64,000 nucleotides of DNA, from NCBI RefSeq assembly GCF_040939785.1, contig NZ_CP162553.1:2914001-2978000 (forward strand), in the 5' to 3' direction. Position 1 is the first letter of the stretch. Each line of letters begins with the position of its first letter. Position numbers and translations under genes: made by a program. Of the stretch, positions 1-64,000 are shown piece after piece. A model generated the notes under the pieces. The model was not told the DNA's origin and did not search any database. It saw only the letters and a program-made list of their open reading frames with translations. Origin of the DNA: Bradyrhizobium lupini. Lineage in GTDB: Bacteria > Pseudomonadota > Alphaproteobacteria > Rhizobiales > Xanthobacteraceae.

Positions 1-222
1 CAGCAGGCCGGCCTCGGCCGCGCGCTGGAGCCCCATGAGCAAAGCAGCTTGCTGCGCGGCGATCTCATTTTCTGGAAAGGTCATGTCGCCATCGTCCGCG
101 ATGGCAGCACCATGGTTCACGCCAATGCGCATCACATGGCAACGGTGATCGAGCCGATCGAGCCGGCAATCGCAAGGATCAAGCAAGCCGGCAGCGAGGT
201 CGCCGCGATCAAGCGGCTCTGA
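1..222 (+). CDS. NlpC/P60 family peptidase, C-terminal part (truncated by window edge)
   Basis: The frame is open from the first base to a TGA at 220-222 and gives 73 residues. The segment GDLIFWKGHVAIVRDG followed by MVHANAHH is the usual NlpC/P60 core: a GD-L-FW strand, then the catalytic His in GHVAIV. The Cys of the Cys-His dyad would lie upstream, outside the window. Proteins of this family are cell-wall gamma-D-glutamyl-diamino acid peptidases, often secreted. The stop lies 6 bases from the end of the convergent yejF-like gene. The N-terminal domains and start are not visible, so nothing more specific can be said. Confidence 0.75.
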   Translation, partial: QQAGLGRALEPHEQSSLLRGDLIFWKGHVAIVRDGSTMVHANAHHMATVIEPIEPAIARIKQAGSEVAAIKRL

Positions 223-228
223 CGGAGG

Positions 229-1865
229 CTACGTCGCCGCGGACCCGTTCTCCGCCGTCTCCAGCCGGAACGCCGCCGCAAACAGCGCGCGCGTGTAACC
301 CGTCTTCGGGTTCTTGAAGAGCTCGGCGGCCTGGCCTTCCTCGACCACCTTGCCGCCACGCATCACGATCAGATGGCTGGCGAGCGAGGCGACGACGCGC
401 AGATCGTGCGAGATGAACATGTAAGTGAGATCGCGCCGGCGCTGCAATTCACGCAGCAGATCGACCATCTGCGCCTGAATCAGCATGTCGAGCGCACTGG
501 TCGGCTCGTCCAGGACGACGAAATCCGGCTCCAGCACCACCGCCCGCGCGATGCTGATGCGCTGGCGCTGGCCGCCGGAGAATTCATGCGGATAACGGTG
601 GCGAGTATCCGGTTTCAGTCCGACGTCCTCGAGCGCCTTGACGACACGCTCCTCCCGCTCGCCTCGCGAGAGCTGCGGCTGATGCACGGTGAGGCCTTCG
701 GCGACGATGTCGGCGACCGACATGCGCGGGCTGAGCGAGCCGAACGGATCCTGGAACACGATCTGCATGTCGCGCCGGAACGGCCGCATCTCCTTGAAGC
801 GCAGGCCCTGGATATCTTTTCCCAGGAACACAATGCGTCCGTTCGAGGAGATCAGCCGCAGCAACGCGAGCCCCAGCGTGGTCTTGCCCGAGCCGGACTC
901 GCCGACGACGCCGAGCGTCTCGCCCTTGCGCACAGCGATGCTGACGCCGTCGACCGCCTTGATGTGACCGACCGTCTTGCGCATCAGCCCCCGCTTGATC
1001 GGGAACCAGACCTTCAGGTCGTCGGCTGACATCACCACCGGGGCATCCGGCTGCGGCGGCGCCGGATCCGGCTTCGGCTCCGCGGCGAGCAGGTCGCGCG
1101 TATAGGGATGCTTCGGGGTCTTGAAGACCTGCTCGACCGGCCCCTGCTCGACGATCTCGCCCCCCTTCATGACGCAGACCTGGTCGGCGATGCGGCGCAC
1201 GATGCCGAGATCGTGGGTGATGAAGAGCAAGCTCATGCCGAGCCGGCCGCGGATCTCTGCGAGCAGCGTCAGGATCTGCGCCTGCACGGTAACGTCGAGC
1301 GCCGTGGTCGGCTCGTCCGCGATCAGGAGGTCCGGCTCGTTGGCGAGCGCCATCGCGATCATCACGCGCTGGCGCTGGCCGCCGGAGAGCTGGTGCGGAT
1401 AGCTCTTCAGCCGCGTTTCAGGCTCGGGAATGCCGACCTGCGTGAGCAATTCCAGCGTCCGCCTGCGCGCCTCGGCATTGCTGGTCGGATTGTGCAGCTG
1501 AATGATCTCGCCGATCTGCGCCTCGATCGTATGCAGCGGGTTGAGCGAGGTCATCGGCTCCTGGAAGATGATCGAGATGTCGCTGCCGCGAACCTCCCGC
1601 ATCTCCTGCTCCGACCGGTCGATCAGTTCCTGGCCCTTGAAGTGGATGCTGCCCGAGGGATGCGAGGCATTTGGATAGGGCAAGAGCTTGAGAATCGAGA
1701 GCGCGCTGACCGACTTGCCGGAGCCGGACTCGCCGACCAGCGCCAGGCACTCGCCGCGCTTGATCTGGAACGAGACCTTGTCGACCGCGAGCGTGGTGGC
1801 GCCCCCTGGTGGAAGGCCACCGAGAGGTCGCGCACGCTGAGCAAAGGCTGGTTGATCGCGTCCAT
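229..1865 (-). pseudogene. yejF: Peptide/microcin C-type ABC transporter double ATPase (YejF-like), frameshifted near the N terminus
   Basis: This is a fused two-NBD ATPase that would power the adjacent permeases for peptide import. The ATG at 1863-1865 begins MDAINQPLLSVRDLSVAFHQ, 4 bases after the stop of the upstream permease gene. After that the frame is lost at a run of five C (plus strand) at 1802-1806. Moving to the next frame restores GATTLAVDKVSF, Walker [17 protein letters not shown] and DEPTTALD. The second NBD follows with GESGSGKT, FSGGQRQR and DEPTSALD, and the stop is at 229-231. A sixth C would repair the gene to about 545 residues, normal for YejF. As written, only an N-terminally truncated protein lacking the first Walker A could be made. 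A sequencing error is more likely than a real mutation because everything downstream is intact. Confidence 0.85.
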
Positions 1866-1869
1866 TGGC

Positions 1870-3051
1870 TTACCTGAACGTCTTGCGCGGATCGAATGCG
1901 TCGCGCACGGCCTCGCCGATGAAGATCAAAAGCGACAGCATGATCGCGACCGAGAAGAAGCCGGAAAAACCGAGCCACGGCGCCTGCACGTTGGACTTGC
2001 CCTGCGACAGCAACTCGCCGAGCGACGGCGAGCCGGGCGGCAGTCCGAACCCCAGGAAATCGAGCGCCGTCAGCGTCATCACCGAACTCGACACGATGAA
2101 CGGCAGGAACGTCATCGTCGCGACCATCGCGTTCGGCAACAGATGCCGGAACATGATGACCTTGTTCGACACGCCGAGCGCCCGCGCCGCCTGGATATAC
2201 TCGAAATTGCGCCCGCGCAGGAATTCCGCGCGCACGAGTCCGACCAGCGACACCCAGGAAAATAACAACAGGATGCCGAGAAGCACGAAGAAGCCGGGCA
2301 CCAGCACCGACGACAAGATCAGCAGCAGATAGAGCGAAGGGATCGCAGTCCATATCTCGATGAAACGCTGGAACAACAGGTCGATCCAGCCGCCGAAATA
2401 GCCCTGCACCGCGCCGGCCGCGATGCCGACGATGGAGGAGACGATGGTCAGGCAGAGGCCGAACAGCACTGAGATGCGGAAGCCGTAGATCAGCCGCGCC
2501 ACCACGTCGCGGCCCTGATCGTCGGTGCCGAGCCAGTTGTATTCGAGATCGCGGCAGCTCTTGAGGCCTTTCTTCTCGACGACGGGCTTGCACTGCGCTT
2601 CCGTCAACATCCAGGTCGGCCGCGACGGCGCCGGCGTCGGCAGATCGAGATTGTGGGTGTCGTAGGAATAGCGGATCAGCGGCCAGACGATGCTGCCGCC
2701 CTTGTCCCTGATCAGCTTCTGCAAATAGGGATCGCGATAGTCGGCCGCGGTTTCGAAGTCGCCGCCGAAAGTGGTTTCCGAATAGGTGACGACGGACGGC
2801 CAATAAAGGTGGCCGTCATATTTGATCAGGAACGGCCGATCATTGGCGATCAGCTCGGCGAACAGCGACACCACAAATAGGATCAGGAAGATCCAGAACG
2901 ACCAATAGCCGCGCCGGTTCGCCTTGAAATTCTGCCAGCGGCGCCTGTTGAGCGGCGACGGCACGAACGGTTTGCGAGTGATCGGCACGGCACTGCCGAG
3001 CGGCGACTTCGCAGTGGTTTCGATCGGCGTGGTGGGGGCGGCCAGCGTCAT
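1870..3051 (-). CDS. yejE: Peptide ABC transporter permease, YejE-like
   Basis: Inner-membrane permease of a DppC/YejE-type peptide importer, 393 residues from the ATG at 3049-3051. This start gives a TGATG overlap with the stop of yejB; an upstream in-frame start would lie inside yejB and is less likely. The N terminus is cytoplasmic and Arg-rich (RRRWQNFKANRRGYWSFW), as in OppC/YejE proteins, followed by a first membrane helix. A long periplasmic loop comes next, containing the conserved NWLGTDDQGRDVVARLIYGF signature. Further helices and the EAA-type loop (FEYIQAARALGVSNKVIMFRH) complete the domain. The C terminus, RDAFDPRKTF, is typical. It is third in a minus-strand transport operon. Confidence 0.92.
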   Translation of the reverse strand: MTLAAPTTPIETTAKSPLGSAVPITRKPFVPSPLNRRRWQNFKANRRGYWSFWIFLILFVVSLFAELIANDRPFLIKYDGHLYWPSVVTYSETTFGGDFETAADYRDPYLQKLIRDKGGSIVWPLIRYSYDTHNLDLPTPAPSRPTWMLTEAQCKPVVEKKGLKSCRDLEYNWLGTDDQGRDVVARLIYGFRISVLFGLCLTIVSSIVGIAAGAVQGYFGGWIDLLFQRFIEIWTAIPSLYLLLILSSVLVPGFFVLLGILLLFSWVSLVGLVRAEFLRGRNFEYIQAARALGVSNKVIMFRHLLPNAMVATMTFLPFIVSSSVMTLTALDFLGFGLPPGSPSLGELLSQGKSNVQAPWLGFSGFFSVAIMLSLLIFIGEAVRDAFDPRKTFR

Positions 3052-4160
3052 CAGACCTCCCGCGCCTCGAAATCGATTCGTGGATCGATCCACATATAGG
3101 TCAGGTCAGAGATCAGGTTGATCACGAGGCCGACGAGCGAAAAGATGAAGAGCGTGCCGAACACCACGGGGTAGTCGCGATTGAGAACGCTCTCGAAACT
3201 GAGCAGTCCCAGTCCGTCCAGCGAGAAGATGGTCTCGATCAGAAGCGAGCCCGAGAAGAAGGCGTGAATGAAGGTCGAGGGAAAGCCGGCGATGACGATC
3301 AGCATCGCGTTGCGGAAAACGTGACCGTAAAGCACCCGATTCTCGCTGCAGCCCTTCGCGCGCGCGGTCATCACGTATTGCTTGCGGATCTCGTCCAGAA
3401 ACGAGTTCTTGGTCAGGAACGTCATGGTGGTGAACGCACCGAGCCCCATGGCGATCAGCGGCAGCGTCAAATGCCAGAAGTAATCGATGATCTTCCAATA
3501 CCACGGAAACTGCGACCAGCCGTCTGACGTCAGTCCGCGCAGCGGGAACCAGTTGAAGAACGAACCGCCGGCAAACAGGATGATCAGGAGGATCGCGAAT
3601 AGAAAGCCGGGAATCGCGTAGCCAAGTACGAGCACGCTCGACGTCCAGGTGTCGAAGCGCGTCCCGTCCCTGACCGCCTTGCGGATGCCGAGCGGAATCG
3701 AGATCAGGTAGGTCAGCAGCGTCAGCCAGATGCCGAGCGAGATCGAGACCGGCAACTTCTCCTTGACGAGCTGCAGGACGCTGACGTCGCGAAAATAGCT
3801 CTTGCCGAAATCGAAGCGGGCGAAATTCCAGACCATCAGCGCGAAGCGCTCCGGCGCCGGCTTGTCGAAGCCGAACTGCACTTCCAGCTTCTTGATGAAA
3901 TCGGGATCGAGGCCTTGCGCGCCGCGATACTTCGAGTTGATGGCGTCGCCGCCGGCTCCCAACTGCCCCGGGGCGCGCTGCGCAAAGTCGCCGCCGCCCG
4001 AAATGCGCGAGGTCCCGCCGGTGTCCGCGCCCGAGAGCTGCGCGATCACGCGCTCGACCGGGCCGCCCGGCGCGAACTGCACGACGATGAAGGAGACGAA
4101 GAGGATCCCGAGCAAGGTCGGGATCATCAGCAGGATGCGGCGGGCGATGTAGGCGCTCAT
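3051..4160 (-). CDS. yejB: Peptide ABC transporter permease, YejB-like
   Basis: Inner-membrane permease partner of YejE, 369 residues. The ATG at 4158-4160 overlaps the TGA of the upstream binding-protein gene by 4 bases (ATGA). The start MSAYIARRILLMIPTLLGI is the usual DppB/YejB first helix, followed by FAPGGPVERVI. A periplasmic insertion (about residues 40-90, Gly-rich and ending in DPDFIKKLEVQFGFD) is typical of the YejB subgroup rather than DppB. The EAA loop is seen at RKQYVMTARAKGCSENRVLYGHVFRNA. The protein ends WIDPRIDFEAREV. It acts with YejE, the YejF ATPase and one of two binding proteins. Confidence 0.93.
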   Translation of the reverse strand: MSAYIARRILLMIPTLLGILFVSFIVVQFAPGGPVERVIAQLSGADTGGTSRISGGGDFAQRAPGQLGAGGDAINSKYRGAQGLDPDFIKKLEVQFGFDKPAPERFALMVWNFARFDFGKSYFRDVSVLQLVKEKLPVSISLGIWLTLLTYLISIPLGIRKAVRDGTRFDTWTSSVLVLGYAIPGFLFAILLIILFAGGSFFNWFPLRGLTSDGWSQFPWYWKIIDYFWHLTLPLIAMGLGAFTTMTFLTKNSFLDEIRKQYVMTARAKGCSENRVLYGHVFRNAMLIVIAGFPSTFIHAFFSGSLLIETIFSLDGLGLLSFESVLNRDYPVVFGTLFIFSLVGLVINLISDLTYMWIDPRIDFEAREV

Positions 4161-6037
4161 GGCTGCTTCGCCTGCTCGAGCCTGGCGGCCTTGCCGCCAT
4201 CGTACCACCAGATGTCGGGAGCGCCGACGCCGTTGGCATAACGCGGCGGCTTCTGCGGATGACCGAATTGGTCCCAATAAGCAAGCCGGTGCGTCTTGTT
4301 GAACCAGTGCGGCACCCAATAACGGCCGGCGCGGAACAGGCGATCGAAGGCGCGGCAGGCGACGGTCAATTCCTCGCGGCTGTCGGCCGCCATGATCTTC
4401 TCGATCATGGCATCGATGGCCGGATTGGCGACGCCCGCAAGATTGTACGAGCCCTTCGTTGCCGCGACCTGCGACGAGAAGAACGAGCGCATGGCGTCGC
4501 CCGGCGTTGCCGACATGCTGAAGCGCTGGGTCGTCATATCGAAGTCGAAATCTTCCTGGCGTACCTTGTATTGCACGGCGTCGACGAGGCGCACGCTCGC
4601 TTCGATGCCAAGCGTCGCGAGATTCTTGATGTAGGGCCCATGGTGCGGCTGGAACGAAGGCTCGTCCAACAGAAATTCGATCCTGAAGATCTCGCCGTTC
4701 GGCAGCATCCTCTTGCCGTCCTTGATCGGCAGGCCGGCCTCGCTCAGCAATCGCTGCGCCCTGCGCAACAGGCTGCGATCCTGCCCGGAGCCGTCGGAGA
4801 CGGGCGGCGTGAACGGTGCGGCGAACACCTCGTCCGGAACCTGGCCGCGAAACGGCTCCAGCAGCTTCAGCTCTTCCGGCGGCGGAGGCCCATCGCTCGC
4901 CATGAGGTCCGAGTTCTGAAATGGCGATACCGTGCGGGCATAAGCACCGTACATGATGGTCTTGTTGGTCCACTCGAAGTCGAAGGCGTCGATCAGTGCC
5001 TCACGCACGCGAGGATCCCTGAATTTTTCGCGCCGCGTGTTGATGAACCATCCTTGCGCGCCGGACGGCGTGTCGTCGGGCACGACCTCCATCTTGACGC
5101 GACCCTCCTTGACCGCGGGGAAGTCATAGCGGGTCGCCCAGATACGAGCGGTGAACTCTTCGCGGTAGAGATAGTTCTTGCCGGTGAAACCTTCAAAAGC
5201 GACATCGCGGTCGCGGTAGAATTCGTAGCGCACGACGTCGAAATTGTAGCTGCCACGACAGGGGGGCAGGTCGGCAGCCCACCAATCCTTGACGCGTTCG
5301 TATTCGATGTAGCGGTTGACCTCGAACTTGCCGACCTTGTACGGGCCCGAGCCCAACGGGATATCGAGCGATGTTTCGTCGAAAGCGCGAGAGGCATAAT
5401 ATGCTTTCGAGAAGATCGGCAGACTCGCCACATAGAGCGGCACGTCACGCGCGCGTCCCTTGGCAAAGGTGACGACCAGCGTCGCATCGTCAACGGCTTC
5501 CGCGCTGACCATGTCGCGCATCTGCACGATGATCAGCGGATGCCCCTTGGCCTTCAGCGACGTCAGCGAAAACGCCGCGTCGTGAGCGGTAAGCTTGGTG
5601 CCGTCATGGAATTTCGCCTCTGGCCGCATGGTGAAGCGATAGACCAGCCTGTCTGCCGATATATTTACAGACTTGGCGGCAAGCCCGTACATCCCGTCCG
5701 GTTCGTCATTGGCTCGCACCATCAGCGGCGCAAAAGTCATGTCCATGCCCTGCGCGCCATCGCCTTTGAGGATGAAGGCATTGAGCGAGTTGAAGGTCTG
5801 GTAGGACTGGTTGTACGCGCGCACCGACGGGATAAGCGAGAAGGTGCCGCCCTTCGGCGCGTCGACATTGACGTAGTCGAAGTGATGGAAGTCGGCGGGA
5901 TATTTGAGGTCGCCGAAGGCCGACATGCCGTGGGCCTCTGCAGGCATCTCGGACGCTGTCGCGCCCCGGAGCCAGGCGGCGCTGAACGCGCCACCGGCAC
6001 CCAAGGCCAGCACATGCCGGCGTGAAAGCTGCGCCAT
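4157..6037 (-). CDS. yejA: Family 5 extracellular solute-binding protein (YejA-like), Tat signal
   Basis: Periplasmic peptide-binding protein (SBP_bac_5 fold) feeding the YejBEF importer, 626 residues. I chose the ATG at 6035-6037: an AAGGG lies about 10 bases upstream, and it puts a twin-arginine motif, LSRRHVLALGAG, at the N terminus before a hydrophobic stretch and an ATASEM-type cleavage region. The mature part starts HGMSAFGDLKYPADFHHFDYVN and APKGG, the YejA hallmark. The gene begins 14 bases after the stop of a paralogous binding-protein gene and overlaps yejB. Tat export suggests it folds before translocation. Two paralogues in tandem suggest a broadened ligand range; the ligand is not known. 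Confidence 0.9.
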   Translation of the reverse strand: MAQLSRRHVLALGAGGAFSAAWLRGATASEMPAEAHGMSAFGDLKYPADFHHFDYVNVDAPKGGTFSLIPSVRAYNQSYQTFNSLNAFILKGDGAQGMDMTFAPLMVRANDEPDGMYGLAAKSVNISADRLVYRFTMRPEAKFHDGTKLTAHDAAFSLTSLKAKGHPLIIVQMRDMVSAEAVDDATLVVTFAKGRARDVPLYVASLPIFSKAYYASRAFDETSLDIPLGSGPYKVGKFEVNRYIEYERVKDWWAADLPPCRGSYNFDVVRYEFYRDRDVAFEGFTGKNYLYREEFTARIWATRYDFPAVKEGRVKMEVVPDDTPSGAQGWFINTRREKFRDPRVREALIDAFDFEWTNKTIMYGAYARTVSPFQNSDLMASDGPPPPEELKLLEPFRGQVPDEVFAAPFTPPVSDGSGQDRSLLRRAQRLLSEAGLPIKDGKRMLPNGEIFRIEFLLDEPSFQPHHGPYIKNLATLGIEASVRLVDAVQYKVRQEDFDFDMTTQRFSMSATPGDAMRSFFSSQVAATKGSYNLAGVANPAIDAMIEKIMAADSREELTVACRAFDRLFRAGRYWVPHWFNKTHRLAYWDQFGHPQKPPRYANGVGAPDIWWYDGGKAARLEQAKQP

Positions 6038-6051
6038 GCGAGAAATGCCCT

Positions 6052-7953
6052 TCACGACTTCTTTGCGATCCGCGCCGCCTTGTCCGCGTCGTACCACCAA
6101 ATGAACGGGAAGCCGGACTGACCGTATTTGGGTAATTCCGCCGGCCGGCCGAACCGATCCCAGCGCGCGGTGCGCACCTTCGTATAAGTCCACTGCGGTA
6201 CGACGTAGTGATTCCACAGCAGCACGCGGTCGAGTGCCTTGGTTGCCGCGACGAGATCGTCGCGACCCTTGGCGTAGATCACCCGCTCGATCAGCTTGTC
6301 GACCGCCGGATTCTTGATGCCGGTGATGTTGCGTGAACCGGCGATGTCAGCCGTCTTCGAGGACCAGAATTCGCGCTGCTCGTTACCCGGCGACTGCGAC
6401 TCGCCCCAGGAGTTAGTGACGATGTCGAAATCCCACTCGCGCGTCCTGTTCTCGTACTGAGTGGGATCCACCGTCCGCACGCTGACAGCAATGCCGAGCC
6501 GTTCCAGCGACGGCTTGTAGAACAGCGTGATCCGCTCGAAGCTTGGATCCGAGTTCAGCAATTCAAGGGAGAACTGGGCGCCCGTCTTGACGTCGATCAG
6601 CTTGCGCTCGCGCACCTCGTAGCCAGCTTCCTTGAACAGGCGCAGCGCCTCGCGCAGATTGTCGCGAACGGCTTCCGGACTGCCGCCGACCGGGTTGGTG
6701 TAGGCCGTGGTGAAGACTTCGGGCGGGACCTCGGCGCGGACTGTCTCGAGGATCTCGAGCTCCTTGCCCTGCGGCAACCCGGTCGCCATCAGCTCATCGA
6801 TGCCGTCGAAATAACTGCTGATGCGCTTGTACTGGCCGTAGAAGATCTGCTTGTTCATCTCCTCAAAGTCGAACGCGTAATTGAGCGCGCGTCGCACGCG
6901 CGGATCCTTAAACTTGGCGCGGCGCAGGTTCGGCACGAAGGCCTGCATGACGCCCGAGCTGCGATTGGCGAACTCCTCGAGGATCACGCGTTTTTCGGTG
7001 ACGGCCGGGAAATCGTAGGCTGTCGCCCAGTTCTTCGCGCTGTTCTCGGTGCGCCAATCGACCTGATCGGCCTTGAATGCCTCAATCGCCACGGTGGCGT
7101 CGCGGAAATACTCATAGCGCAGCTCGTCGAAATTATTGCGGCCCACATTGGCGGCGAGGTCGCGCCCCCAATAATCCTTGACGCGCTCCAGCGCGATCGA
7201 CCGCCCGGCAACGAATTCCTTGACCCGATAGGGGCCGGAACCTAGAGGCACTTCAAGCGTGGTGGCGGAGACATCGCGCTTGCGGCCCTGCGCATCCGTG
7301 CCCTCCCACCAATGCTTCGGCAGGACCGTGAGCTGCCCGACGATCTGCGGCAGTTCGCGGTTGCCCGGCGCGTCGAACACGAATTTTACCTCGCGCTCGC
7401 CGACCTTCTCGGCTTTCGTCACATGGCTGTAATAGGCCGAGTACTGCGGGTGGTGCTTCTTGAAGGAATCGAGCGAGAAGATCACGTCATCCGCGGTTAC
7501 CGGCTTGCCGTCGTGCCATTTGGCTTGCGGCCGCAAGCGGTAAGTCACGAAGGAGAAATCATCCGGATGGCTGACGGCCTCGGCCAGCGCGCCGTACTCG
7601 GTCGAGACTTCGTCAAGCGAGGCCGTCGTGAGGGATTCGTAGATGAACGCCACGGCACCGGCGACTTGCCCCTTCACACCGGAGACGACGATGTTGAAAT
7701 TGTCGAATGTGCCGACGGCGATCTGGCGCGCGACGCCGCCCTTGGGCGCTTCCGGATTGACGTAGTCGAAGCGCTTGAAATCCGCCGGGTATTTGATCTG
7801 TCCGAACAGCGACAGCGCGTGCCGCCAGGTGGGCTCGTTGGCGGATTGCGCGTGTGCCACGCCGACGCCGGAAAGGCCCCCTACGGAACCAAGGGCGGGG
7901 AGCGTTGCGGCAGCAGTGCCGGTGAGCAGGAGATCGCGTCGGGTAAGGGCCAA
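6052..7953 (-). CDS. Family 5 extracellular solute-binding protein (YejA-like), second copy, Tat signal
   Basis: First gene of the minus-strand peptide-import operon, 633 residues. No ATG fits in frame. The best start is a TTG at 7951-7953 with AGGA eight bases upstream, giving MALTRRDLLLTGTAAA, a clear Tat-type signal with cleavage after GVAHAQ. The mature protein has LFGQIKYPADFKRFDYVNPEAPKGG and the solute-binding family 5 body (RYEYFRDATVAIEAFKA, NYAFDFEEMN). It is clearly paralogous to the next gene along its length. Ligand specificity cannot be read from sequence; Yej systems elsewhere import microcin C and other peptides. Confidence 0.9.
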   Translation of the reverse strand: MALTRRDLLLTGTAAATLPALGSVGGLSGVGVAHAQSANEPTWRHALSLFGQIKYPADFKRFDYVNPEAPKGGVARQIAVGTFDNFNIVVSGVKGQVAGAVAFIYESLTTASLDEVSTEYGALAEAVSHPDDFSFVTYRLRPQAKWHDGKPVTADDVIFSLDSFKKHHPQYSAYYSHVTKAEKVGEREVKFVFDAPGNRELPQIVGQLTVLPKHWWEGTDAQGRKRDVSATTLEVPLGSGPYRVKEFVAGRSIALERVKDYWGRDLAANVGRNNFDELRYEYFRDATVAIEAFKADQVDWRTENSAKNWATAYDFPAVTEKRVILEEFANRSSGVMQAFVPNLRRAKFKDPRVRRALNYAFDFEEMNKQIFYGQYKRISSYFDGIDELMATGLPQGKELEILETVRAEVPPEVFTTAYTNPVGGSPEAVRDNLREALRLFKEAGYEVRERKLIDVKTGAQFSLELLNSDPSFERITLFYKPSLERLGIAVSVRTVDPTQYENRTREWDFDIVTNSWGESQSPGNEQREFWSSKTADIAGSRNITGIKNPAVDKLIERVIYAKGRDDLVAATKALDRVLLWNHYVVPQWTYTKVRTARWDRFGRPAELPKYGQSGFPFIWWYDADKAARIAKKS

Positions 7954-8112
7954 ATCAACATTCCTGTCTTGAAGGAGGCTACTCCTTTAAGTTCCCAATA
8001 TAGGCGAGGTTTCGACGGAATATGTTGCTTTTTCCTCATCTTGGAGGGCCAGCTGGCCGATCGCTGCGGCCAAACGCCCCGATAACAACGCCGCGAGGCC
8101 CGGATAAGCAAA

Positions 8113-8136
8113 CGGCCAGGCTTTTCAGCCTGGCCG
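8113..8136 (-). terminator. Rho-independent-type hairpin after cycM
   Basis: Perfect 10-bp stem CGGCCAGGCT/AGCCTGGCCG (8113-8122 with 8127-8136) and a 4-base loop, 26 bases past the cycM stop. On the minus strand it is followed by a T-rich stretch (TTTGCTTATC), as expected for the end of cycM. Confidence 0.75.
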
Positions 8137-8162
8137 CGTACTAAGATCGAAGTCGATAGGCC

Positions 8163-8717
8163 TTACTTCGCCGCGGTCGGCAGCGGCTTCGGGCTGTCGG
8201 AGAGACTGTTCAGGTAAGCGATCACGTCGGCACGCTCGCTATCCTTCGGGATGCCAGCAAAGCCCATCGCGGTGCCCGGGACAGCTGCCTTGGGATTGGC
8301 GATGAACTTGTTGAGCGCATCGAAGTCCCAGGTGCCGCCCTTGGCCTTCATCGCGGCCGAGAAGTTGAAGCCGCCGCGGCCCTCGCCAACATGGTCGCCG
8401 ACGACGCCATAGAGGTTCGGACCGACACGGTTCGGGCCGCCCTTCTCGAAGGTGTGGCAAGCGCCGCACTTCTTGGCAGCGGCGGCGCCCTTCTCGACCG
8501 AGGCGGTCTGGAGCAGCTTTTCGATCGGCTCGGCAGCCGCGGCGGCAGCGCCGCCTTCCTTGCCGTGGCCGGCGTCTTCCTTCACGGCGATCTCGAAGCC
8601 CGGCTTCTCCGGCATCTTGGGCGAGAACAGCGCACTGGCGGTGAAGCTCGTCACCAGCAGAAGGAGACAGGTGCCGAGCACGGCACCGAGAATCTTGTTC
8701 AGTTCGAAAGAGTCCAT
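8163..8717 (-). CDS. cycM: Membrane-anchored c-type cytochrome CycM
   Basis: Electron carrier related to mitochondrial cytochrome c, tethered to the inner membrane and facing the periplasm. In Bradyrhizobium CycM-type proteins link the bc1 complex to the aa3 oxidase. From the ATG at 8715-8717 it is 184 residues. Residues 9-30 form an uncleaved hydrophobic anchor, then an Ala-rich linker. The haem site CGACH is at 84-88, and the likely axial Met is in PGTAMGFAG (about 151). The motif [20 protein letters not shown] is class I cytochrome c. The gene stands alone, divergent from kdsB, with a strong hairpin behind it. Confidence 0.9.
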
Positions 8718-8936
8718 TTCCGGCCAGGCCCCACACCGCAAGAAGGATCGAGCGGCCCAGTGCGGCCGCCAGGACGAGCCTCGGAGAATCAACGTTCCTT
8801 ACTGTTTCCCCGAGTTTTGCCATTGAGATATCGGTTTGCCCGGGGTCTGGCAACCCGTATAAGCGAGCGGGCTTCACCCCCGTCCCCACCCCATTTCCCG
8901 GCGCGGAAAACGCCCCGTTTCCAGGCCCTTGAACCG

Positions 8937-9677
8937 ATGATCGATCCCCGCATCCTGGTGCTGATTCCGGCCCGCATGGCCGCCACCCGCCTGCCCGGCA
9001 AGCCGCTAGCCGATATCGCGGGGCAGCCGATGATCGTGCACGTGATGCGCCGTGCCGAAGCGGCCGGGATAGGCCGGGTCGCGGTCGCAACCGACACCGC
9101 GGAGATCGCATCCGTCGTGACCGCCCATGGTGGCGAGGCCGTGATGACCCGCCCGGAGCATCCGTCCGGCTCCGACCGCATCCACGAGGCCATGCAGAAG
9201 CTCGATCCGGACGGCAAAGCCGAGATCGTGGTCAATCTGCAGGGCGATTTCCCGACCATCACGATCGACAACATCCGCGAGGTGTTGCCGCCGCTGCAAG
9301 ACCCCGCCGTGGATATCGCAACGCTGGCGTCGCAGATCCACACCGAGGAGGAGGACCTCGCGCCGAGCGTCGTGAAGGCGATCGGAACCTCGCTCGGCGG
9401 CAGACGCATGCGCGCACTTTATTTCACCCGCGCAACCGCGCCGACCGGCGACGGACCGCGCTACCACCATATCGGTCTCTATGCCTATCGCCGTGCCGCG
9501 CTGGAGCGCTACGTCCGGCTTCCGCCGTCGCCGCTGGAATTGCAGGAGAAGCTCGAGCAGCTCCGGGCGCTCGAGGCCGGAATGCGCATCGACTTCACCA
9601 TTGTCGATACCGTGCCCCGCGGGGTCGACACGCCGGCGGACCTGGAAACCGCCCGCAGCATCCTTTCCAAATCCTGA
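8937..9677 (+). CDS. kdsB: 3-deoxy-manno-octulosonate cytidylyltransferase (CMP-KDO synthetase)
   Basis: Cytoplasmic enzyme that activates KDO with CTP for lipid A-core assembly. 246 residues from the ATG at 8937, which gives [24 protein letters not shown], the conserved nucleotide-binding N terminus. Further family motifs are [23 protein letters not shown] and VVNLQGDFP (metal and CTP site; the D of QGD is usual). Later come [24 protein letters not shown] and a closing [11 protein letters not shown]. Length matches the family (about 245-255). It is 21 bases upstream of pheA on the same strand and probably co-transcribed with it. Confidence 0.95.
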
Positions 9678-9698
9678 GCCGCTGTTACAAGGCCGAGC

Positions 9699-10544
9699 AT
9701 GAGCAAGCTGAAAATCGCATTCCAGGGCGAGCCTGGGGCCAATTCGCACATCGCCATCGTCGAGGCCTATCCCGACGCCGAGCCGATGCCCTGCGCCACC
9801 TTCGAGGACGCCTTGTCGGCGATCTCGTCGGGCGAAGCCGATCTCGGCATGATTCCGATCGAGAATTCGGTCGCAGGCCGCGTGGCCGACATCCATCATT
9901 TGCTGCCGGCCTCCGGCCTCTTCATCATCGGCGAATGGTTTCTGCCGGTCCGGCATCAGCTGATGGCGGTGAAGGGGACCAGGCTCGAGGACATCAAGAG
10001 CGTCGAGAGCCACGTGCACGCGCTCGGCCAATGCCGGCGCATCATTCGCAAGCTTGGCATCAAGCCAATCGTGCACGCCGACACCGCCGGCAGCGCCCGC
10101 GACATTTCCGAGCGTAACGACAAGTCCGTCGCCGCGATCGCCTCGCGCCTCGCCGCGCAGATCTACGGCCTCGACATCCTCGCGGAGGACATCGAGGACG
10201 AGGCCCACAACACCACGCGCTTCGTGGTGCTCGCGCGCGAACCGAAATGGGCCGCACAGGGCTCCGGTCCGTTGGTCACGACTTTTGTGTTCCGGGTGCG
10301 CAATTTGCCCGCCGCGCTCTACAAGGCGCTCGGTGGCTTTGCCACCAACGGCGTCAACATGACCAAGCTCGAGAGCTATATGGTCGACGGCAATTTCTTC
10401 GCCACGCAGTTTTATGCCGACGTCGACGGCCACCCCGAGGACAAGGGCCTCGCTTTCGCGATCGAGGAGCTGAAATTCTTCTCACGCGAATTCCGCATCG
10501 TTGGCGTGTATCCGGGGCACCCGTTCCGCGCGACGATGGAATAG
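9699..10544 (+). CDS. pheA: Prephenate dehydratase
   Basis: Converts prephenate to phenylpyruvate in phenylalanine synthesis, 281 residues. The N-terminal periplasmic-binding-like catalytic domain has IAFQGEPGANSHIA, PIENSVAGRV and the diagnostic TRF motif (NTTRFVVL, about 171-178). A C-terminal ACT domain (about 195-275) would sense phenylalanine. The ACT motif usually written ESRP reads ESYM here (TKLESYMVDGNF), as I would expect for the alphaproteobacterial form. There is no fused chorismate mutase. It sits just after kdsB and converges with a luciferase-like gene 45 bases downstream. Confidence 0.95.
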   Translation: MSKLKIAFQGEPGANSHIAIVEAYPDAEPMPCATFEDALSAISSGEADLGMIPIENSVAGRVADIHHLLPASGLFIIGEWFLPVRHQLMAVKGTRLEDIKSVESHVHALGQCRRIIRKLGIKPIVHADTAGSARDISERNDKSVAAIASRLAAQIYGLDILAEDIEDEAHNTTRFVVLAREPKWAAQGSGPLVTTFVFRVRNLPAALYKALGGFATNGVNMTKLESYMVDGNFFATQFYADVDGHPEDKGLAFAIEELKFFSREFRIVGVYPGHPFRATME

Positions 10545-10589
10545 ATTCGTGTCCCGGACGCGCGAAGCGCGAGCCGGAGCACCAGAGCC

Positions 10590-11603
10590 TTATCCGACCG
10601 CCTTAAGCCCGAACGCCTCCGCCAGCAGCGAATATGATTTCTTTCGTGCCTCGTGATCGTACACGGCGGTAATCACCATCAACTCGTCCGGCTTGCTCGC
10701 ATCGATCAACGGCTGCAGCGTCTTCTGCACGGTTGCCCGGCTGCCGACGAACAGACGGGAACGGTTGCGCCGCATCGAGGCGCGCTCCGAGTCGGTATAG
10801 GGATAGGCCAGCGCCTCTTCGACGCTCGGCAACGGAAGATACTGGCCGCGGTCCCGGCGCAGGCGGTTGAGGTCGAAAGACGCGGCGAGCTTTTCGGCTT
10901 CGTCATCCGTGTCGGCCGCAATGACGGCGACCGCGAGGATCGCGCGCGGGCTCGCACTCCAGGCCGAGGGCTGAAAACGATTGCGATAATACACCATCGC
11001 ATCGATCGCATCGTGGGACGCAAAATGATGGGCGAATGCGAACCCCATGCCGATTTGCGCGGCGAGCTCCGACGAATAATCGCTGGAGCCGAGCAGCCAG
11101 ATCGGCGGCAACGGCGTATCGTCGGGCATCGCAACGACGTTGTGATAGGGATGGCCCGAGGGGAATTCCCGGGTCTGCCACAGGATCAATTCGTGCAGCC
11201 GCTCGAGGAAATCGTCGCCTTCGCGACGGTCGAGCCGGCTGCGCAGCGCATAGGCCGTGGCGCCGTCGGTGCCAGGGGCGCGGCCGAGGCCGAGATCGAT
11301 GCGGCCCGGAAACAGCGCCTCCAGCATCTTGAAGCGCTCGGCCACGACCAGCGGCGCGTGATTGGGCAGCATCACGCCACCGGAGCCGACGCGGATGTGC
11401 TTGGTCACCGCCGCGATCTGCCCGATCATCACGTCGGGCGCCGGGCTCGCGACGGAGGCGAGGTTGTGATGCTCGGCGAGCCAATAGCGGACATAGCCGA
11501 GCCCATCGACATGGCGCGCCAGGTCGATGCTGTTGCGCAGCGCCGCGGCGGGCTTTGTGCCGGTGGTGACGACGGAGAGGTCGAGGACTGAGAGCGGGAT
11601 CAT
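10590..11603 (-). CDS. LLM-class flavin-dependent oxidoreductase (luciferase-like)
   Basis: Predicted FMNH2-dependent monooxygenase of the bacterial luciferase-like superfamily, 337 residues. It starts [18 protein letters not shown], the common N terminus of the one-component, LuxA/B-similar subgroup. Core motifs are [62 protein letters not shown] and [13 protein letters not shown]. The C terminus has [11 protein letters not shown]. The fold is a TIM barrel. Substrate unknown; it stands alone and converges with pheA. Upstream is the AT-rich metF leader on the opposite strand. Confidence 0.88.
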
Positions 11604-11737
11604 GGCGCGCTAACGTAGTGGAGGGCAGCGCGGCGGCAATGGGAGGGCGCGCAGATCTGACGTGCAGGCCAGGGCCCGCGCGCTCCGGACCCGCGCCGCG
11701 GCGTTGGGACAATGATCAATCTGGCAACATGACTTTC

Positions 11738-11815
11738 ATATTGCCCACTCAATATATTGCGCCAGTTAATCCGCAAGTTCTCCCTACTTGGCTGATATAT
11801 TTATCTTTTTATACC
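11738..11815 (+). promoter_or_regulatory. metF: AT-rich metF upstream region with palindromes and a possible promoter
   Basis: The 391-base gap before metF contains an unusually AT-rich island. It holds ATATTG-N6-CAATAT (11738-11743 with 11750-11755), whose second half is part of a perfect 10-bp palindrome CAATATATTG (11750-11759). Downstream TTGGCT (11788-11793) and TATACC (11810-11815), 16 bases apart, could be the promoter. The palindromes lie where a regulator could act. I could not recognise a SAM or cobalamin riboswitch. Confidence 0.4.
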
Positions 11816-11994
11816 AAATCGAGCTTCCCACTTCGATTCTAAATCACCGAAATATTTTATGCCAACACCGCCAAAGTGGGCCAATTCCCATTACCGATGG
11901 GCTGTCGGATGCGGCCGCTTTGGCTTATCTTGGCCTTTCGCAATCTAGACCTGACCGCCGGCCGCCAACGACCCGGCGCGCCCTTGGAGAGTGA

Positions 11995-12922
11995 GTGGTG
12001 CCCATGACTGACGCGACAATGCCTGCCCACACCGGCGGGCAAGACGGGTACCTGAAGCGGCCTGCGATTTCCTTCGAGTTCTTTCCGCCCAAGACCGAAG
12101 ATATGGAGCGCAATCTCTGGGACACCATCAACCGGCTGGCCCCGCTCGACCCGAAATTCGTCTCGGTGACCTATGGCGCCGGCGGCTCGACCCGTGAGCG
12201 GACCCACGCGACCATCTCGCGCATCCTGAAAGAAACCGCGCTGCTGCCGGCCGCGCATCTGACCTGCGTCGGCGCCTCCCGCGGGGAGATCGACGAGATC
12301 GTCGACCGCTATCACGAGGTCGGCGTCCGCCACATCGTCGGCCTGCGCGGCGATCCCCCGGGCGGCATTGGCACGGCCTATTCCAGCCATCCCGATGGCT
12401 ACCAGAGCTCCGCCGACCTCGTCGCCGGCATCAAGAAGCGGCACGGCGATATCGAGGTGTCGGTCTCGGCGTACCCTGAGAAGCATCCCGAGGCGCGCGA
12501 CTTCGACGATGACATCGACACGCTGCAGGCCAAGGTCGATGCAGGTGCGACCCGCGCGATCACGCAGGTGTTCTTCGATAACGACCTCTATTTCCGCTAT
12601 CTCGACCGCGTGCGCGCGCGGGATCAACATCCCGATCGTGCCGGGCATCATGCCCATGCATAATTTCAAGCAGGCTCGCAATTTCGTCACCCGCGCCGGC
12701 ACCTCCGTGCCGGACTGGTTCGCCGCGAAATTCGAGGGGCTCGACGAAGACGCCGAGACCCGCAAGCTGGTGGCGGCGACCGTCGCGGCCGGCCAGGTGC
12801 AGAAGCTGGCGAAGCACGGCGTCGACACCTTCCATTTCTACACCATGAACCGCGCCGATCTCGTGTTCGCGATCAGCCATTTGCTCGGCATCCGCGCCAA
12901 GAGCGCGCAGAAGGCGGCTTAA
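11995..12922 (+). pseudogene. metF: Methylenetetrahydrofolate reductase, frameshifted as written
   Basis: FAD enzyme that makes 5-methyl-THF for MetH. The start is either GTG 11995 (GGAG five bases upstream) or ATG 12004. The N-terminal part contains ISFEFFPPKTEDMERNLW, FVSVTYGAGGSTRERT and GLRGDPPGG, then IEVSVSAYPEKHPEA and ITQVFFDNDLYFRYLDRVRA. The frame breaks in the GC-repeat at about 12611-12620. It resumes one frame over with INIPIVPGIMPMHNFKQ and continues to DTFHFYTMNRADLV and the TAA at 12920-12922. Two missing bases (or one extra) would explain it. The gene would otherwise be about 308 residues, normal for MetF, and is followed after 6 bases by metH. An assembly error is likely. 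Confidence 0.88.
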
Positions 12923-12928
12923 GACAGC

Positions 12929-16792
<3,864 letters not shown>

Positions 16793-16818
16793 GCGCCCTC
16801 CAAACAGAAAACGAGAAA

Positions 16819-16849
16819 TCAACCCCATGCACAGTAGGCATGGGGTTGA
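16819..16849 (+). terminator. metH: Strong hairpin after metH
   Basis: Perfect 12-bp inverted repeat TCAACCCCATGC/GCATGGGGTTGA around a 7-base loop, 26 bases after the metH stop. The plus-strand tail is GAAAAAG rather than T-rich. The minus-strand tail is richer in T. It is likely the transcript end of metF-metH. Confidence 0.65.
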
Positions 16850-17009
16850 AAAAGCTCGATAATTTTTGCGGTGTCACCGAATAATTTTTCGATTTACCGA
16901 AATTGCTTGCGGCGTCGGGCAAAACACCTGTAACATTCCATCATCGCCGACCGTGCCCGTTTGATACTCCCTCGCCAGTCGCCATCACGGCGCGTGCCAC
17001 ACGTTCGCT

Positions 17010-17133
17010 GTCGTCCTGGCGAAAGCCATCCATACCGGGTGATCCATTGGTGGCCATCGCAGGCAATACCGAACGACCAATCTTCGCCAAATGACCCGCT
17101 GGGGCAATGGGTCCTGGCTTTCGCCAGGACGAC
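17010..17133. repeat. Palindromic intergenic repeat with 19-bp perfect terminal inverted repeats
   Basis: GTCGTCCTGGCGAAAGCCA at 17010-17028 is the exact inverse of TGGCTTTCGCCAGGACGAC at 17115-17133. Related ends occur at 20804-20829 and 28630-28749, so this is a dispersed element family. The rest of the 447-base gap 16793-17239 contains only the metH terminator and AT-rich spacer. Confidence 0.8.
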
Positions 17134-17239
17134 ATTGGTGAAGCTATGCCTGGCATGTGCTGGGGCAACGCACAGCATCGAACGCAAAGCGCGTTCGCCG
17201 CGACCAATGGCGGTCGCCGCCGAAGCGCAGGGGAATCGG

Positions 17240-18247
17240 ATGCTGAACGCCCAACAATTGATGTGGACACAGATTGCCGCCGGCATCGCCGTGCTGCTGT
17301 TTGGATTGACGCTGTTCAATCTGATCCGCATGCGGGGCCGGATGGTGGCGGCGCGGAGCTGGGACAAGGTTGAGGGCATCATCACGGTCTCCCAAGTCGA
17401 CCAGCCGACGGCGCATTCCTCGGACGATCGGAACGACGCCAAGCCCATCATCCGCTATCGCTATCAGGCCGGCGGCCAGGAGCTGGAAGGCGACAAGATC
17501 TTTGTCGGCGGCACCGTCATCACGACGAGGGTCCTGGCCGCAAAACTGACCGGACGCTATCCGGTCGGCGCCCATGTCGAGGTCCATGTCGATCCGAAGC
17601 AACCGACAGAGGCGCTGCTGGAGCCTGCCGCCGCGCAGAACGTCGCGGCCCTGGTGGCGTTCACAATGGTGTTCGGCGTCATCGCCGCCACCCTGACCGC
17701 GCATTCGTTCGCGGGCCACGTGCTCTACGCCGACAAGGGCGTCCCGCTGTTCGCGTTCGCGGTGCCGATCATCGTGCTCGTGGGCGGGGTGTTCCTCGCC
17801 GCCGATTATGTCCGGACGCGCCGGCGGGCGAGCGCCAGCCTGCGCTGGCCGACCGCGTCGGGCAGGGTCACCCATTGCGACGTGATCGAGGAAATCATCG
17901 AAGAGAAGACCGAGCACGACAATCGACCGACGACTTCAAAGCTCGTCCACCGCTATCAGGTCGACCTGCGCTACGCCTACAGAGTCGGCAAGCGCGACTT
18001 CATCGGCACCGAAGTCGATTGGAACGGCACCATGATCTCCGGCCTGCGCGAGGTCGCCGAAGAGGCCGCGGCGAAATATCGGCCTGGGAAGAGCGTCCAA
18101 GTCTATTACGATCCGGACCAGCCCGGACAAGCCGTGCTGGAGCCTGCAAGCCGGGGAGGCGCGCTGGGGCCGCTGATCGGTGCCGCGGTCTGCGCGGTCG
18201 TCGGCGGCCTGTTCCTGACGATCCTGATCAAGGTCGGGTTCGCGTAG
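17240..18247 (+). CDS. DUF3592 domain membrane protein
   Basis: 335 residues from the ATG at 17240, preceded by AGGGGAA. A longer open frame runs upstream through the repeat element and is not credible as coding. Visible parts: a first membrane helix (about 10-30, IAAGIAVLLFGLTLF) and an extracytoplasmic DUF3592 unit (SWDKVEGIITVSQV to HVEVHVDPKQPTEALLEP). Two helices come mid-protein (about 130-185), then a second DUF3592-like unit (WPTASGRVTHCDVIEE to VYYDPDQPGQAVLEP) and a last helix. The two halves therefore look like an internal duplication. The function of DUF3592 is unknown. Confidence 0.8.
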   Translation: MLNAQQLMWTQIAAGIAVLLFGLTLFNLIRMRGRMVAARSWDKVEGIITVSQVDQPTAHSSDDRNDAKPIIRYRYQAGGQELEGDKIFVGGTVITTRVLAAKLTGRYPVGAHVEVHVDPKQPTEALLEPAAAQNVAALVAFTMVFGVIAATLTAHSFAGHVLYADKGVPLFAFAVPIIVLVGGVFLAADYVRTRRRASASLRWPTASGRVTHCDVIEEIIEEKTEHDNRPTTSKLVHRYQVDLRYAYRVGKRDFIGTEVDWNGTMISGLREVAEEAAAKYRPGKSVQVYYDPDQPGQAVLEPASRGGALGPLIGAAVCAVVGGLFLTILIKVGFA

Positions 18248-18253
18248 CGGCGA

Positions 18254-18883
18254 TCACCCCTTCGGCGGTGACAGTGGCTGCACGATCTCCTTGAACGGCG
18301 CCAGCGCCTCGCACGCGTCGGCATGCGCCGACAGCGCCGGATAGCGCGATGGCTCGAACAACTGCGGATGGGCCTCGCGGGTGAAGCGGACGACGCAGGC
18401 GACCACAATATCGGCGTGGCCGATGCGGTCACCCAGCCAGTACGGCGTGGTCACCTTGGCGCGCTCGGCCTCCAGCGCTTTCAGCACGTCCGCGATCTGC
18501 GCCTGGCAGCGCTCGACCCATAGCGTAAGCTGCTCCTTCCGCAGCACGCGTTCGTAGAGCAGGCTCACGGCCTTGTCGCCGAGGCCGGACGCGAGCGCGC
18601 AGATGCGCAAGTGATGCCGGCGCTCGGCGCCGGAGCGCGGCAGCATCGCCTTCTCCGGCCCGGCGAGCTCGTCGAGATAATCGAGGATGAACGTGCTCTC
18701 GATCAGCGCCTCGCCGTCGTCGAGCACCAGCGTCGGCACGCGGCGCAGCGGATTATAGGGCGCGATCTTGTCGGCGTCGCCGAAGGTCGACCACGGCCTG
18801 TGCTCGAAGGCGAGGCCGTAAAGCCGCAGCGCAATCGCGACGCGGCGGACGAAGGGGGAATCATATTGGCCGATCAGGAACAT
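18254..18883 (-). CDS. Glutathione S-transferase family protein
   Basis: 209-residue cytoplasmic protein with an N-terminal thioredoxin-like domain. MFLIGQYDSPFVRRVAIALRL has the active-site Ser-Pro region; NPLRRVPTLVLDDGEALIES has the cis-Pro of VPTL and the ES glutathione-binding pair. A helical C-terminal domain has the N-capping-type segment IGHADIVVACVVRF. Length and order match bacterial GSTs. The substrate is unknown. It is convergent with the DUF3592 gene (6 bases) and divergent from the dehydratase-like gene. Confidence 0.88.
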   Translation of the reverse strand: MFLIGQYDSPFVRRVAIALRLYGLAFEHRPWSTFGDADKIAPYNPLRRVPTLVLDDGEALIESTFILDYLDELAGPEKAMLPRSGAERRHHLRICALASGLGDKAVSLLYERVLRKEQLTLWVERCQAQIADVLKALEAERAKVTTPYWLGDRIGHADIVVACVVRFTREAHPQLFEPSRYPALSAHADACEALAPFKEIVQPLSPPKG

Positions 18884-19040
18884 GGTTTTGCGCTCTTCTC
18901 TGGCTTTTGGACGAGGCAGGGCCGATCAGTTTCCACGGCAAGGCCGCAGTGGCGCAAGCAAAATCATGGAAGTGGAGCATTGCGCTGCATGCAACGGCGC
19001 CGCGACAGCGGCTGCCGGATGCGTTATCAAGGACGGCATC

Positions 19041-19988
19041 ATGACAGCAACAATGGACATCAATCGGGAGCGGATCGCGGCGACCGAGGCCGTCATCCGT
19101 CCGCACATACGGCGCACGCCGCTCGTTGAGGCCGATCTCGCCGATTTTGGCCTGCCGGCTTCTCCCGTCACGTTCAAGCTCGAGATGCTGCAGCATTCCG
19201 GATCGTTCAAGGCGCGGGGTGCCTTCGCCAACCTGCTGTTGCGCCGGCTGCCGGAAGCCGGTGTCGTCGCCGCATCGGGCGGCAATCACGGCGCGGCGGT
19301 GGCGTATGCGGCGCAGCGGCTCGGCATCCCGGCCACGATTTTCGTGCCCGAGATCACCTCGCCGGCCAAAGCCGAGCGTATCAGAGGCTATGGCGCGAAA
19401 CTCGTGATTGCGGGCAGCCGCTATGCCGACGCGCTCGCCGCAAGCGAAACCCATGTCGCGCAGACCGGCGCCATGGCGGTGCATGCCTACGACCAGGTCG
19501 AGACCTTGCTCGGTCAGGGCAGTGTCGGAATGGAGCTGGAGCAGGATGCACCGGGCATTGACACGGTGCTGGTTGCAGTCGGCGGCGGCGGCCTGATCGG
19601 TGGCATGGCGGCCTGGAGTGCCGGCAGGACGCGCATCGTCGCGGTCGAGCCGGAGCAGTCGCCAACGCTTCACGCCGCCTTCGCGGCAGGCGCGCCGATC
19701 GATGCGCCGGCGGGCGGCATCGCCGCCGATAGTCTCGCCCCGCGACGTGTCGGACAATTGATGTTTCCGATTGCGCGGGCCCATGTCGAGCGGGTCGTCC
19801 TGGTCGCCGACGACGCGATCAAGCAGGCGCAGTCGGCCTTGTGGTCGAGCCTGCGCCTGGTGGCCGAGCCCGGCGGCGCCGCCGCATTTGCCGCCTTGCT
19901 CTCCGGTCGCTATCGCCCCTCACCCGGCGAGCGGGTCGCGGTACTGGTTTGTGGCGCCAACACCAATGCGGTGAATTTCAACAGCTAG
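19041..19988 (+). CDS. Threonine/serine dehydratase family PLP enzyme
   Basis: 315-residue fold-type II PLP protein. The ATG at 19041 follows an AAGGA Shine-Dalgarno; an upstream open frame overlaps the divergent GST promoter and is rejected. Motifs: HSGSFKARGA with the Schiff-base Lys (about 53), ASGGNHGAAVAYAA for phosphate/substrate binding, and the Gly-rich VGGGGLIGG loop. There is no C-terminal ACT regulatory domain, so it is of the short catabolic or promiscuous type. It may act on threonine, serine or related hydroxy amino acids; the exact substrate is not visible. Confidence 0.85.
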   Translation: MTATMDINRERIAATEAVIRPHIRRTPLVEADLADFGLPASPVTFKLEMLQHSGSFKARGAFANLLLRRLPEAGVVAASGGNHGAAVAYAAQRLGIPATIFVPEITSPAKAERIRGYGAKLVIAGSRYADALAASETHVAQTGAMAVHAYDQVETLLGQGSVGMELEQDAPGIDTVLVAVGGGGLIGGMAAWSAGRTRIVAVEPEQSPTLHAAFAAGAPIDAPAGGIAADSLAPRRVGQLMFPIARAHVERVVLVADDAIKQAQSALWSSLRLVAEPGGAAAFAALLSGRYRPSPGERVAVLVCGANTNAVNFNS

Positions 19989-20048
19989 CGAGCTTCGCAT
20001 GATCTGGAGCGCGTAGCCCGAATGAAAAGGGACGACGGTGCCACGCTC

Positions 20049-20135
20049 CGTCATTGCGAGCGCAGAGAAGCAATCCGGTATCTCTCGGCGGAAACAGACT
20101 GGATTGCTTCGTCGCAAGGGCTCCTTGCAATGACG
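20049..20135. repeat. Dispersed palindromic repeat (CGTCATTGCGAGCG type)
   Basis: Ends CGTCATTGCGAGCG and CTCCTTGCAATGACG are inverted, as are inner AGCAATCC (left) and GGATTGCT (right). This looks like a Bradyrhizobium-type intergenic element filling the gap between convergent genes. Confidence 0.65.
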
Positions 20136-20154
20136 GGTAGGAGGCAGCTCTGCA

Positions 20155-20760
20155 CTATCCGATGATCGGCATATGCCTCGCCGCCGTCCGCGGCACCGTG
20201 CCATCGAGCCGCGGATCGTCGGCGATCTCAATCTGGCGGCGGAACGGGCGGAAGCCGAAGCGCTGATAGAACGCAACGGCCGACGGATGATCGAAGGTGC
20301 AGGTGTGCACCCAGACGCGGGACAAATCGCGTGACCATGCGATTTCAAGTGCATGGTTCATCATGAAGCGGGCGGCACCACTGCCGATCAGTTTTGCGGT
20401 GACGCCGAAATACACCAGCTCGCACTGGCCGGCCTCGCGAAAGTCCAGCTCCAGCAGGCCTTCATCGCGGCCGTCCACGACAAGCGTATAGACCTCGACG
20501 CCCGGCGCATGGATGACGGCAGCGAGCTCGGCATCGTTCATGCGCGCCCGCGAAAACCACAACCACTCCTCGCCGACGCGGCGATGGAGGTCGCGATACC
20601 AATGAAGCGCGGGGGTATCGACCTTGCGCAGGGTCCAAAGACCTGATGGAGCGCCGGGCGGATCGGCGCGGCGCGCGGGGCGCGCGGTCATCTCGAGATG
20701 GGTAACGACGGCGGCGATCTTGCCGGCGGGGATGTCGGAATAGCCGTCGGGGAGGATCAT
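20155..20760 (-). CDS. GNAT family N-acetyltransferase
   Basis: 201 residues from the ATG at 20758-20760 (MILPDGYSDIPAGKIAAVVTHLEM), preceded on the minus strand by a repeat. The C-terminal half holds the GNAT core: VVDGRDEGLLELDF, then motif A CELVYFGVTAKLIGSGAARFMMNHAL with the acetyl-CoA pyrophosphate loop. WVHTCTFDHPSAVAFYQRFGFRPF is motif B. The acceptor substrate is unknown. It lies between two repeats and is not obviously in an operon. Confidence 0.87.
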   Translation of the reverse strand: MILPDGYSDIPAGKIAAVVTHLEMTARPARRADPPGAPSGLWTLRKVDTPALHWYRDLHRRVGEEWLWFSRARMNDAELAAVIHAPGVEVYTLVVDGRDEGLLELDFREAGQCELVYFGVTAKLIGSGAARFMMNHALEIAWSRDLSRVWVHTCTFDHPSAVAFYQRFGFRPFRRQIEIADDPRLDGTVPRTAARHMPIIG

Positions 20761-20803
20761 GGGATGCGTCCCTTTGAAGCTGAGCGCCGGCCACACATTC
20801 CGG

Positions 20804-20829
20804 GTCGTCCTGGCTTTCGCCAGGACGAC
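20804..20829. repeat. Short palindrome of the GTCGTCCTGGC family
   Basis: An 11-bp perfect stem, GTCGTCCTGGC/GCCAGGACGAC, around TTTC, matching the ends of the 17010-17133 element. It sits between the GNAT gene start and the end of the penicillin acylase gene, so it could also act as a transcript-end hairpin. Confidence 0.7.
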
Positions 20830-20854
20830 GGCGGAGTTTGTGGATACGCCTCAT

Positions 20855-23302
20855 TCACCGCGGCGTCAGCGTGATCGCCTCCGCCGCCGCCGCTTCGACC
20901 GCAGCGCGGCTGTAGAGCAGCGGCACATACTGGCCGGTCGCCCACAGCGGCGCGAGGTCGCGATAGTGGCCGCTGAAGGGATCGCCCGACTGGCCCGGCG
21001 TGTTGATGGTGCGGCTCGCATCCCAATTGCCGACGTCGAGCACCATGCGGAACGAGGCGCCGGCGAACAGCTGATAATCGGTGCGGCGGTAGGTGGCCGC
21101 GCGCGGCACATTGGCCGCGCCGCCGTAGGCCAGCGGACCGACCGAGAGCTGAGCGGCCGTCGCCTTGTCGGCAAGCGGCATCAGAGCATGGTCGAATTTT
21201 GCGACGTGCAGGCGGCCCCAGCGCCAGGTTGAGGAATCGGCCCCGAGCTTGGCCGTCACATCGGCCACCGCGGCGCCGAGGCTGTCGCGCAGGATCTGGT
21301 CGCGCGCGGCGGCGGGATCGGAGCCAAACGACGCGTCTGGAGATTCCAAGAAGGCAACAAGCGCCGAAATGCTCGACGCCTCGGGCGCGATCAGGTCGGC
21401 GGCCTTGGGCGCCGTGGTCTTCAACAGTACCGGTCCAAGATGATTGGCGATCCAGACCTCGAACACCGCAGCAGCGGCACTGTCGGCGGCATCACGGGCA
21501 TTCCACGGCTTGAGCAGTTCGAGGCCCTTCTTCACGTTGGCATCGTCCGAAGTGAGCGGCTGCAACAGCTTGACCAGCCGCCGGCCCAGCATCGTGGTGT
21601 CGTCGTTCTGCAGATCCATGGCATCGGCCAGCGTCACCTTGCTGTTGGCCTTCAGGACCTCGGTGATACGCTGCCAGCGCGCACTGTCCGCCCATTCGAA
21701 GCCGACCTTGCGCTCGCTGACGGGATAATCCGCCGGCAGGTTCATCTGGTTGGCGGTGGCGAGAAAGCCCTGCTTGGGCTGATAGGCCTTGGGCAGTTCG
21801 TCGAGCGAGAGAAAACCCTGCCATTCGTAGCGGCCGTCGCCGGGCACCGGCATCAGGCCATCATAGTTGGCGCGCCGCGGCGTCTTGCCGGCGGCGACCC
21901 AGCCGATATTGCCCTTGGTGTCCGCATAGACCTGATTCTCCGACGGCGCGCCCCAGCGCCGCATTGCGCCGAGGAATCCGTTCCAGTCCTTCGCGGTCAT
22001 GTAGTCGGAGGAGCCGAAATAGGCCGAGGTGCCGGGCTCGAACCAGATCGAGCGCACGGCGAAGGCGCGCTTGTTGGCGTCATCGACATAGATCACCGGA
22101 CCATGCCGGGTGAATTTCAGCTCGAGATCGCGATCGCTCTCGCCTTTCACCTGCTCTTTCTCGTGGACGATGCGCATGTCCTCCCAGCCAGTGCCATAGC
22201 GGTACTGGTTGGGATTCTCCGGATTGAGCTCGTAGACGTAGAGGTCTTCCTGGTCGACGTTGAAGATGGTGAGACCGAAGGCGATGGTGCCGTTGTGGCC
22301 GATTGAGATGCCGGGCAGCGCCGGCTCGCCCGCACCGATCACGGAGAGGCCGGGCGCATTGAGGCCGACGATGTAGCGCAGCGACGGCACGCTGTGCTCG
22401 CGATGCGGATCGTTGGCGAGGATCGGCCGTCCCGTCGCGGTCCGCGACGCCGCGATCACCCAATTGTTGGAGCCGATGGTGTCGCGTTGCTGGTCGGCCT
22501 CGGTGAGGTACTTGTCGGGATCGTGCGCGAGTGCGGCCTGGCGATCTTTCGGCGCGGCAAAGGCGACCGGACGCGTTGCCAGATCGTAAGGCGCCAGCAC
22601 CGCCTTCGGCACGCTGCAGGGATCGAGACCATCGGGAATCTTCGTCGTCCAGGCCGGCTCGAGCTTGACGCGAAACCGATCGGCATCGAGGCCGGCCGCA
22701 CAGGCGACCAACGAGCGCTTGACCTCGGAGGCGACATTGCGCGTCAGGCCGTGGCTGCGGATGCGGACGATGTCGTCCGCCGTCCACGGATCCGGCCTGG
22801 TACCGGCGATCCTGAATTCGATCGGCAGCGGGCGCTTGCCCGCGCGCACATCGGCGACATAGGCGTTGACCCCGGCGACGAATGCCTCCGCATAGGTCCT
22901 CCCCTTGGGGCCGTAAGCCGCCCATTCCGCATTCATATCGCCGCGATAGAGAAAGAGCCGCAGCGCCTTGTCCTGTTCGGCATAGGCCGGGCCGAAATCC
23001 TTAGCCAGCAGACCAAGTCCGCGCTTGCGCCAGAGATCGATCTGCCAGAGCCGGTCGCGCGCGGCGTTGAAGCCCTGCAGGAAAAACAGGTCGTGCTCAT
23101 TGTCTGCATAGATGTGGGGGATGCCCCAGACATCGACCAGAATCTGCGCGGGAGCATTGAGACCGGCGACGTCGGTCTTGACCTGACGCGCGCTTCCGAG
23201 CGGGTCCGGCTTCTCACGCGCGAGGGAGGTCGAGGTGAGCAGCGCGGCGCAGATCGCGGCACCGCAGAGCTTTTGGACGACCCGGTTGAGATCCGTGTTC
23301 AT
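20855..23302 (-). CDS. Penicillin acylase family protein (N-terminal nucleophile hydrolase)
   Basis: Secreted amidohydrolase of the penicillin/quorum-lactone acylase family, 815 residues. It has an N-terminal signal sequence (about 1-28). The alpha-subunit motif DVWGIPHIYADNEHDLFFLQGF follows, then a long alpha chain and the autoprocessing site GSNNW. The Ser at about 278 would become the N-terminal nucleophile of the beta subunit. Further family signatures are RPILANDPHR, LPGISIGHNGTIAFGLT and WRWGRLHVAKFDHAL. Such enzymes split amide bonds of beta-lactams, acyl-homoserine lactones or similar compounds. The natural substrate cannot be told from sequence. Confidence 0.9.
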   Translation of the reverse strand: MNTDLNRVVQKLCGAAICAALLTSTSLAREKPDPLGSARQVKTDVAGLNAPAQILVDVWGIPHIYADNEHDLFFLQGFNAARDRLWQIDLWRKRGLGLLAKDFGPAYAEQDKALRLFLYRGDMNAEWAAYGPKGRTYAEAFVAGVNAYVADVRAGKRPLPIEFRIAGTRPDPWTADDIVRIRSHGLTRNVASEVKRSLVACAAGLDADRFRVKLEPAWTTKIPDGLDPCSVPKAVLAPYDLATRPVAFAAPKDRQAALAHDPDKYLTEADQQRDTIGSNNWVIAASRTATGRPILANDPHREHSVPSLRYIVGLNAPGLSVIGAGEPALPGISIGHNGTIAFGLTIFNVDQEDLYVYELNPENPNQYRYGTGWEDMRIVHEKEQVKGESDRDLELKFTRHGPVIYVDDANKRAFAVRSIWFEPGTSAYFGSSDYMTAKDWNGFLGAMRRWGAPSENQVYADTKGNIGWVAAGKTPRRANYDGLMPVPGDGRYEWQGFLSLDELPKAYQPKQGFLATANQMNLPADYPVSERKVGFEWADSARWQRITEVLKANSKVTLADAMDLQNDDTTMLGRRLVKLLQPLTSDDANVKKGLELLKPWNARDAADSAAAAVFEVWIANHLGPVLLKTTAPKAADLIAPEASSISALVAFLESPDASFGSDPAAARDQILRDSLGAAVADVTAKLGADSSTWRWGRLHVAKFDHALMPLADKATAAQLSVGPLAYGGAANVPRAATYRRTDYQLFAGASFRMVLDVGNWDASRTINTPGQSGDPFSGHYRDLAPLWATGQYVPLLYSRAAVEAAAAEAITLTPR

Positions 23303-23348
23303 TGTCGTTTCTCCCGTTTGTTGTTGTTTGGCGCGTCGTGCGCGCCCG

Positions 23349-24851
23349 TTATTCGCCCTCGTCGCTCGCGAGCACGCCCTTCACCGCCCTTGTCCATCCC
23401 GCGAGCTTCCGCTCGCGCGTCGCCTGGCTCATGTTGGGCTTGAAGCGGTGCTCGAGGCGCCAGTTGTCGGCGAATTTGGTCGGCTCGGGATAGACGCCAG
23501 CCTGGAGGCCGGCAAGATAGGCGGCGCCCAGTGCCGTCGTCTCCTGGATCACGGGGCGATCGACCGGCGCATCGAGCAGGTCGGCGAGGCGCTGCATGGT
23601 CCAGTCGGATGCGGTCATGCCGCCATCGACGCGGAGCACGACGCTTGCCACCTCCGAGCTCGGCCAGTCGGCGCGCATTGCGGCCCAGAGATCAAAGGTC
23701 TGGTAGCAGACGCTTTCCAGGGCGGCGTGGGCAAGCTCGGCCGGGCCGGTGTTGCGGGTGAGGCCGAACAGGGCGCCGCGCACGCGCGGATTCCAGTACG
23801 GCGCGCCCATGCCGACGAAGGCCGGGACGAGATAGACGCTCTGCATGGAGTCCGACTGATCGGCGAGAGGTCCGGTCTCGGCGGCATGCTTGATGATGCC
23901 GAGGCCGTCGCGCAGCCACTGCACTGCCGAACCTGCGACGAAGATCGAGCCTTCGAGCGCATAGGTGCGCTTGCCCCCGAGCTGGTAGGCGATGGTGGTG
24001 AGCAGCTTGTTCTTCGAGGCCACGGGCGTGGTGCCGGTGTTGAGCAGGGCGAAGCAGCCGGTGCCGTAAGTCGATTTCATCATCCCCGGACGGAAGCAGG
24101 CCTGGCCGATGGTCGCGGCCTGCTGGTCGCCGGCGATGCCGCAGATCGCAATGGCGCCGCCGAACAAATCCGGCGTGCTCTCGCCGAAACGGGCGGAGGA
24201 ATCCTTCACCTCGGGCAGCATCGAGCGCGGCACGCCGATGATCTCGAGCAGTTCGTCGTCCCACTGGCCGGTGTGGATGTTGAACAGCAGCGTGCGCGAG
24301 GCGTTGGTGGCGTCGGTGGCGTGGACCTTGCCGCCGGTGAGACGCCACAGCAGATAGCAATCGACGGTGCCGAACATCAGCTCGCCGCGGGCAGCGCGCG
24401 CCCGTGCGCCGGGGACGTGGTCGAGAATCCAGGCGGCCTTGGTGCCGGAGAAATAGGGATCGATGATCAGGCCGGTCTTCTGCGAGATCACGGGCTCGCG
24501 GCCGTCGGCTTTCAGTTTCGCGCAGATGTCGGCGGTGCGGCGGTCCTGCCAGACGATGGCGCGATGCACGGCCTGCCCGGTGGCGCGGTCCCACACCACG
24601 GTGGTCTCGCGCTGGTTGGTGATGCCGATCGCGGCGATGTCCTTTGCGCCGATACCGGCCTGCGCGATCGCGTCGCGGCAGACCGTCACGGTCGAGGTCC
24701 AGATGTCCTCGGGCTCGTGCTCGACCCAACCCGAGGCGGGGAAATGCTGCGGAAACTCGGCCTGCGCCTTCGCCGCAATGGAAATGTCGCCGCGAAACAC
24801 GATCGCGCGCGAGGAGGTGGTGCCCTGGTCGATGGCGAGGACGAAAGACAT
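23349..24851 (-). CDS. glpK: Glycerol kinase
   Basis: ATP-dependent kinase making glycerol 3-phosphate, 500 residues, the standard length. It has FGGY-family signatures: [17 protein letters not shown] at the N terminus, [48 protein letters not shown] and [13 protein letters not shown]. The C-terminal [21 protein letters not shown] and [19 protein letters not shown] complete it. The start is the ATG at 24849-24851. It follows the SDR gene but is separated by a 369-base repeat region. No glp regulator or facilitator is adjacent. Confidence 0.96.
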
Positions 24852-24949
24852 GGAATCAAACCTTGGGGTTTCTTTGGCGTTTTCCCGGCGTTGTCCGGTG
24901 AGGGGCTATTGTGTTTCGCCAAAGGGAGCGGATTAGGGCGGCAAGGTCA

Positions 24950-25190
24950 AGACGGCTGTCCTCCCACCCTCCCCCTGGAGGGCAGGGTGGGCTCGCATGC
25001 AGCGAAGTGGAACGCGAACCGGGACGGGGTGACAGACTATCCGCGAAGTTGGCGCTTCGAATTCTGAGCAGCAGCCGTCTCGTCGACGCAAGCGATACCG
25101 CCTTTGCGGCTTCACCCCACCCCGCCTCGCGTTGCGCTCTGGGCAACACGAAGCGACCCTCCCCCTCTAGCGGAGGAAAAGTGAAGCGCG
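24950..25190. repeat. Compound intergenic repeat region
   Basis: The 369-base gap 24852-25220 has no believable gene. It contains C-rich half-sites CCCACCCTCCCCCTGGAGGG (24965-24984) and ACCCTCCCCCTCTAGCGGAG (25159-25178), with GACGGGGTGACAG and TTCACCCCACCCCG between. This is the common short-element type seen in rhizobial intergenic DNA. Short open frames across it are shadows. Confidence 0.55.
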
Positions 25191-25220
25191 CCCGGCGTAC
25201 CATTGCAAGTAGAGCAGAAG

Positions 25221-25994
25221 TTACGGCGCCGCCGTGGTCACGCCGCCGTCGATGACGATCGTTTGTCCCGTCATGAAGCTCGACGCGTCGGAGGCGAGGT
25301 AGGCCACTGCGCCTGCGATTTCGTCGGGTTCGCCGATACGGCGGAGCGGCGTGGTGGCCGTGCGGCGTTTCAGATTCGCTTCGTCTTCCCACAGCGCGCG
25401 GGCGAAGTCGGTCTTGACGAGGCCGGGCGCGATGCAGTTGACGCGGACGCCTTTCGGGCCCCATTCGCCGGCGAGCGAACGACACAGCGCGAAGTCGGCG
25501 GCTTTCGAGATGCCGTAGGCGCCGATCACGGTCGAACCGCGCAAGCCCCCGATCGAGGAGATGATGACGACTGAGCCGCTGCCGCGCTCCGCCATCTGCG
25601 GGATCGCAAGCGCGGAGAGCCAGATGTTGCTCTTGACGTTGCTGCCCATGATCTTGTCGAAGGCCTCGTCGGTGATGTCGAGCAGCGGGCCGTAATACGG
25701 GTTGACCGCGGCGTTGCAGACGAGGATGTCGATCTTGCCGTAATGCTTGATCGTGCCGGCGATCAGCGCCTCGACCTCCTGCTTGCGCGCGATGTTGCAG
25801 GGGATGACGGTGGCCTCGCCGCCGGCCGCCTTGATGCCGTCGGCGACTGCCTTGCAGGCGTCGGCCTTGCGCGAGGAGACCACCACTTTGGCGCCGAGCT
25901 TTGCGAGCAGCTCGGCGGAGGAGCGGCCGATGCCGCGGCTGGAGCCGGTGACCACGGCGACCTTGCCGGTGAGATCGAACGGGGTGTTCTTCAT
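25221..25994 (-). CDS. SDR family NAD(P)-dependent oxidoreductase
   Basis: 257-residue classical short-chain dehydrogenase. The cofactor motif TGSSRGIGRSSAELLAKLG is at about 16-34, then NAAVNPYYGPL and the catalytic Ser in IISSIGGLRG. The YGISKAA motif supplies the YxxxK pair, and IAPGLVKTDFAR follows. The C terminus, FMTGQTIVIDGGVTT, is typical. It lies last in the minus-strand pim operon, 150 bases after pimD with a repeat between, so it may be a 3-hydroxyacyl-CoA-type dehydrogenase for that pathway. That role is inferred from position only. Confidence 0.88.
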   Translation of the reverse strand: MKNTPFDLTGKVAVVTGSSRGIGRSSAELLAKLGAKVVVSSRKADACKAVADGIKAAGGEATVIPCNIARKQEVEALIAGTIKHYGKIDILVCNAAVNPYYGPLLDITDEAFDKIMGSNVKSNIWLSALAIPQMAERGSGSVVIISSIGGLRGSTVIGAYGISKAADFALCRSLAGEWGPKGVRVNCIAPGLVKTDFARALWEDEANLKRRTATTPLRRIGEPDEIAGAVAYLASDASSFMTGQTIVIDGGVTTAAP

Positions 25995-26029
25995 TGTTGT
26001 TGGGCTCCGTTGAGGCCACTTGTTCAGAC

Positions 26030-26132
26030 GACATCGCCCGGCTTGACCGGGCGATCCAGTATTCCAGAGACGGCGAGACTCGAACCAAGGGGCCGCGGCG
26101 TACTGGATCCCCCGCCTGCGAGGGGGATGACA
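26030..26132. repeat. Dispersed double-hairpin repeat (CCAGTATTCCAGAGAC family), copy 1
   Basis: Left hairpin ATCGCCCGG/CCGGGCGAT, then CCAGTATTCCAGAGAC, a variable middle, GCCGCGGCGTACTGGAT and a right hairpin CCCCC/GGGGG. The same layout recurs at 50644-50765 and 52964-53065. Confidence 0.85.
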
Positions 26133-26144
26133 GCGACCTTGTAG

Positions 26145-27287
26145 CTAGATCAACCCGCCACCGTCCGCCACGCGGCGCTGGTGGTAGTCGGTGTCGCCGA
26201 ACGAGTTCTCGATCATGGTCAGGCGCTTGAAGTAATGGCCGATCTTCGCCTCCATGGTCATGCCGATGCCGCCGTGGAGCTGGATCGCCTGCTGTCCCAC
26301 GAACTTCAGCGACTTGCCGATCTGCACCTTGGCCGCGGCAATAGCGTTGCTGCGCTCCTTGGCGTCCTCGAAATCAGCAGCCATGGTCGCGAACATCGAC
26401 ATCGATCGCGCCTGCTCGGTGGCGACGAACATGTCGGAGGCGCGGTGCTGCAGCGACTGGAACGAGCCGATCGGCACCCCGAACTGCTTGCGCGTCTTGA
26501 TGTACTCGACCGTGGTCTTGAGCGATTCGTCCATCAGGCCGACCGCTTCGGCGCAGAGCGCGATGCGAGCTTCGTCGACCACACGCTCGATCAGCGCGAG
26601 CGAGTCGTCGGGATTGCCGAGCGCCGCATCGGCACCGATTTCGACGCCGGTGAAGGTGATGTCGGCGGCGTGCAGGCCGTCCTGGGTCGGGTACGACTTC
26701 TTGGCGACGCCCTTGGCGTCGGCCGGCACCAGGAACACGCCGATGCCGCTCTTGTCGCGGCGCTCGCCCCTGGTGCGCGCGGTGACGATGAGGGTATCTG
26801 CGTTCTCGCCGTTGAGCACGACGAACTTCTCGCCGTCGATGACCCAACCGTCGCCCTTCTTCTTCGCCGTCGTGGTGACGTCGAAGAGATCGTAGCGCGA
26901 GTTCTTCTCGAGCTGGGCAAAGGCGAGCGTCTTGCTGCCGTCGACGATGCCGGGCACATGCGCGGCCTTCTGCGCATCGCTGCCCGCATGGCGCAGGAAG
27001 CCGCCGCCGATCACGACGGTTGCGAGATAAGGCTCGAGCACCAGTGCCTTGCCGAGCGCTTCCATCACGATCATGGTCTCGACGCCGCCGCCGCCGAAGC
27101 CGCCATCGGCCTCCGCGAAGGGCAGACCGAGCAGGCCCTGGTCGGCGAGCTTGCCCCAAACGGCTTTGCTCCAGCCGCCCTTCTCCTTCATGTACTTCTT
27201 GCGGCTCTCGAAATCGTAGGAATCGGTCAAGAGGCCGTCGATGCTTTCCTTGAGAAGCCGCTGCTCCTCGTTCAGATCAAAATCCAT
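26145..27287 (-). CDS. pimD: Acyl-CoA dehydrogenase, pimeloyl-CoA dehydrogenase small subunit (PimD-like)
   Basis: FAD-dependent acyl-CoA dehydrogenase, 380 residues, predicted to pair with PimC to oxidise dicarboxyl-CoA such as pimeloyl-CoA to the 2,3-enoyl-CoA. N terminus DFDLNEEQRLLKESIDGLL; middle GLPFAEADGGFGGGGVETMIV; FAD-domain WVIDGEKFVVLNGENADTLIV. The C-terminal helical bundle has TRKQFGVPIGSFQSLQHRASDM and QLHGGIGMTMEAKIGHYFKRL. The assignment to pim comes from gene order pimF-A-B-C-D on the minus strand, as in Rhodopseudomonas palustris, plus the paired large subunit next to it. Confidence 0.85.
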   Translation of the reverse strand: MDFDLNEEQRLLKESIDGLLTDSYDFESRKKYMKEKGGWSKAVWGKLADQGLLGLPFAEADGGFGGGGVETMIVMEALGKALVLEPYLATVVIGGGFLRHAGSDAQKAAHVPGIVDGSKTLAFAQLEKNSRYDLFDVTTTAKKKGDGWVIDGEKFVVLNGENADTLIVTARTRGERRDKSGIGVFLVPADAKGVAKKSYPTQDGLHAADITFTGVEIGADAALGNPDDSLALIERVVDEARIALCAEAVGLMDESLKTTVEYIKTRKQFGVPIGSFQSLQHRASDMFVATEQARSMSMFATMAADFEDAKERSNAIAAAKVQIGKSLKFVGQQAIQLHGGIGMTMEAKIGHYFKRLTMIENSFGDTDYHQRRVADGGGLI

Positions 27288-27312
27288 GTTCTTTGCTCTC
27301 CGGTATCGATTT

Positions 27313-27394
27313 CGTCATGCCCGGCCTTATGCCGGGCATCCACGTTCTTTCGTGGCGCTAGGCGTGGATGGCCGGGTCAGGCCCGGCCGTGACG
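27313..27394. repeat. Inverted repeat between pimC and pimD
   Basis: CGTCATGCCCGGCC at 27313-27326 pairs with GGCCCGGCCGTGACG at the right end (27380-27394), and inner GCATCCACG with CGTGGATG. A REP-like hairpin within the pim operon, possibly modulating the mRNA between the two subunit genes. Confidence 0.65.
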
Positions 27395-27419
27395 GTGAGT
27401 GCGTGTTGATGGTGTACGA

Positions 27420-28610
27420 TCAAAGCCCCAGCACCGCCTTGGCGATGATGTTGCGCTGGATCTCGTTGGAGCCGCCGTAGATCGAGACCTTGCGGTTGTT
27501 GAAATAGCTCGGCGCGATCTGGGCGGTCCAGTCCATGGCTTCGTTCGAGCCGTCGTCGCCGTGCACGTCATAGGGTGCCGCGAACGGGCCGATCACCTCC
27601 ATCAGCAGCTCGGTGGTGGTCTGCTGGATCTCGGAGCCCTTGATCTTCAGCACCGAGGAAGCCGGATTGGGCTTGCCTTTGCCGTGCTTGCCTTCGTCGG
27701 CGACGACGCGGAGCTGGGTGAGTTCGAGCGCCTTGAGCTCGATCTCGCAGGCCGCGAGCTTGTCGCGGAAGGCCGCGTCCTGAATGATCGGCTTGCCGCC
27801 GGATTCGACCTTGGAGGCGAGATCGCGGATGCGGCGGAGCCGCTCCTTGGAGACGCCGACCCGCGCGATGCCGGTGCGCTCATTGCCGAGCAGGAATTTC
27901 GCGTAATCCCAGCCCTTGTTCTCCTCGCCGATCAGGTTCTCGATGGGCACTTCGACGTCGTCGAAGAACACCTCGTTGACCTCGGCGCCGCCGTCGATGG
28001 TCTGGATCGGGCGCACCGTGACGCCCTTCGACTTCATCGAGAACACGATGAAGGAGATGCCCATCTGCTTCTTGGCGGACGGGTCGGTGCGGCAGAGGCA
28101 GAAGATCATGTCGGCGTGCTGGGCGAGCGTGGTCCAGGTCTTCTGGCCGTTGATGATCCACTTGTCGCCCTTGCGCTCGGCCTTCGTCTTCAGCGAGGCG
28201 AGGTCGGAGCCGGAGCCGGGCTCGGAGAAGCCCTGGCACCACCAGTCGTCGACATTGGCGATGCGCGGCAGATACTGCTTCTTCTGCTCTTCATTGCCGA
28301 AGGTGTAGATGACGGGACCCACCATGCTGACGCCGAAGGCGAGCGGCTGCGGCGCCGGATAGGACTGCAGCTCCTCGTTGAAGATATAGTGCTGCACGGA
28401 GGTCCAGCCGGTGCCGCCATATTGCTTGGGCCAGTGGCTGACGCCCCAGCCCTTCTTGTTGAGGATGCGCCACCACGTCACCATCTCGTCCTTCGAGAGG
28501 TGGCGGCCCTCGACCAGCTTGCGCCGCGTATCCGGCGGCACGTTGTCGCGGAAGAATGACCGCACTTCCTCGCGAAACGCCTGCTCTTCTTTCGTGAATG
28601 CGAGATCCAT
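27420..28610 (-). CDS. pimC: Acyl-CoA dehydrogenase, pimeloyl-CoA dehydrogenase large subunit (PimC-like)
   Basis: 396 residues from the ATG at 28608-28610 (MDLAFTKEEQAFREEVRSFF), with a GAGG-type site just upstream; the longer open frame runs into a repeat. Family motifs: WSHWPKQYGGTGWTSVQHYIFNEEL, WCQGFSEPGSGSDLASLKT (FAD/substrate), KWIINGQKTWTTLAQHADM and NERTGIARVG. The C terminus, SIYGGSNEIQRNIIAKAVLGL, contains the GGSNEIQRN motif typical of acyl-CoA dehydrogenases. It would work as a heteromer with PimD in dicarboxylic acid beta-oxidation. Confidence 0.87.
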   Translation of the reverse strand: MDLAFTKEEQAFREEVRSFFRDNVPPDTRRKLVEGRHLSKDEMVTWWRILNKKGWGVSHWPKQYGGTGWTSVQHYIFNEELQSYPAPQPLAFGVSMVGPVIYTFGNEEQKKQYLPRIANVDDWWCQGFSEPGSGSDLASLKTKAERKGDKWIINGQKTWTTLAQHADMIFCLCRTDPSAKKQMGISFIVFSMKSKGVTVRPIQTIDGGAEVNEVFFDDVEVPIENLIGEENKGWDYAKFLLGNERTGIARVGVSKERLRRIRDLASKVESGGKPIIQDAAFRDKLAACEIELKALELTQLRVVADEGKHGKGKPNPASSVLKIKGSEIQQTTTELLMEVIGPFAAPYDVHGDDGSNEAMDWTAQIAPSYFNNRKVSIYGGSNEIQRNIIAKAVLGL

Positions 28611-28629
28611 CGGATCCTCCTGTGAATGT

Positions 28630-28749
28630 GTCGTCCCGGCGAAGGCCGGGACCCATAACCACCGGCCTTCGTTGGTTTGCGAAGGCCATTGTTGTTCGCG
28701 TGCCACACTCCTGCTGCGGAGTATGGGTCCCGGCTTTCGCCGGGACGAC
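28630..28749. repeat. Palindromic intergenic repeat with 28-bp near-perfect terminal inverted repeats
   Basis: Ends at 28630-28657 and 28722-28749 are inverted copies with one mismatch. They begin GTCGTCCCGGCGAA and end TTCGCCGGGACGAC, the same family as 17010-17133. It separates pimB from pimC. Confidence 0.8.
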
Positions 28750-28765
28750 GGTTACTGGACGACGG

Positions 28766-29953
28766 CTACTGCAACACCTCGAAAAGCCCCGCCGCGCCCA
28801 TGCCGCCGCCGACGCACATGGTGACGACCGCGTACTTCGCCTTGCGGCGGCGGCCTTCAATCAGAGCGTGGCCGGTGAGGCGCGCGCCCGACATGCCGTA
28901 GGGATGGCCCACCGCGATCGCGCCGCCGTCGACATTGATCTTGTCGGGGTCGATGCCGAGCTTGTCGCGGCAATACAGCACCTGCACCGCGCAAGCTTCG
29001 TTCAGCTCCCACAGGCCGATGTCGTCGACGGTCAGGCCATGACGCTTGAGCAGGCGCGGCACGGCGAATACCGGGCCGATGCCCATCTCGTCCGGCTCGC
29101 AGCCGGCGGAGACGAAGCCGCGGAAGATGCCGAGCGGGTTCAGCCCGCGCTTTGCCGCTTCCTTGTCGCTCATGATCACGCTCGCGCTGGCCCCGTCCGA
29201 AAGCTGGCTGGCATTGCCGGCGGTGACCGAAAATCCCTCGCCACGGACGGCCTTGAGGCCGGCGAGGCCTTCTGCGGTGGTCTCGGGGCGCGGGCCCTCG
29301 TCCTGCGACAGCGTGACGTCCTTGAACGAGACTGCACCGGTGGCCTTGTCGGTCACCGCCATCCTGGTGGTGATCGGCGCGAGCTCATCCTTGAACTTTC
29401 CGCCCTGCTGCGCCGCGGCGGTGCGGCGCTGGCTCTCCAGCGAATATTCGTCCTGCTTTTCGCGCGAGATGCCGTAGCGCTTGGCGACGATCTCGGCGGT
29501 GTCGATCATGGGCATGTAGACCTCGCCCTTGATCTCGAGCAGCGCCGGGTCCTGCGCGTGGAAGCCGTTCATCTTGTCGTTCTGCACCAGCGAGATGGAC
29601 TCGCCGCCACCGCCGACCGCGATCTCGACACCGTCGAAGATCACCGAACGCGCGGCGAGCGCGATCGCCTGCAGGCCCGAGGCGCATTGCCGGTCGATAG
29701 TGGTGCCGGCGACGGTGACGGGGAGACCGGCACGGAGCAGCGCCTTGCGCGCGATGTTGCCGCCGGTCGCGCCCTGCTGGAGTGCTGCGCCCATCACGAC
29801 GTCCTCGACCTCCTTGGGGTCGATCTTGGCGCGCGCGACGGCCTCGCCGATGGCGTGGCCGAGCAGCGTTGCGCCCTCGGTGGCGTTGAGCGCGCCGCGA
29901 TAGGCCTTCCCGATCGGGGTGCGGGCGGTGGAAACGATGACGGCGTCGGTCAA
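28766..29953 (-). CDS. pimB: Acetyl-CoA acyltransferase (thiolase), PimB-like
   Basis: 395-residue thiolase performing the final cleavage of 3-ketoacyl-CoA in the pim pathway. Start [20 protein letters not shown]. The nucleophilic Cys is in [16 protein letters not shown] (about 88). The His motif is [20 protein letters not shown], and the second Cys is in [19 protein letters not shown]. The gene overlaps the end of pimA by 4 bases (ATGA), so the two are translationally coupled. Length and motifs are full-length for the family. Confidence 0.9.
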
Positions 29954-31643
29954 GCGCGATCTCCTGATGCAAGTCGGGTGGCAAGTTGGGCGGATTGTGA
30001 CGGTTTCTGCCGCTGGCGCAATTCGTGGCGCGACAGCTTTCCGACCGGCGTGCGCGGCAGATCGTGGACGAATTCGACCTCCGCCGGCAATTCGTGCTTG
30101 CCGAGCTTGCCGGCGAGCTGAGCGCGCAGCTCGTCGAGCGAGAACGGCTTTGCATCCGTCTTCAGCTTGATGAAGGCTTTGGCGGCCTCGCCGCGGTACT
30201 GGTCGGGAATACCGAGCACGATCACCTCGTGCACGCCTGGTATGGTATAGATCGCCTGCTCGATCATCTGCGGATAGACGTTGAAGCCGCCAGAGATGAT
30301 CATGTCCTTCTTGCGGTCGACCAGGAAGAAATAGCCGTCGGTATCGACATAGCCGATGTCGCCGGTGAGGAAGCGGCCGTCGACGAAGGCCTCCGCGGAT
30401 CCTTCGGGCTTATTCCAGTAGCCTTTGGTGACGTTCGGGCCCTTGATGCAGATCTCGCCGACTTCGCCCGGCGGCAGCACCTTCGAGGGATCGTCCAGGG
30501 AAACGACGTCGAGCTCGATGCCGGGCAGCATCAGGCCGATCGAGCCGGGCTTATCGGGACCTGTAGGCGGATGGCCGGTGCCGGGCGAGCAGGTCTCGGT
30601 CATGCCCCAGCCGCTGCGGAGCTTCTTGCCGACTTTGCGCTCGAAGAAACTCGCGATCTCCACCGGCAGCGGCGCGCCCCGGAGCCGATCGTCGCCAGCG
30701 AGGAGAAATCGCGCTTGTCGAGATCGGGAAGGGCTGCGATCGCGATCCACATCGTCGGCACGCCGGGAAAGTAGGTTGCGCGCTTGATTTCGATGTCGCG
30801 CATCACCGCTTCGACGTCAAAACGCTGATGCAGCGAGATCAGATTGCCGCGCCTGAGCGAGGACAGCAGCACGACGGTGAGCGCATAGATGTGGAACAGC
30901 GGCAGCACGCAGATCACGCGCTCGACGACGTCGCCACGCGTCGCGCGCGACGGCTTGCCCCAGACGTCGTAGATCGACACGGCCGAGGTGAGATTGCCGT
31001 GGGTCAGCATCGCGCCTTTGGGCAAGCCGGTGGTGCCACCGGTATATTGCAGCAGCGCGACATCGTCGGCGCTCACTTGCGGCCACTCTGCCGGCGCGGT
31101 GGCGCCCTCGACAAAGGCCTTGAAGGTGACGATGCGGGGATCGCTGGGGATCGCAGCCTGCGGCGTGCCGACCTTACCCCAATTATCGTCCTCGCAGACC
31201 ACCAGGCGGTCGATCAGGCCCTTCTCCAGGAATTTCAGCGCGGTCGGCAGCAACGCCGCCAGGTTAGAGGTGACGAGCAGGCGCGAACCGGAATCGGAGA
31301 CCTTGTGCGTCAGCGCGATCTCGCCGTCGAGCGGTGAGAGATGCGCGACGCGGGCGCCGGCCTTCAGCGCGCCGAAGAAATTGACGGGATGGTCCGGCGT
31401 ATTGCCGAGGAACAGCGCGACCGAACTGTTCTTGCCGTAGCCGGCGCGCAGGAAGGCGGCGGCTGCGCGCTCAGCCATCGCGGCGAGTTCGCTGTAGGTA
31501 ATCGGATGGTCGCGGAATTCCAGCGCGGTGCGCGGGCCGTACTCGGCGGCGGCTTTTGCCAGCAGATCAGGCAGCGTGCCCTGGACGATGGTGTCGTCCC
31601 AGCGCACGCCCTCGGGATAAAACTGTTCGCCGGGATGGGTCAT
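29950..31643 (-). pseudogene. pimA: Long-chain/dicarboxyl acid-CoA ligase (PimA-like), frameshifted as written
   Basis: Adenylate-forming acyl-CoA ligase that would activate pimelate and similar acids. From the ATG at 31641-31643 (MTHPGEQFYPEGVRWDD) the frame shows ALEFRDHPITYSELAAMAERAA and the AMP-binding loop QYTGGTTGLPKGAMLTHGN. At the run of four C (plus strand) 30677-30680 the frame breaks after FSSLATIGSG. One base on, it continues [55 protein letters not shown] and a C terminus ending near [16 protein letters not shown]. One added base gives 564 residues. It overlaps pimB by 4 bases. Probably a sequencing error in an intact gene. Confidence 0.85.
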
Positions 31644-31706
31644 TAGGGGTCGTTACTCTGCAAGGCGGCCGCGACGATACCGTGTGAGGTGGGCACAAGC
31701 GGACCG

Positions 31707-31815
31707 GCTCCCTTCCCCCTTGTGGGGAAAGGTTGGGGAAGGAGGTGGCCACAAACGCCGGCGCCCGGGCCTGCCCCCGTCCCTGACCCTCCCCCACAAC
31801 GGGGGAGGGAACGGA
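31707..31815. repeat. Intergenic repeat between pimF and pimA
   Basis: CCCTTCCCCCTTGTGGGGAA and GGTTGGGGAAGGAGG on the left oppose GACCCTCCCCCACAACGGGG and GAGGGAACGG on the right. It is a compound hairpin element and holds no gene. It leaves pimF and pimA separated by 217 bases. Confidence 0.55.
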
Positions 31816-31860
31816 GAGAGCGTTGCCCGGGACGAGACATCACAGCCACCGCCAATCCAA

Positions 31861-33957
31861 TCACGCCGCTTTCGAGCCCGCCGCGAGCGAGGCGAAGGTC
31901 TTGCCTTCGGCCGCGAGCTTCTTCAGCAGCGGCGCGGGCTCGAGGCTCGGATCGTTGGTCTCCTTGGCGTAGAAGGAGAGCCGATCGGCGATGTGCTTGA
32001 GGCCGACGGTGTCGGCCCAGAACATCGGGCCGCCGCGGTAGATCGGCCAGCCATAGCCATAGAGCCAGACCACGTCGATATCGGACGGGCGCGCGGCAAT
32101 GCCCTCTTCCAGGATCTTCGCGCCCTCGTTGATCATCGGGTACATCATGCGCTCGAGGATCTCATCGTCGCTGACGACGCGCTTCTTGCGGCCCAAACGA
32201 AGCAGCGTCTCGTCGATCAGCTTCTCGACTTCGGGATCGGGCAGCGCCGAACGGGAGCCGGCTTCGTATTTGTAATAGCCCTTGCCGGTCTTCTGGCCGA
32301 AGCGTCCGGCTTCGCAGAGCGCATCCGCGATCTCCGACTTGATGCCGCGGTCCTTGCGCGAGCGCCAGCCGATGTCGAGGCCGGCGAGGTCACCCATCGC
32401 GAACGGCCCCATCGGCATGCCGAACTTCGTCACGACGGCGTCGACCTGCTGCGGAAGCGCGCCTTCGAACAGCAGTTTCTCGGACTGCTTGCCGCGCTGG
32501 GCCAGCATGCGGTTGCCGACAAAGCCGTCGCAGACGCCGACCACGGCCGGCACTTTTGCGATTTTGCGCGCGATCGAGACCGCCGTCACAAGGGCATCCG
32601 GCGCGGTCTTGTCGGCGCGCACGATCTCGCACAATTTCATGACGTTGGCGGGAGAGAAGAAGTGCATGCCGAGCACGTCCTGCGGACGCTTGGTCGACTT
32701 CGCGATCTCGTCGATGTTCAGGTAGGAGGTGTTGGAGGCGAGCACGGCGCCCGGCTTGACGTACTGGTCGAGCTTGCCGAACACTTCCTTTTTCACTGCC
32801 ATGGTCTCGAACACGGCTTCGATGACGAGGTCGGCGTCGCCGACGTTCTCGATGCCCACGACGCCGTTGATCAGCGCCATGCGCTTCGCGGGCGCATCCG
32901 CCGGGATGCCGCCCCGTGCCGCGGTCGCTTCCCAGTTCTTCTGCATGATGCCCATGCCGCGCTTGAGCTGCTCCTCGCCTGTCTCGATCAGGGTGACGGG
33001 AACGCCGGCATTGGCAAAGGACATCGCGATGCCACCGCCCATCGTGCCGGCGCCGAGGATGGCGACGCGGTTCACGGGCCGCGGCTTGGTCCCTTCAGGA
33101 ACGCCGGCGATCTTGCTGGCCTCGCGCTCCGCGAAGAAGGCATAACGCTGCGCCTTGGACTGATCGCTGGCGACGAGCTTCAGGAAGCCCTCGCGCTCCT
33201 TCTTCAGACCTTCGTCGAACGGCAGGTCGATGGCGTAGCCGACGGCGTCGGCCGCCGCGAACGGCGCTTCCAGGCCGCGCGACTTCTTGGTCATGGCGGC
33301 GACCGCATTGGTGAAGATCGAGCGGTCGGCCTTGGCCGCCGCGATCTTGGAGTCGTCGTCACGCAGGCGGCGCAGCGGACGCTTTTCAGCCAGCAGCTTT
33401 CGTACGAAGGCTTCGCCACCGGCGGCCGGACCCTCGACGATCTCCTCGATCAGACCGTTCTTCAGCGCTTCCGCCGCTCCGATCGGATCACCGCCGACGA
33501 TCATCTTGACCGCGAGCTCCGGTCCAACCGCGCGCGGCAGGCGCTGGGTGCCGCCGGCGCCCGGCAGCAGGCCGAGCTTCACCTCGGGGAGGCCGAGCTT
33601 GGCTTCCTTCACCGCGACGCGGAAATGACAGGCGAGCGCGACCTCGAGGCCACCGCCGAGCGCGGTGCCGTGGATCGCGGCCACGACCGGCTTCGGTGAA
33701 TTCTCGATCTCGGAAAGCACGTCGTTAAGGGCGGGCGGCTTCGGCGGCTTGCCGAATTCGGTGATGTCGGCGCCCGCGATGAAGGTGCGGCCGGCACAGG
33801 TCAGCACGATGCCCTTGATGGCGGGATCGGCGACCGCGGCCTTGATGCACTCCAGAATTCCGCCACGAACCGCGGCGCTCAGCGCGTTGACCGGAGGGCT
33901 GTCGACCGTGACGATCCCGACTTCGTCATGACGCTCAAGCTTGACCACTTCGCTCAC
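31861..33957 (-). CDS. pimF: Bifunctional enoyl-CoA hydratase/3-hydroxyacyl-CoA dehydrogenase (PimF-like)
   Basis: 698-residue FadB/MFE-type enzyme doing the two middle steps of beta-oxidation. The GTG at 33955-33957 is chosen because AAGGAGG lies just upstream; an earlier TTG would place that site inside the gene. The N-terminal crotonase has both catalytic glutamates: [16 protein letters not shown] (about E105) and [15 protein letters not shown] (about E125). The Rossmann motif [21 protein letters not shown] is at about 300, followed by [12 protein letters not shown] and [18 protein letters not shown]. The C-terminal [19 protein letters not shown] is typical of this fusion. First gene of the minus-strand operon, divergent from an IclR regulator. 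Confidence 0.92.
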
Positions 33958-33998
33958 GGTGTCCCTCCTTGGTGGGGTAACTTTGTTCAATTTCGCAC

Positions 33999-34017
33999 TG
34001 CAGAATTTAATTCCGCA
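33999..34017. promoter_or_regulatory. Candidate IclR-family operator between pimF and the regulator
   Basis: TGC-A-GAATT-T-AATTC-C-GCA is a 19-bp palindrome with 8 of 9 arm positions paired, located in the divergent gap 33958-34084. Size and form suit an IclR-type regulator, and an IclR gene starts 68 bases away. Assignment is inferred from position. Confidence 0.5.
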
Positions 34018-34084
34018 TCTTGACGGCAGGGTTATTTTGAAGCACGTGGCTTGTCAACGACTCCGCGCAAGAAGCAGATCAGGG

Positions 34085-34951
34085 ATGAAGCGTACAGGAA
34101 AGAAGACAGCGACCGATCGGAATTTCGTCGTCGCGCTTTCCCGCGGACTTGACGTATTGCGCGCATTCCAGCCCAGCGACGGACTTCTTGGCAATCAGGA
34201 AATCGCGGCCCGCACCAATTTGCCCAAGCCGACCGTTTCGCGGCTGACCTATACCTTGACCAAGCTCGGCTATCTGACGCCGGTTCCCCGCTTCGAGAAA
34301 TATCAGCTTGCGCCGGCCGCGATGGCGCTCGGCTACGCCGCGTTGTCCAATCTCGGCGTTCGGCATTTGTCCGAGCCGTTTCGCGAGGAAATGATGCGTG
34401 CGACCGGCGGCGCCGTCGCCATCGGCGGCCGCGACCGGCACAGCATGATCTATTTCGGACAGAGCCGTGGCAGCGAGACGGTTGGCGTTCAACTGGACGT
34501 CGGCTCCCGCGTGCCGATTGCAACCAGCGCGATGGGCCGCGCCTATTTCTGGGCACTCGACGAAGACAATCGCGCTGAACTGTCTCGTGTCTTGCGCGAA
34601 CATTACGGCAGCCGCTGGCCCAAGATGCGCGACGGGTTGGAACGCTCCGGCGAGACGGTCGCGAAATATGGATTTGCGATTTCGGTCGGCGACTGGCACG
34701 ACGACATCGGCGCCGCCGGCGTCGCGCTCAGACTCAACGACGGAACCGGTCCTTACGCATTCAATTGCGGCGCGCCCGCATTCCGCTTCACGGAAGAGCG
34801 TTTGATCAACGACATTGGACCGCGTCTGCTTGCGATGGTAAGGAACATCGAAGCGGCACTCGGGGGTCTGATGCCGCATTCCAAAAAAGACGTCAGCAAA
34901 AAGCTGAAATCAGGAGGGAAAGTTGCGCGTGTGGCCGAGGGGATCAGATAG
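34085..34951 (+). CDS. IclR family transcriptional regulator
   Basis: 288 residues from the ATG at 34085. The N-terminal winged helix (about 15-75) contains FVVALSRGLDVLRAFQPSDG, NQEIAARTNLPKPTVSRLTYTLTKLGYL and the wing FEKYQLAP. The C-terminal IclR effector domain (about 90-265) has MIYFGQSRGSETVGVQLDVGSRVPIATSAMGRAYF and FAISVGDWHDDIGAAGVAL. It is divergent from pimF and 66 bases upstream of the ABC importer on its own strand. It is therefore placed to control dicarboxylate oxidation, uptake, or both. The effector is unknown; an acyl-CoA or free dicarboxylate is plausible. Confidence 0.9.
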   Translation: MKRTGKKTATDRNFVVALSRGLDVLRAFQPSDGLLGNQEIAARTNLPKPTVSRLTYTLTKLGYLTPVPRFEKYQLAPAAMALGYAALSNLGVRHLSEPFREEMMRATGGAVAIGGRDRHSMIYFGQSRGSETVGVQLDVGSRVPIATSAMGRAYFWALDEDNRAELSRVLREHYGSRWPKMRDGLERSGETVAKYGFAISVGDWHDDIGAAGVALRLNDGTGPYAFNCGAPAFRFTEERLINDIGPRLLAMVRNIEAALGGLMPHSKKDVSKKLKSGGKVARVAEGIR

Positions 34952-35017
34952 CCTTTGTCATCATCGGGAGCGGTTCACATCGCCCCTTCGCTCACTGAAC
35001 ACAGTGGGCGAGACGAG

Positions 35018-35811
35018 ATGACGCAGGCACAGCTCGCGCAGGGGACATCGCCCCTGCTCGCGGTTCGCGACGTCAGCGTCGTGTTCGGCGGCATCGTCGC
35101 GCTCAATGGTGTGTCCTTTGACATGCACAAGGGCCAGATCCTCGGCTTGATCGGCCCTAACGGCGCCGGCAAGACCACGCTCTTCAACTGCCTCTCGCGG
35201 CTCTACCAGCCGTCGTCCGGCGACATCCTGATGGAGGGCGCGAGCATCCTGACGCGCCCGCCGCACCGGATCGCGGAGATCGGCATCGGCCGCACCTTCC
35301 AGAACGTGGCGCTGTTTCCGAATTTGTCGGTGATGGACAATGTCCGCGTCGGCACCCATGCCCGCACCTCCAGCGACATCATCAGCGACTCGCTGCGGCT
35401 GGCCTGGGTTCGCCGCAGCGAGAGCGACGTCAACAAGAAGGTGCACGAGATCCTCGCCTATCTCGACCTCGAGGACGTCGCCCACACCGTCGTGTCGGGC
35501 CTGCCGTTCGGCACGCAGAAGCGCGTCGAGCTGGCGCGCGCGCTCGCTGCCGATCCGAAGATCCTGCTGCTCGACGAGCCCGCCGGCGGCCTCAACCACG
35601 AGGAAGTCTACGTGCTCGGCGACCTCATCCGCCGCATCCGCGACGAACGCCACATGACCGTGCTGCTGGTCGAGCATCACATGGGCCTCGTGATGTCGAT
35701 CGCCGACCACGTCGTCGCGCTGAATTTCGGCAAGAAGCTCGCGGAAGGCACGCCCGCCCAGGTGCAGGCGGATCCCGACGTCATCAAGGCCTATCTCGGG
35801 AGCAAGGACCA

Positions 35812-35815
<4 letters not shown>
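35018..35815 (+). CDS. Branched-chain-type ABC transporter ATPase, LivG-like
   Basis: 265-residue ATPase of a HAAT-type importer. The ATG at 35018 precedes MTQAQLAQGTSPLLAVRDVSVVFGG. Motifs: Walker A GPNGAGKTT, the LivG-type insert GIGRTFQNVALFPNLSVMDNVRVG, signature SGLPFGTQKRVELARAL (a variant of LSGGQ), Walker B ILLLDEPAGGL and switch His in LLVEHHM. The protein ends DPDVIKAYLG. It overlaps the next ATPase gene by 4 bases. It is the first of a contiguous set ATPase-ATPase-permease-permease-three binding proteins. Confidence 0.92.
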
Positions 35816-36525
<710 letters not shown>

Positions 36526-36537
36526 GGAGCCGGCACG

Positions 36538-37416
36538 ATGGAGCTGTTCACCAACCAAGTGCTGGCCGGCATCGCCACGGGCGCGATCTACGCCTGCATG
36601 GCGCTCGCCGTGGTCATGATCTATCAGGCGATCGACCATCTCAACTTCGCCCAGGGTGAGATGGCGATGTTCTCGACCTTCATCTCCTGGCAGCTGATGC
36701 AATGGGGCATCCCATATTGGGCTGCCTTCGTGATCACGCTGGCATTGTCCTTTGTCGGCGGCATCGCGATCGAGCGCATCCTGTTCAAGCCGCTCGCCAA
36801 GGCGCCGGTGCTGACCAACGTCGCCGGCTTTATCGCGCTGTTCGCGATCATCAACTCCTCGGCCGGCCTGATCTGGGACTTCACCATTAAGCAGTATCCG
36901 ACCCCGTTCGGCTCCTCGCCCTTCCTCGGCAGCCAGCTGATCTCGACCCACCAGGCCGGCATGATCGGCGTCACCGTGCTGCTGCTGCTCGGCCTCTACT
37001 TCTTCTTCCAGTACACCAAGATCGGCCTCGCCATGCGCGCGGCCGCCTCCGTGCCTGAATCGGCCCGACTGGTCGGCATCAACACGAGCTGGATGATCGC
37101 GCTCGGCTGGGGCATGGCGTCCGCGATCGGTGCGATCGCCGGCATGCTGATCGCACCGGTCGTGTTCCTCGAGCCCAATATGATGGGCGGCGTGCTGATC
37201 TACGGCTTCGCCGCGGCGGTGCTCGGCGGACTGACCAGCCCGTTCGGCGCCGTGGTCGGCGGCTTCCTGGTCGGCGTCTTCGAGAACCTCGCCGGCACCT
37301 ACATTCCCGGCGTCGGCAACGAGCTGAAGCTTCCGATCGCGCTCGCGCTGATCATTTCCGTCCTGGTCGTCAAACCCGCTGGCCTGTTCGGCCGGCAAAT
37401 CGTCAAGCGAGTTTGA
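36538..37416 (+). CDS. Branched-chain-type ABC transporter permease, LivH-like
   Basis: 292-residue inner-membrane permease with about eight hydrophobic helices. It starts MELFTNQVLAGIATGAIYACMALAVVMIY, and the conserved HLNFAQGEMAMFSTF follows. The ABC-contact segment RAAASVPESARLVGINTSWMIALGWGMASAIGAIAGML is clear, and the C-terminal half includes GGLTSPFGAVVGGFLVGVFENL. It is spaced 12 bases after the LivF-like gene and overlaps almost to the next permease. Substrate is inferred from the pim neighbourhood, not from this sequence. Confidence 0.92.
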   Translation: MELFTNQVLAGIATGAIYACMALAVVMIYQAIDHLNFAQGEMAMFSTFISWQLMQWGIPYWAAFVITLALSFVGGIAIERILFKPLAKAPVLTNVAGFIALFAIINSSAGLIWDFTIKQYPTPFGSSPFLGSQLISTHQAGMIGVTVLLLLGLYFFFQYTKIGLAMRAAASVPESARLVGINTSWMIALGWGMASAIGAIAGMLIAPVVFLEPNMMGGVLIYGFAAAVLGGLTSPFGAVVGGFLVGVFENLAGTYIPGVGNELKLPIALALIISVLVVKPAGLFGRQIVKRV

Positions 37417-37418
37417 TC

Positions 37419-38435
37419 ATGAGCGCTGCAGAAGACGTCGTCACGGAAGCCCCGGCCGTCGAGGCGGTTCCGAAGCGGGCGATGACGCTGGGCACGGGCA
37501 CCTCTCTGTTGGTGCTGGCGGTGCTGTTGATCGTGCCGGTGTTCGTCAAGAACTTCATCATCTTCCAGATGACGATGCTCCTGATCTACGGGCTCGCGGT
37601 GCTGGCCTTGAACATCCTGACGGGCGGCTCCGGCCAGTTCTCGCTCGGCCAGAGCGCCTTCTACGCCGTGGGCGCTTATACGTCGGCGGTGCTGATGGAG
37701 TACTTCAACGTCAACTATGCGCTGACAATTCCGATTTCCGCCGCGGTCTGCTTCGCATTCGGCTACCTGTTCGGCAAGCCGGCGCTGCGGCTGTCGGGCG
37801 TCTATCTCGCGCTCGCGACCTTTGCGCTTGCCACCGCGATGCCGCAGCTGCTGAAGCTGAACTTCCTCGAGCACTGGACCGGCGGCGTGCAGGGCCTCGT
37901 CGTCACCAAGCCCGACGCGCCGTTCGGGCTGCCTATGTCGCAGGACACCTGGCTCTACTACTTCTCGCTCGCCGTCGTGCTCGCGATCTACATCTTCTCG
38001 GTCAACCTGCTGCGCTCCCGGTCGGGCCGCGCCTTCATGGCGATCCGCGACAACGAGATCGCGGCCTCCTCGATGGGCGTCAACGTCGCACTGTACAAGA
38101 CGCTGGCCTTCGGCGTGTCCGCCGGCATCACCGGCGTTGCCGGCTCGCTTGGCGCCATCGCCGTGCAGTTCGTCGCGCCCGACAGCTACACGATCACGCT
38201 GGCGATCTCGCTGTTCCTCGGCATGGTCGTCGGTGGCGTCGGCTGGCTGCCCGGCTCGTTCGTCGGCGCCGCCTTCATCATCTTCGTGCCGAACATGGCG
38301 GAGGGCATCTCCAAGGGCCTCTCCGGCGCGGTGTTCGGCGTACTCCTGTTCGCCGTCATCTACCTCGTGCCGCACGGCGCGAGGCAGATTGCGATCATGG
38401 GCCAGCAACTCGTCGGCCGGCTCAGAAAGAACTGA
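37419..38435 (+). CDS. Branched-chain-type ABC transporter permease, LivM-like
   Basis: 338 residues from the ATG at 37419, two bases after the LivH-like stop. A cytoplasmic N-terminal tail (about 1-20) precedes roughly ten membrane helices. The LivM signatures GLAVLALNILTGGSGQFSLGQSAFYAVGAYTSAVL, LRLSGVYLALATFALA and SRSGRAFMAIRDNEIAASSMGVNVALYKTLAFGVSAG are clear. FLGMVVGGVGWLPGSFVGAAFI is near the end. With the LivH-like protein it forms the channel. Thirty-one bases separate it from the first binding-protein gene. Confidence 0.92.
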   Translation: MSAAEDVVTEAPAVEAVPKRAMTLGTGTSLLVLAVLLIVPVFVKNFIIFQMTMLLIYGLAVLALNILTGGSGQFSLGQSAFYAVGAYTSAVLMEYFNVNYALTIPISAAVCFAFGYLFGKPALRLSGVYLALATFALATAMPQLLKLNFLEHWTGGVQGLVVTKPDAPFGLPMSQDTWLYYFSLAVVLAIYIFSVNLLRSRSGRAFMAIRDNEIAASSMGVNVALYKTLAFGVSAGITGVAGSLGAIAVQFVAPDSYTITLAISLFLGMVVGGVGWLPGSFVGAAFIIFVPNMAEGISKGLSGAVFGVLLFAVIYLVPHGARQIAIMGQQLVGRLRKN

Positions 38436-38466
38436 CAACCCGTTGATTAAGCTAAGGAGACCCGAA

Positions 38467-39702
38467 TTGTTTTTTGAAAGAACACTGCGAACCGCTGCGC
38501 TGGTGACGGCAACGGCGGTCATCACTCTCACCTCCGGCGCCGCATTCGCCCAGAAAAAATATGACACCGGCGCGTCCGATACCGAGATCAAGATCGGCAA
38601 CATCATGCCGTATAGCGGTCCGGCCTCGGCCTATGGCATCATCGGCAAGACCGAAGAAGCCTACTTCAAGATGATCAACGACAAGGGCGGCATCAACGGC
38701 CGCAAGATCAACTTCGTCACCTATGACGACGGCTATTCGCCGCCGAAGGCCGTCGAGCAGGTCCGCAAGCTGGTCGAGAGCGACGAGGTGATCGTCGTGT
38801 TCAACCCGCTCGGCACGCCCTCGAACAGCGCGATCCAGAAATACCTCAACGCCAAGAAGATCCCGCAGCTGTTCGTCGCCACCGGCGCCACCAAGTGGAA
38901 TGACCCGAAGAACTTCCCCTGGACCATGGGCTGGCAGCCGTCCTACCAGAGCGAAGCGCAGATCTACGCGAAATGGCTGTTGAAGGAAAAGCCGGACGCC
39001 AAGATCGCGATCCTCTATCAGAACGACGATTTCGGCAAAGACTACCTCAAGGGCACCAAGGACGGCCTGGGCGCCAAGGGCGCGTCCATGATCATCATGG
39101 AAGAAAGCTACGAGGTGTCCGAACCCTCGATCGACGGTCACATCGTCAAGATCAAGGCGGCCAATCCCGACGTCCTGCTGATCTACGCGACGCCGAAGTT
39201 CGCGGCCCAGACCATCAAGAAGACCGCCGAGCTGAGCTGGAAGCCGCTGCAGATCCTCACCAACGTGTCGATCTCGGTCGGCAGCGTGATGAAGCCGGCC
39301 GGCTTCGAGGCCTCGCAGGGCGTGCTGTCGGCGGCCTATGCCAAGGACTCCACGGACCCGCAGTGGGCCAACGACCCCGGCATGAAGAAGTGGAACGAGT
39401 TCGTCGACAAGTACATGCCGGGTGCCGACAAGTCCGACACCAGCATGGTCTACGGCTACGGCGCGGCGTCGACGCTGGCCAAGGTCCTGGAGATGTGCGG
39501 CGACGATCTGACCCGGGCCAACATCATGAAGCAGGCGGCCTCGTTGAAGGATTTCGCACCGGATACCCTGCTGCCCGGCGTCAAGATCAACACCAGCCCA
39601 ACCGACTTCGCCCTGATCGCCCAGCTCCAGATGCAGCGTTTCAAGGGCGAGAAGTGGGAACTCTTCGGCGAGATCATCAGCGGCGACATCGCCACGGAGT
39701 GA
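38467..39702 (+). CDS. ABC transporter substrate-binding protein (type I periplasmic), tandem copy 1
   Basis: 411-residue periplasmic binding protein. The start is a TTG at 38467 placed 7 bases after AAGGAGA; there is no in-frame ATG nearby. The signal peptide (about 1-28) ends in GAAFAQ. The mature part opens KKYDTGASDTEIKIGNIMPY, SGPASAYG, then YDDGYSPPKAVEQVRKLVE and LFVATGATKWNDPKNFPWTMG. This N-terminal sequence is almost the same in the next two genes, showing recent triplication. The two-lobed Leu/Ile/Val-binding (Peripla_BP_6) fold is evident. A strong terminator follows, so the gene may end the importer transcript. Confidence 0.9.
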   Translation: MFFERTLRTAALVTATAVITLTSGAAFAQKKYDTGASDTEIKIGNIMPYSGPASAYGIIGKTEEAYFKMINDKGGINGRKINFVTYDDGYSPPKAVEQVRKLVESDEVIVVFNPLGTPSNSAIQKYLNAKKIPQLFVATGATKWNDPKNFPWTMGWQPSYQSEAQIYAKWLLKEKPDAKIAILYQNDDFGKDYLKGTKDGLGAKGASMIIMEESYEVSEPSIDGHIVKIKAANPDVLLIYATPKFAAQTIKKTAELSWKPLQILTNVSISVGSVMKPAGFEASQGVLSAAYAKDSTDPQWANDPGMKKWNEFVDKYMPGADKSDTSMVYGYGAASTLAKVLEMCGDDLTRANIMKQAASLKDFAPDTLLPGVKINTSPTDFALIAQLQMQRFKGEKWELFGEIISGDIATE

Positions 39703-39732
39703 CGCTCTGACGCTATAGTCCGACACATCGAG

Positions 39733-39765
39733 AAGCCCCCGCGAACGAATCGCGGGGGCTTTTTG
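39733..39765 (+). terminator. Rho-independent terminator after binding protein 1
   Basis: 12-bp perfect stem AAGCCCCCGCGA/TCGCGGGGGCTT around ACGAA, with the stem running into a T tract (TTTTT, 39760-39764). It lies 30 bases after the stop of the first binding-protein gene and before the second. Confidence 0.9.
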
Positions 39766-39823
39766 TTGACGTCCCGCATCAATCTTGTTCAATGCGGCGG
39801 CGATCCGTTCCGGGTGGAGAAAG

Positions 39824-41050
39824 ATGACTGCCGTTCGATTTCAGGTTGCGGGCGTTCTGGCCGCATTCGCGTTGTGCACTGCGATGAGCGGCCCGGTCCT
39901 GGCGCAGAAGAAATACGACAGCGGCGCTTCCGATACCGAGATCAAAATCGGCAACATCATGCCCTATAGCGGCCCGGCCTCCGCCTATGCGGCGATCGGC
40001 AAGGCCGAGGAAGCCTATTTCAACAAGATCAATGCCGAGGGCGGCATCGGCGGCCGCACGATCAAGTTCATCTCCTACGACGACGGCTATTCGCCGCCGA
40101 AGACGGTGGAGCAGGCCCGCAAGCTGTTCGAGAGCGACGGGGTGCTGCTGATCTTCGGCTCGCTCGGCACCTCCACCAACGGCGCCATCCGCAAATACAT
40201 GAACGAGAAGAAGGTGCCGCAATTGTTCGTGGCGAGCGGCGCTTCGAAGTGGAACGATCCGAAGCAATATCCCTGGACCATGGGCTGGCAGCCGAGCTAC
40301 GCCAGCGAGGCGCGCATCTACGCCAAATACATCATGAAGGAGAAGCCGGACGGCAAGATCGGCGTGCTCTATCAGAACGACGATTTCGGCAAGGACTACC
40401 TGAAAGGGCTGAAGGATGGCCTTGGACCCAAGGCCTCGATGATCGTGCTGGAAGACGGTTACGACACGTCGGAGCCGGCAATCGACGAGCACGTTGTGAA
40501 ATTGAAGGCCTCCGGCGCCGACATTTTCGTCAGCATCACCACCCCGAAATTTGCAGCGCAGGCGATCAAGAAGGCGGCCGAGATCGGCTGGCATCCGGTC
40601 CACATCATCTCCAACGTCTCGGCCTCGGTCGGCGGCGTACTCGAGCCGGCGGGGCTCGAGATCTCGCAAGGGATCCTGTCGGCGAGCTACACCAAGGACG
40701 CCTCCGACCCGCAATGGAATGCCGATGACGGCATGAAGAAATTCTACAACTTCCTCGCCAAATACGATCCCAAGGCCAACAAGCTCGATGCCGGCGTGGT
40801 GTTCGGCTATGCCGCCGCGCAGACCATGGTGAAGGTGCTGCAAATGTGCGGTGACGACCTCACCCGCGACAACGTCATGAAGCAGGCCGCCTCCTTGAAG
40901 GATTTCCAGCCCGACACGCTGTTGCCAGGCATCAAGATCAACACCGCAGCCGACGATTTCGCCCCGATCGAGCAGCTCCAGATGATGCGCTTCAAGGGCA
41001 AGAAGTGGGAGCTGTTCGGGGACGTGATCTCGAGCGAGCTCGACCACTGA
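39824..41050 (+). CDS. ABC transporter substrate-binding protein, tandem copy 2
   Basis: 408 residues from the ATG at 39824, with GGTGGAGAAAG upstream. The signal peptide (about 1-27) ends in GPVLAQ. The mature start KKYDSGASDTEIKIGNIMPY repeats that of its neighbours, and YDDGYSPPKTVEQARKLFE and LFVASGASKWNDPKQYPWTMG follow. It differs from copy 1 mainly in the second lobe (HPVHIISNVSASVGGVLEPAGLEIS). Having three binding proteins for one pair of permeases implies an importer serving several ligands. Ligands are unknown; dicarboxylates or fatty acids would fit the pim operon next door. Confidence 0.9.
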   Translation: MTAVRFQVAGVLAAFALCTAMSGPVLAQKKYDSGASDTEIKIGNIMPYSGPASAYAAIGKAEEAYFNKINAEGGIGGRTIKFISYDDGYSPPKTVEQARKLFESDGVLLIFGSLGTSTNGAIRKYMNEKKVPQLFVASGASKWNDPKQYPWTMGWQPSYASEARIYAKYIMKEKPDGKIGVLYQNDDFGKDYLKGLKDGLGPKASMIVLEDGYDTSEPAIDEHVVKLKASGADIFVSITTPKFAAQAIKKAAEIGWHPVHIISNVSASVGGVLEPAGLEISQGILSASYTKDASDPQWNADDGMKKFYNFLAKYDPKANKLDAGVVFGYAAAQTMVKVLQMCGDDLTRDNVMKQAASLKDFQPDTLLPGIKINTAADDFAPIEQLQMMRFKGKKWELFGDVISSELDH

Positions 41051-41155
41051 AGCCGCGCAACTCAAACTCGCTCCTGATCGGCTCATCAACTCAAGCGGAT
41101 GTATCTTCTCGCAGTCGCACACGAGCGCGCGGCCGCCCCTGACTACTAAAGAAGC

Positions 41156-41186
41156 AGCCTCCGCGACCCCGCCGCAGGGGCTTTCT
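41156..41186 (+). terminator. Likely terminator after binding protein 2
   Basis: Stem AGCCTCCGCG/CGCAGGGGCT (one mismatch and one G-T pair) around ACCCCGC, followed by TTCTGTTG. It is weaker than the hairpins behind copies 1 and 3 but has the same layout. The remaining sequence between 41051 and 41289 shows no gene. Confidence 0.55.
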
Positions 41187-41289
41187 GTTGTAGGCATCAG
41201 GTAAATCGTATTGAATTGCGGCTGCGTCACCAAAAACAGGCAACACAAGAAAAGGGACGCACACACACCAAGAAAATAGGGAGATAGGA

Positions 41290-42519
41290 ATGCCCGCTGT
41301 CACCGGCAAACTTGCGGCCGCGTCACTGGCGCTCGCGCTCATTGCGGCCTTGGCCTCCACTGCATCGGCCCAGAAGAAATACGACACCGGCGCGACCGAT
41401 ACCGAGATCAAGGTCGGCAACATCATGCCTTACAGCGGACCGGCCTCCGCCTACGGCATCATCGGACGGACCGAAGCTGCCTATTTCAAGAAGATCAACG
41501 ACGAAGGCGGCATCAACGGTCGCAAGATCAACTTCATCAGCTACGACGACGCCTACTCGCCGCCGAAAACGGTGGAGCAGGCGCGCAAGCTGGTCGAGAG
41601 CGACGAGGTGCTGTTCATCTTCAACTCGCTCGGCACGCCGCCGAACTCGGCGATCCACAAATACATGAACTCGAAGAAGGTGCCGCAGCTCTTCGTCGCC
41701 ACCGGCGCCACCAAGTGGAACGATCCGCAGAACTTCCCCTGGACCATGGGGTGGCAGCCCAACTACCAGAGCGAGACGCAGATCTACGCGAAGTGGCTGC
41801 TGAAGAACAAGCCCGACGCCAAGATCGCCGTGCTGTTCCAGAACGACGATTACGGCAAGGATTATCTCAAGGGCCTGAAGGACGGCCTCGGCGCCAAAGC
41901 CGCGTCGATGATCGTCGTGGAGGAGAGCTACGAGACCTCCGAACCGACCATCGACAACCACATCGTCAAGCTGAAGTCGACCGGCGCCGACGTCTTCATG
42001 AACATCACGACGCCGAAATTCGCAGCCCAGGCGATCAAGAAGAACGCCGAGATCGGCTGGAAGCCGCTGCACTTCCTCAACAACGTCTCTGCCTCCGTCG
42101 GCAGCGTGATGAAGCCTGCCGGCTTCGAGAACGGCCAGGACATCATCTCGGCCGATTATCTGAAGGACGTCTCGGATCCGCAGTGGGCCAATGATGCCGG
42201 CATGAAGGACTTTCTCGCCTTCATGACCAAATACTTCCCCGAGGGCGACAAGCTCGATAAGGGCACGATCGTCGGCTATGCCGTGGCCCAGACCCTGGTT
42301 CAGGTCTTGAAGCAGTGCGGTGACGATCTCACGCGCGAGAACGTCATGAAGCAAGCGGCGAATCTGAAGGACTTCCGCACCGAGGCCCTGCTGCCGGGCG
42401 TGAAGATCAACACCTCGCCGACCGATTTCGCGCCGATCAGCCAGCTTCAACTCGAGAAGTTCAAAGGCGAGAAGTTTGAGCTGTTCGGAGACGTGATCAG
42501 CGCCGACGTCGGCGGCTAG
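41290..42519 (+). CDS. ABC transporter substrate-binding protein, tandem copy 3
   Basis: 409 residues from the ATG at 41290, with GGGAGATAGGA upstream. The signal peptide (about 1-27) ends STASAQ. KKYDTGATDTEIKVGNIMPY, YDDAYSPPKTVEQARKLVE and LFVATGATKWNDPQNFPWTMG match the other two copies closely. It differs at IISADYLKDVSDPQW and the C-terminal lobe (FRTEALLPGVKINTSPTDF). By eye it is closer to copy 1 than to copy 2 in the first lobe. It has its own leader of about 240 bases and its own terminator, so it may be expressed separately. Confidence 0.9.
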   Translation: MPAVTGKLAAASLALALIAALASTASAQKKYDTGATDTEIKVGNIMPYSGPASAYGIIGRTEAAYFKKINDEGGINGRKINFISYDDAYSPPKTVEQARKLVESDEVLFIFNSLGTPPNSAIHKYMNSKKVPQLFVATGATKWNDPQNFPWTMGWQPNYQSETQIYAKWLLKNKPDAKIAVLFQNDDYGKDYLKGLKDGLGAKAASMIVVEESYETSEPTIDNHIVKLKSTGADVFMNITTPKFAAQAIKKNAEIGWKPLHFLNNVSASVGSVMKPAGFENGQDIISADYLKDVSDPQWANDAGMKDFLAFMTKYFPEGDKLDKGTIVGYAVAQTLVQVLKQCGDDLTRENVMKQAANLKDFRTEALLPGVKINTSPTDFAPISQLQLEKFKGEKFELFGDVISADVGG

Positions 42520-42545
42520 CCCCATCAAGGACGCGACGACGGAAC

Positions 42546-42573
42546 CCCCTGCGAACCATCGCAGGGGTTTTTT
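42546..42573 (+). terminator. Rho-independent terminator after binding protein 3
   Basis: 9-bp stem CCCCTGCGA/TCGCAGGGG with ACCA loop, directly followed by TTTTTT (42568-42573). It lies 26 bases after the stop. Confidence 0.9.
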
Positions 42574-42711
42574 GCTTGCGCGGCGATTATGATCACGCGA
42601 TTGCACAATCGAATGATGGCAAAGCCGGCTTACGCTTTGGCGCATGATGCGGTAGGCAGGTGAGCGGCGCGTTCGCCGCCAGTCTTTCCTGTCCGCTCAA
42701 GGCCCTTCGTC

Positions 42712-43994
42712 ATGACCGACCGACGCCCCCTGCTCCGCGCGCTCTACGACGCCGCCGTTGCCGCCGCTCATCCGAGCACAATTCTGGCGCCGCACCTGCG
42801 GCCCGCGCCAAGGGACGCGTGATCTGTCTCGCCGCCGGCAAGGGCGCGGCCGCGATGGCCGCCGCCGCCGAGCGGCATTATCTCGACACGCTCGGGCTCG
42901 CACCGGAACGCCTCGTCGGCATCGCCACCACGCGTCACGGCTACGGCGTGCCGACGCGCCGCATCCGCGTGGTCGAGGCCGGTCATCCCGTGCCCGACGA
43001 AGCCGGCCTGAAGGGCGCGGCCGACACGCTGGCGCTCGCGGCCGAGGCCGGGCCGGACGATCTGCTCTTGGTGCTGCTCACCGGCGGCGGCTCGGCGAAC
43101 TGGATCGCGCCCGTCAACGGCATCAGCTTCGGGCAGAAGCAGGCGGTCAACAAGGCGCTGCTCCGCTCCGGCGCGCCGATCGGCGAGATGAATGTCGTGC
43201 GCAAGCATCTGTCGCGGATCAAGGGCGGGCGGCTGGCGCGCGCCGGCAAAAATGCCGCCGAGATCGTGACGCTTGCGATTTCCGACGTGCCGCATGACGA
43301 TCCCTCCGCGATCGCCTCAGGTCCGACCGTGCCCGATCCGACCACGCTCAATGATGCGCGCGCCATTGTCGCCAGGTACAAGCTCGACATCGACGATGCC
43401 GTCCGCCGCGCGCTGGACGACCCCGCCAACGAGAGCTGCAAGCCCGGTGATGCCGCCTTCGCGCGCGCGCATTTCGAATTGATCGCACGTCCGAAGCAAT
43501 CGCTCGACGCTGCGGTCAAACTCGCGCATGAGGCCGGTTACGAGACGATCGATCTCGGCGCCGACCTCGAAGGGGAGGCCCGCGACGTTGCCGCCGATCA
43601 CGCCAGGCTGGCGCTTCAGGCCCGCGCGCAGGGCAAGCGGGTCGCGATCCTCTCCGGCGGCGAGCTCACGGTCACCGTGCGCGGCAATGGCCGCGGCGGG
43701 CCGAACCAGGAATATGCGCTGGCGCTCGCCGGCCTCTTGAAGGACACGCCTGACATCTCCGCGCTCGCCGGCGACACCGACGGCGCCGATGGCGGTGCCG
43801 GCAATCCCACTGATCCCGCCGGCGCGCTGATCGACGCGGCGACGTTCGCGAAGATGGCGGCGCAGCGGCTGGAGCCGCAGGCCTATCTCGACAACAACGA
43901 CGCGACCACGTTCTTCGAGGCGACGGGCGACCTGTTGCTGCCGGGGCCCACGCTGACCAATGTGAACGACATCAGGGTAATCCTGGTCGACTGA
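42712..43994 (+). pseudogene. Glycerate 2-kinase (DUF4147/MOFRL), frameshifted as written
   Basis: Type II glycerate kinase, converting D-glycerate to 2-phosphoglycerate. The natural start is ATG 42712, giving MTDRRPLLRALYDAAVAAAH and ILAPHLRPAP. At CAAGGG (about 42809-42814) one base is missing and this frame stops at once. The next frame continues KGRVICLAAGKGAAAMAAAAERHYLD, LLTGGGSANWIAPVNGIS, LSRIKGGRLARAG and SDVPHDDPSAIASGPTVPDP. The MOFRL domain at the end has ILSGGELTVTVRGNGRGGPNQEYALA and GDTDGADGGAGNPTDPAGA. Repaired length is about 427 residues, normal for the family. Likely an assembly error. Confidence 0.85.
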
Positions 43995-44216
43995 CACGGC
44001 GGCATCGCCATCCCGCCGGCGCCCCGCGCGGTTCGGCGGGACGACATGGTTAACGATCTCTGAATTCTCGTCGGTGTCCTCTTTTCCAGGGGGCGGGCAT
44101 CGCCGCCCTTAACCTCGCGTTCGCCGCAGTTTCAGGAACATGTCCCGAAATTGGGCGAATTGTCGGGCTGATTCACCACCGCCTGCTCTAATCGCGTCGT
44201 CCCGGGGGCAACGCGC

Positions 44217-46316
44217 ATGGGGGAGAGTGATCAGGAGGTCGCAAGCATTGATCCGCTTGTGCTCGGCGAGTTGCTCAAGTGCGCCGCCAATAATCTGTGG
44301 CTTGGGATCATCCTCTTTGGCAGCGACCGCAGGGTCATTTTCTGCAACCCGCGCTACCGCGAGATGTACGCGCTCTCGCCCGACCAGGTGCACCCGGGCA
44401 CGCCGATCAAGGACCTGATCGAGCATCGGCTCAAACTGGGCCTGAGCATCGGCGGAGAAGCCGGCGCCTATGTCCGTGCCCGCACCGAGGGTTCGGTCGT
44501 CAGCGAGCAGACGGTCCAGCAATTCGCCGACGGACGAATCATCGCCTACACCATTCATCCCCTGCCCGACGGCGGCGGCATGGCGACGCACGAGGACATT
44601 ACAGAGCGCGAAGAGCTCAGTCGGCGGTTGCAGGAGCGCAACTTCCAGTTCGACATCGCGATCAACAACATGTCGCACGGACTCTGCTTCTTCAGCGCCG
44701 ACCATCGGCTGGTGGTCTGCAACACGCACTTTATCGAGATGTACGGCCTGCCGCCCGACCGCGTTCGTCCGGGCACGCCGCTCCAGGAGATCCTCGACCT
44801 ACGCTACGAGGTCGGCAGCGTGCCGGCGATGACGCGGGAGGAATACGCCAAATGGCGGACCGATGTCGCCATGTCAGCCGAGGCCATGGACCGCATCGTC
44901 GAGATGCAGAACGGGCGAACCTTCAAGATCAGGCACCGACCGATGCCCGATCTCGGGTGGGTCGCGACCCACGAAGACATCACCGAGCAGCGCAAGGCGG
45001 AATTGCAGATTGCGCATATGGCGCACCACGACGCGCTGACGGACCTCGCCAATCGCGCCCTGCTCGGTCAGCGCCTCAAGCAGGCGCTCGAACAGGGCGG
45101 GATGTTCGCGATCCACCACGTCGATCTCGACAAGTTCAAGGCCGTCAACGACACCCTGGGCCACCAGGCCGGCGACATCCTGCTGCAGGATGTCAGCCGC
45201 CGCCTCAAGCAGCTCGCGCGCGACAGCGATACGGTCGCGCGCATGGGTGGCGATGAATTCGTGATCCTCCAGACGCCGATTTCCGATTCGAGCGAGGCGG
45301 ACCTGCTGGCGCGCGACGTTGTCAGGACGCTGAGTGCTCCGTTCGGGCTCGACGGACACCAGACCATTGCGGGCGCGAGCATCGGGATCGCGATTGCGCC
45401 TGGCGACGGCTCGACGCCCGAGCAACTCCTGCACAATGCCGATCTGGCCCTGTATCGCGCGAAAAGCGACGGCCGCGGCATGCACTGCTTCTTCGAACCG
45501 GCCATGGGCGAAGAAGCGCAAAGCCGTCGCGGGCTGGAGCAGGACCTGCGCAACGGCCTTGCCGCCGGCCAGTTCGAACTGCACTACCAGCCGGTCGTGA
45601 AGACCGACGGCGGCGATATCAGCGGCTTCGAAGCCTTGATCCGTTGGCGACATCCAGGGCGCGGACTGGTCGCGCCGAACAGCTTTATCCCGCTTGCGGA
45701 AGAGATCGGCCTGATCGTGCCGATCGGCGAATGGGTGATCCGGCAGGCCTGTGCCACTGCAAGCCGGTGGCCGAACCATCTGCACGTCGCCGTCAACATC
45801 TCGGCGGTGCAATTCCGCCAGCCGGGCCTGACGGAGGTGATCGTCGGCGCGCTGGCGGCCTCCGGCCTCGATCCGCGGCGGCTGGAGATCGAGATCACGG
45901 AAAGTGTTCTGCTGCAGGACAGGAACGGGACGCTGACGACGCTGCACCAGCTCCGCGCACTGGGCATCAAGGTCGCCATGGACGATTTCGGCACCGGCTA
46001 TTCGTCACTGACCTATCTGCAATGCTTCCCCTTCGACAAGATCAAGATCGACCGGTCTTTCGTCAGCGGCGTGGAAAACAATGCGGCCTCCCTCAGCATC
46101 GTGCGGGCGGTGGCGGCACTGGCGCGCGGGATGGGCATGACGACGACGGCGGAGGGCGTGGAGACCGAGGAGCAACGGGACCGGATCGCAGCGGAGGGCT
46201 GCACCGAAATGCAGGGCTATCTGTTCAGCCCTCCCTTGCCCGCCCTGGAAATCGAGCGCCGTTTCCTGTCCGCGGAAGCAGCACCTGCCATGCCCCACCG
46301 GTTCGCCGCGGCGTAA
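44217..46316 (+). CDS. PAS-PAS-GGDEF-EAL cyclic-di-GMP signalling protein
   Basis: 699-residue cytoplasmic protein with no membrane segment. Two PAS_7-type sensor domains (about 20-140 and 150-262) share the pattern DRRVIFCNPRYREMYALSPD and DHRLVVCNTHFIEMYGLPPD, so they are duplicated. The GGDEF domain (about 265-430) has HVDLDKFKAVNDTLGHQAGD, an intact active-site GGDEF near 344, and RDSD five residues before it, the inhibitory I-site. The EAL domain (about 440-690) has FEALIRW, NISAVQF, EITES, DDFGTGYSSL, KIDRSF and AEGVET, all metal and catalytic positions. It may therefore make and break c-di-GMP. It is transcribed alone, convergent with the MarR gene. Confidence 0.93.
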   Translation: MGESDQEVASIDPLVLGELLKCAANNLWLGIILFGSDRRVIFCNPRYREMYALSPDQVHPGTPIKDLIEHRLKLGLSIGGEAGAYVRARTEGSVVSEQTVQQFADGRIIAYTIHPLPDGGGMATHEDITEREELSRRLQERNFQFDIAINNMSHGLCFFSADHRLVVCNTHFIEMYGLPPDRVRPGTPLQEILDLRYEVGSVPAMTREEYAKWRTDVAMSAEAMDRIVEMQNGRTFKIRHRPMPDLGWVATHEDITEQRKAELQIAHMAHHDALTDLANRALLGQRLKQALEQGGMFAIHHVDLDKFKAVNDTLGHQAGDILLQDVSRRLKQLARDSDTVARMGGDEFVILQTPISDSSEADLLARDVVRTLSAPFGLDGHQTIAGASIGIAIAPGDGSTPEQLLHNADLALYRAKSDGRGMHCFFEPAMGEEAQSRRGLEQDLRNGLAAGQFELHYQPVVKTDGGDISGFEALIRWRHPGRGLVAPNSFIPLAEEIGLIVPIGEWVIRQACATASRWPNHLHVAVNISAVQFRQPGLTEVIVGALAASGLDPRRLEIEITESVLLQDRNGTLTTLHQLRALGIKVAMDDFGTGYSSLTYLQCFPFDKIKIDRSFVSGVENNAASLSIVRAVAALARGMGMTTTAEGVETEEQRDRIAAEGCTEMQGYLFSPPLPALEIERRFLSAEAAPAMPHRFAAA

Positions 46317-46374
46317 CCGTCGCCAGCCCGCCCGCGATTCCGGGCTCGATGGCCGGTCGCCGGGCAATCAACCG

Positions 46375-46896
46375 TCAAAACTCGTTGGCGATCTTCGAGA
46401 GCATCCCGAGCAGGGCTTCGCGGTTGGACGGCCCGAGCAGCTCGTTCAGCCGGGCCTCGTGCTTGGTGGCGACGAGCTTCTTGGCGCGCGCCAGCACGGC
46501 CTTGCCCTTGTCGGTCAGCACCAGGATGTGCGAGCGGCGGTCGTTGGTGGAGCGGATCCGCGCGCAAAGGTCGCGGCTCTCGAGATTGTCGAGCATCGCC
46601 ACGAAATTCGGGCGCAGGATGCCGAGGGTGGAGGCGATCTCGGTCTGGTTACGGCCGGGGTTTTTCTCGACCAGCAGCAGCACGGAGAACTGCGCCGGCG
46701 TGAGCTGGAGCGAGGCCATGCAGCGCAGGAAGTTCTCGAACACCTTGAGCTGTGCCCGCTTCAGGACATAGCCGAGCTGCTCCGAGAGTTCGCCGAGCTG
46801 GAGGGCTTCGCCGGGCCCGTCGGCCGCGTCCTTGCGGCCCTTGGCTGTGTCGGCGGGTTTTTCAGAAGACTTTTCAGCGGTTTTGGAAACGGTCAT
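46375..46896 (-). CDS. couR: MarR family transcriptional regulator, CouR-like
   Basis: 173-residue winged-helix regulator. A low-complexity Lys/Ala-rich N-terminal tail (about 1-30) precedes the helical dimer domain LSEQLGYVLKRAQLKVFENFLRCMASLQLTPAQFSVLLLV. The DNA-binding part is RNQTEIASTLGILRPNFVAMLDNLESRDL, and the wing is RSTNDRRSHILVLTDKGKAVL. It is divergent from an aromatic-acid-type ABC operon in the same neighbourhood as a coumarate-type ligase, which is how the R. palustris CouR repressor, responsive to p-coumaroyl-CoA, is arranged. The identity is inferred from family and context. A motif shared with two other promoters lies 55 bases before its start. Confidence 0.75.
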   Translation of the reverse strand: MTVSKTAEKSSEKPADTAKGRKDAADGPGEALQLGELSEQLGYVLKRAQLKVFENFLRCMASLQLTPAQFSVLLLVEKNPGRNQTEIASTLGILRPNFVAMLDNLESRDLCARIRSTNDRRSHILVLTDKGKAVLARAKKLVATKHEARLNELLGPSNREALLGMLSKIANEF

Positions 46897-46950
46897 CGCC
46901 TCATGCTCGCAATCCCGTTAAGTTCGGGAGGATCGTTCGCCACTCTTGAT

Positions 46951-46965
46951 GTTATATTTGATAAT
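46951..46965 (+). promoter_or_regulatory. Candidate CouR-type operator 1 (regulator/ABC intergenic)
   Basis: GTTATATTTGATAAT fits GTTAT-N5-ATAA(C/T), found also at 54310-54324 and 58747-58761. A weaker second copy, GTTATGGACCATATC, is at 46967-46981. The region also holds an outer perfect inverted repeat ATATTTGATA/TATCAAATAT (46954-46963 and 46978-46987). Read on the minus strand, TATAAC within the site could be the regulator's -10. Confidence 0.6.
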
Positions 46966-47072
46966 TGTTATGGACCATATCAAATATCGTCAGCGCTGTT
47001 CAATGGCTGTGAGCGGACCGTCCACCACAATCAGGGGACCGGTCCTGAATCTTTGAGGGGGAGCGTCCGGTC

Positions 47073-48113
47073 TTGAATACCACCATCATGCTGTTCCTGC
47101 TGCAGGACGGCATCACCAATGGCGCAATCTATGCGCTGCTCGGCCTGGCGCTGGTGCTGGTGTTCGCCGTCACCCGCGTCATCCTCATTCCGCAAGGCGA
47201 ATTCGTCACCTATGGCGCGCTGACCTATGCCTCGCTGGCCGCGGGCCAGATGCCGGGTACGGCGAAACTCGCGCTCGCCCTCGGCATTGGCGCCTTCGCG
47301 TTCGACCTGTTCGCCGCGCGCAAGGCGCTGCACGGACGCCTGATCCTGCGCAGCGTCATCACCAATATCGTGCTGCCGGCCATCGTGCTGGCGCTGACCG
47401 TCTACTACGCCGCTCAGAAGCCGCCGGTTGCGGTCTGCATCGCGCTGTCACTGGTGATCGTGGCGATGATCGGCCTGTTTCTCTACCGCATCGCATTCCA
47501 GCCGCTGGCGCACACCTCCGTGCTGGTGCTGTTGATCGCCTCGGTGGGCGTCCACCTCGCCCTTCAGGGTTTGGGCCTTTTGTTCTTCGGCGCCGAAGGC
47601 CAGCGCGGACCTGCCGTGCTGTCCGGCTCTTTCACCACCGGTGCGCTGCGCTTCACCGGCCAGAGCATCACGGTCTATGGCATTACCATCGCTTTCATCG
47701 TCGGGCTGTGGCTGTTTTTCGGGCTGACGCTCTACGGCAAGGCACTGCGCGCGACCGCCGTGAACCGGCTCGGTGCCCGGCTCGTCGGCATCCGCACCAC
47801 GCTATCCGGGCAGATCGCCTTCCTGCTGGCGTCCGTCATCGGCGCACTGTCGGGCATCATGATCGTGCCGATCACGACGCTGTATTACGACTCGGGCTTC
47901 CTGATCGGCCTGAAGGGCTTTGTCGCCGCGATCATCGGCGGGCTTGTCAGCTACCCCCTCACCGCCGTCGCGGCGCTGGTCGTCGGCATCGTCGAGGCGT
48001 TCTCGTCCTTCTATGCCTCCAACTACAAGGAGGTGATCGTTTTCATGCTCTTGATTCCCGTGCTGCTGCTGCGCTCGCTCGCCGCGCCTGCGGTCGAGGA
48101 AGAGAAGGACTGA
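47073..48113 (+). CDS. Branched-chain-type ABC transporter permease (LivH-like) of the aromatic acid importer
   Basis: 346-residue membrane permease. The TTG at 47073 lies 10 bases after GAGGGGGAG; the next ATG (47088) is too far from that site, so TTG is preferred. It starts MNTTIMLFLLQDGITNGAIYALLGLALVLVFAVTRVI, with IPQGEFVTYGAL as the LivH-type motif. The ABC contact region is GKALRATAVNRLGARLVGIRTTLSGQIAFLLASVIGALSG. About eight to nine helices. It leads a tight four-gene set of permease, permease, ATPase, ATPase. In R. palustris an equivalent set imports hydroxycinnamates; that role here is inferred. Confidence 0.87.
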   Translation: MNTTIMLFLLQDGITNGAIYALLGLALVLVFAVTRVILIPQGEFVTYGALTYASLAAGQMPGTAKLALALGIGAFAFDLFAARKALHGRLILRSVITNIVLPAIVLALTVYYAAQKPPVAVCIALSLVIVAMIGLFLYRIAFQPLAHTSVLVLLIASVGVHLALQGLGLLFFGAEGQRGPAVLSGSFTTGALRFTGQSITVYGITIAFIVGLWLFFGLTLYGKALRATAVNRLGARLVGIRTTLSGQIAFLLASVIGALSGIMIVPITTLYYDSGFLIGLKGFVAAIIGGLVSYPLTAVAALVVGIVEAFSSFYASNYKEVIVFMLLIPVLLLRSLAAPAVEEEKD

Positions 48114-48120
48114 CGCCAAG

Positions 48121-49098
48121 ATGCAGAGCCGGCTCCCCATCCTCATCTTCGCGCTGATCATGGCGGCGATCCCGTTCGTTCCGGGCATGCCCCCATTCTG
48201 GATCGTGCTGCTCGACAATATCGGTCTCGCGGCCCTGGTCGCGATGGGCCTCGTGCTGCTGACCGGCGTCGGCGGCCTGACCTCGTTTGGACAAGCGGCC
48301 TTCGTCGGCTTCGGCGCCTACACCACTGCGGTGCTGTCGACGACCTACGGCATGTCGCCCTGGCTGACGCTACCGCTGTCGCTGGTGGTCAGCGGATTGC
48401 TGGCGGTGCTGCTCGGCCTCGTCACGGTCCGTCTCTCCGGTCATTATCTGCCGCTCGGCACGCTCGCCTGGGGACTCGGCTTGTTCTATCTCTTCAGCAA
48501 GCTGGAATTTTTGGGAAGAAACGACGGCATCTCGGCGATCCCGCCGCTGTCGATCGGCTCGTTCAAAATGCTCTCGCCCGGCTCGATCTACTACGCGATC
48601 TGGGTTGCCGTGATCCTCTCGGCGTTGCTCACAATGAACCTGCTGGACTCCCGCACCGGCCGCGCCATCCGCGCGCTCCGGCGCGGCCATGTCGCGGCCG
48701 AGGCGTTCGGCGTGCACACGCCGCGGGCGAAAATGCTGGTGTTCATCCATGCCGCCGTGCTCGCCGGCCTCTCCGGCTGGCTCTACGCCCATCTTCAACG
48801 CGCGGTGAACCCGACGCCGTTCGGCGCGCAGGCCGGCATCGAGTATCTCTTCATCGCCGTGGTCGGCGGCGCCGGCTATGTCTGGGGCGGCGTCCTGGGC
48901 GCGGCGCTCGTCGTGGTCCTGAAGGAAGTGCTGCAGAGCTACCTGCCGTTGATCCTGCCCGGCTCCGGCCAGGTTGAAACGATCGTGTTCGGCATCATGC
49001 TGGTGGCGCTGCTCCAGCTCGCACCCGGCGGCGTCTGGCCCTGGCTGATGTCGTTCCTGCCCCAGGCTACCGGTGGCAAAAGCCGGACACTTCGTTGA
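48121..49098 (+). CDS. Branched-chain-type ABC transporter permease (LivM-like) of the aromatic acid importer
   Basis: 325-residue membrane permease beginning 7 bases after the previous stop. Family signatures: LAALVAMGLVLLTGVGGLTSFGQAAFVGFGAYTTAVL, VRLSGHYLPLGTLAWGLGLFYL, SRTGRAIRALRRGHVAAEAFGVHTPRAKMLVFIHAAVLAG and FIAVVGGAGYVWGGVLGAALVVVL. About ten helices. It overlaps the ATPase gene by 4 bases (TTGA), so it is translationally coupled. It pairs with the preceding LivH-like permease. Confidence 0.88.
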   Translation: MQSRLPILIFALIMAAIPFVPGMPPFWIVLLDNIGLAALVAMGLVLLTGVGGLTSFGQAAFVGFGAYTTAVLSTTYGMSPWLTLPLSLVVSGLLAVLLGLVTVRLSGHYLPLGTLAWGLGLFYLFSKLEFLGRNDGISAIPPLSIGSFKMLSPGSIYYAIWVAVILSALLTMNLLDSRTGRAIRALRRGHVAAEAFGVHTPRAKMLVFIHAAVLAGLSGWLYAHLQRAVNPTPFGAQAGIEYLFIAVVGGAGYVWGGVLGAALVVVLKEVLQSYLPLILPGSGQVETIVFGIMLVALLQLAPGGVWPWLMSFLPQATGGKSRTLR

Positions 49099-49889
49099 AA
49101 CTGGAGCAGCGCACCCGCTCCCCCGGCCAATCCAGCGTCCTGCTCCAGGTCGAGAAGGCGCGGAAGCAATTTGGCGGCGTGGTCGCGGTGAACAACGTCT
49201 CCTTCGACGTTCAGGCTCGCGAGATCGTCGCGCTGATCGGCCCCAACGGCGCCGGCAAGAGCACCACCTTCAACCTGATCACCGGCGTGCTGTCCGCCAG
49301 CTCGGGCTCGATCTCCGTGCTCGGCAACAAGGTCGACAGGGCGCCGCCGCAGGAGATCGTCAAGCTCGGCATCTCCCGCACCTTCCAGCACGTCAAGCTG
49401 GTGCCTGATATGACCGTGCTGGAAAACGTCGCGATCGGCGCCCATCTGCGCGGCCATTCGGGGCCGATCTCCTCGATGCTGCGGCTCGACCGCACTGATG
49501 AGGCAAAGCTGCTCGCCGAAGCCGCCCGCCAGATCGAGCGCGTCGGACTTGGCGAGCAGATACATCAGCTCGCAGGCTCGCTCTCACTGGGACAGCAACG
49601 GATCGTCGAGATCGCCCGTGCGTTGTGCGTCGATCCGATGCTGCTGCTGCTCGACGAGCCGGCCGCCGGCCTGCGCCACATGGAGAAGGAGCGGCTCGCG
49701 ACGCTGCTGCGCGAGCTGCGCGACGGCGGCATGAGCGTCCTGCTGGTCGAGCACGACATGGGCTTCGTCATGAACCTCGCCGACCGCATCGTGGTGCTCG
49801 ATTTCGGCACCAAGATCGCGGAAGGAACGCCGGCCACGATCAAGACCAATCCCGAAGTGATCAAGGCCTATCTCGGAGTGGCGGCATGA
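49095..49889 (+). CDS. ABC transporter ATPase, LivG-like, of the aromatic acid importer
   Basis: 264 residues. The start is a TTG at 49095, overlapping the permease stop as TTGA; no ATG occurs before Walker A. N-terminal VLLQVEKARKQFGGVVAVNNVSF, Walker A GPNGAGKSTT, LivG-type GISRTFQHVKLVPDMTVLENVAIGAHL, signature LAGSLSLGQQRIVEIARAL (LSLGQ for LSGGQ), Walker B LLLLDEPAAGL and LVEHDMGFV. The closing NPEVIKAYLG is standard. It overlaps the next ATPase gene by 4 bases. Confidence 0.92.
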   Translation: MKLEQRTRSPGQSSVLLQVEKARKQFGGVVAVNNVSFDVQAREIVALIGPNGAGKSTTFNLITGVLSASSGSISVLGNKVDRAPPQEIVKLGISRTFQHVKLVPDMTVLENVAIGAHLRGHSGPISSMLRLDRTDEAKLLAEAARQIERVGLGEQIHQLAGSLSLGQQRIVEIARALCVDPMLLLLDEPAAGLRHMEKERLATLLRELRDGGMSVLLVEHDMGFVMNLADRIVVLDFGTKIAEGTPATIKTNPEVIKAYLGVAA

Positions 49890-50617
49890 GCGCGCTGTTG
49901 TCCGTCGCCAACGCCCATGTCGCATATGGCAAGGTCGAGGCCGTGCGCTCGGTCTCGCTCGAAGTCGGCCAGAACCAGATCGTCACCATCGTCGGCGCCA
50001 ACGGCGCCGGCAAGACCACGCTGCTCTCCGCCATCATCGGCATCTTGCCGCTGAAAGGGCGTGTTTCATTCGCAGGTCAGGACCTGTCGCGGCTCGACAT
50101 CGAGGACCGCGTCGCCATGGGGCTTGGCCTCGTTCCCGAGCACCGCGAATTGTTCGTGACCATGAATGTCGAGGACAATCTCGAGTTAGGGGCCTTCCGC
50201 ATCGAGAGAAGCAAGGCGAAAGCCTCGATGGAGCGGGTCTACACGCTGTTTCCGCGGCTCAAGGAGCGGCGCAAGCAGCTCGCCGGCACGCTCTCCGGCG
50301 GCGAGCAGCAGATGCTTGCAATGGGCCGCGCACTGATGGGCGAGCCCAAGCTCCTGATGCTGGACGAGCCGAGCCTCGGCCTCGCCCCGATCATCGTCGC
50401 CGACATTTTCCGCATCGTCACCGAACTGCGCGCCGCCGGCGTCTCCGTGCTGCTGGTCGAGCAGAACGCGCAGGCGGCATTGAAGATCGCGGATCAGGCC
50501 TATGTCATGGAGCTCGGCGAGTTCGTGCTCAGCGGCAAGGCCAGCGACATCGCGGCGAACGAGCGCGTGGCGGCGAGCTATCTCGGCTTCCAGCACGAAG
50601 GCGCGAGTGTGTTGTAG
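49886..50617 (+). CDS. ABC transporter ATPase, LivF-like, of the aromatic acid importer
   Basis: 243 residues from the ATG at 49886 (ATGA overlap). It starts MSALLSVANAHVAYGKVEAVRSVSL. Walker A is GANGAGKTT, then LGLVPEHRELFVTMNVEDNLELG, LSGGEQQMLAMGRALMG, LLMLDEPSLGLAPIIV and LLVEQNAQAALKIADQAYVMELG. It is the last gene of this four-gene block. No binding-protein gene follows; the likely partner is at 62779-63930, at the far end of the locus. Confidence 0.92.
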   Translation: MSALLSVANAHVAYGKVEAVRSVSLEVGQNQIVTIVGANGAGKTTLLSAIIGILPLKGRVSFAGQDLSRLDIEDRVAMGLGLVPEHRELFVTMNVEDNLELGAFRIERSKAKASMERVYTLFPRLKERRKQLAGTLSGGEQQMLAMGRALMGEPKLLMLDEPSLGLAPIIVADIFRIVTELRAAGVSVLLVEQNAQAALKIADQAYVMELGEFVLSGKASDIAANERVAASYLGFQHEGASVL

Positions 50618-50643
50618 TTTCGAGACGCTTCCTCAAACTCATC

Positions 50644-50765
50644 TGTCATCGTCCGCCTAGTGCGCAACTGCGCACAGGGGCGGACGATCCAGTATCCCAG
50701 AGACCGCTGTGCTGGAACCGAGACGCCGCGGCGTACTGGATGCCCCGCCTTCGCGGGGCATGACA
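50644..50765. repeat. Dispersed double-hairpin repeat, copy 2
   Basis: TGTCATCGTCCGCC pairs with GGCGGACGAT, followed by CCAGTATCCCAGAGAC, a variable middle, GCCGCGGCGTACTGGAT and hairpin GCCCCGCCTTCGCGGGGC ending ATGACA. Same family as 26030-26132 and 52964-53065. Confidence 0.85.
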
Positions 50766-50795
50766 TCGGTGGATTCGGGGAGGCGAAGAGGCCGC

Positions 50796-51409
50796 TCAAC
50801 TCGCTCCCTTCAGCCCCGCGACCTCCGCTTCCAGCTCCGCGATCTTCGCATCCCTTGCCGCCAGCGCCGCTGCCACATCCGTCGCGTCGAATTTTTGCGG
50901 GATGTGCTGCGGGCAGTTCGTGTCCCACGCTTCGATCTTGAACAGGATCACCTGCTCCGGCCGGGCGCGATAGCCTTTCGGCATCAGCGATGTCGTCAGC
51001 GCCTCGTCGTCCTCGACCACCCGCGCCTCGCCCCAGATCTTCACCCGGCGGCGATGGGCGTAGTCCATCACGAAGATGTAAGCCTTGGGGTTTTCGGACA
51101 GATTTCCCTGCGTGATGTATTGACGATTGCCCGCATAGTCCGTGAAGGCGAGCGTCTGCTTGTCCAGCACCTTCAAAACCCCTTCGGGCCGCCGCGATGC
51201 TGGATGTAGGGCTGGCCGTCGGCCGAGGCCGTGGCGAGATAGAAGCTGTTGGCGTCGGCCAGGAATGCCGCGAGGTTCTCATCGACCTCGGTGCGCCAGC
51301 CGCGCTGCTCGGCATGCGCATAGCCTTCGCGTGATCCCTTGCGGGTCTGGATCGACTTCACCGCCGGCGTGAACGCCACGTCGCTGGCGTAGGTGTGAGT
51401 TGCCGTCAT
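50796..51409 (-). pseudogene. Pyridoxamine 5'-phosphate oxidase family protein, frameshifted as written
   Basis: FMN-binding split-barrel protein of the PNPOx-related type. From the ATG at 51407-51409 it reads YASDVAFTPAVKSIQTRKGS, then FLADANSFYLATASADGQPYIQHRGGPKGF. It then stops because of a run of four A (plus strand) at 51175-51178. One base on, it continues KVLDKQTLAFTDYAGNRQYI and ENPKAYIFVMDYAHRRRVKIWGEARVV. The last part, DVAAALAARDAKIAELEAEVAGLK, is a short coiled coil. Repaired length is about 204 residues. Function is probably a flavin oxidoreductase of unknown substrate. Divergent from a LysR gene that is also frameshifted. Confidence 0.8.
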
Positions 51410-51529
51410 CGGAACGTCTCCTGAAATCCCGGCGCATCCCTTCGACTTCGCGATCTAAAGTGGACTTTTCGCAGGCTAAAACAATCGTCCCGCTTGACAC
51501 TTCATCATTGCGGTATAGGCAATAATGCC

Positions 51530-52413
51530 ATGGATCGCCTCGAAGCCATGCATGTTTTCGTCACCGTCGCCGACCTGCGCGGCTTCGCGCCGGCGGCGCG
51601 AAAACTGCGGCTGTCGCCCTCCGCGGTGACGCGGCTGATCGCGGCGCTGGAGGAGCATCTCGGCGCGCGGCTGTTGCAGCGGACCACCCGTCAAGTGACC
51701 CTGACCGACGTCGGCACGCGCTATCTGGAGCGCGTGCGTCGCATCCTGGCCGATGTCGAGGAGGCCGACGGCTCTGCACGGGAGGAGCGCAACCGGCCGA
51801 GCGGGCGGCTGGTGGTGTCGGCGCCGGTCGGCTTCGGCCGGCTCCATGTCGGGCCTGTCATGATCGCCTACCTCAAGCGCTATCCCGAGGTCGCTTGCGA
51901 ATTGCGGCTGTCGGACAATCTGGTCAATCTCGTGGAAGATGCCGTCGACGTCGCGGTGCGGATCGGCCATCTCGCCGACCCTCTCTCGTCGCGCGCCAGG
52001 TCGGCGAGATGCGGCGGATCGTGGTGGCGACACCTGGCTATCTCAAGCGCCATGGCGAGCCGAAGACGCCGGAGGCATTGCTCGGGCACCAGACCATCGC
52101 CTTCGGTCCATCCGCGAACTGGCGCTTCGTGCAGGACGGCCGCGACATCGAGGTGGCGCCGAATCCACGCTTCGCCAGCAACAGCGCCGACGCCGCCCTG
52201 CAATATGCCGAGGCGGGCGGCGGCGTGACCCGGGTGCTGGCCTATCAGGCTGCCGAGGGCCTGCGGCGCGGGCGGCTCAGAATCGTGTTGGCGAAATACG
52301 AGCAGCCGGCGTTGCCGATCCACATCGTCTACCCGACCTCGCGCCTGCTCTCCGCCAAGGTGCGCGCCTTCGTCGATCTCGTGGTGGAGACCGCGGAGTG
52401 GAAATTCGGGTGA
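51530..52413 (+). pseudogene. LysR family transcriptional regulator, frameshifted as written
   Basis: The ATG at 51530 gives MDRLEAMHVFVTVADLRGFAPAARKLRLSPSAVTRLIAAL, a normal LysR helix-turn-helix. RLLQRTTRQVTLTDVGTRYLERV follows, then the effector domain RLVVSAPVGFGRLHVGPVMIAYLKRYPEVACELRLSDN. At CCC (51979-51981) the frame is lost. One base on, it resumes SLVARQVGEMRRIVVATPGYLKRHG, NSADAALQYAEAGGGVTRVLAYQA and a normal end at 52413. The repaired protein is about 294 residues. It is divergent from the PNPOx-like gene, the usual LysR-target arrangement. Confidence 0.82.
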
Positions 52414-52418
52414 CGCCC

Positions 52419-52838
52419 TCACCCCTTCTTCGGCACGACGCGAAAGGTGCCGCTGGCGCGGGCGATCACGGCGCCGTCGGCCTTCGCGAGGCACTGCGCG
52501 AAACAGATCGTGCTGCCGGTCTTGATCGCCTCACCCTCGACCGCGAGCCATTGGCCGATCTCGCCGGCGCCGACATAGTCGACCGACAGCGAGATCGTGA
52601 CCAACGAGGTCGTCCAGCCCGTCGCCTGCGCGCAGCTGTAGCCCATGGCGGCATCGGCCAGCGCCGCGATCAGGCCGCCATGGATCAGCCCGCGCGCGTT
52701 GGTGTGCGGTTTCGCCAGCCGCAATCCCACGGTGACGCCGTTGTCGGTCTTCCTGGAGTAAAGCGGCTCCCAGGGATCGGTGAGCGGGGCTTTGCGAAAG
52801 TGCGGCTCGAAGCCGGCGGGAATGTCGGTGCTGGTCAT
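52419..52838 (-). CDS. PaaI family (hotdog) thioesterase
   Basis: 139-residue acyl-CoA thioesterase of the hotdog fold. The core helix motif is NARGLIHGGLIAALADAAMGYSC, with the HGG and the following Asp typical of the PaaI/HGG group, followed by the strand TTSLVTISLSVDYVGAG. The C-terminal strand is AVIARASGTFRVVPKKG. Such enzymes remove stalled CoA thioesters, often aromatic ones, and would suit the surrounding aromatic locus. It converges with the LysR gene, 5 bases apart. Confidence 0.85.
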   Translation of the reverse strand: MTSTDIPAGFEPHFRKAPLTDPWEPLYSRKTDNGVTVGLRLAKPHTNARGLIHGGLIAALADAAMGYSCAQATGWTTSLVTISLSVDYVGAGEIGQWLAVEGEAIKTGSTICFAQCLAKADGAVIARASGTFRVVPKKG

Positions 52839-52963
52839 GTCCGTCTCGCGTTGGTGGCTCCCGCCATTGAACGCGGCAGACGGGACAGATGCACCACCTA
52901 CAAAGTTTTAAACGGAATTTGCGCGGGTGTTTGAAAGGAGTGGCGCCGTCGCCCCGCTATCCC

Positions 52964-53065
52964 TGTCATCACCCGCGAAAGCGGGTGATCCAGTATTCCA
53001 GAGACGGTGACGTGATACGGAGAGGCCGCGGCGTACTGGATGCCCCGCTTTCGCGGGGCATGACG
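52964..53065. repeat. Dispersed double-hairpin repeat, copy 3
   Basis: Hairpin ATCACCCGC/GCGGGTGAT, then CCAGTATTCCAGAGACGGTG, GCCGCGGCGTACTGGAT and hairpin GCCCCGCTTTCGCGGGGC. Outer ends are TGTCAT and ATGACG. It sits directly behind the pobA stop on the minus strand and may also serve as its transcript end. Confidence 0.85.
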
Positions 53066-53072
53066 GCGCGCC

Positions 53073-54409
<1,337 letters not shown>

Positions 54410-54456
54410 GAGACCGGGCCATCGAAGCCCGCCGTCAAAAGAGGGAGAGACGCGTG

Positions 54457-55473
54457 ATGAGAAAAGCCTGTCTGGCGTTGCTGCTGGCAGCAAGCGTGAG
54501 CCCTGCGTTCGCGCAGGACAAGACCTTCGATTTGAAGATCTCGCACTGGGTGCCGGCCTCGCATCCGCTGCAGAAATCGCTGGAGGACTGGGCTGCCGCG
54601 GTCGAGAAGGATTCCGGCGGCACCATCAAGGGCAAGGTGTTTCCGGCCCAGCAGATGGGCAAGGCGTTCGATCATTATGACATGGCGCGCGACGGCATCG
54701 CCGACGTCACCTATGTCAATCCCGGCTACCAGCCCGGCCGTTTCCCGATCATCGGCGCCGGCGAATTGCCATTCCTGATCTCGGATGCCAAGGGCGGCTC
54801 GATGGGGCTCGACGCCTGGTACCGCAAATACGCCGAGAAGGAGATGAAGGACGTCAAATACTGCCTCGCCTTCGTCCACTCGCCCTCCTCCTTCCATTCC
54901 CGCACCAAGAAGATCGTGATGCCGGAGGACGTGAAGGGCCTGAAGATCCGCCCCGCCCACGCCACCATGGCGAACTTCGTCACCTCGCTCGGCGGCACCA
55001 ATGTGCAATCCTCCGCGCCCGAAGTGCGCGACATCATCGAGCGCGGCGTCGCCGATGGCGTCACCTTCCCCTGGGGCTCGCTGGTGCTGTTCGGCATCGA
55101 CAAGGTGACCAAATACGACATGGAGGCGCCGCTCTACACCACGACCTTCGTGTTCGTCATGAACAAGGACAAGTACAATGCGATGTCCGACAAGCAGAAG
55201 GCCGCGATCGACAAGAATTGCACGGTCGAAATGGCAGGCGTGGTCGGCGAGCACTGGGGCAAGTTCGAGGATGCCGGCATCGACAAGGTCAAGGCGGAGT
55301 CCGGTCACGAGGTCTACAAGCTGACGCCCGAGCAGACCGCGGCCTGGAAGAAGGCCGCCGAGCCGCTGGTGAAGACCTGGAGTGACGGCGCGAAGAAGAC
55401 CGGCGTGGATCCGGACGCGGCGCTTAGCGAGCTGAAGGCCTCGCTGAAGAAGTACAACGCGCTGGCGGAGTGA
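54457..55473 (+). CDS. tarP: TRAP transporter substrate-binding protein (DctP family), TarP-like
   Basis: 338-residue periplasmic binding protein from the ATG at 54457 (a GTG three bases earlier is possible; GAGGGAGAG lies just upstream). Signal peptide about 1-20 ends SPAFAQ. The DctP fold shows as KISHWVPASHPLQKSLEDWAAAVEKDSGG, KVFPAQQMGKAFDHYDMARDGIADVTYVNPGY, IVMPEDVKGLKIRPAHATMANFVTSLGG with the carboxylate-binding Arg, and GVADGVTFPWGSL. In R. palustris TarP binds p-coumarate and related cinnamates. The neighbouring coumarate genes support the same ligand class here. Confidence 0.83.
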   Translation: MRKACLALLLAASVSPAFAQDKTFDLKISHWVPASHPLQKSLEDWAAAVEKDSGGTIKGKVFPAQQMGKAFDHYDMARDGIADVTYVNPGYQPGRFPIIGAGELPFLISDAKGGSMGLDAWYRKYAEKEMKDVKYCLAFVHSPSSFHSRTKKIVMPEDVKGLKIRPAHATMANFVTSLGGTNVQSSAPEVRDIIERGVADGVTFPWGSLVLFGIDKVTKYDMEAPLYTTTFVFVMNKDKYNAMSDKQKAAIDKNCTVEMAGVVGEHWGKFEDAGIDKVKAESGHEVYKLTPEQTAAWKKAAEPLVKTWSDGAKKTGVDPDAALSELKASLKKYNALAE

Positions 55474-55490
55474 AGCTGCGACGCGATCGG

Positions 55491-55646
55491 CCTCTCCTCC
55501 CCTCTCTCCGTCTTTACGGGGAGAGGGGTGGGGTGAGGGGCCGCTTCCGCAAGATAGAGTGAGAGATGGACTCGTGGAGAGTCCCCTCACCCGACCGCAT
55601 CTACGATGCGATGCGGCCTCTCTCCGCACGCGGGGAGAGGCGAGGA
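55491..55646. repeat. Compound hairpin repeat between TRAP binding-protein and permease genes
   Basis: CCTCTCTCCGTC and GGGGAGAGGGG on the left, CCCCTCACCCGACCGC and GGCCTCTCTCCGCACGCGGG on the right; the two sides oppose each other. It fills most of the 220-base gap 55474-55693 and has no gene. Confidence 0.65.
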
Positions 55647-55693
55647 GCAGCAGCCGAGTCGAGAACGAGAATGACATCACCTAGGACACTCCC

Positions 55694-56203
55694 ATGAAGC
55701 GCGCCTGGATGGATCGCGTGATCGATTCGATCGAGTGGATCGCAGCCGGCTTCGTCGGCATCGTCGCGCTCGACATCTTCCTCTCGGTGTTGCTGCGCAA
55801 CACGCTGAACTATGCGATCCCCGATAGTTTCGACATCGGCCGCATGCTGCTCGGCATCCTCATCTTCTGGGGCATCGCCGCGACCTCCTATCGCGGCACC
55901 CACATCACTGTCGACCTCGTCTGGGGCAATGTCGGGCCGCGCTACCAGCGCTGGATCGACGTGTTCGCGACCCTGGTGCTGCTGTTCGTCGTGACGGTGC
56001 AGACCTGGACGCTGTTCGACAAGGTCCGCGGCACCTACAACGACAACGTCCAAACCTTCGACATGCACATGCCGACCTGGCCGTTCTTCGCGATCGCCTG
56101 GATCGGCGACGTCTCCGCCGTGCTGCTGATCGCGATCCGCACCTACCGGTTGATCTTCCATCCCGAAGAGATGCACGACCCCAAGCTGAAGGCGACGGAG
56201 TAA
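55694..56203 (+). CDS. tarQ: TRAP transporter small permease (DctQ family), TarQ-like
   Basis: 169-residue inner-membrane protein with four predicted helices: about 15-35 (IEWIAAGFVGIVALDIFLSVLL), 50-70 (IGRMLLGILIFWGIAATSY), 90-110 (WIDVFATLVLLFVVTVQTW) and 133-153 (FFAIAWIGDVSAVLLIAIRTY). The segment YRGTHITVDLVWGNVGPRYQ between helices 2 and 3 is the DctQ hallmark. It is two bases from the large permease gene, so the two are one unit. Confidence 0.88.
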   Translation: MKRAWMDRVIDSIEWIAAGFVGIVALDIFLSVLLRNTLNYAIPDSFDIGRMLLGILIFWGIAATSYRGTHITVDLVWGNVGPRYQRWIDVFATLVLLFVVTVQTWTLFDKVRGTYNDNVQTFDMHMPTWPFFAIAWIGDVSAVLLIAIRTYRLIFHPEEMHDPKLKATE

Positions 56204-56205
56204 TC

Positions 56206-57525
56206 ATGAGCACCGATGCCGTCGCCGTTATCGGCTTCGTTTCCCTGTTCGCGTTGATGCTGCTGCGCGTGCCCGTCGGCATGGCCATGGGCCTCGTCGG
56301 CGTCTCCGGCTTCTCCTATCTCGTTGGCGCCACGCCGGCGCTGAAGCTGGTCGGCCAGACCTCGATGCGCACGGTGACCGACTACACCTTCGGCGTCATT
56401 CCGATGTTTTTGCTGATGGGCTCCTTCGTCAGCAATTCCGGCATGAGCCGCGAACTGTTCCGCGCCGCCAACGGCTTTGTCGGCCATTTGCGCGGCGGAC
56501 TCGGCATCGCCACCGTCGGCGCCTGCGGCGGCTTTGCCGCGATCTGCGGCTCCTCGGTCGCGACCGCCGCGACCTTCTCCGCGGTCGCTTACCCCGAGAT
56601 GCGCCGCTTCGGCTATCCGCAGTCGTTTGCCACCGGCGTGATCGCGGCCGGCGGCACGCTGGGTGCGATGCTGCCGCCCTCCACCGTGCTCGCCGTCTAC
56701 GGCATCATCACCGAGCAGGACATCGGCAAGCTGTTCATCGCCGGCATCATCCCGGGCATCCTGGCGATGACCATGTACATGATCACGATCTTCCTGATCG
56801 GTTATTTCCGGCCCGACTTCCTGCCCAAGGGCAAGGAGCTGCCGTGGCGCGAGCGCTTCGCCGGCCTGAAGGACATCTGGGCGCCGGTGCTGCTGTTCGT
56901 GTTCGTGATCGGCGGCCTTTACGGCCTGCCCTATTTGCCGCGCTTCACGCCGACGGAAGCGGGCGGCGTCGGCGCCGCCGGCGCCTTCATCATCGGCGTG
57001 GCGACCGGCCGGCTCGACCGCGAGAAGATTCTGGCGTCGCTGCTCCAGGCGACGCGCACGGCCGCCGCCGTGTTCACCGTGCTGATCGGCGCCTTGATCT
57101 TCGGCTATTTCCTCACGGTGACGCAGACCCCGCAAAAGGTGACGGAATTCCTCACCGGCCTCGGTCTCGGCCCCTACGGCGTGCTGGCGCTGATCATGGT
57201 GATGTATCTCGTGCTCGGCTGCCTGATGGACGCCATGGCGATGATCATCCTCACCGTGCCGATCATCTTCCCCGTGATCATGCATCTCGGTTTCGACCCG
57301 ATCTGGTTCGGCGTCATCATCGTCATGACGGTCGAGCTCGGCCTGATCCATCCGCCGGTGGGCATGAACGTCTTTGTCATCAAGAGCGTGGTGAAGGACG
57401 TTTCCTTCTCCACCATCTTCAAGGGCGTGATTCCGTTCGTGGCGACAGACCTGGTGCGCCTGGTGATCCTGATCGCCTTCCCGCTGCTGGCGACGTGGTT
57501 GCCGACGCGGATGATGGCGCATTGA
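56206..57525 (+). CDS. tarM: TRAP transporter large permease (DctM family), TarM-like
   Basis: 439-residue channel subunit with roughly twelve membrane segments. DctM family motifs: IPMFLLMGSFVSNSGMSRELFRAANGFVGHLRGGLGIATVGACGGFAAICGSSVATAATF, here cited only by its key GGFAAICGSS core. Others are AGGTLGAMLPPSTVLAVYGIITE, GCLMDAMAMIILTVPIIFP and LGLIHPPVGMNVFVIKSVV. It uses the ion gradient together with TarQ and the binding protein to import organic acids. Twelve bases precede the DUF3237 gene. Confidence 0.92.
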   Translation: MSTDAVAVIGFVSLFALMLLRVPVGMAMGLVGVSGFSYLVGATPALKLVGQTSMRTVTDYTFGVIPMFLLMGSFVSNSGMSRELFRAANGFVGHLRGGLGIATVGACGGFAAICGSSVATAATFSAVAYPEMRRFGYPQSFATGVIAAGGTLGAMLPPSTVLAVYGIITEQDIGKLFIAGIIPGILAMTMYMITIFLIGYFRPDFLPKGKELPWRERFAGLKDIWAPVLLFVFVIGGLYGLPYLPRFTPTEAGGVGAAGAFIIGVATGRLDREKILASLLQATRTAAAVFTVLIGALIFGYFLTVTQTPQKVTEFLTGLGLGPYGVLALIMVMYLVLGCLMDAMAMIILTVPIIFPVIMHLGFDPIWFGVIIVMTVELGLIHPPVGMNVFVIKSVVKDVSFSTIFKGVIPFVATDLVRLVILIAFPLLATWLPTRMMAH

Positions 57526-57537
57526 GGAGGTGAAGCG

Positions 57538-57999
57538 ATGACCACGCCGTCGCTGGAAACCAGATACGTCTTTACCGTCACCGCACGCATCGGCGACGTC
57601 GTCACCGCCGGCGAGACCGGTATCGGCATTCGCCGCATCATCCCGATCGTCGGCGGCGAGGTGACGGGTGCGATCACCGGCAAGGTGCTGCCGTTCGGCG
57701 CGGACTTCCAGACCATCCGCCCGAATGAGCTGATTGATCTCGAAGCGAAGTACGCGTTCCAAACCGATGACGGCGCCACCGTCTATGTCGAGAACAAGGG
57801 CATGCGCTTCGGCCCGGTCGAGCTGTTGCAAAAGCTCAAGCGCGGCGAGCCGGTGGATCCCAAACTGATCTATTTCCGCACCGTGCCGAAGTTCGAGACC
57901 GGGCATGAGAAATACCGCTGGCTGATGCAGCACATTTTTGTCGGTTCAGCAGCCCGGCATGCGGACCGCGTCGTGATCGACGTGCATCAGGTGATGTGA
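57538..57999 (+). CDS. DUF3237 domain-containing protein
   Basis: 153 residues, cytoplasmic, with no signal peptide. It reads SLETRYVFTVTARIGDVVTAG, IGIRRIIPIVGGEVTGAITGKVLPFGADFQTIRP, DLEAKYAFQTDDGATVYVENKGMRFG and, near the end, YFRTVPKFETGHEKYRWLMQHIFVG. These match the DUF3237 beta-barrel family, often found near aromatic or lipid catabolic genes. No reaction is established to my knowledge. It follows the TRAP genes by 12 bases, so it is probably co-transcribed and may act on a hydroxycinnamate intermediate. That last point is conjecture. Confidence 0.8.
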   Translation: MTTPSLETRYVFTVTARIGDVVTAGETGIGIRRIIPIVGGEVTGAITGKVLPFGADFQTIRPNELIDLEAKYAFQTDDGATVYVENKGMRFGPVELLQKLKRGEPVDPKLIYFRTVPKFETGHEKYRWLMQHIFVGSAARHADRVVIDVHQVM

Positions 58000-58004
58000 G
58001 TTCA

Positions 58005-58039
58005 TTGACGAGCACGGGCAAATGTGTATAAATACACAT
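58005..58039 (+). promoter_or_regulatory. hicAB promoter with palindromic operator
   Basis: -35 TTGACG (58005-58010), 16 bases, -10 TATAAA (58027-58032). A perfect palindrome ATGTGTAT-AA-ATACACAT (58022-58039) covers the -10 box and ends one base before the hicA ATG at 58041. The HicB ribbon-helix-helix would be the expected ligand. Transcription would begin within about three bases of the ATG. Confidence 0.75.
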
Positions 58040-58040
58040 C

Positions 58041-58229
58041 ATGAATGACCGGGAAATTATCTCGGTCCTTCAAAGAGATGGCTGGGTCCAAGTGGCTCAG
58101 AAGGGCAGCCACGTCCAGTTCAAGCACCCCGCGAAGCAGGGCCGGGTCACGGTCCCTCATCCGAAGCGGGACGTCCCTCTCGGAACACTGAAGAGTATTG
58201 AAAAGCAATCCGGCCTGAAGCTGAGGTAA
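58041..58229 (+). CDS. hicA: HicA family mRNA interferase toxin
   Basis: 62-residue HicA/YcfA-like toxin, a small double-stranded-RNA-binding fold that cleaves mRNA. MNDREIISVLQRDGWVQVAQ leads to GSHVQFKHP, where the His is the expected catalytic residue, then GRVTVPHPKRDVPLGTLKSIEKQSGL. Full length for the family. There is no Shine-Dalgarno before the ATG and the promoter lies right against it, so it may be translated from a leaderless mRNA. The antitoxin gene follows after five bases. Confidence 0.92.
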   Translation: MNDREIISVLQRDGWVQVAQKGSHVQFKHPAKQGRVTVPHPKRDVPLGTLKSIEKQSGLKLR

Positions 58230-58234
58230 GCGCC

Positions 58235-58633
58235 ATGCGCCACTACATTGGTCTTATCCATAAGGACGCCGACAGCGATTTCGGCGTGTCGTTTCCCGAT
58301 CTGCCCGGCCTCGTGACCGCAGGAACCACGCTCGACGAGGCACGCGACATGGCCGAGGAAGCGCTGGCGCTTCACCTCGAGGGGATGGCGGAGGACGGCG
58401 AACCGATCCCAGAGCCTTCCTCACTCGAAGATATCATGTCCAAGCCCGAGAACCGCTCGGGCGTCGCCATTCTGGTCTCGATGAAGGACGATCTGCCGAA
58501 GGTCGTGCGCGTCAATGTCACCTTGCCGGGTGATGTCCTGGAGCAAATTGACAAATACGCCGAGGCCCACGGCTACACGCGATCGGGCCTGCTTGCTCAG
58601 GCCGCGAAGAAGCTGATGACCGACGCAGCCTGA
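58235..58633 (+). CDS. hicB: HicB family antitoxin with ribbon-helix-helix domain
   Basis: 132 residues. The N-terminal HicB-like degenerate RNase H fold reads HYIGLIHKDADSDFGVSFPDLPGLVTAGTTLDEARDMAEEALALHLEGM. The C-terminal DNA-binding ribbon-helix-helix (about 88-130) is VVRVNVTLPGDVLEQIDKYAEAHGYTRSGLLAQAAKKLM. It would neutralise HicA and autorepress through the palindrome at 58022-58039. GAGG lies upstream of its ATG, unlike hicA, so the antitoxin may be translated more efficiently. Confidence 0.92.
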   Translation: MRHYIGLIHKDADSDFGVSFPDLPGLVTAGTTLDEARDMAEEALALHLEGMAEDGEPIPEPSSLEDIMSKPENRSGVAILVSMKDDLPKVVRVNVTLPGDVLEQIDKYAEAHGYTRSGLLAQAAKKLMTDAA

Positions 58634-58725
58634 GGCGCTCCACGTATTGCGCCGAATGCGGCGCCCAATTGGCTGACGTTTTCCCGTTTCGAAGGAGGCT
58701 TCGAAGCGCAACGGCGGGACTTCCC

Positions 58726-58761
58726 TTGTTGACTCCCCCTGAATTCGTTATACAACATAAC
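58726..58761 (+). promoter_or_regulatory. Promoter and candidate CouR-type operator 3 of the crotonase-ligase operon
   Basis: TTGTTG (58726-58731), 17 bases, TATACA (58749-58754). The motif GTTATACAACATAAC (58747-58761) overlaps the -10 and start point and is a perfect 5-bp inverted repeat (GTTAT/ATAAC). It lies 19 bases before the ATG, a position suited to repression. Confidence 0.65.
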
Positions 58762-58780
58762 TATTCTGACAAGGACGCAA

Positions 58781-59590
58781 ATGACACAGGGAAACGCCGA
58801 GACCGCTGACGCGGGCGCCTCCGGGCTTTTGAAGATCGAGCGGGCGGACCGGGTTTTGACCGTCGGCCTCAATCGGCCGGCCAAGCGCAATGCGCTCAAC
58901 GACGGCATCATCCTGGAGATCGGCGAGTGTTTTGCGGCCCTGCCCGAGGATATCGGCGCCGTCGTCATCCACGGCATCGGCGACCATTTTTCCAGCGGTC
59001 TCGACCTCTCCGAACTGACCGACCATGATGCCAGTGGCGGCCTTCTCCATTCCCAGATGTGGCACCGGGTGTTCGACCGCATCCAGTACAGCCGCGTGCC
59101 TGTGATCGCCGCGCTCAGGGGCGCCGTGATCGGAGGCGGGCTGGAGCTCGCCTGCGCGGCGCATATCCGTGTCGCCGAACCCTCGACCTATTTCGCGCTG
59201 CCGGAGGGGCAGCGCGGCATCTTCGTCGGTGGCGGCGGTTCGGTGCGCCTGCCGCGCCTGATCGGCGTCGCCAGGATGATGGACATGATGCTGACCGGCC
59301 GCGTCTATTCCGCGACCGAAGGCACCTCCTACGGCTTTGCGCAATATGTCACGGAAGCCGGCAACGGGCTCGGCAAGGCGATGGAGCTTGCGACCAAGGT
59401 CGCCTCCAACGCGCCGCTGACCAACTTCGCCGTGCTCCAGGCGCTGCCGATGATCGCGGAGGCCAATCCGCAGACCGGCCTGTTGATGGAATCGCTGATG
59501 GCGACGGTGGCGCAGAGCGACAAAGAGGCAAAACGCAGGATCCGCGAGTTCCTCGAACACAAGACCGCAAAGGTGAAGCCGAAATCATGA
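58781..59590 (+). CDS. couA: Crotonase family hydroxycinnamoyl-CoA hydratase (CouA-like)
   Basis: 269-residue crotonase, ATG at 58781 after AAGGA. Oxyanion-hole segments are HFSSGLDLSEL and ALRGAVIGGGLELACAAH. Both hydratase glutamates are present: E122 in GGGLEL and E142 in LPEGQRG. It is the first gene before an aryl-CoA ligase with ATGA overlap, the R. palustris couA-couB order, so it should hydrate the double bond of p-coumaroyl- or feruloyl-CoA. Pseudomonas hydratase-lyases have Ser in place of the first Glu; this protein does not, which argues for plain hydration. The substrate is inferred from context. Confidence 0.8.
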   Translation: MTQGNAETADAGASGLLKIERADRVLTVGLNRPAKRNALNDGIILEIGECFAALPEDIGAVVIHGIGDHFSSGLDLSELTDHDASGGLLHSQMWHRVFDRIQYSRVPVIAALRGAVIGGGLELACAAHIRVAEPSTYFALPEGQRGIFVGGGGSVRLPRLIGVARMMDMMLTGRVYSATEGTSYGFAQYVTEAGNGLGKAMELATKVASNAPLTNFAVLQALPMIAEANPQTGLLMESLMATVAQSDKEAKRRIREFLEHKTAKVKPKS

Positions 59591-61470
59591 GCGCGCAGCC
59601 GTCCTCTTCCAGCATGGAGCGCGGCGCGAGCACTTCCCCGCTGCGGCCCATTTCGTTCGGCGATCCCGTCGTCAATATCGAGCGGCGCGACGACGGCACG
59701 ATTTATCTGCGGCCCAAACAGCCGCTCGGCGATTATCCGGCCCGCATCACCGACCGCCTGCATCACTGGGCGAGCGCGACGCCCGATCGCGTCTTCATGG
59801 CCGAGCGCGAAGGTGGCCGCGGCTGGCGCAAGATCAGCTACGCCGAGCTGCTCGCCGCGAGCCGGCACATCGCCTCAGGGCTCATTGCGCGCGGGCTGTC
59901 GGCGGAGCGGCCGGTCGTCATCCTCTCCGGCAATTCGATCGACCACGCATTGCTCGCGTTCGGCGCGTTCTATGCCGGCATTCCGTTCTGCCCGGTGTCG
60001 CCCGCCTATTCGCTGGTATCGAAGGATTACGGCAAGCTCTCCTACCTGATGAAGCTGCTGACGCCCGGCCTCGTCTTTGCCGAGGACGCCGAAAAGTTCG
60101 CCGACGCGCTCGCGGCCAACGTCTCGCTCGGCACCGACATCGCCGCGTCCTACGGTCGCGTGCCGGGCCGCGACGTCACCTTGCTCGCCGACCTCATGGC
60201 AACGCCGATCCGCGGCGATCTGGACGAGGTCCACGGCAAGATCGGCCCCGACACCATCGCGAAATTCCTGCTGACCTCGGGCTCGACCGGCAACCCCAAG
60301 GCGGTCATCAACACCCAGCGCATGATCTGCGCCAACCAGGTGATGCTGCGCGAGACGCTCGCCTTCCTCAAGGACGAGCCGCCCGTCATCATCGACTGGC
60401 TGCCCTGGAATCACACTTTTGGCGGCAACCACAACATCGGGCTGACGCTTTACAATGGCGGCTCGATGTATCTCGACGCCGGCAAGCCGGTGCCGGGAGG
60501 CATCGAGGAGACCGTGCGCAATCTCCAGGAGATTTCGCCGACGGTCTATTTCAACGTGCCCAAGGGCTACGAGTCGCTGCTGCCTTATCTGCGCGACGAC
60601 CAAGGGCTGCGCGCAAAATTCTTCGACCGGCTGCACGCGATGTTCTTCTCGGGCGCGGCCCTGTCGCCGTTCGTCTGGAACAGCCTCGACGAGCTCGCGG
60701 TGAAGGAAAAAGGCTACCGCGTACCGATGCTGACCGGCCTCGGTGCAACCGAGACCGCGCCGTTCTTCATGTCGGTCAACCCGCGCACCAGCCGCTCCGG
60801 CCATGTCGGGCTTCCCGTATCCGGCAATGACGCCAAGCTGGTGCCGAACAACGGCAAGATGGAAGTTCGTTGCAAGGGGCCGAACGTGATGCCCGGCTAC
60901 TGGCGCCAGCCCGACATCACCGCAAATTCGTTCGACGAAGAAGGCTTCTACAAGCTCGGCGATGCCCTCAAGCCCGTCGATCCCGATGATCTCAATGCCG
61001 GCTTCGATTTCGACGGCCGCATCGGTGAGGATTTCAAGCTCGGCAGCGGCACCTGGGTCAGCGTCGGCCCATTGCGCGCGCGCTTCGTCGCGGCTTGCGC
61101 GCCGCTGGTGCGCGACGTCGTCATCGCCGGCATCAACCGAGACGAGATCTCCGCGCTCGTCGTGCTCGATCTCGACGGCTGCCGGCTGATCAACCCGACG
61201 CTGCCGACCGACGATCTCGTCGTCGCGACCCGCGACCGGCTGGTGCGCGAGGCATTTCGCGAACGGCTGACCCGCTTTCTCAGCGCGGCCACGGGATCCT
61301 CGACGCGGATCACGCGCGCGATCCTCTTGGACACGCCACTCTCGATCGACAAGGGCGAGGTCACCGACAAGGGCTCGATCAACCAGCGCGCGGTGCTCGA
61401 GCATCGCAGCCTGCTGATCGAGGAGCTCTACGCTGCCAATCCATCGGACCGTGTGATATCGGTCGGGTAA
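59587..61470 (+). CDS. couB: Hydroxycinnamate (feruloyl/p-coumaroyl)-CoA ligase, CouB-like
   Basis: 627-residue adenylate-forming ligase, ATG at 59587 overlapping the crotonase stop. AMP-binding P-loop [18 protein letters not shown] is at 228-245. Others are [40 protein letters not shown] and [13 protein letters not shown] (adenine/aryl region). The C-terminal hinge, [31 protein letters not shown], and [26 protein letters not shown] with the catalytic Lys follow. The length, about 100 residues above typical acyl-CoA ligases, and these motifs match the bacterial feruloyl-CoA synthase group. It activates ferulate, p-coumarate or caffeate with ATP and CoA in the cytoplasm. Confidence 0.88.
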
Positions 61471-61496
61471 GAAAACGTCGCACCAGGGAGAACGCC

Positions 61497-62258
61497 ATGT
61501 TGTTGAAGGATCAGGCTGTCATCGTCACGGGCGGCGCGTCGGGACTGGGCGCGGCGACCGCGCGTAAGCTGGCGGCGCAGGGCGCCAGGGTCGCGGTGTG
61601 CGACCTCAATGCCAAGCTCGCCAAAACTGTCGCCGCCGAGATCAAGGGCGTGGCTGTGGCTTGCGACGTCTCCGATGCGGCTTCCGCTGAGGCTGCGATC
61701 GCCCAAGCGACCAAGTCCCATGGACCCGCGCGCGTGCTGGTCAATTGCGCCGGCATCGGCGTTGCCAAGCGCGTCGTCGGCCGCGACGGCCCGATGGCGC
61801 TCGCCGATTTCGACAAGGTGATCAAGGTCAATTTGATCGGCACCTTCAACATGCTCCGCCTTGCCGCGAACGAGATGTCCAAGCTCGAGCCGCAGGCAAC
61901 CGGCGAGCGCGGCGTCATCATCAACACGGCATCCGTTGCCGCTTATGACGGCCAGATCGGGCAATCGGCCTATTCGGCCTCCAAGGGCGGCATCGTCGGC
62001 ATGACGCTGCCGATCGCGCGCGAGCTGGCGCAGTTCGGCGTCCGCGTGCTGACGATCGCGCCCGGCCTGTTCCTCACGCCGCTGCTCGCCAACCTGCCGC
62101 AGGAAGCCCAGGACTCGCTCGCCGCCGCGATCCCGTTCCCGCGCCGGCTCGGCCACGCCGACGAGTTCGCGGCGCTCGCCCTGCACATGGTCGAGAATTC
62201 CTACCTCAACGGCGAAGTGGTGCGCCTCGACGGCTCGCTGCGCATGGCGCCGAAATAG
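61497..62258 (+). CDS. SDR family 3-hydroxyacyl-CoA dehydrogenase-like protein
   Basis: 253-residue classical SDR resembling the 17-beta-HSD10/3-hydroxyacyl-CoA dehydrogenase type 2 group. [37 protein letters not shown] holds the NAD site with an acidic residue ending strand 2 (NAD preference). [17 protein letters not shown], the Ser of [14 protein letters not shown] and YSASKGG provide the catalytic triad; [15 protein letters not shown] follows. It starts 26 bases after the ligase with AGGGAG upstream. After the crotonase it would oxidise the beta-hydroxyl of the phenylpropionyl-CoA, as in beta-oxidative hydroxycinnamate routes. The reaction is inferred. Confidence 0.82.
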
Positions 62259-62268
62259 GGCGCGGCAT

Positions 62269-62700
62269 ATGTTCGTGAACCGGCGCGACGTCCAGATCCA
62301 GTGGGGTGACTGCGACCCCGCCAACATCGTCTATTACCCGCGTTATTTCGCGATGTTCGACGATTCGACGTCGACCCTGTTCGAAGTCGCCGGCTTCTCC
62401 AAGCAGGACCTGGTCAAGAAATACGGCCTGGTGGGCATTCCCATGGTCGATACACGCGCCAAGTTCTACATCCCCTCGACTTATGGCGACTGGATCACCA
62501 TCGAAACCAAGATCGAGAGCATCAAGCGCTCGAGCTTCGAGGTGAAGCACAGCGTCTTCAAGGGCGAGGCGCTGGCGATCGAGGGTTTCGAGACCCGTGT
62601 CCTGGTCGGGCGCGACCCCGTTAACCCCGACAAACTGAAATCGGCACCGTTTCCTGCGGAAATGGTAGCCAAATTCACGGGGAGCGAGGCCCGGAGCTAA
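62269..62700 (+). CDS. Hotdog-fold 4-hydroxybenzoyl-CoA-type thioesterase
   Basis: 143-residue acyl-CoA thioesterase of the Pseudomonas 4-hydroxybenzoyl-CoA thioesterase family. VQIQWGDCDPANIVYYPRYFAMFDDSTSTLF contains the catalytic Asp in GDCDPANIVYYPRYF, the 4HBT signature. VDTRAKFYIPSTYGDWITIETKIESIKRSSFEVKHSV follows. Ten bases separate it from the SDR. It would release 4-hydroxybenzoate or vanillate from CoA after side-chain cleavage, giving the substrate of PobA. Specific for aryl-CoA by family only. Confidence 0.85.
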   Translation: MFVNRRDVQIQWGDCDPANIVYYPRYFAMFDDSTSTLFEVAGFSKQDLVKKYGLVGIPMVDTRAKFYIPSTYGDWITIETKIESIKRSSFEVKHSVFKGEALAIEGFETRVLVGRDPVNPDKLKSAPFPAEMVAKFTGSEARS

Positions 62701-62778
62701 ATCGCCACATCACCAAAAGAGGGGGCTGAATTACCCCCCGATTTCTGCTTTCAAAGAAACACATAAAGGGAGGAATAG

Positions 62779-63930
62779 ATGAAACGCTTTTACCTGACCG
62801 CCGCCGTCACCGCGGCTGCGCTTGCGCTGCCGGCCGTGCCCGCGCTGGCCCAGACCGCCGAGGTCACCATCGGCATCACCACCACCACGACCGGCCCGGG
62901 CGCAGCGCTGGGCATTCCCGAGCGCAATGCGCTGGAGTTCGTGCCGAAGGAGATCGGCGGCGTGCCGCTGAAGGTGATCGTACTCGACGACGGCGGCGAT
63001 CCGACCACCGCGACCACCAACGCCCGCCGCTTCGTGACCGAATCCAAGGCCGACATCATCATGGGCTCGGCGCTGACGCCGCCGACCATCGCGGTGTCCA
63101 ACGTCGCCAACGAAGCCGGCATCCCGCATTTCGGCCTGGCGCCGTTCCCGATTACGCCGGAGCGCATGAAGTGGTCGGTGGCGATGCCGCAGCCGATCCC
63201 GATCGTGGGCAAGGTGCTGTACGACCACATGAAGTCGAAGGGTGTGAAGACCGTCGGTTATATCGGCTATTCCGACTCCTATGGCGACCTCTGGTTCAAC
63301 GATTTGAAGGCGCAGGCCGTGCCGATGGGCATAACCATCGCCGACGAGGAGCGCTTCGCTCGCCCCGACACGTCGGTGACCGGACAGGTGCTGAAGCTCG
63401 TGGCGGCGAATCCCGATGCCATTCTGGTCGGCGCTTCCGGCACCGCGGCCGCGCTGCCGCAGACCGAGCTACGCGAGCGTGGCTATCAGGGCCTGATCTA
63501 CCAGACCCATGGCGCCGCCAGTATGGACTTCATCCGCATCGCCGGCAAAGCTGCGGAAGGCGTGCTGATGGCCTCTGGTCCCGTCATGGATCCCGAGGAC
63601 CAGCCGGACGAAGCCGCCACCAAGAAGCCGGGCCTCGCGCTCAACTCGGCCTATGAAGCCAAGTACGGCCCGAACAGCCGCAGCCAGTTCGCCGGTCACT
63701 CTTACGACGCCTTCGAGATTCTCAAGCGCATCATCCCGGCGGCACTCAAGACGGCGAAGCCAGGCACGCCGGAATTCCGCGAGGCGATTCGCCAGGCGCT
63801 GCTGTCGGAGAAGGAGCTTGCGGCGAGCCAAGGCGTCTACAATTTCACCGAAAAGGATCGCTACGGCCTCGACGAGCGCTCGCGCATCCTGCTCACGGTG
63901 AAGAACGGCAAGTACACGCTGGTGAAATAG
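62779..63930 (+). CDS. couP: ABC transporter substrate-binding protein (Peripla_BP_6) for aromatic acids, CouP-like
   Basis: 383-residue periplasmic binding protein, ATG at 62779 after GGGAGGAATAG. Signal peptide about 1-25 ends PALAQT. It reads TAEVTIGITTTTTGPGAALGIPERNALEF, VIVLDDGGDPTTATTNARRFV, IPHFGLAPFPIT, KTVGYIGYSDSYGDLWFND and GQVLKLVAANPDAILVGASGTAAALPQTELRERGYQG, the type I fold. It differs clearly from the three tandem copies at 38467-42519. It is probably the partner of the permease/ATPase set at 47073-50617, since no other binding protein accompanies that set. R. palustris CouP binds hydroxycinnamates. Confidence 0.8.
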   Translation: MKRFYLTAAVTAAALALPAVPALAQTAEVTIGITTTTTGPGAALGIPERNALEFVPKEIGGVPLKVIVLDDGGDPTTATTNARRFVTESKADIIMGSALTPPTIAVSNVANEAGIPHFGLAPFPITPERMKWSVAMPQPIPIVGKVLYDHMKSKGVKTVGYIGYSDSYGDLWFNDLKAQAVPMGITIADEERFARPDTSVTGQVLKLVAANPDAILVGASGTAAALPQTELRERGYQGLIYQTHGAASMDFIRIAGKAAEGVLMASGPVMDPEDQPDEAATKKPGLALNSAYEAKYGPNSRSQFAGHSYDAFEILKRIIPAALKTAKPGTPEFREAIRQALLSEKELAASQGVYNFTEKDRYGLDERSRILLTVKNGKYTLVK

Positions 63931-63957
63931 ACGCAGCGGCAGGATTGAGACGACGAA

Positions 63958-63984
63958 AGCCGGCCCGATGGGCCGGCTCTTTTT
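63958..63984 (+). terminator. Rho-independent terminator closing the coumarate-type operon
   Basis: Perfect 9-bp stem AGCCGGCCC/GGGCCGGCT with GAT loop, then CTTTTT. It lies 27 bases after the binding-protein stop. Confidence 0.92.
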
Positions 63985-64000
63985 GTTTGCAGCGAGCGTA

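What the first reader, a model, noticed from the sequence alone, without database searches (positions are those of the whole stretch)
46951..58761. A shared GTTAT-N5-ATAA(C/T) motif at three promoters defines a candidate CouR-type regulon
The 15-base sites GTTATATTTGATAAT (46951-46965), GTTATATGATATAAT (54324-54310, minus strand) and GTTATACAACATAAC (58747-58761) stand before the MarR/ABC operon, pobA and the crotonase-ligase operon. In the last two the site overlaps the -10 box. The motif is AT-rich in a GC-rich genome; with an assumed 65% GC, the nine fixed bases would be expected by chance well under once in this window. pobA control by a hydroxycinnamoyl-CoA sensor would couple ring hydroxylation to side-chain catabolism.
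Basis: partly seen in the sequence, partly recalled or inferred. Interest (0 to 1): 0.75.

Follow-up and report, generated by a model that had tools for sequence, protein, structure and literature searches.

The report
CouR regulon reaching to ring cleavage
A short palindromic DNA switch, very probably read by a repressor that senses activated plant p-coumaric acid, sits before not three but five sets of genes in this soil bacterium, so that uptake, side-chain removal and opening of the aromatic ring are probably switched on together.

Summary
In detail: three sites at the stated places, 0.01 expected. The MarR gene is an ortholog of Rhodopseudomonas palustris CouR (72.8% identity to PDB 6c28). 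With at most two mismatches the site is at couR in 37 of 37 genomes (tandem pair in 35), at couA in 35 of 35, and at pobA in 28 of 35 genomes with a CouR ortholog against 2 of 20 without. In the 80 closest named loci, 79 titled Bradyrhizobium, it is at 80 of 80 couR and 48 of 48 scorable pobA promoters. Genome-wide the strict pattern has 8 sites; two outside the window precede pcaHG and an Amidohydro_2 gene and are conserved in the genus (25 of 26 and 29 of 29 scored promoters). That amidohydrolase is in 33 of 35 CouR genomes and, at 84% identity or more, in none of 114 others. Best reading: one CouR regulon from uptake through side-chain removal and ring hydroxylation to ring cleavage. A second pobA-pcaHG set beside an AraC-type regulator has no such site before its pobA. 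Binding, ligand and sign of control are not shown here.

The parts
46375..46896 (-). couR: MarR-family repressor, ortholog of R. palustris CouR
   Evidence: PDB 6c28, E 3.3e-67; 72.8% identity over 169 residues; Pfam MarR
46951..46965 (+). operator site 1 of the tandem pair in the couR/couS divergent region
   Evidence: pair in 35 of 37 genomes and in the 80 closest named loci
46967..46981 (+). operator site 2 (one mismatch), 16 bp from site 1
47073..50617 (+). LivHMGF-type ABC transporter genes (couSTU-like), divergent from couR; start of the last gene not fixed
   Evidence: R. palustris couPSTU is reported as CouR-controlled (PMC3610893 passages)
52419..52838 (-). PaaI-like hotdog thioesterase downstream of pobA, same strand
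   Evidence: near pobA or tarP in many of the 40 loci
53073..54242 (-). pobA (4-hydroxybenzoate 3-monooxygenase), probable TTG start at 54242
   Evidence: TIGR02360 705 bits, cut-off 539; start and ribosome site
54310..54324 (-). operator site in the pobA/tarP divergent region; its right half is a TATAAT on pobA's strand
54454..57525 (+). tarPQM-like TRAP transporter: binding protein and two membrane subunits
   Evidence: 7nqg 410 bits for the binding protein
57538..57999 (+). DUF3237 protein of unknown function between tarM and couA
   Evidence: PF11578
58747..58761 (.). operator site before couA, perfect GTTAT-N5-ATAAC palindrome, 20-34 nt before the ATG
   Evidence: site within one mismatch in 35 of 35 genomes
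58781..59590 (+). couA: crotonase-fold enzyme, by context the hydroxycinnamoyl-CoA hydratase
   Evidence: NF006013, PF00378
59587..61470 (+). couB: AMP-binding acyl-CoA synthetase, by context the hydroxycinnamate-CoA ligase
61497..62258 (+). short-chain dehydrogenase, by context the 3-hydroxyacyl-CoA dehydrogenase of the route
62269..62700 (+). 4HBT-like thioesterase
62779..63930 (+). couP-like periplasmic binding protein
   Evidence: matches 3tx6/4f8j/4fb4 at 672 bits and 4jb0/4jb2 at 670 bits; that these include R. palustris CouP is recalled

Best explanation
The 15-bp element GTTAT-N5-ATAAC/T is the operator of the CouR protein encoded at 46375-46896. CouR dimers sit on it and, because it overlaps or lies near the -10 region, block transcription. 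When p-coumarate is taken up and activated by CouB, p-coumaroyl-CoA releases CouR, which opens five promoter regions at once: couR/couSTU (tandem operator, so autoregulated), pobA with tarPQM, couAB-dehydrogenase-thioesterase-couP, and, elsewhere on the chromosome, an Amidohydro_2 gene (probably the hydrolase that cuts the beta-keto-CoA intermediate, like R. jostii CouO) and pcaHG. One sensor of the first pathway intermediate thus switches on uptake, side-chain removal, ring hydroxylation and ring cleavage in advance. Shown here: the sites, their conservation, the orthology of the regulator, the genes behind the sites. Inferred: binding, ligand, sign of control, the amidohydrolase's reaction.
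For: CouR orthology: 6c28, E 3.3e-67, 72.8% over 169 residues; residues NPGRNQTE-A-TLGI-RPNFV, in and around the DNA-binding region, are invariant in 11 aligned orthologs. In R. palustris CouR is reported to control couAB, couPSTU and tarPQM and to answer p-coumaroyl-CoA (PMC3610893 passages). Footprint (at most 2 of 10 fixed bases wrong in 400 bp; mononucleotide-shuffled promoters reach this in about 3-6%): couR 37 of 37, couA 35 of 35, pobA 28 of 35 with a CouR ortholog versus 2 of 20 without and 1 of 7 pobA paralogs (Fisher p 5e-7 for 28/35 vs 2/20, not corrected for kinship). The 80 closest named loci of 231: 80 of 80 couR, 48 of 48 scorable pobA. In the genus: amidohydrolase 29 of 29 and pcaH 25 of 26 scored promoters. 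Strict pattern genome-wide: 24 of 32 distinct sites in five genomes of the genus and 10 of 11 in four Rhodopseudomonas-like genomes are at these promoters. The amidohydrolase is in 33 of 35 CouR genomes and 0 of the other 114 at 84% identity or more. RpCouR's binding sequence is given as 31 bp with 32% GC (PMC9594313 passage); the tandem in G125, whose CouR is 90.7% identical to 6c28, is 31 bp with 32% GC, but in the other four genomes of its genus it is 23-29%: circumstantial only.
Against: No binding or expression data. The published R. palustris operator letters could not be read (papers not held). In this genome alone the motif count (9 strand matches) is hardly above the reversed control (7). 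G053 has a perfect match before pcaH and G025 a one-mismatch match before pobA, though neither has a CouR-like match at E 1e-30; G131 has a two-mismatch match before pobA. Eight CouR genomes lack a convincing pobA site: G114, G141 and the six of genus g40, of which G129 is among the 28 only through a match at -300. 16 of 25 pcaH promoters in CouR genomes of the family lack a site (Fisher p 0.03 for pcaH). 10 of 33 amidohydrolase promoters in CouR genomes lack it: all six of genus g26, both of g6, G114 and G043. In the four Rhodopseudomonas-like genomes with a site, it is 47-48 nt from the tarP match and 107-124 nt from the pobA match, so control of pobA there is less sure.
Confidence: 0.86

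Rival explanations
1. The pobA-side site is only the operator of the divergent tarPQM transporter; pobA is a bystander.
For: tarPQM is a reported CouR target in R. palustris; in four Rhodopseudomonas-like genomes the site is 47-48 nt from tarP; where pobA lies elsewhere (genus g40), pobA has no convincing site and the region upstream of tarP keeps one or two in G112, G129 and G072.
Against: In G065, G087, G059 and G043 no tarP was found beside pobA and the site is still before pobA; but other genes face it there (a couP-like gene in G065 and G087, DUF3237 in G043), and only in G059 does the facing couA have a separate site of its own with nothing else detected between. In the window the site holds a TATAAT on pobA's strand and lies about 130 nt from the tarP start, which has a conserved island of its own at 54389-54409.
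Confidence: 0.15
2. Another regulator with the same motif (a MarR paralog or a local LysR) reads the pcaHG and amidohydrolase sites.
For: Family genomes hold CouR-like proteins of 41-53% identity; G053 has a perfect site before pcaH without a CouR-like match.
Against: The own genome has a single CouR-like match at E 1e-30; the sites share half-sites and 5-base spacing; the amidohydrolase tracks CouR over 149 genomes. The window's LysR was found in only 3 of the 40 loci, while the sites are kept in far more.
Confidence: 0.09
3. The elements are just AT-rich -10 boxes, not operators.
For: Three of the five main sites of this genome (pobA, pcaH, amidohydrolase) end in TATAAT.
Against: The left half GTTAT is kept at fixed spacing (counts); 22 of 35 couA sites are perfect palindromes and 25 end in C; 18 of 20 pobA promoters without a CouR ortholog and 6 of 7 pobA paralogs have no site; the reversed pattern is rare in eight of nine genomes.
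Confidence: 0.03

Closest known systems
CouR regulon of Rhodopseudomonas palustris
   Same: orthologous repressor (the 35 orthologs are 67-91% identical to 6c28); couAB, couPSTU and tarPQM as reported targets (PMC3610893 passages); similar gene neighbourhood in Rhodopseudomonas-like genomes
   Different: In Bradyrhizobium pcaHG is added; the five Rhodopseudomonas-like genomes had no pcaH match at E 1e-70. Sites before pobA/tarP (4 of 5) and the amidohydrolase (5 of 5 within two mismatches) occur in those genomes too; whether this is in print I could not check, since the 2012 and 2018 papers are not held.
CouR of Rhodococcus jostii RHA1
   Same: MarR repressor of hydroxycinnamate catabolism released by p-coumaroyl-CoA; the route ends with an amidohydrolase-superfamily enzyme, CouO (PMC4737184 passages)
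   Different: box cATTGA-N5-TCAATg; about 25% identical to the R. palustris protein per PMC4737184, 36% per PMC9594313
AraC-type control of pobA
   Same: controls a pobA gene; in this genome an AraC-family gene is divergent from the second pobA, with a second pcaHG near (the domain search was on the G024 copy)
   Different: that pobA has no such motif here; the first pobA lies at the cou locus with a CouR site. That AraC-type PobR proteins sense 4-hydroxybenzoate is recalled.

Membership tests
R. palustris-type CouR regulator | orthologous MarR protein | tested here: met
R. palustris-type CouR regulator | gene divergent from couSTU-type ABC genes, near couAB and tarPQM | tested here: met
R. 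palustris-type CouR regulator | operator identical to the published R. palustris site | tested here: inconclusive
   letters not readable; length and GC agree for one relative, G125
R. palustris-type CouR regulator | binds p-coumaroyl-CoA, which releases it from DNA | not testable with these tools
   needs protein and ligand
CouR regulon (pobA) | conserved operator at the promoter in CouR genomes, missing without CouR | tested here: met
   28 of 35 vs 2 of 20; some controls hold distant CouR-like proteins; 8 CouR genomes lack a convincing site
CouR regulon (pcaHG) | conserved operator at the promoter | tested here: met
   25 of 26 scored promoters in the genus, but 9 of 25 over the CouR genomes of the family
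CouR regulon (amidohydrolase) | conserved operator and co-occurrence with CouR | tested here: met
   23 of 33; 29 of 29 in the genus
R. jostii-type CouR | box cATTGA-N5-TCAATg | tested here: not met
   box from PMC4737184; the sites here read GTTAT-N5-ATAAC/T
CouO (beta-ketoacyl-CoA hydrolase) | amidohydrolase superfamily | tested here: met
   PF04909, 203 bits
CouO (beta-ketoacyl-CoA hydrolase) | sequence orthology to RHA1 CouO, and the activity | not tested

The most novel reading that the evidence does not exclude
In Bradyrhizobium a single sensor of p-coumaroyl-CoA commands the whole route from uptake to ring cleavage at five scattered promoter regions, including the unassigned beta-keto-CoA hydrolase about 1.74 Mb away and pcaHG about 0.48 Mb away. 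A second pobA-pcaHG set next to an AraC-type regulator serves free 4-hydroxybenzoate. The duplicated lower pathway would then be split by the origin of the same intermediate.
Probability: 0.5. Interest if true: 0.62.

Novelty: new variant of a known kind. Interest (0 to 1): 0.52.

Why it matters
Hydroxycinnamates are major plant and root phenolics, and Bradyrhizobium is an important soil and nodule genus. If right, one regulator whose ortholog has a solved structure and a known ligand explains coordinated control of uptake, side-chain and ring metabolism. It names a candidate for the unassigned beta-keto-CoA cleavage step and predicts that duplicated 4-hydroxybenzoate enzymes are split by the origin of their substrate. 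Each claim can be tested with one protein, five DNA fragments and one deletion strain.

Tried and rejected
Chance or base composition: rejected for the window and for conservation, although in this genome alone the motif total is near its reversed control. The remaining strict sites of this genome: L002 and L008 are copies of a dispersed repeat that also holds the relaxed-pattern sites L300-L302, and L001 is alone, so no further regulon members are claimed. Extra strict sites in G024 (1), G105 (3), G122 (1) and G067 (1) were not shared among those looked at; I looked around five of the six, G105 C166 gave no locus; one precedes a DoxX gene. Sigma-70 scans: nothing at pobA/tarP or couA, one weak match before couS. 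Literature: no held paper has both words CouR and pobA. Searches showed no report of a CouR regulon in Bradyrhizobium in the listed papers (at most 20 per search were listed, of up to 312; I saw titles and abstract starts, and passages of PMC4737184, PMC9594313, PMC3610893, PMC12366328 and PMC4943940). The key R. palustris papers (Hirakawa 2012, Phattarasukol 2012, Cogan 2018) are not held, so pobA or the amidohydrolase may already be in their tables.

Limits of the counts: positions run from starts of protein matches, not from mapped transcripts. 'With CouR ortholog' means a match of 68% identity or more (35 of 149 genomes; the next is 53%); several 'without' genomes hold CouR-like proteins of 41-50%, and two genomes with such distant proteins (G074 52%, G041 48%) have good sites at couA and couR and are included in 37 and 35. 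Two CouR genomes (G065, G087) had no couA match at E 1e-90. The 20 pobA and 17 pcaH controls were picked by me among the better matches, not all of them. The 80 named loci are the best 80 of 231, so close relatives. In one search one pcaH locus of 27 and one amidohydrolase locus of 30 were dropped because a contig end cut them, and the 31st amidohydrolase match had no locus; both sets include the own genome and G024. Fisher tests ignore kinship and use counts typed.
Full report
WHAT WAS CHECKED. The expected number from dinucleotide shuffles is 0.01. With one mismatch allowed, a second site appears at 46967-46981, 16 bp from the first; a perfect 10-bp inverted repeat (46954-46963 and 46978-46987) spans the pair.

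WHAT THE NEIGHBOURS ARE. The MarR gene matches R. palustris CouR (PDB 6c28, E 3.3e-67; 72.8% over 169 residues). The ABC genes, TRAP genes, crotonase, AMP-binding ligase, short-chain dehydrogenase, thioesterase and a periplasmic binding protein with close solved relatives (670 bits; that these are hydroxycinnamate binders such as CouP is recalled) make this a cou locus. pobA is TIGR02360. Its start is probably TTG at 54242 behind GGGAGGAG, which puts the site 68-82 nt upstream with TATAAT as its right end. In R. palustris, couAB, couPSTU and tarPQM are reported as CouR-controlled (passages of PMC3610893). CouR proteins answer p-coumaroyl-CoA (passages of PMC9594313 and PMC4737184). I read passages only, not whole papers.

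WHOLE GENOME. The window lies in a 7.83-Mb genome in one contig. Of the 80 best CouR loci in named genomes, 79 carry the name Bradyrhizobium; the other is titled Frankia at 92% identity. The strict motif has 8 distinct sites in the own genome. Three are the window's. One is 52-66 nt upstream of pcaH, with pcaG behind it (TIGR02422 and TIGR02423 above cut-off); upstream of it lie an intradiol dioxygenase gene and pcaF. One is 30-44 nt before an Amidohydro_2 gene. Two are in copies of a dispersed repeat and one is alone. Counted by strands the motif gives 9 and its reversed control 7 in this genome, so the total is not the argument; what lies behind the sites and their conservation are.

FOOTPRINTING. 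Of 149 genomes of the family, 35 have a CouR match of 68% identity or more. I located pobA, pcaH, couA, tarP and the amidohydrolase in the same 149, fetched upstream stretches and scored the best GTTAT-N5-ATAAC match in 400 bp. With at most two mismatches: couR 37 of 37 (35 orthologs and two distant ones; 36 with at most one mismatch), with a second site exactly 16 bp away in 35 of 37; couA 35 of 35 (33 CouR genomes and the two distant ones); pobA 28 of 35; amidohydrolase 23 of 33 with CouR and 0 of 1 without; pcaH 9 of 25. Controls: pobA in genomes without a CouR ortholog 2 of 20; second pobA copies 1 of 7; pcaH without a CouR ortholog 1 of 17. Mononucleotide-shuffled promoters reach two mismatches in about 3 to 6% of cases. 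One of the 28 pobA matches (G129) is at -300 and probably chance.

INSIDE THE GENUS. In the 80 named loci the tandem is before couR in 80 of 80, and all 48 whose stretch holds the pobA start have the pobA site (35 with one mismatch, 13 with two). In an even draw of 31 genomes of the genus, 26 have this pcaH and all 31 the amidohydrolase. Of the loci that could be scored, 25 of 26 pcaH promoters (25 genomes, one of them with two copies) and 29 of 29 amidohydrolase promoters have the site within one mismatch, and in the alignments it is among the best conserved stretches of the promoter. The strict pattern run over four more genomes of the genus gives 24 distinct sites, 19 at these promoters; with the own genome, 24 of 32. 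In four genomes whose CouR is 83-91% identical to that of R. palustris it gives 11 sites, 10 of them at couA, pobA/tarP or amidohydrolase promoters.

MECHANISM. A repressor dimer on a 15-bp palindrome at or near the -10 box fits the MarR pattern. At couR two boxes 16 bp apart, about one and a half turns, would put two dimers on nearly opposite faces; that is geometry, not a measurement. The pobA/tarP box could serve both directions. In the window it is nearer pobA and about 130 nt from tarP; in four Rhodopseudomonas-like genomes it is nearer tarP. In G065, G087, G059 and G043 pobA has a box without tarP beside it; other genes face it there, most clearly separated in G059, where couA has its own box. 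So pobA is probably a target in its own right.

PATHWAY READING. CouB activates p-coumarate, CouA hydrates it, the dehydrogenase oxidises it, and a further enzyme must cut the beta-keto-CoA ester. In R. jostii that last step is done by CouO, an amidohydrolase-superfamily enzyme (passage of PMC4737184). In R. palustris the literature seen describes a non-beta-oxidative cleavage by way of the aldehyde (passages of PMC4943940 and PMC12366328), so which route operates in Bradyrhizobium is open; the dehydrogenase gene favours the keto route. The amidohydrolase with a CouR box, present in 33 of 35 CouR genomes and in none of the other 114 at 84% identity or more (seven others have relatives of 61-76%), is the natural candidate. 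It has no NCBIfam name and its only PDB match is an uncharacterised protein (3irs). 4-Hydroxybenzoate then goes to PobA and PcaHG, both with boxes. So the first CoA ester would announce all later steps.

TWO LOWER PATHWAYS. The own genome and G024 hold a second pobA divergent from an AraC-family gene, with a second pcaHG close by; these pobA copies have no box, and the second pcaHG promoters were not scored. A split by substrate origin is my inference.

WHAT SPEAKS AGAINST. pcaHG boxes are nearly confined to the genus: among CouR genomes outside it only three of six g40 genomes have one, with two mismatches. Genomes without a CouR-like match can have a good box (G053 at pcaH, G025 at pobA). 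Ten of 33 CouR genomes lack a box at the amidohydrolase and eight of 35 a convincing one at pobA. No binding data exist here, and the R. palustris operator could not be read in print.

VERDICT. The finding is right, and larger than described. The kind is known (CouR regulon); the reach to pcaHG and the amidohydrolase is not reported in the papers that my searches listed.

Noticed in passing
window 54389-54409: A second conserved island TAGATAACATGTTAATTAACG just before tarP, distinct from the CouR box; probably tarP's own promoter or another operator.
   Followed up: partly
window 57538-57999: DUF3237 protein of unknown function between tarM and couA, found in most of the 40 loci; may have a role in the route.
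   Followed up: no
L361 6625-11026 (own genome 2128624-2133025): Second pobA divergent from an AraC-type gene, with a second pcaHG close by; no CouR box before this pobA.
   Followed up: partly
L002, L008, L300, L301, L302: Dispersed repeat family in the own genome whose copies carry AT-rich look-alikes of the motif; L301 and L302 share 1759 identical bases.
   Followed up: no
L071, L072, L074: In genus g40 a PaaI-like thioesterase gene stands in pobA's place facing tarP, with one or two boxes between, while pobA lies elsewhere.
   Followed up: partly
L160 (G025), L155 (G053): Good boxes before pobA and pcaH in genomes without a CouR-like match at E 1e-30: relics, chance or another regulator.
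   Followed up: no
L231: A record titled Frankia sp. RB7 holds a Bradyrhizobium-like cou locus with 92% identical CouR; probably mislabelled.
   Followed up: no
window 58235-58633: Small ORF resembling HicB (recalled; not run against a library) just upstream of the couA operator; found in only one of the 40 loci (L042).
   Followed up: no
window 51512-51526: One-mismatch match of the motif at the 5' end of the LysR-type ORF.
   Followed up: no
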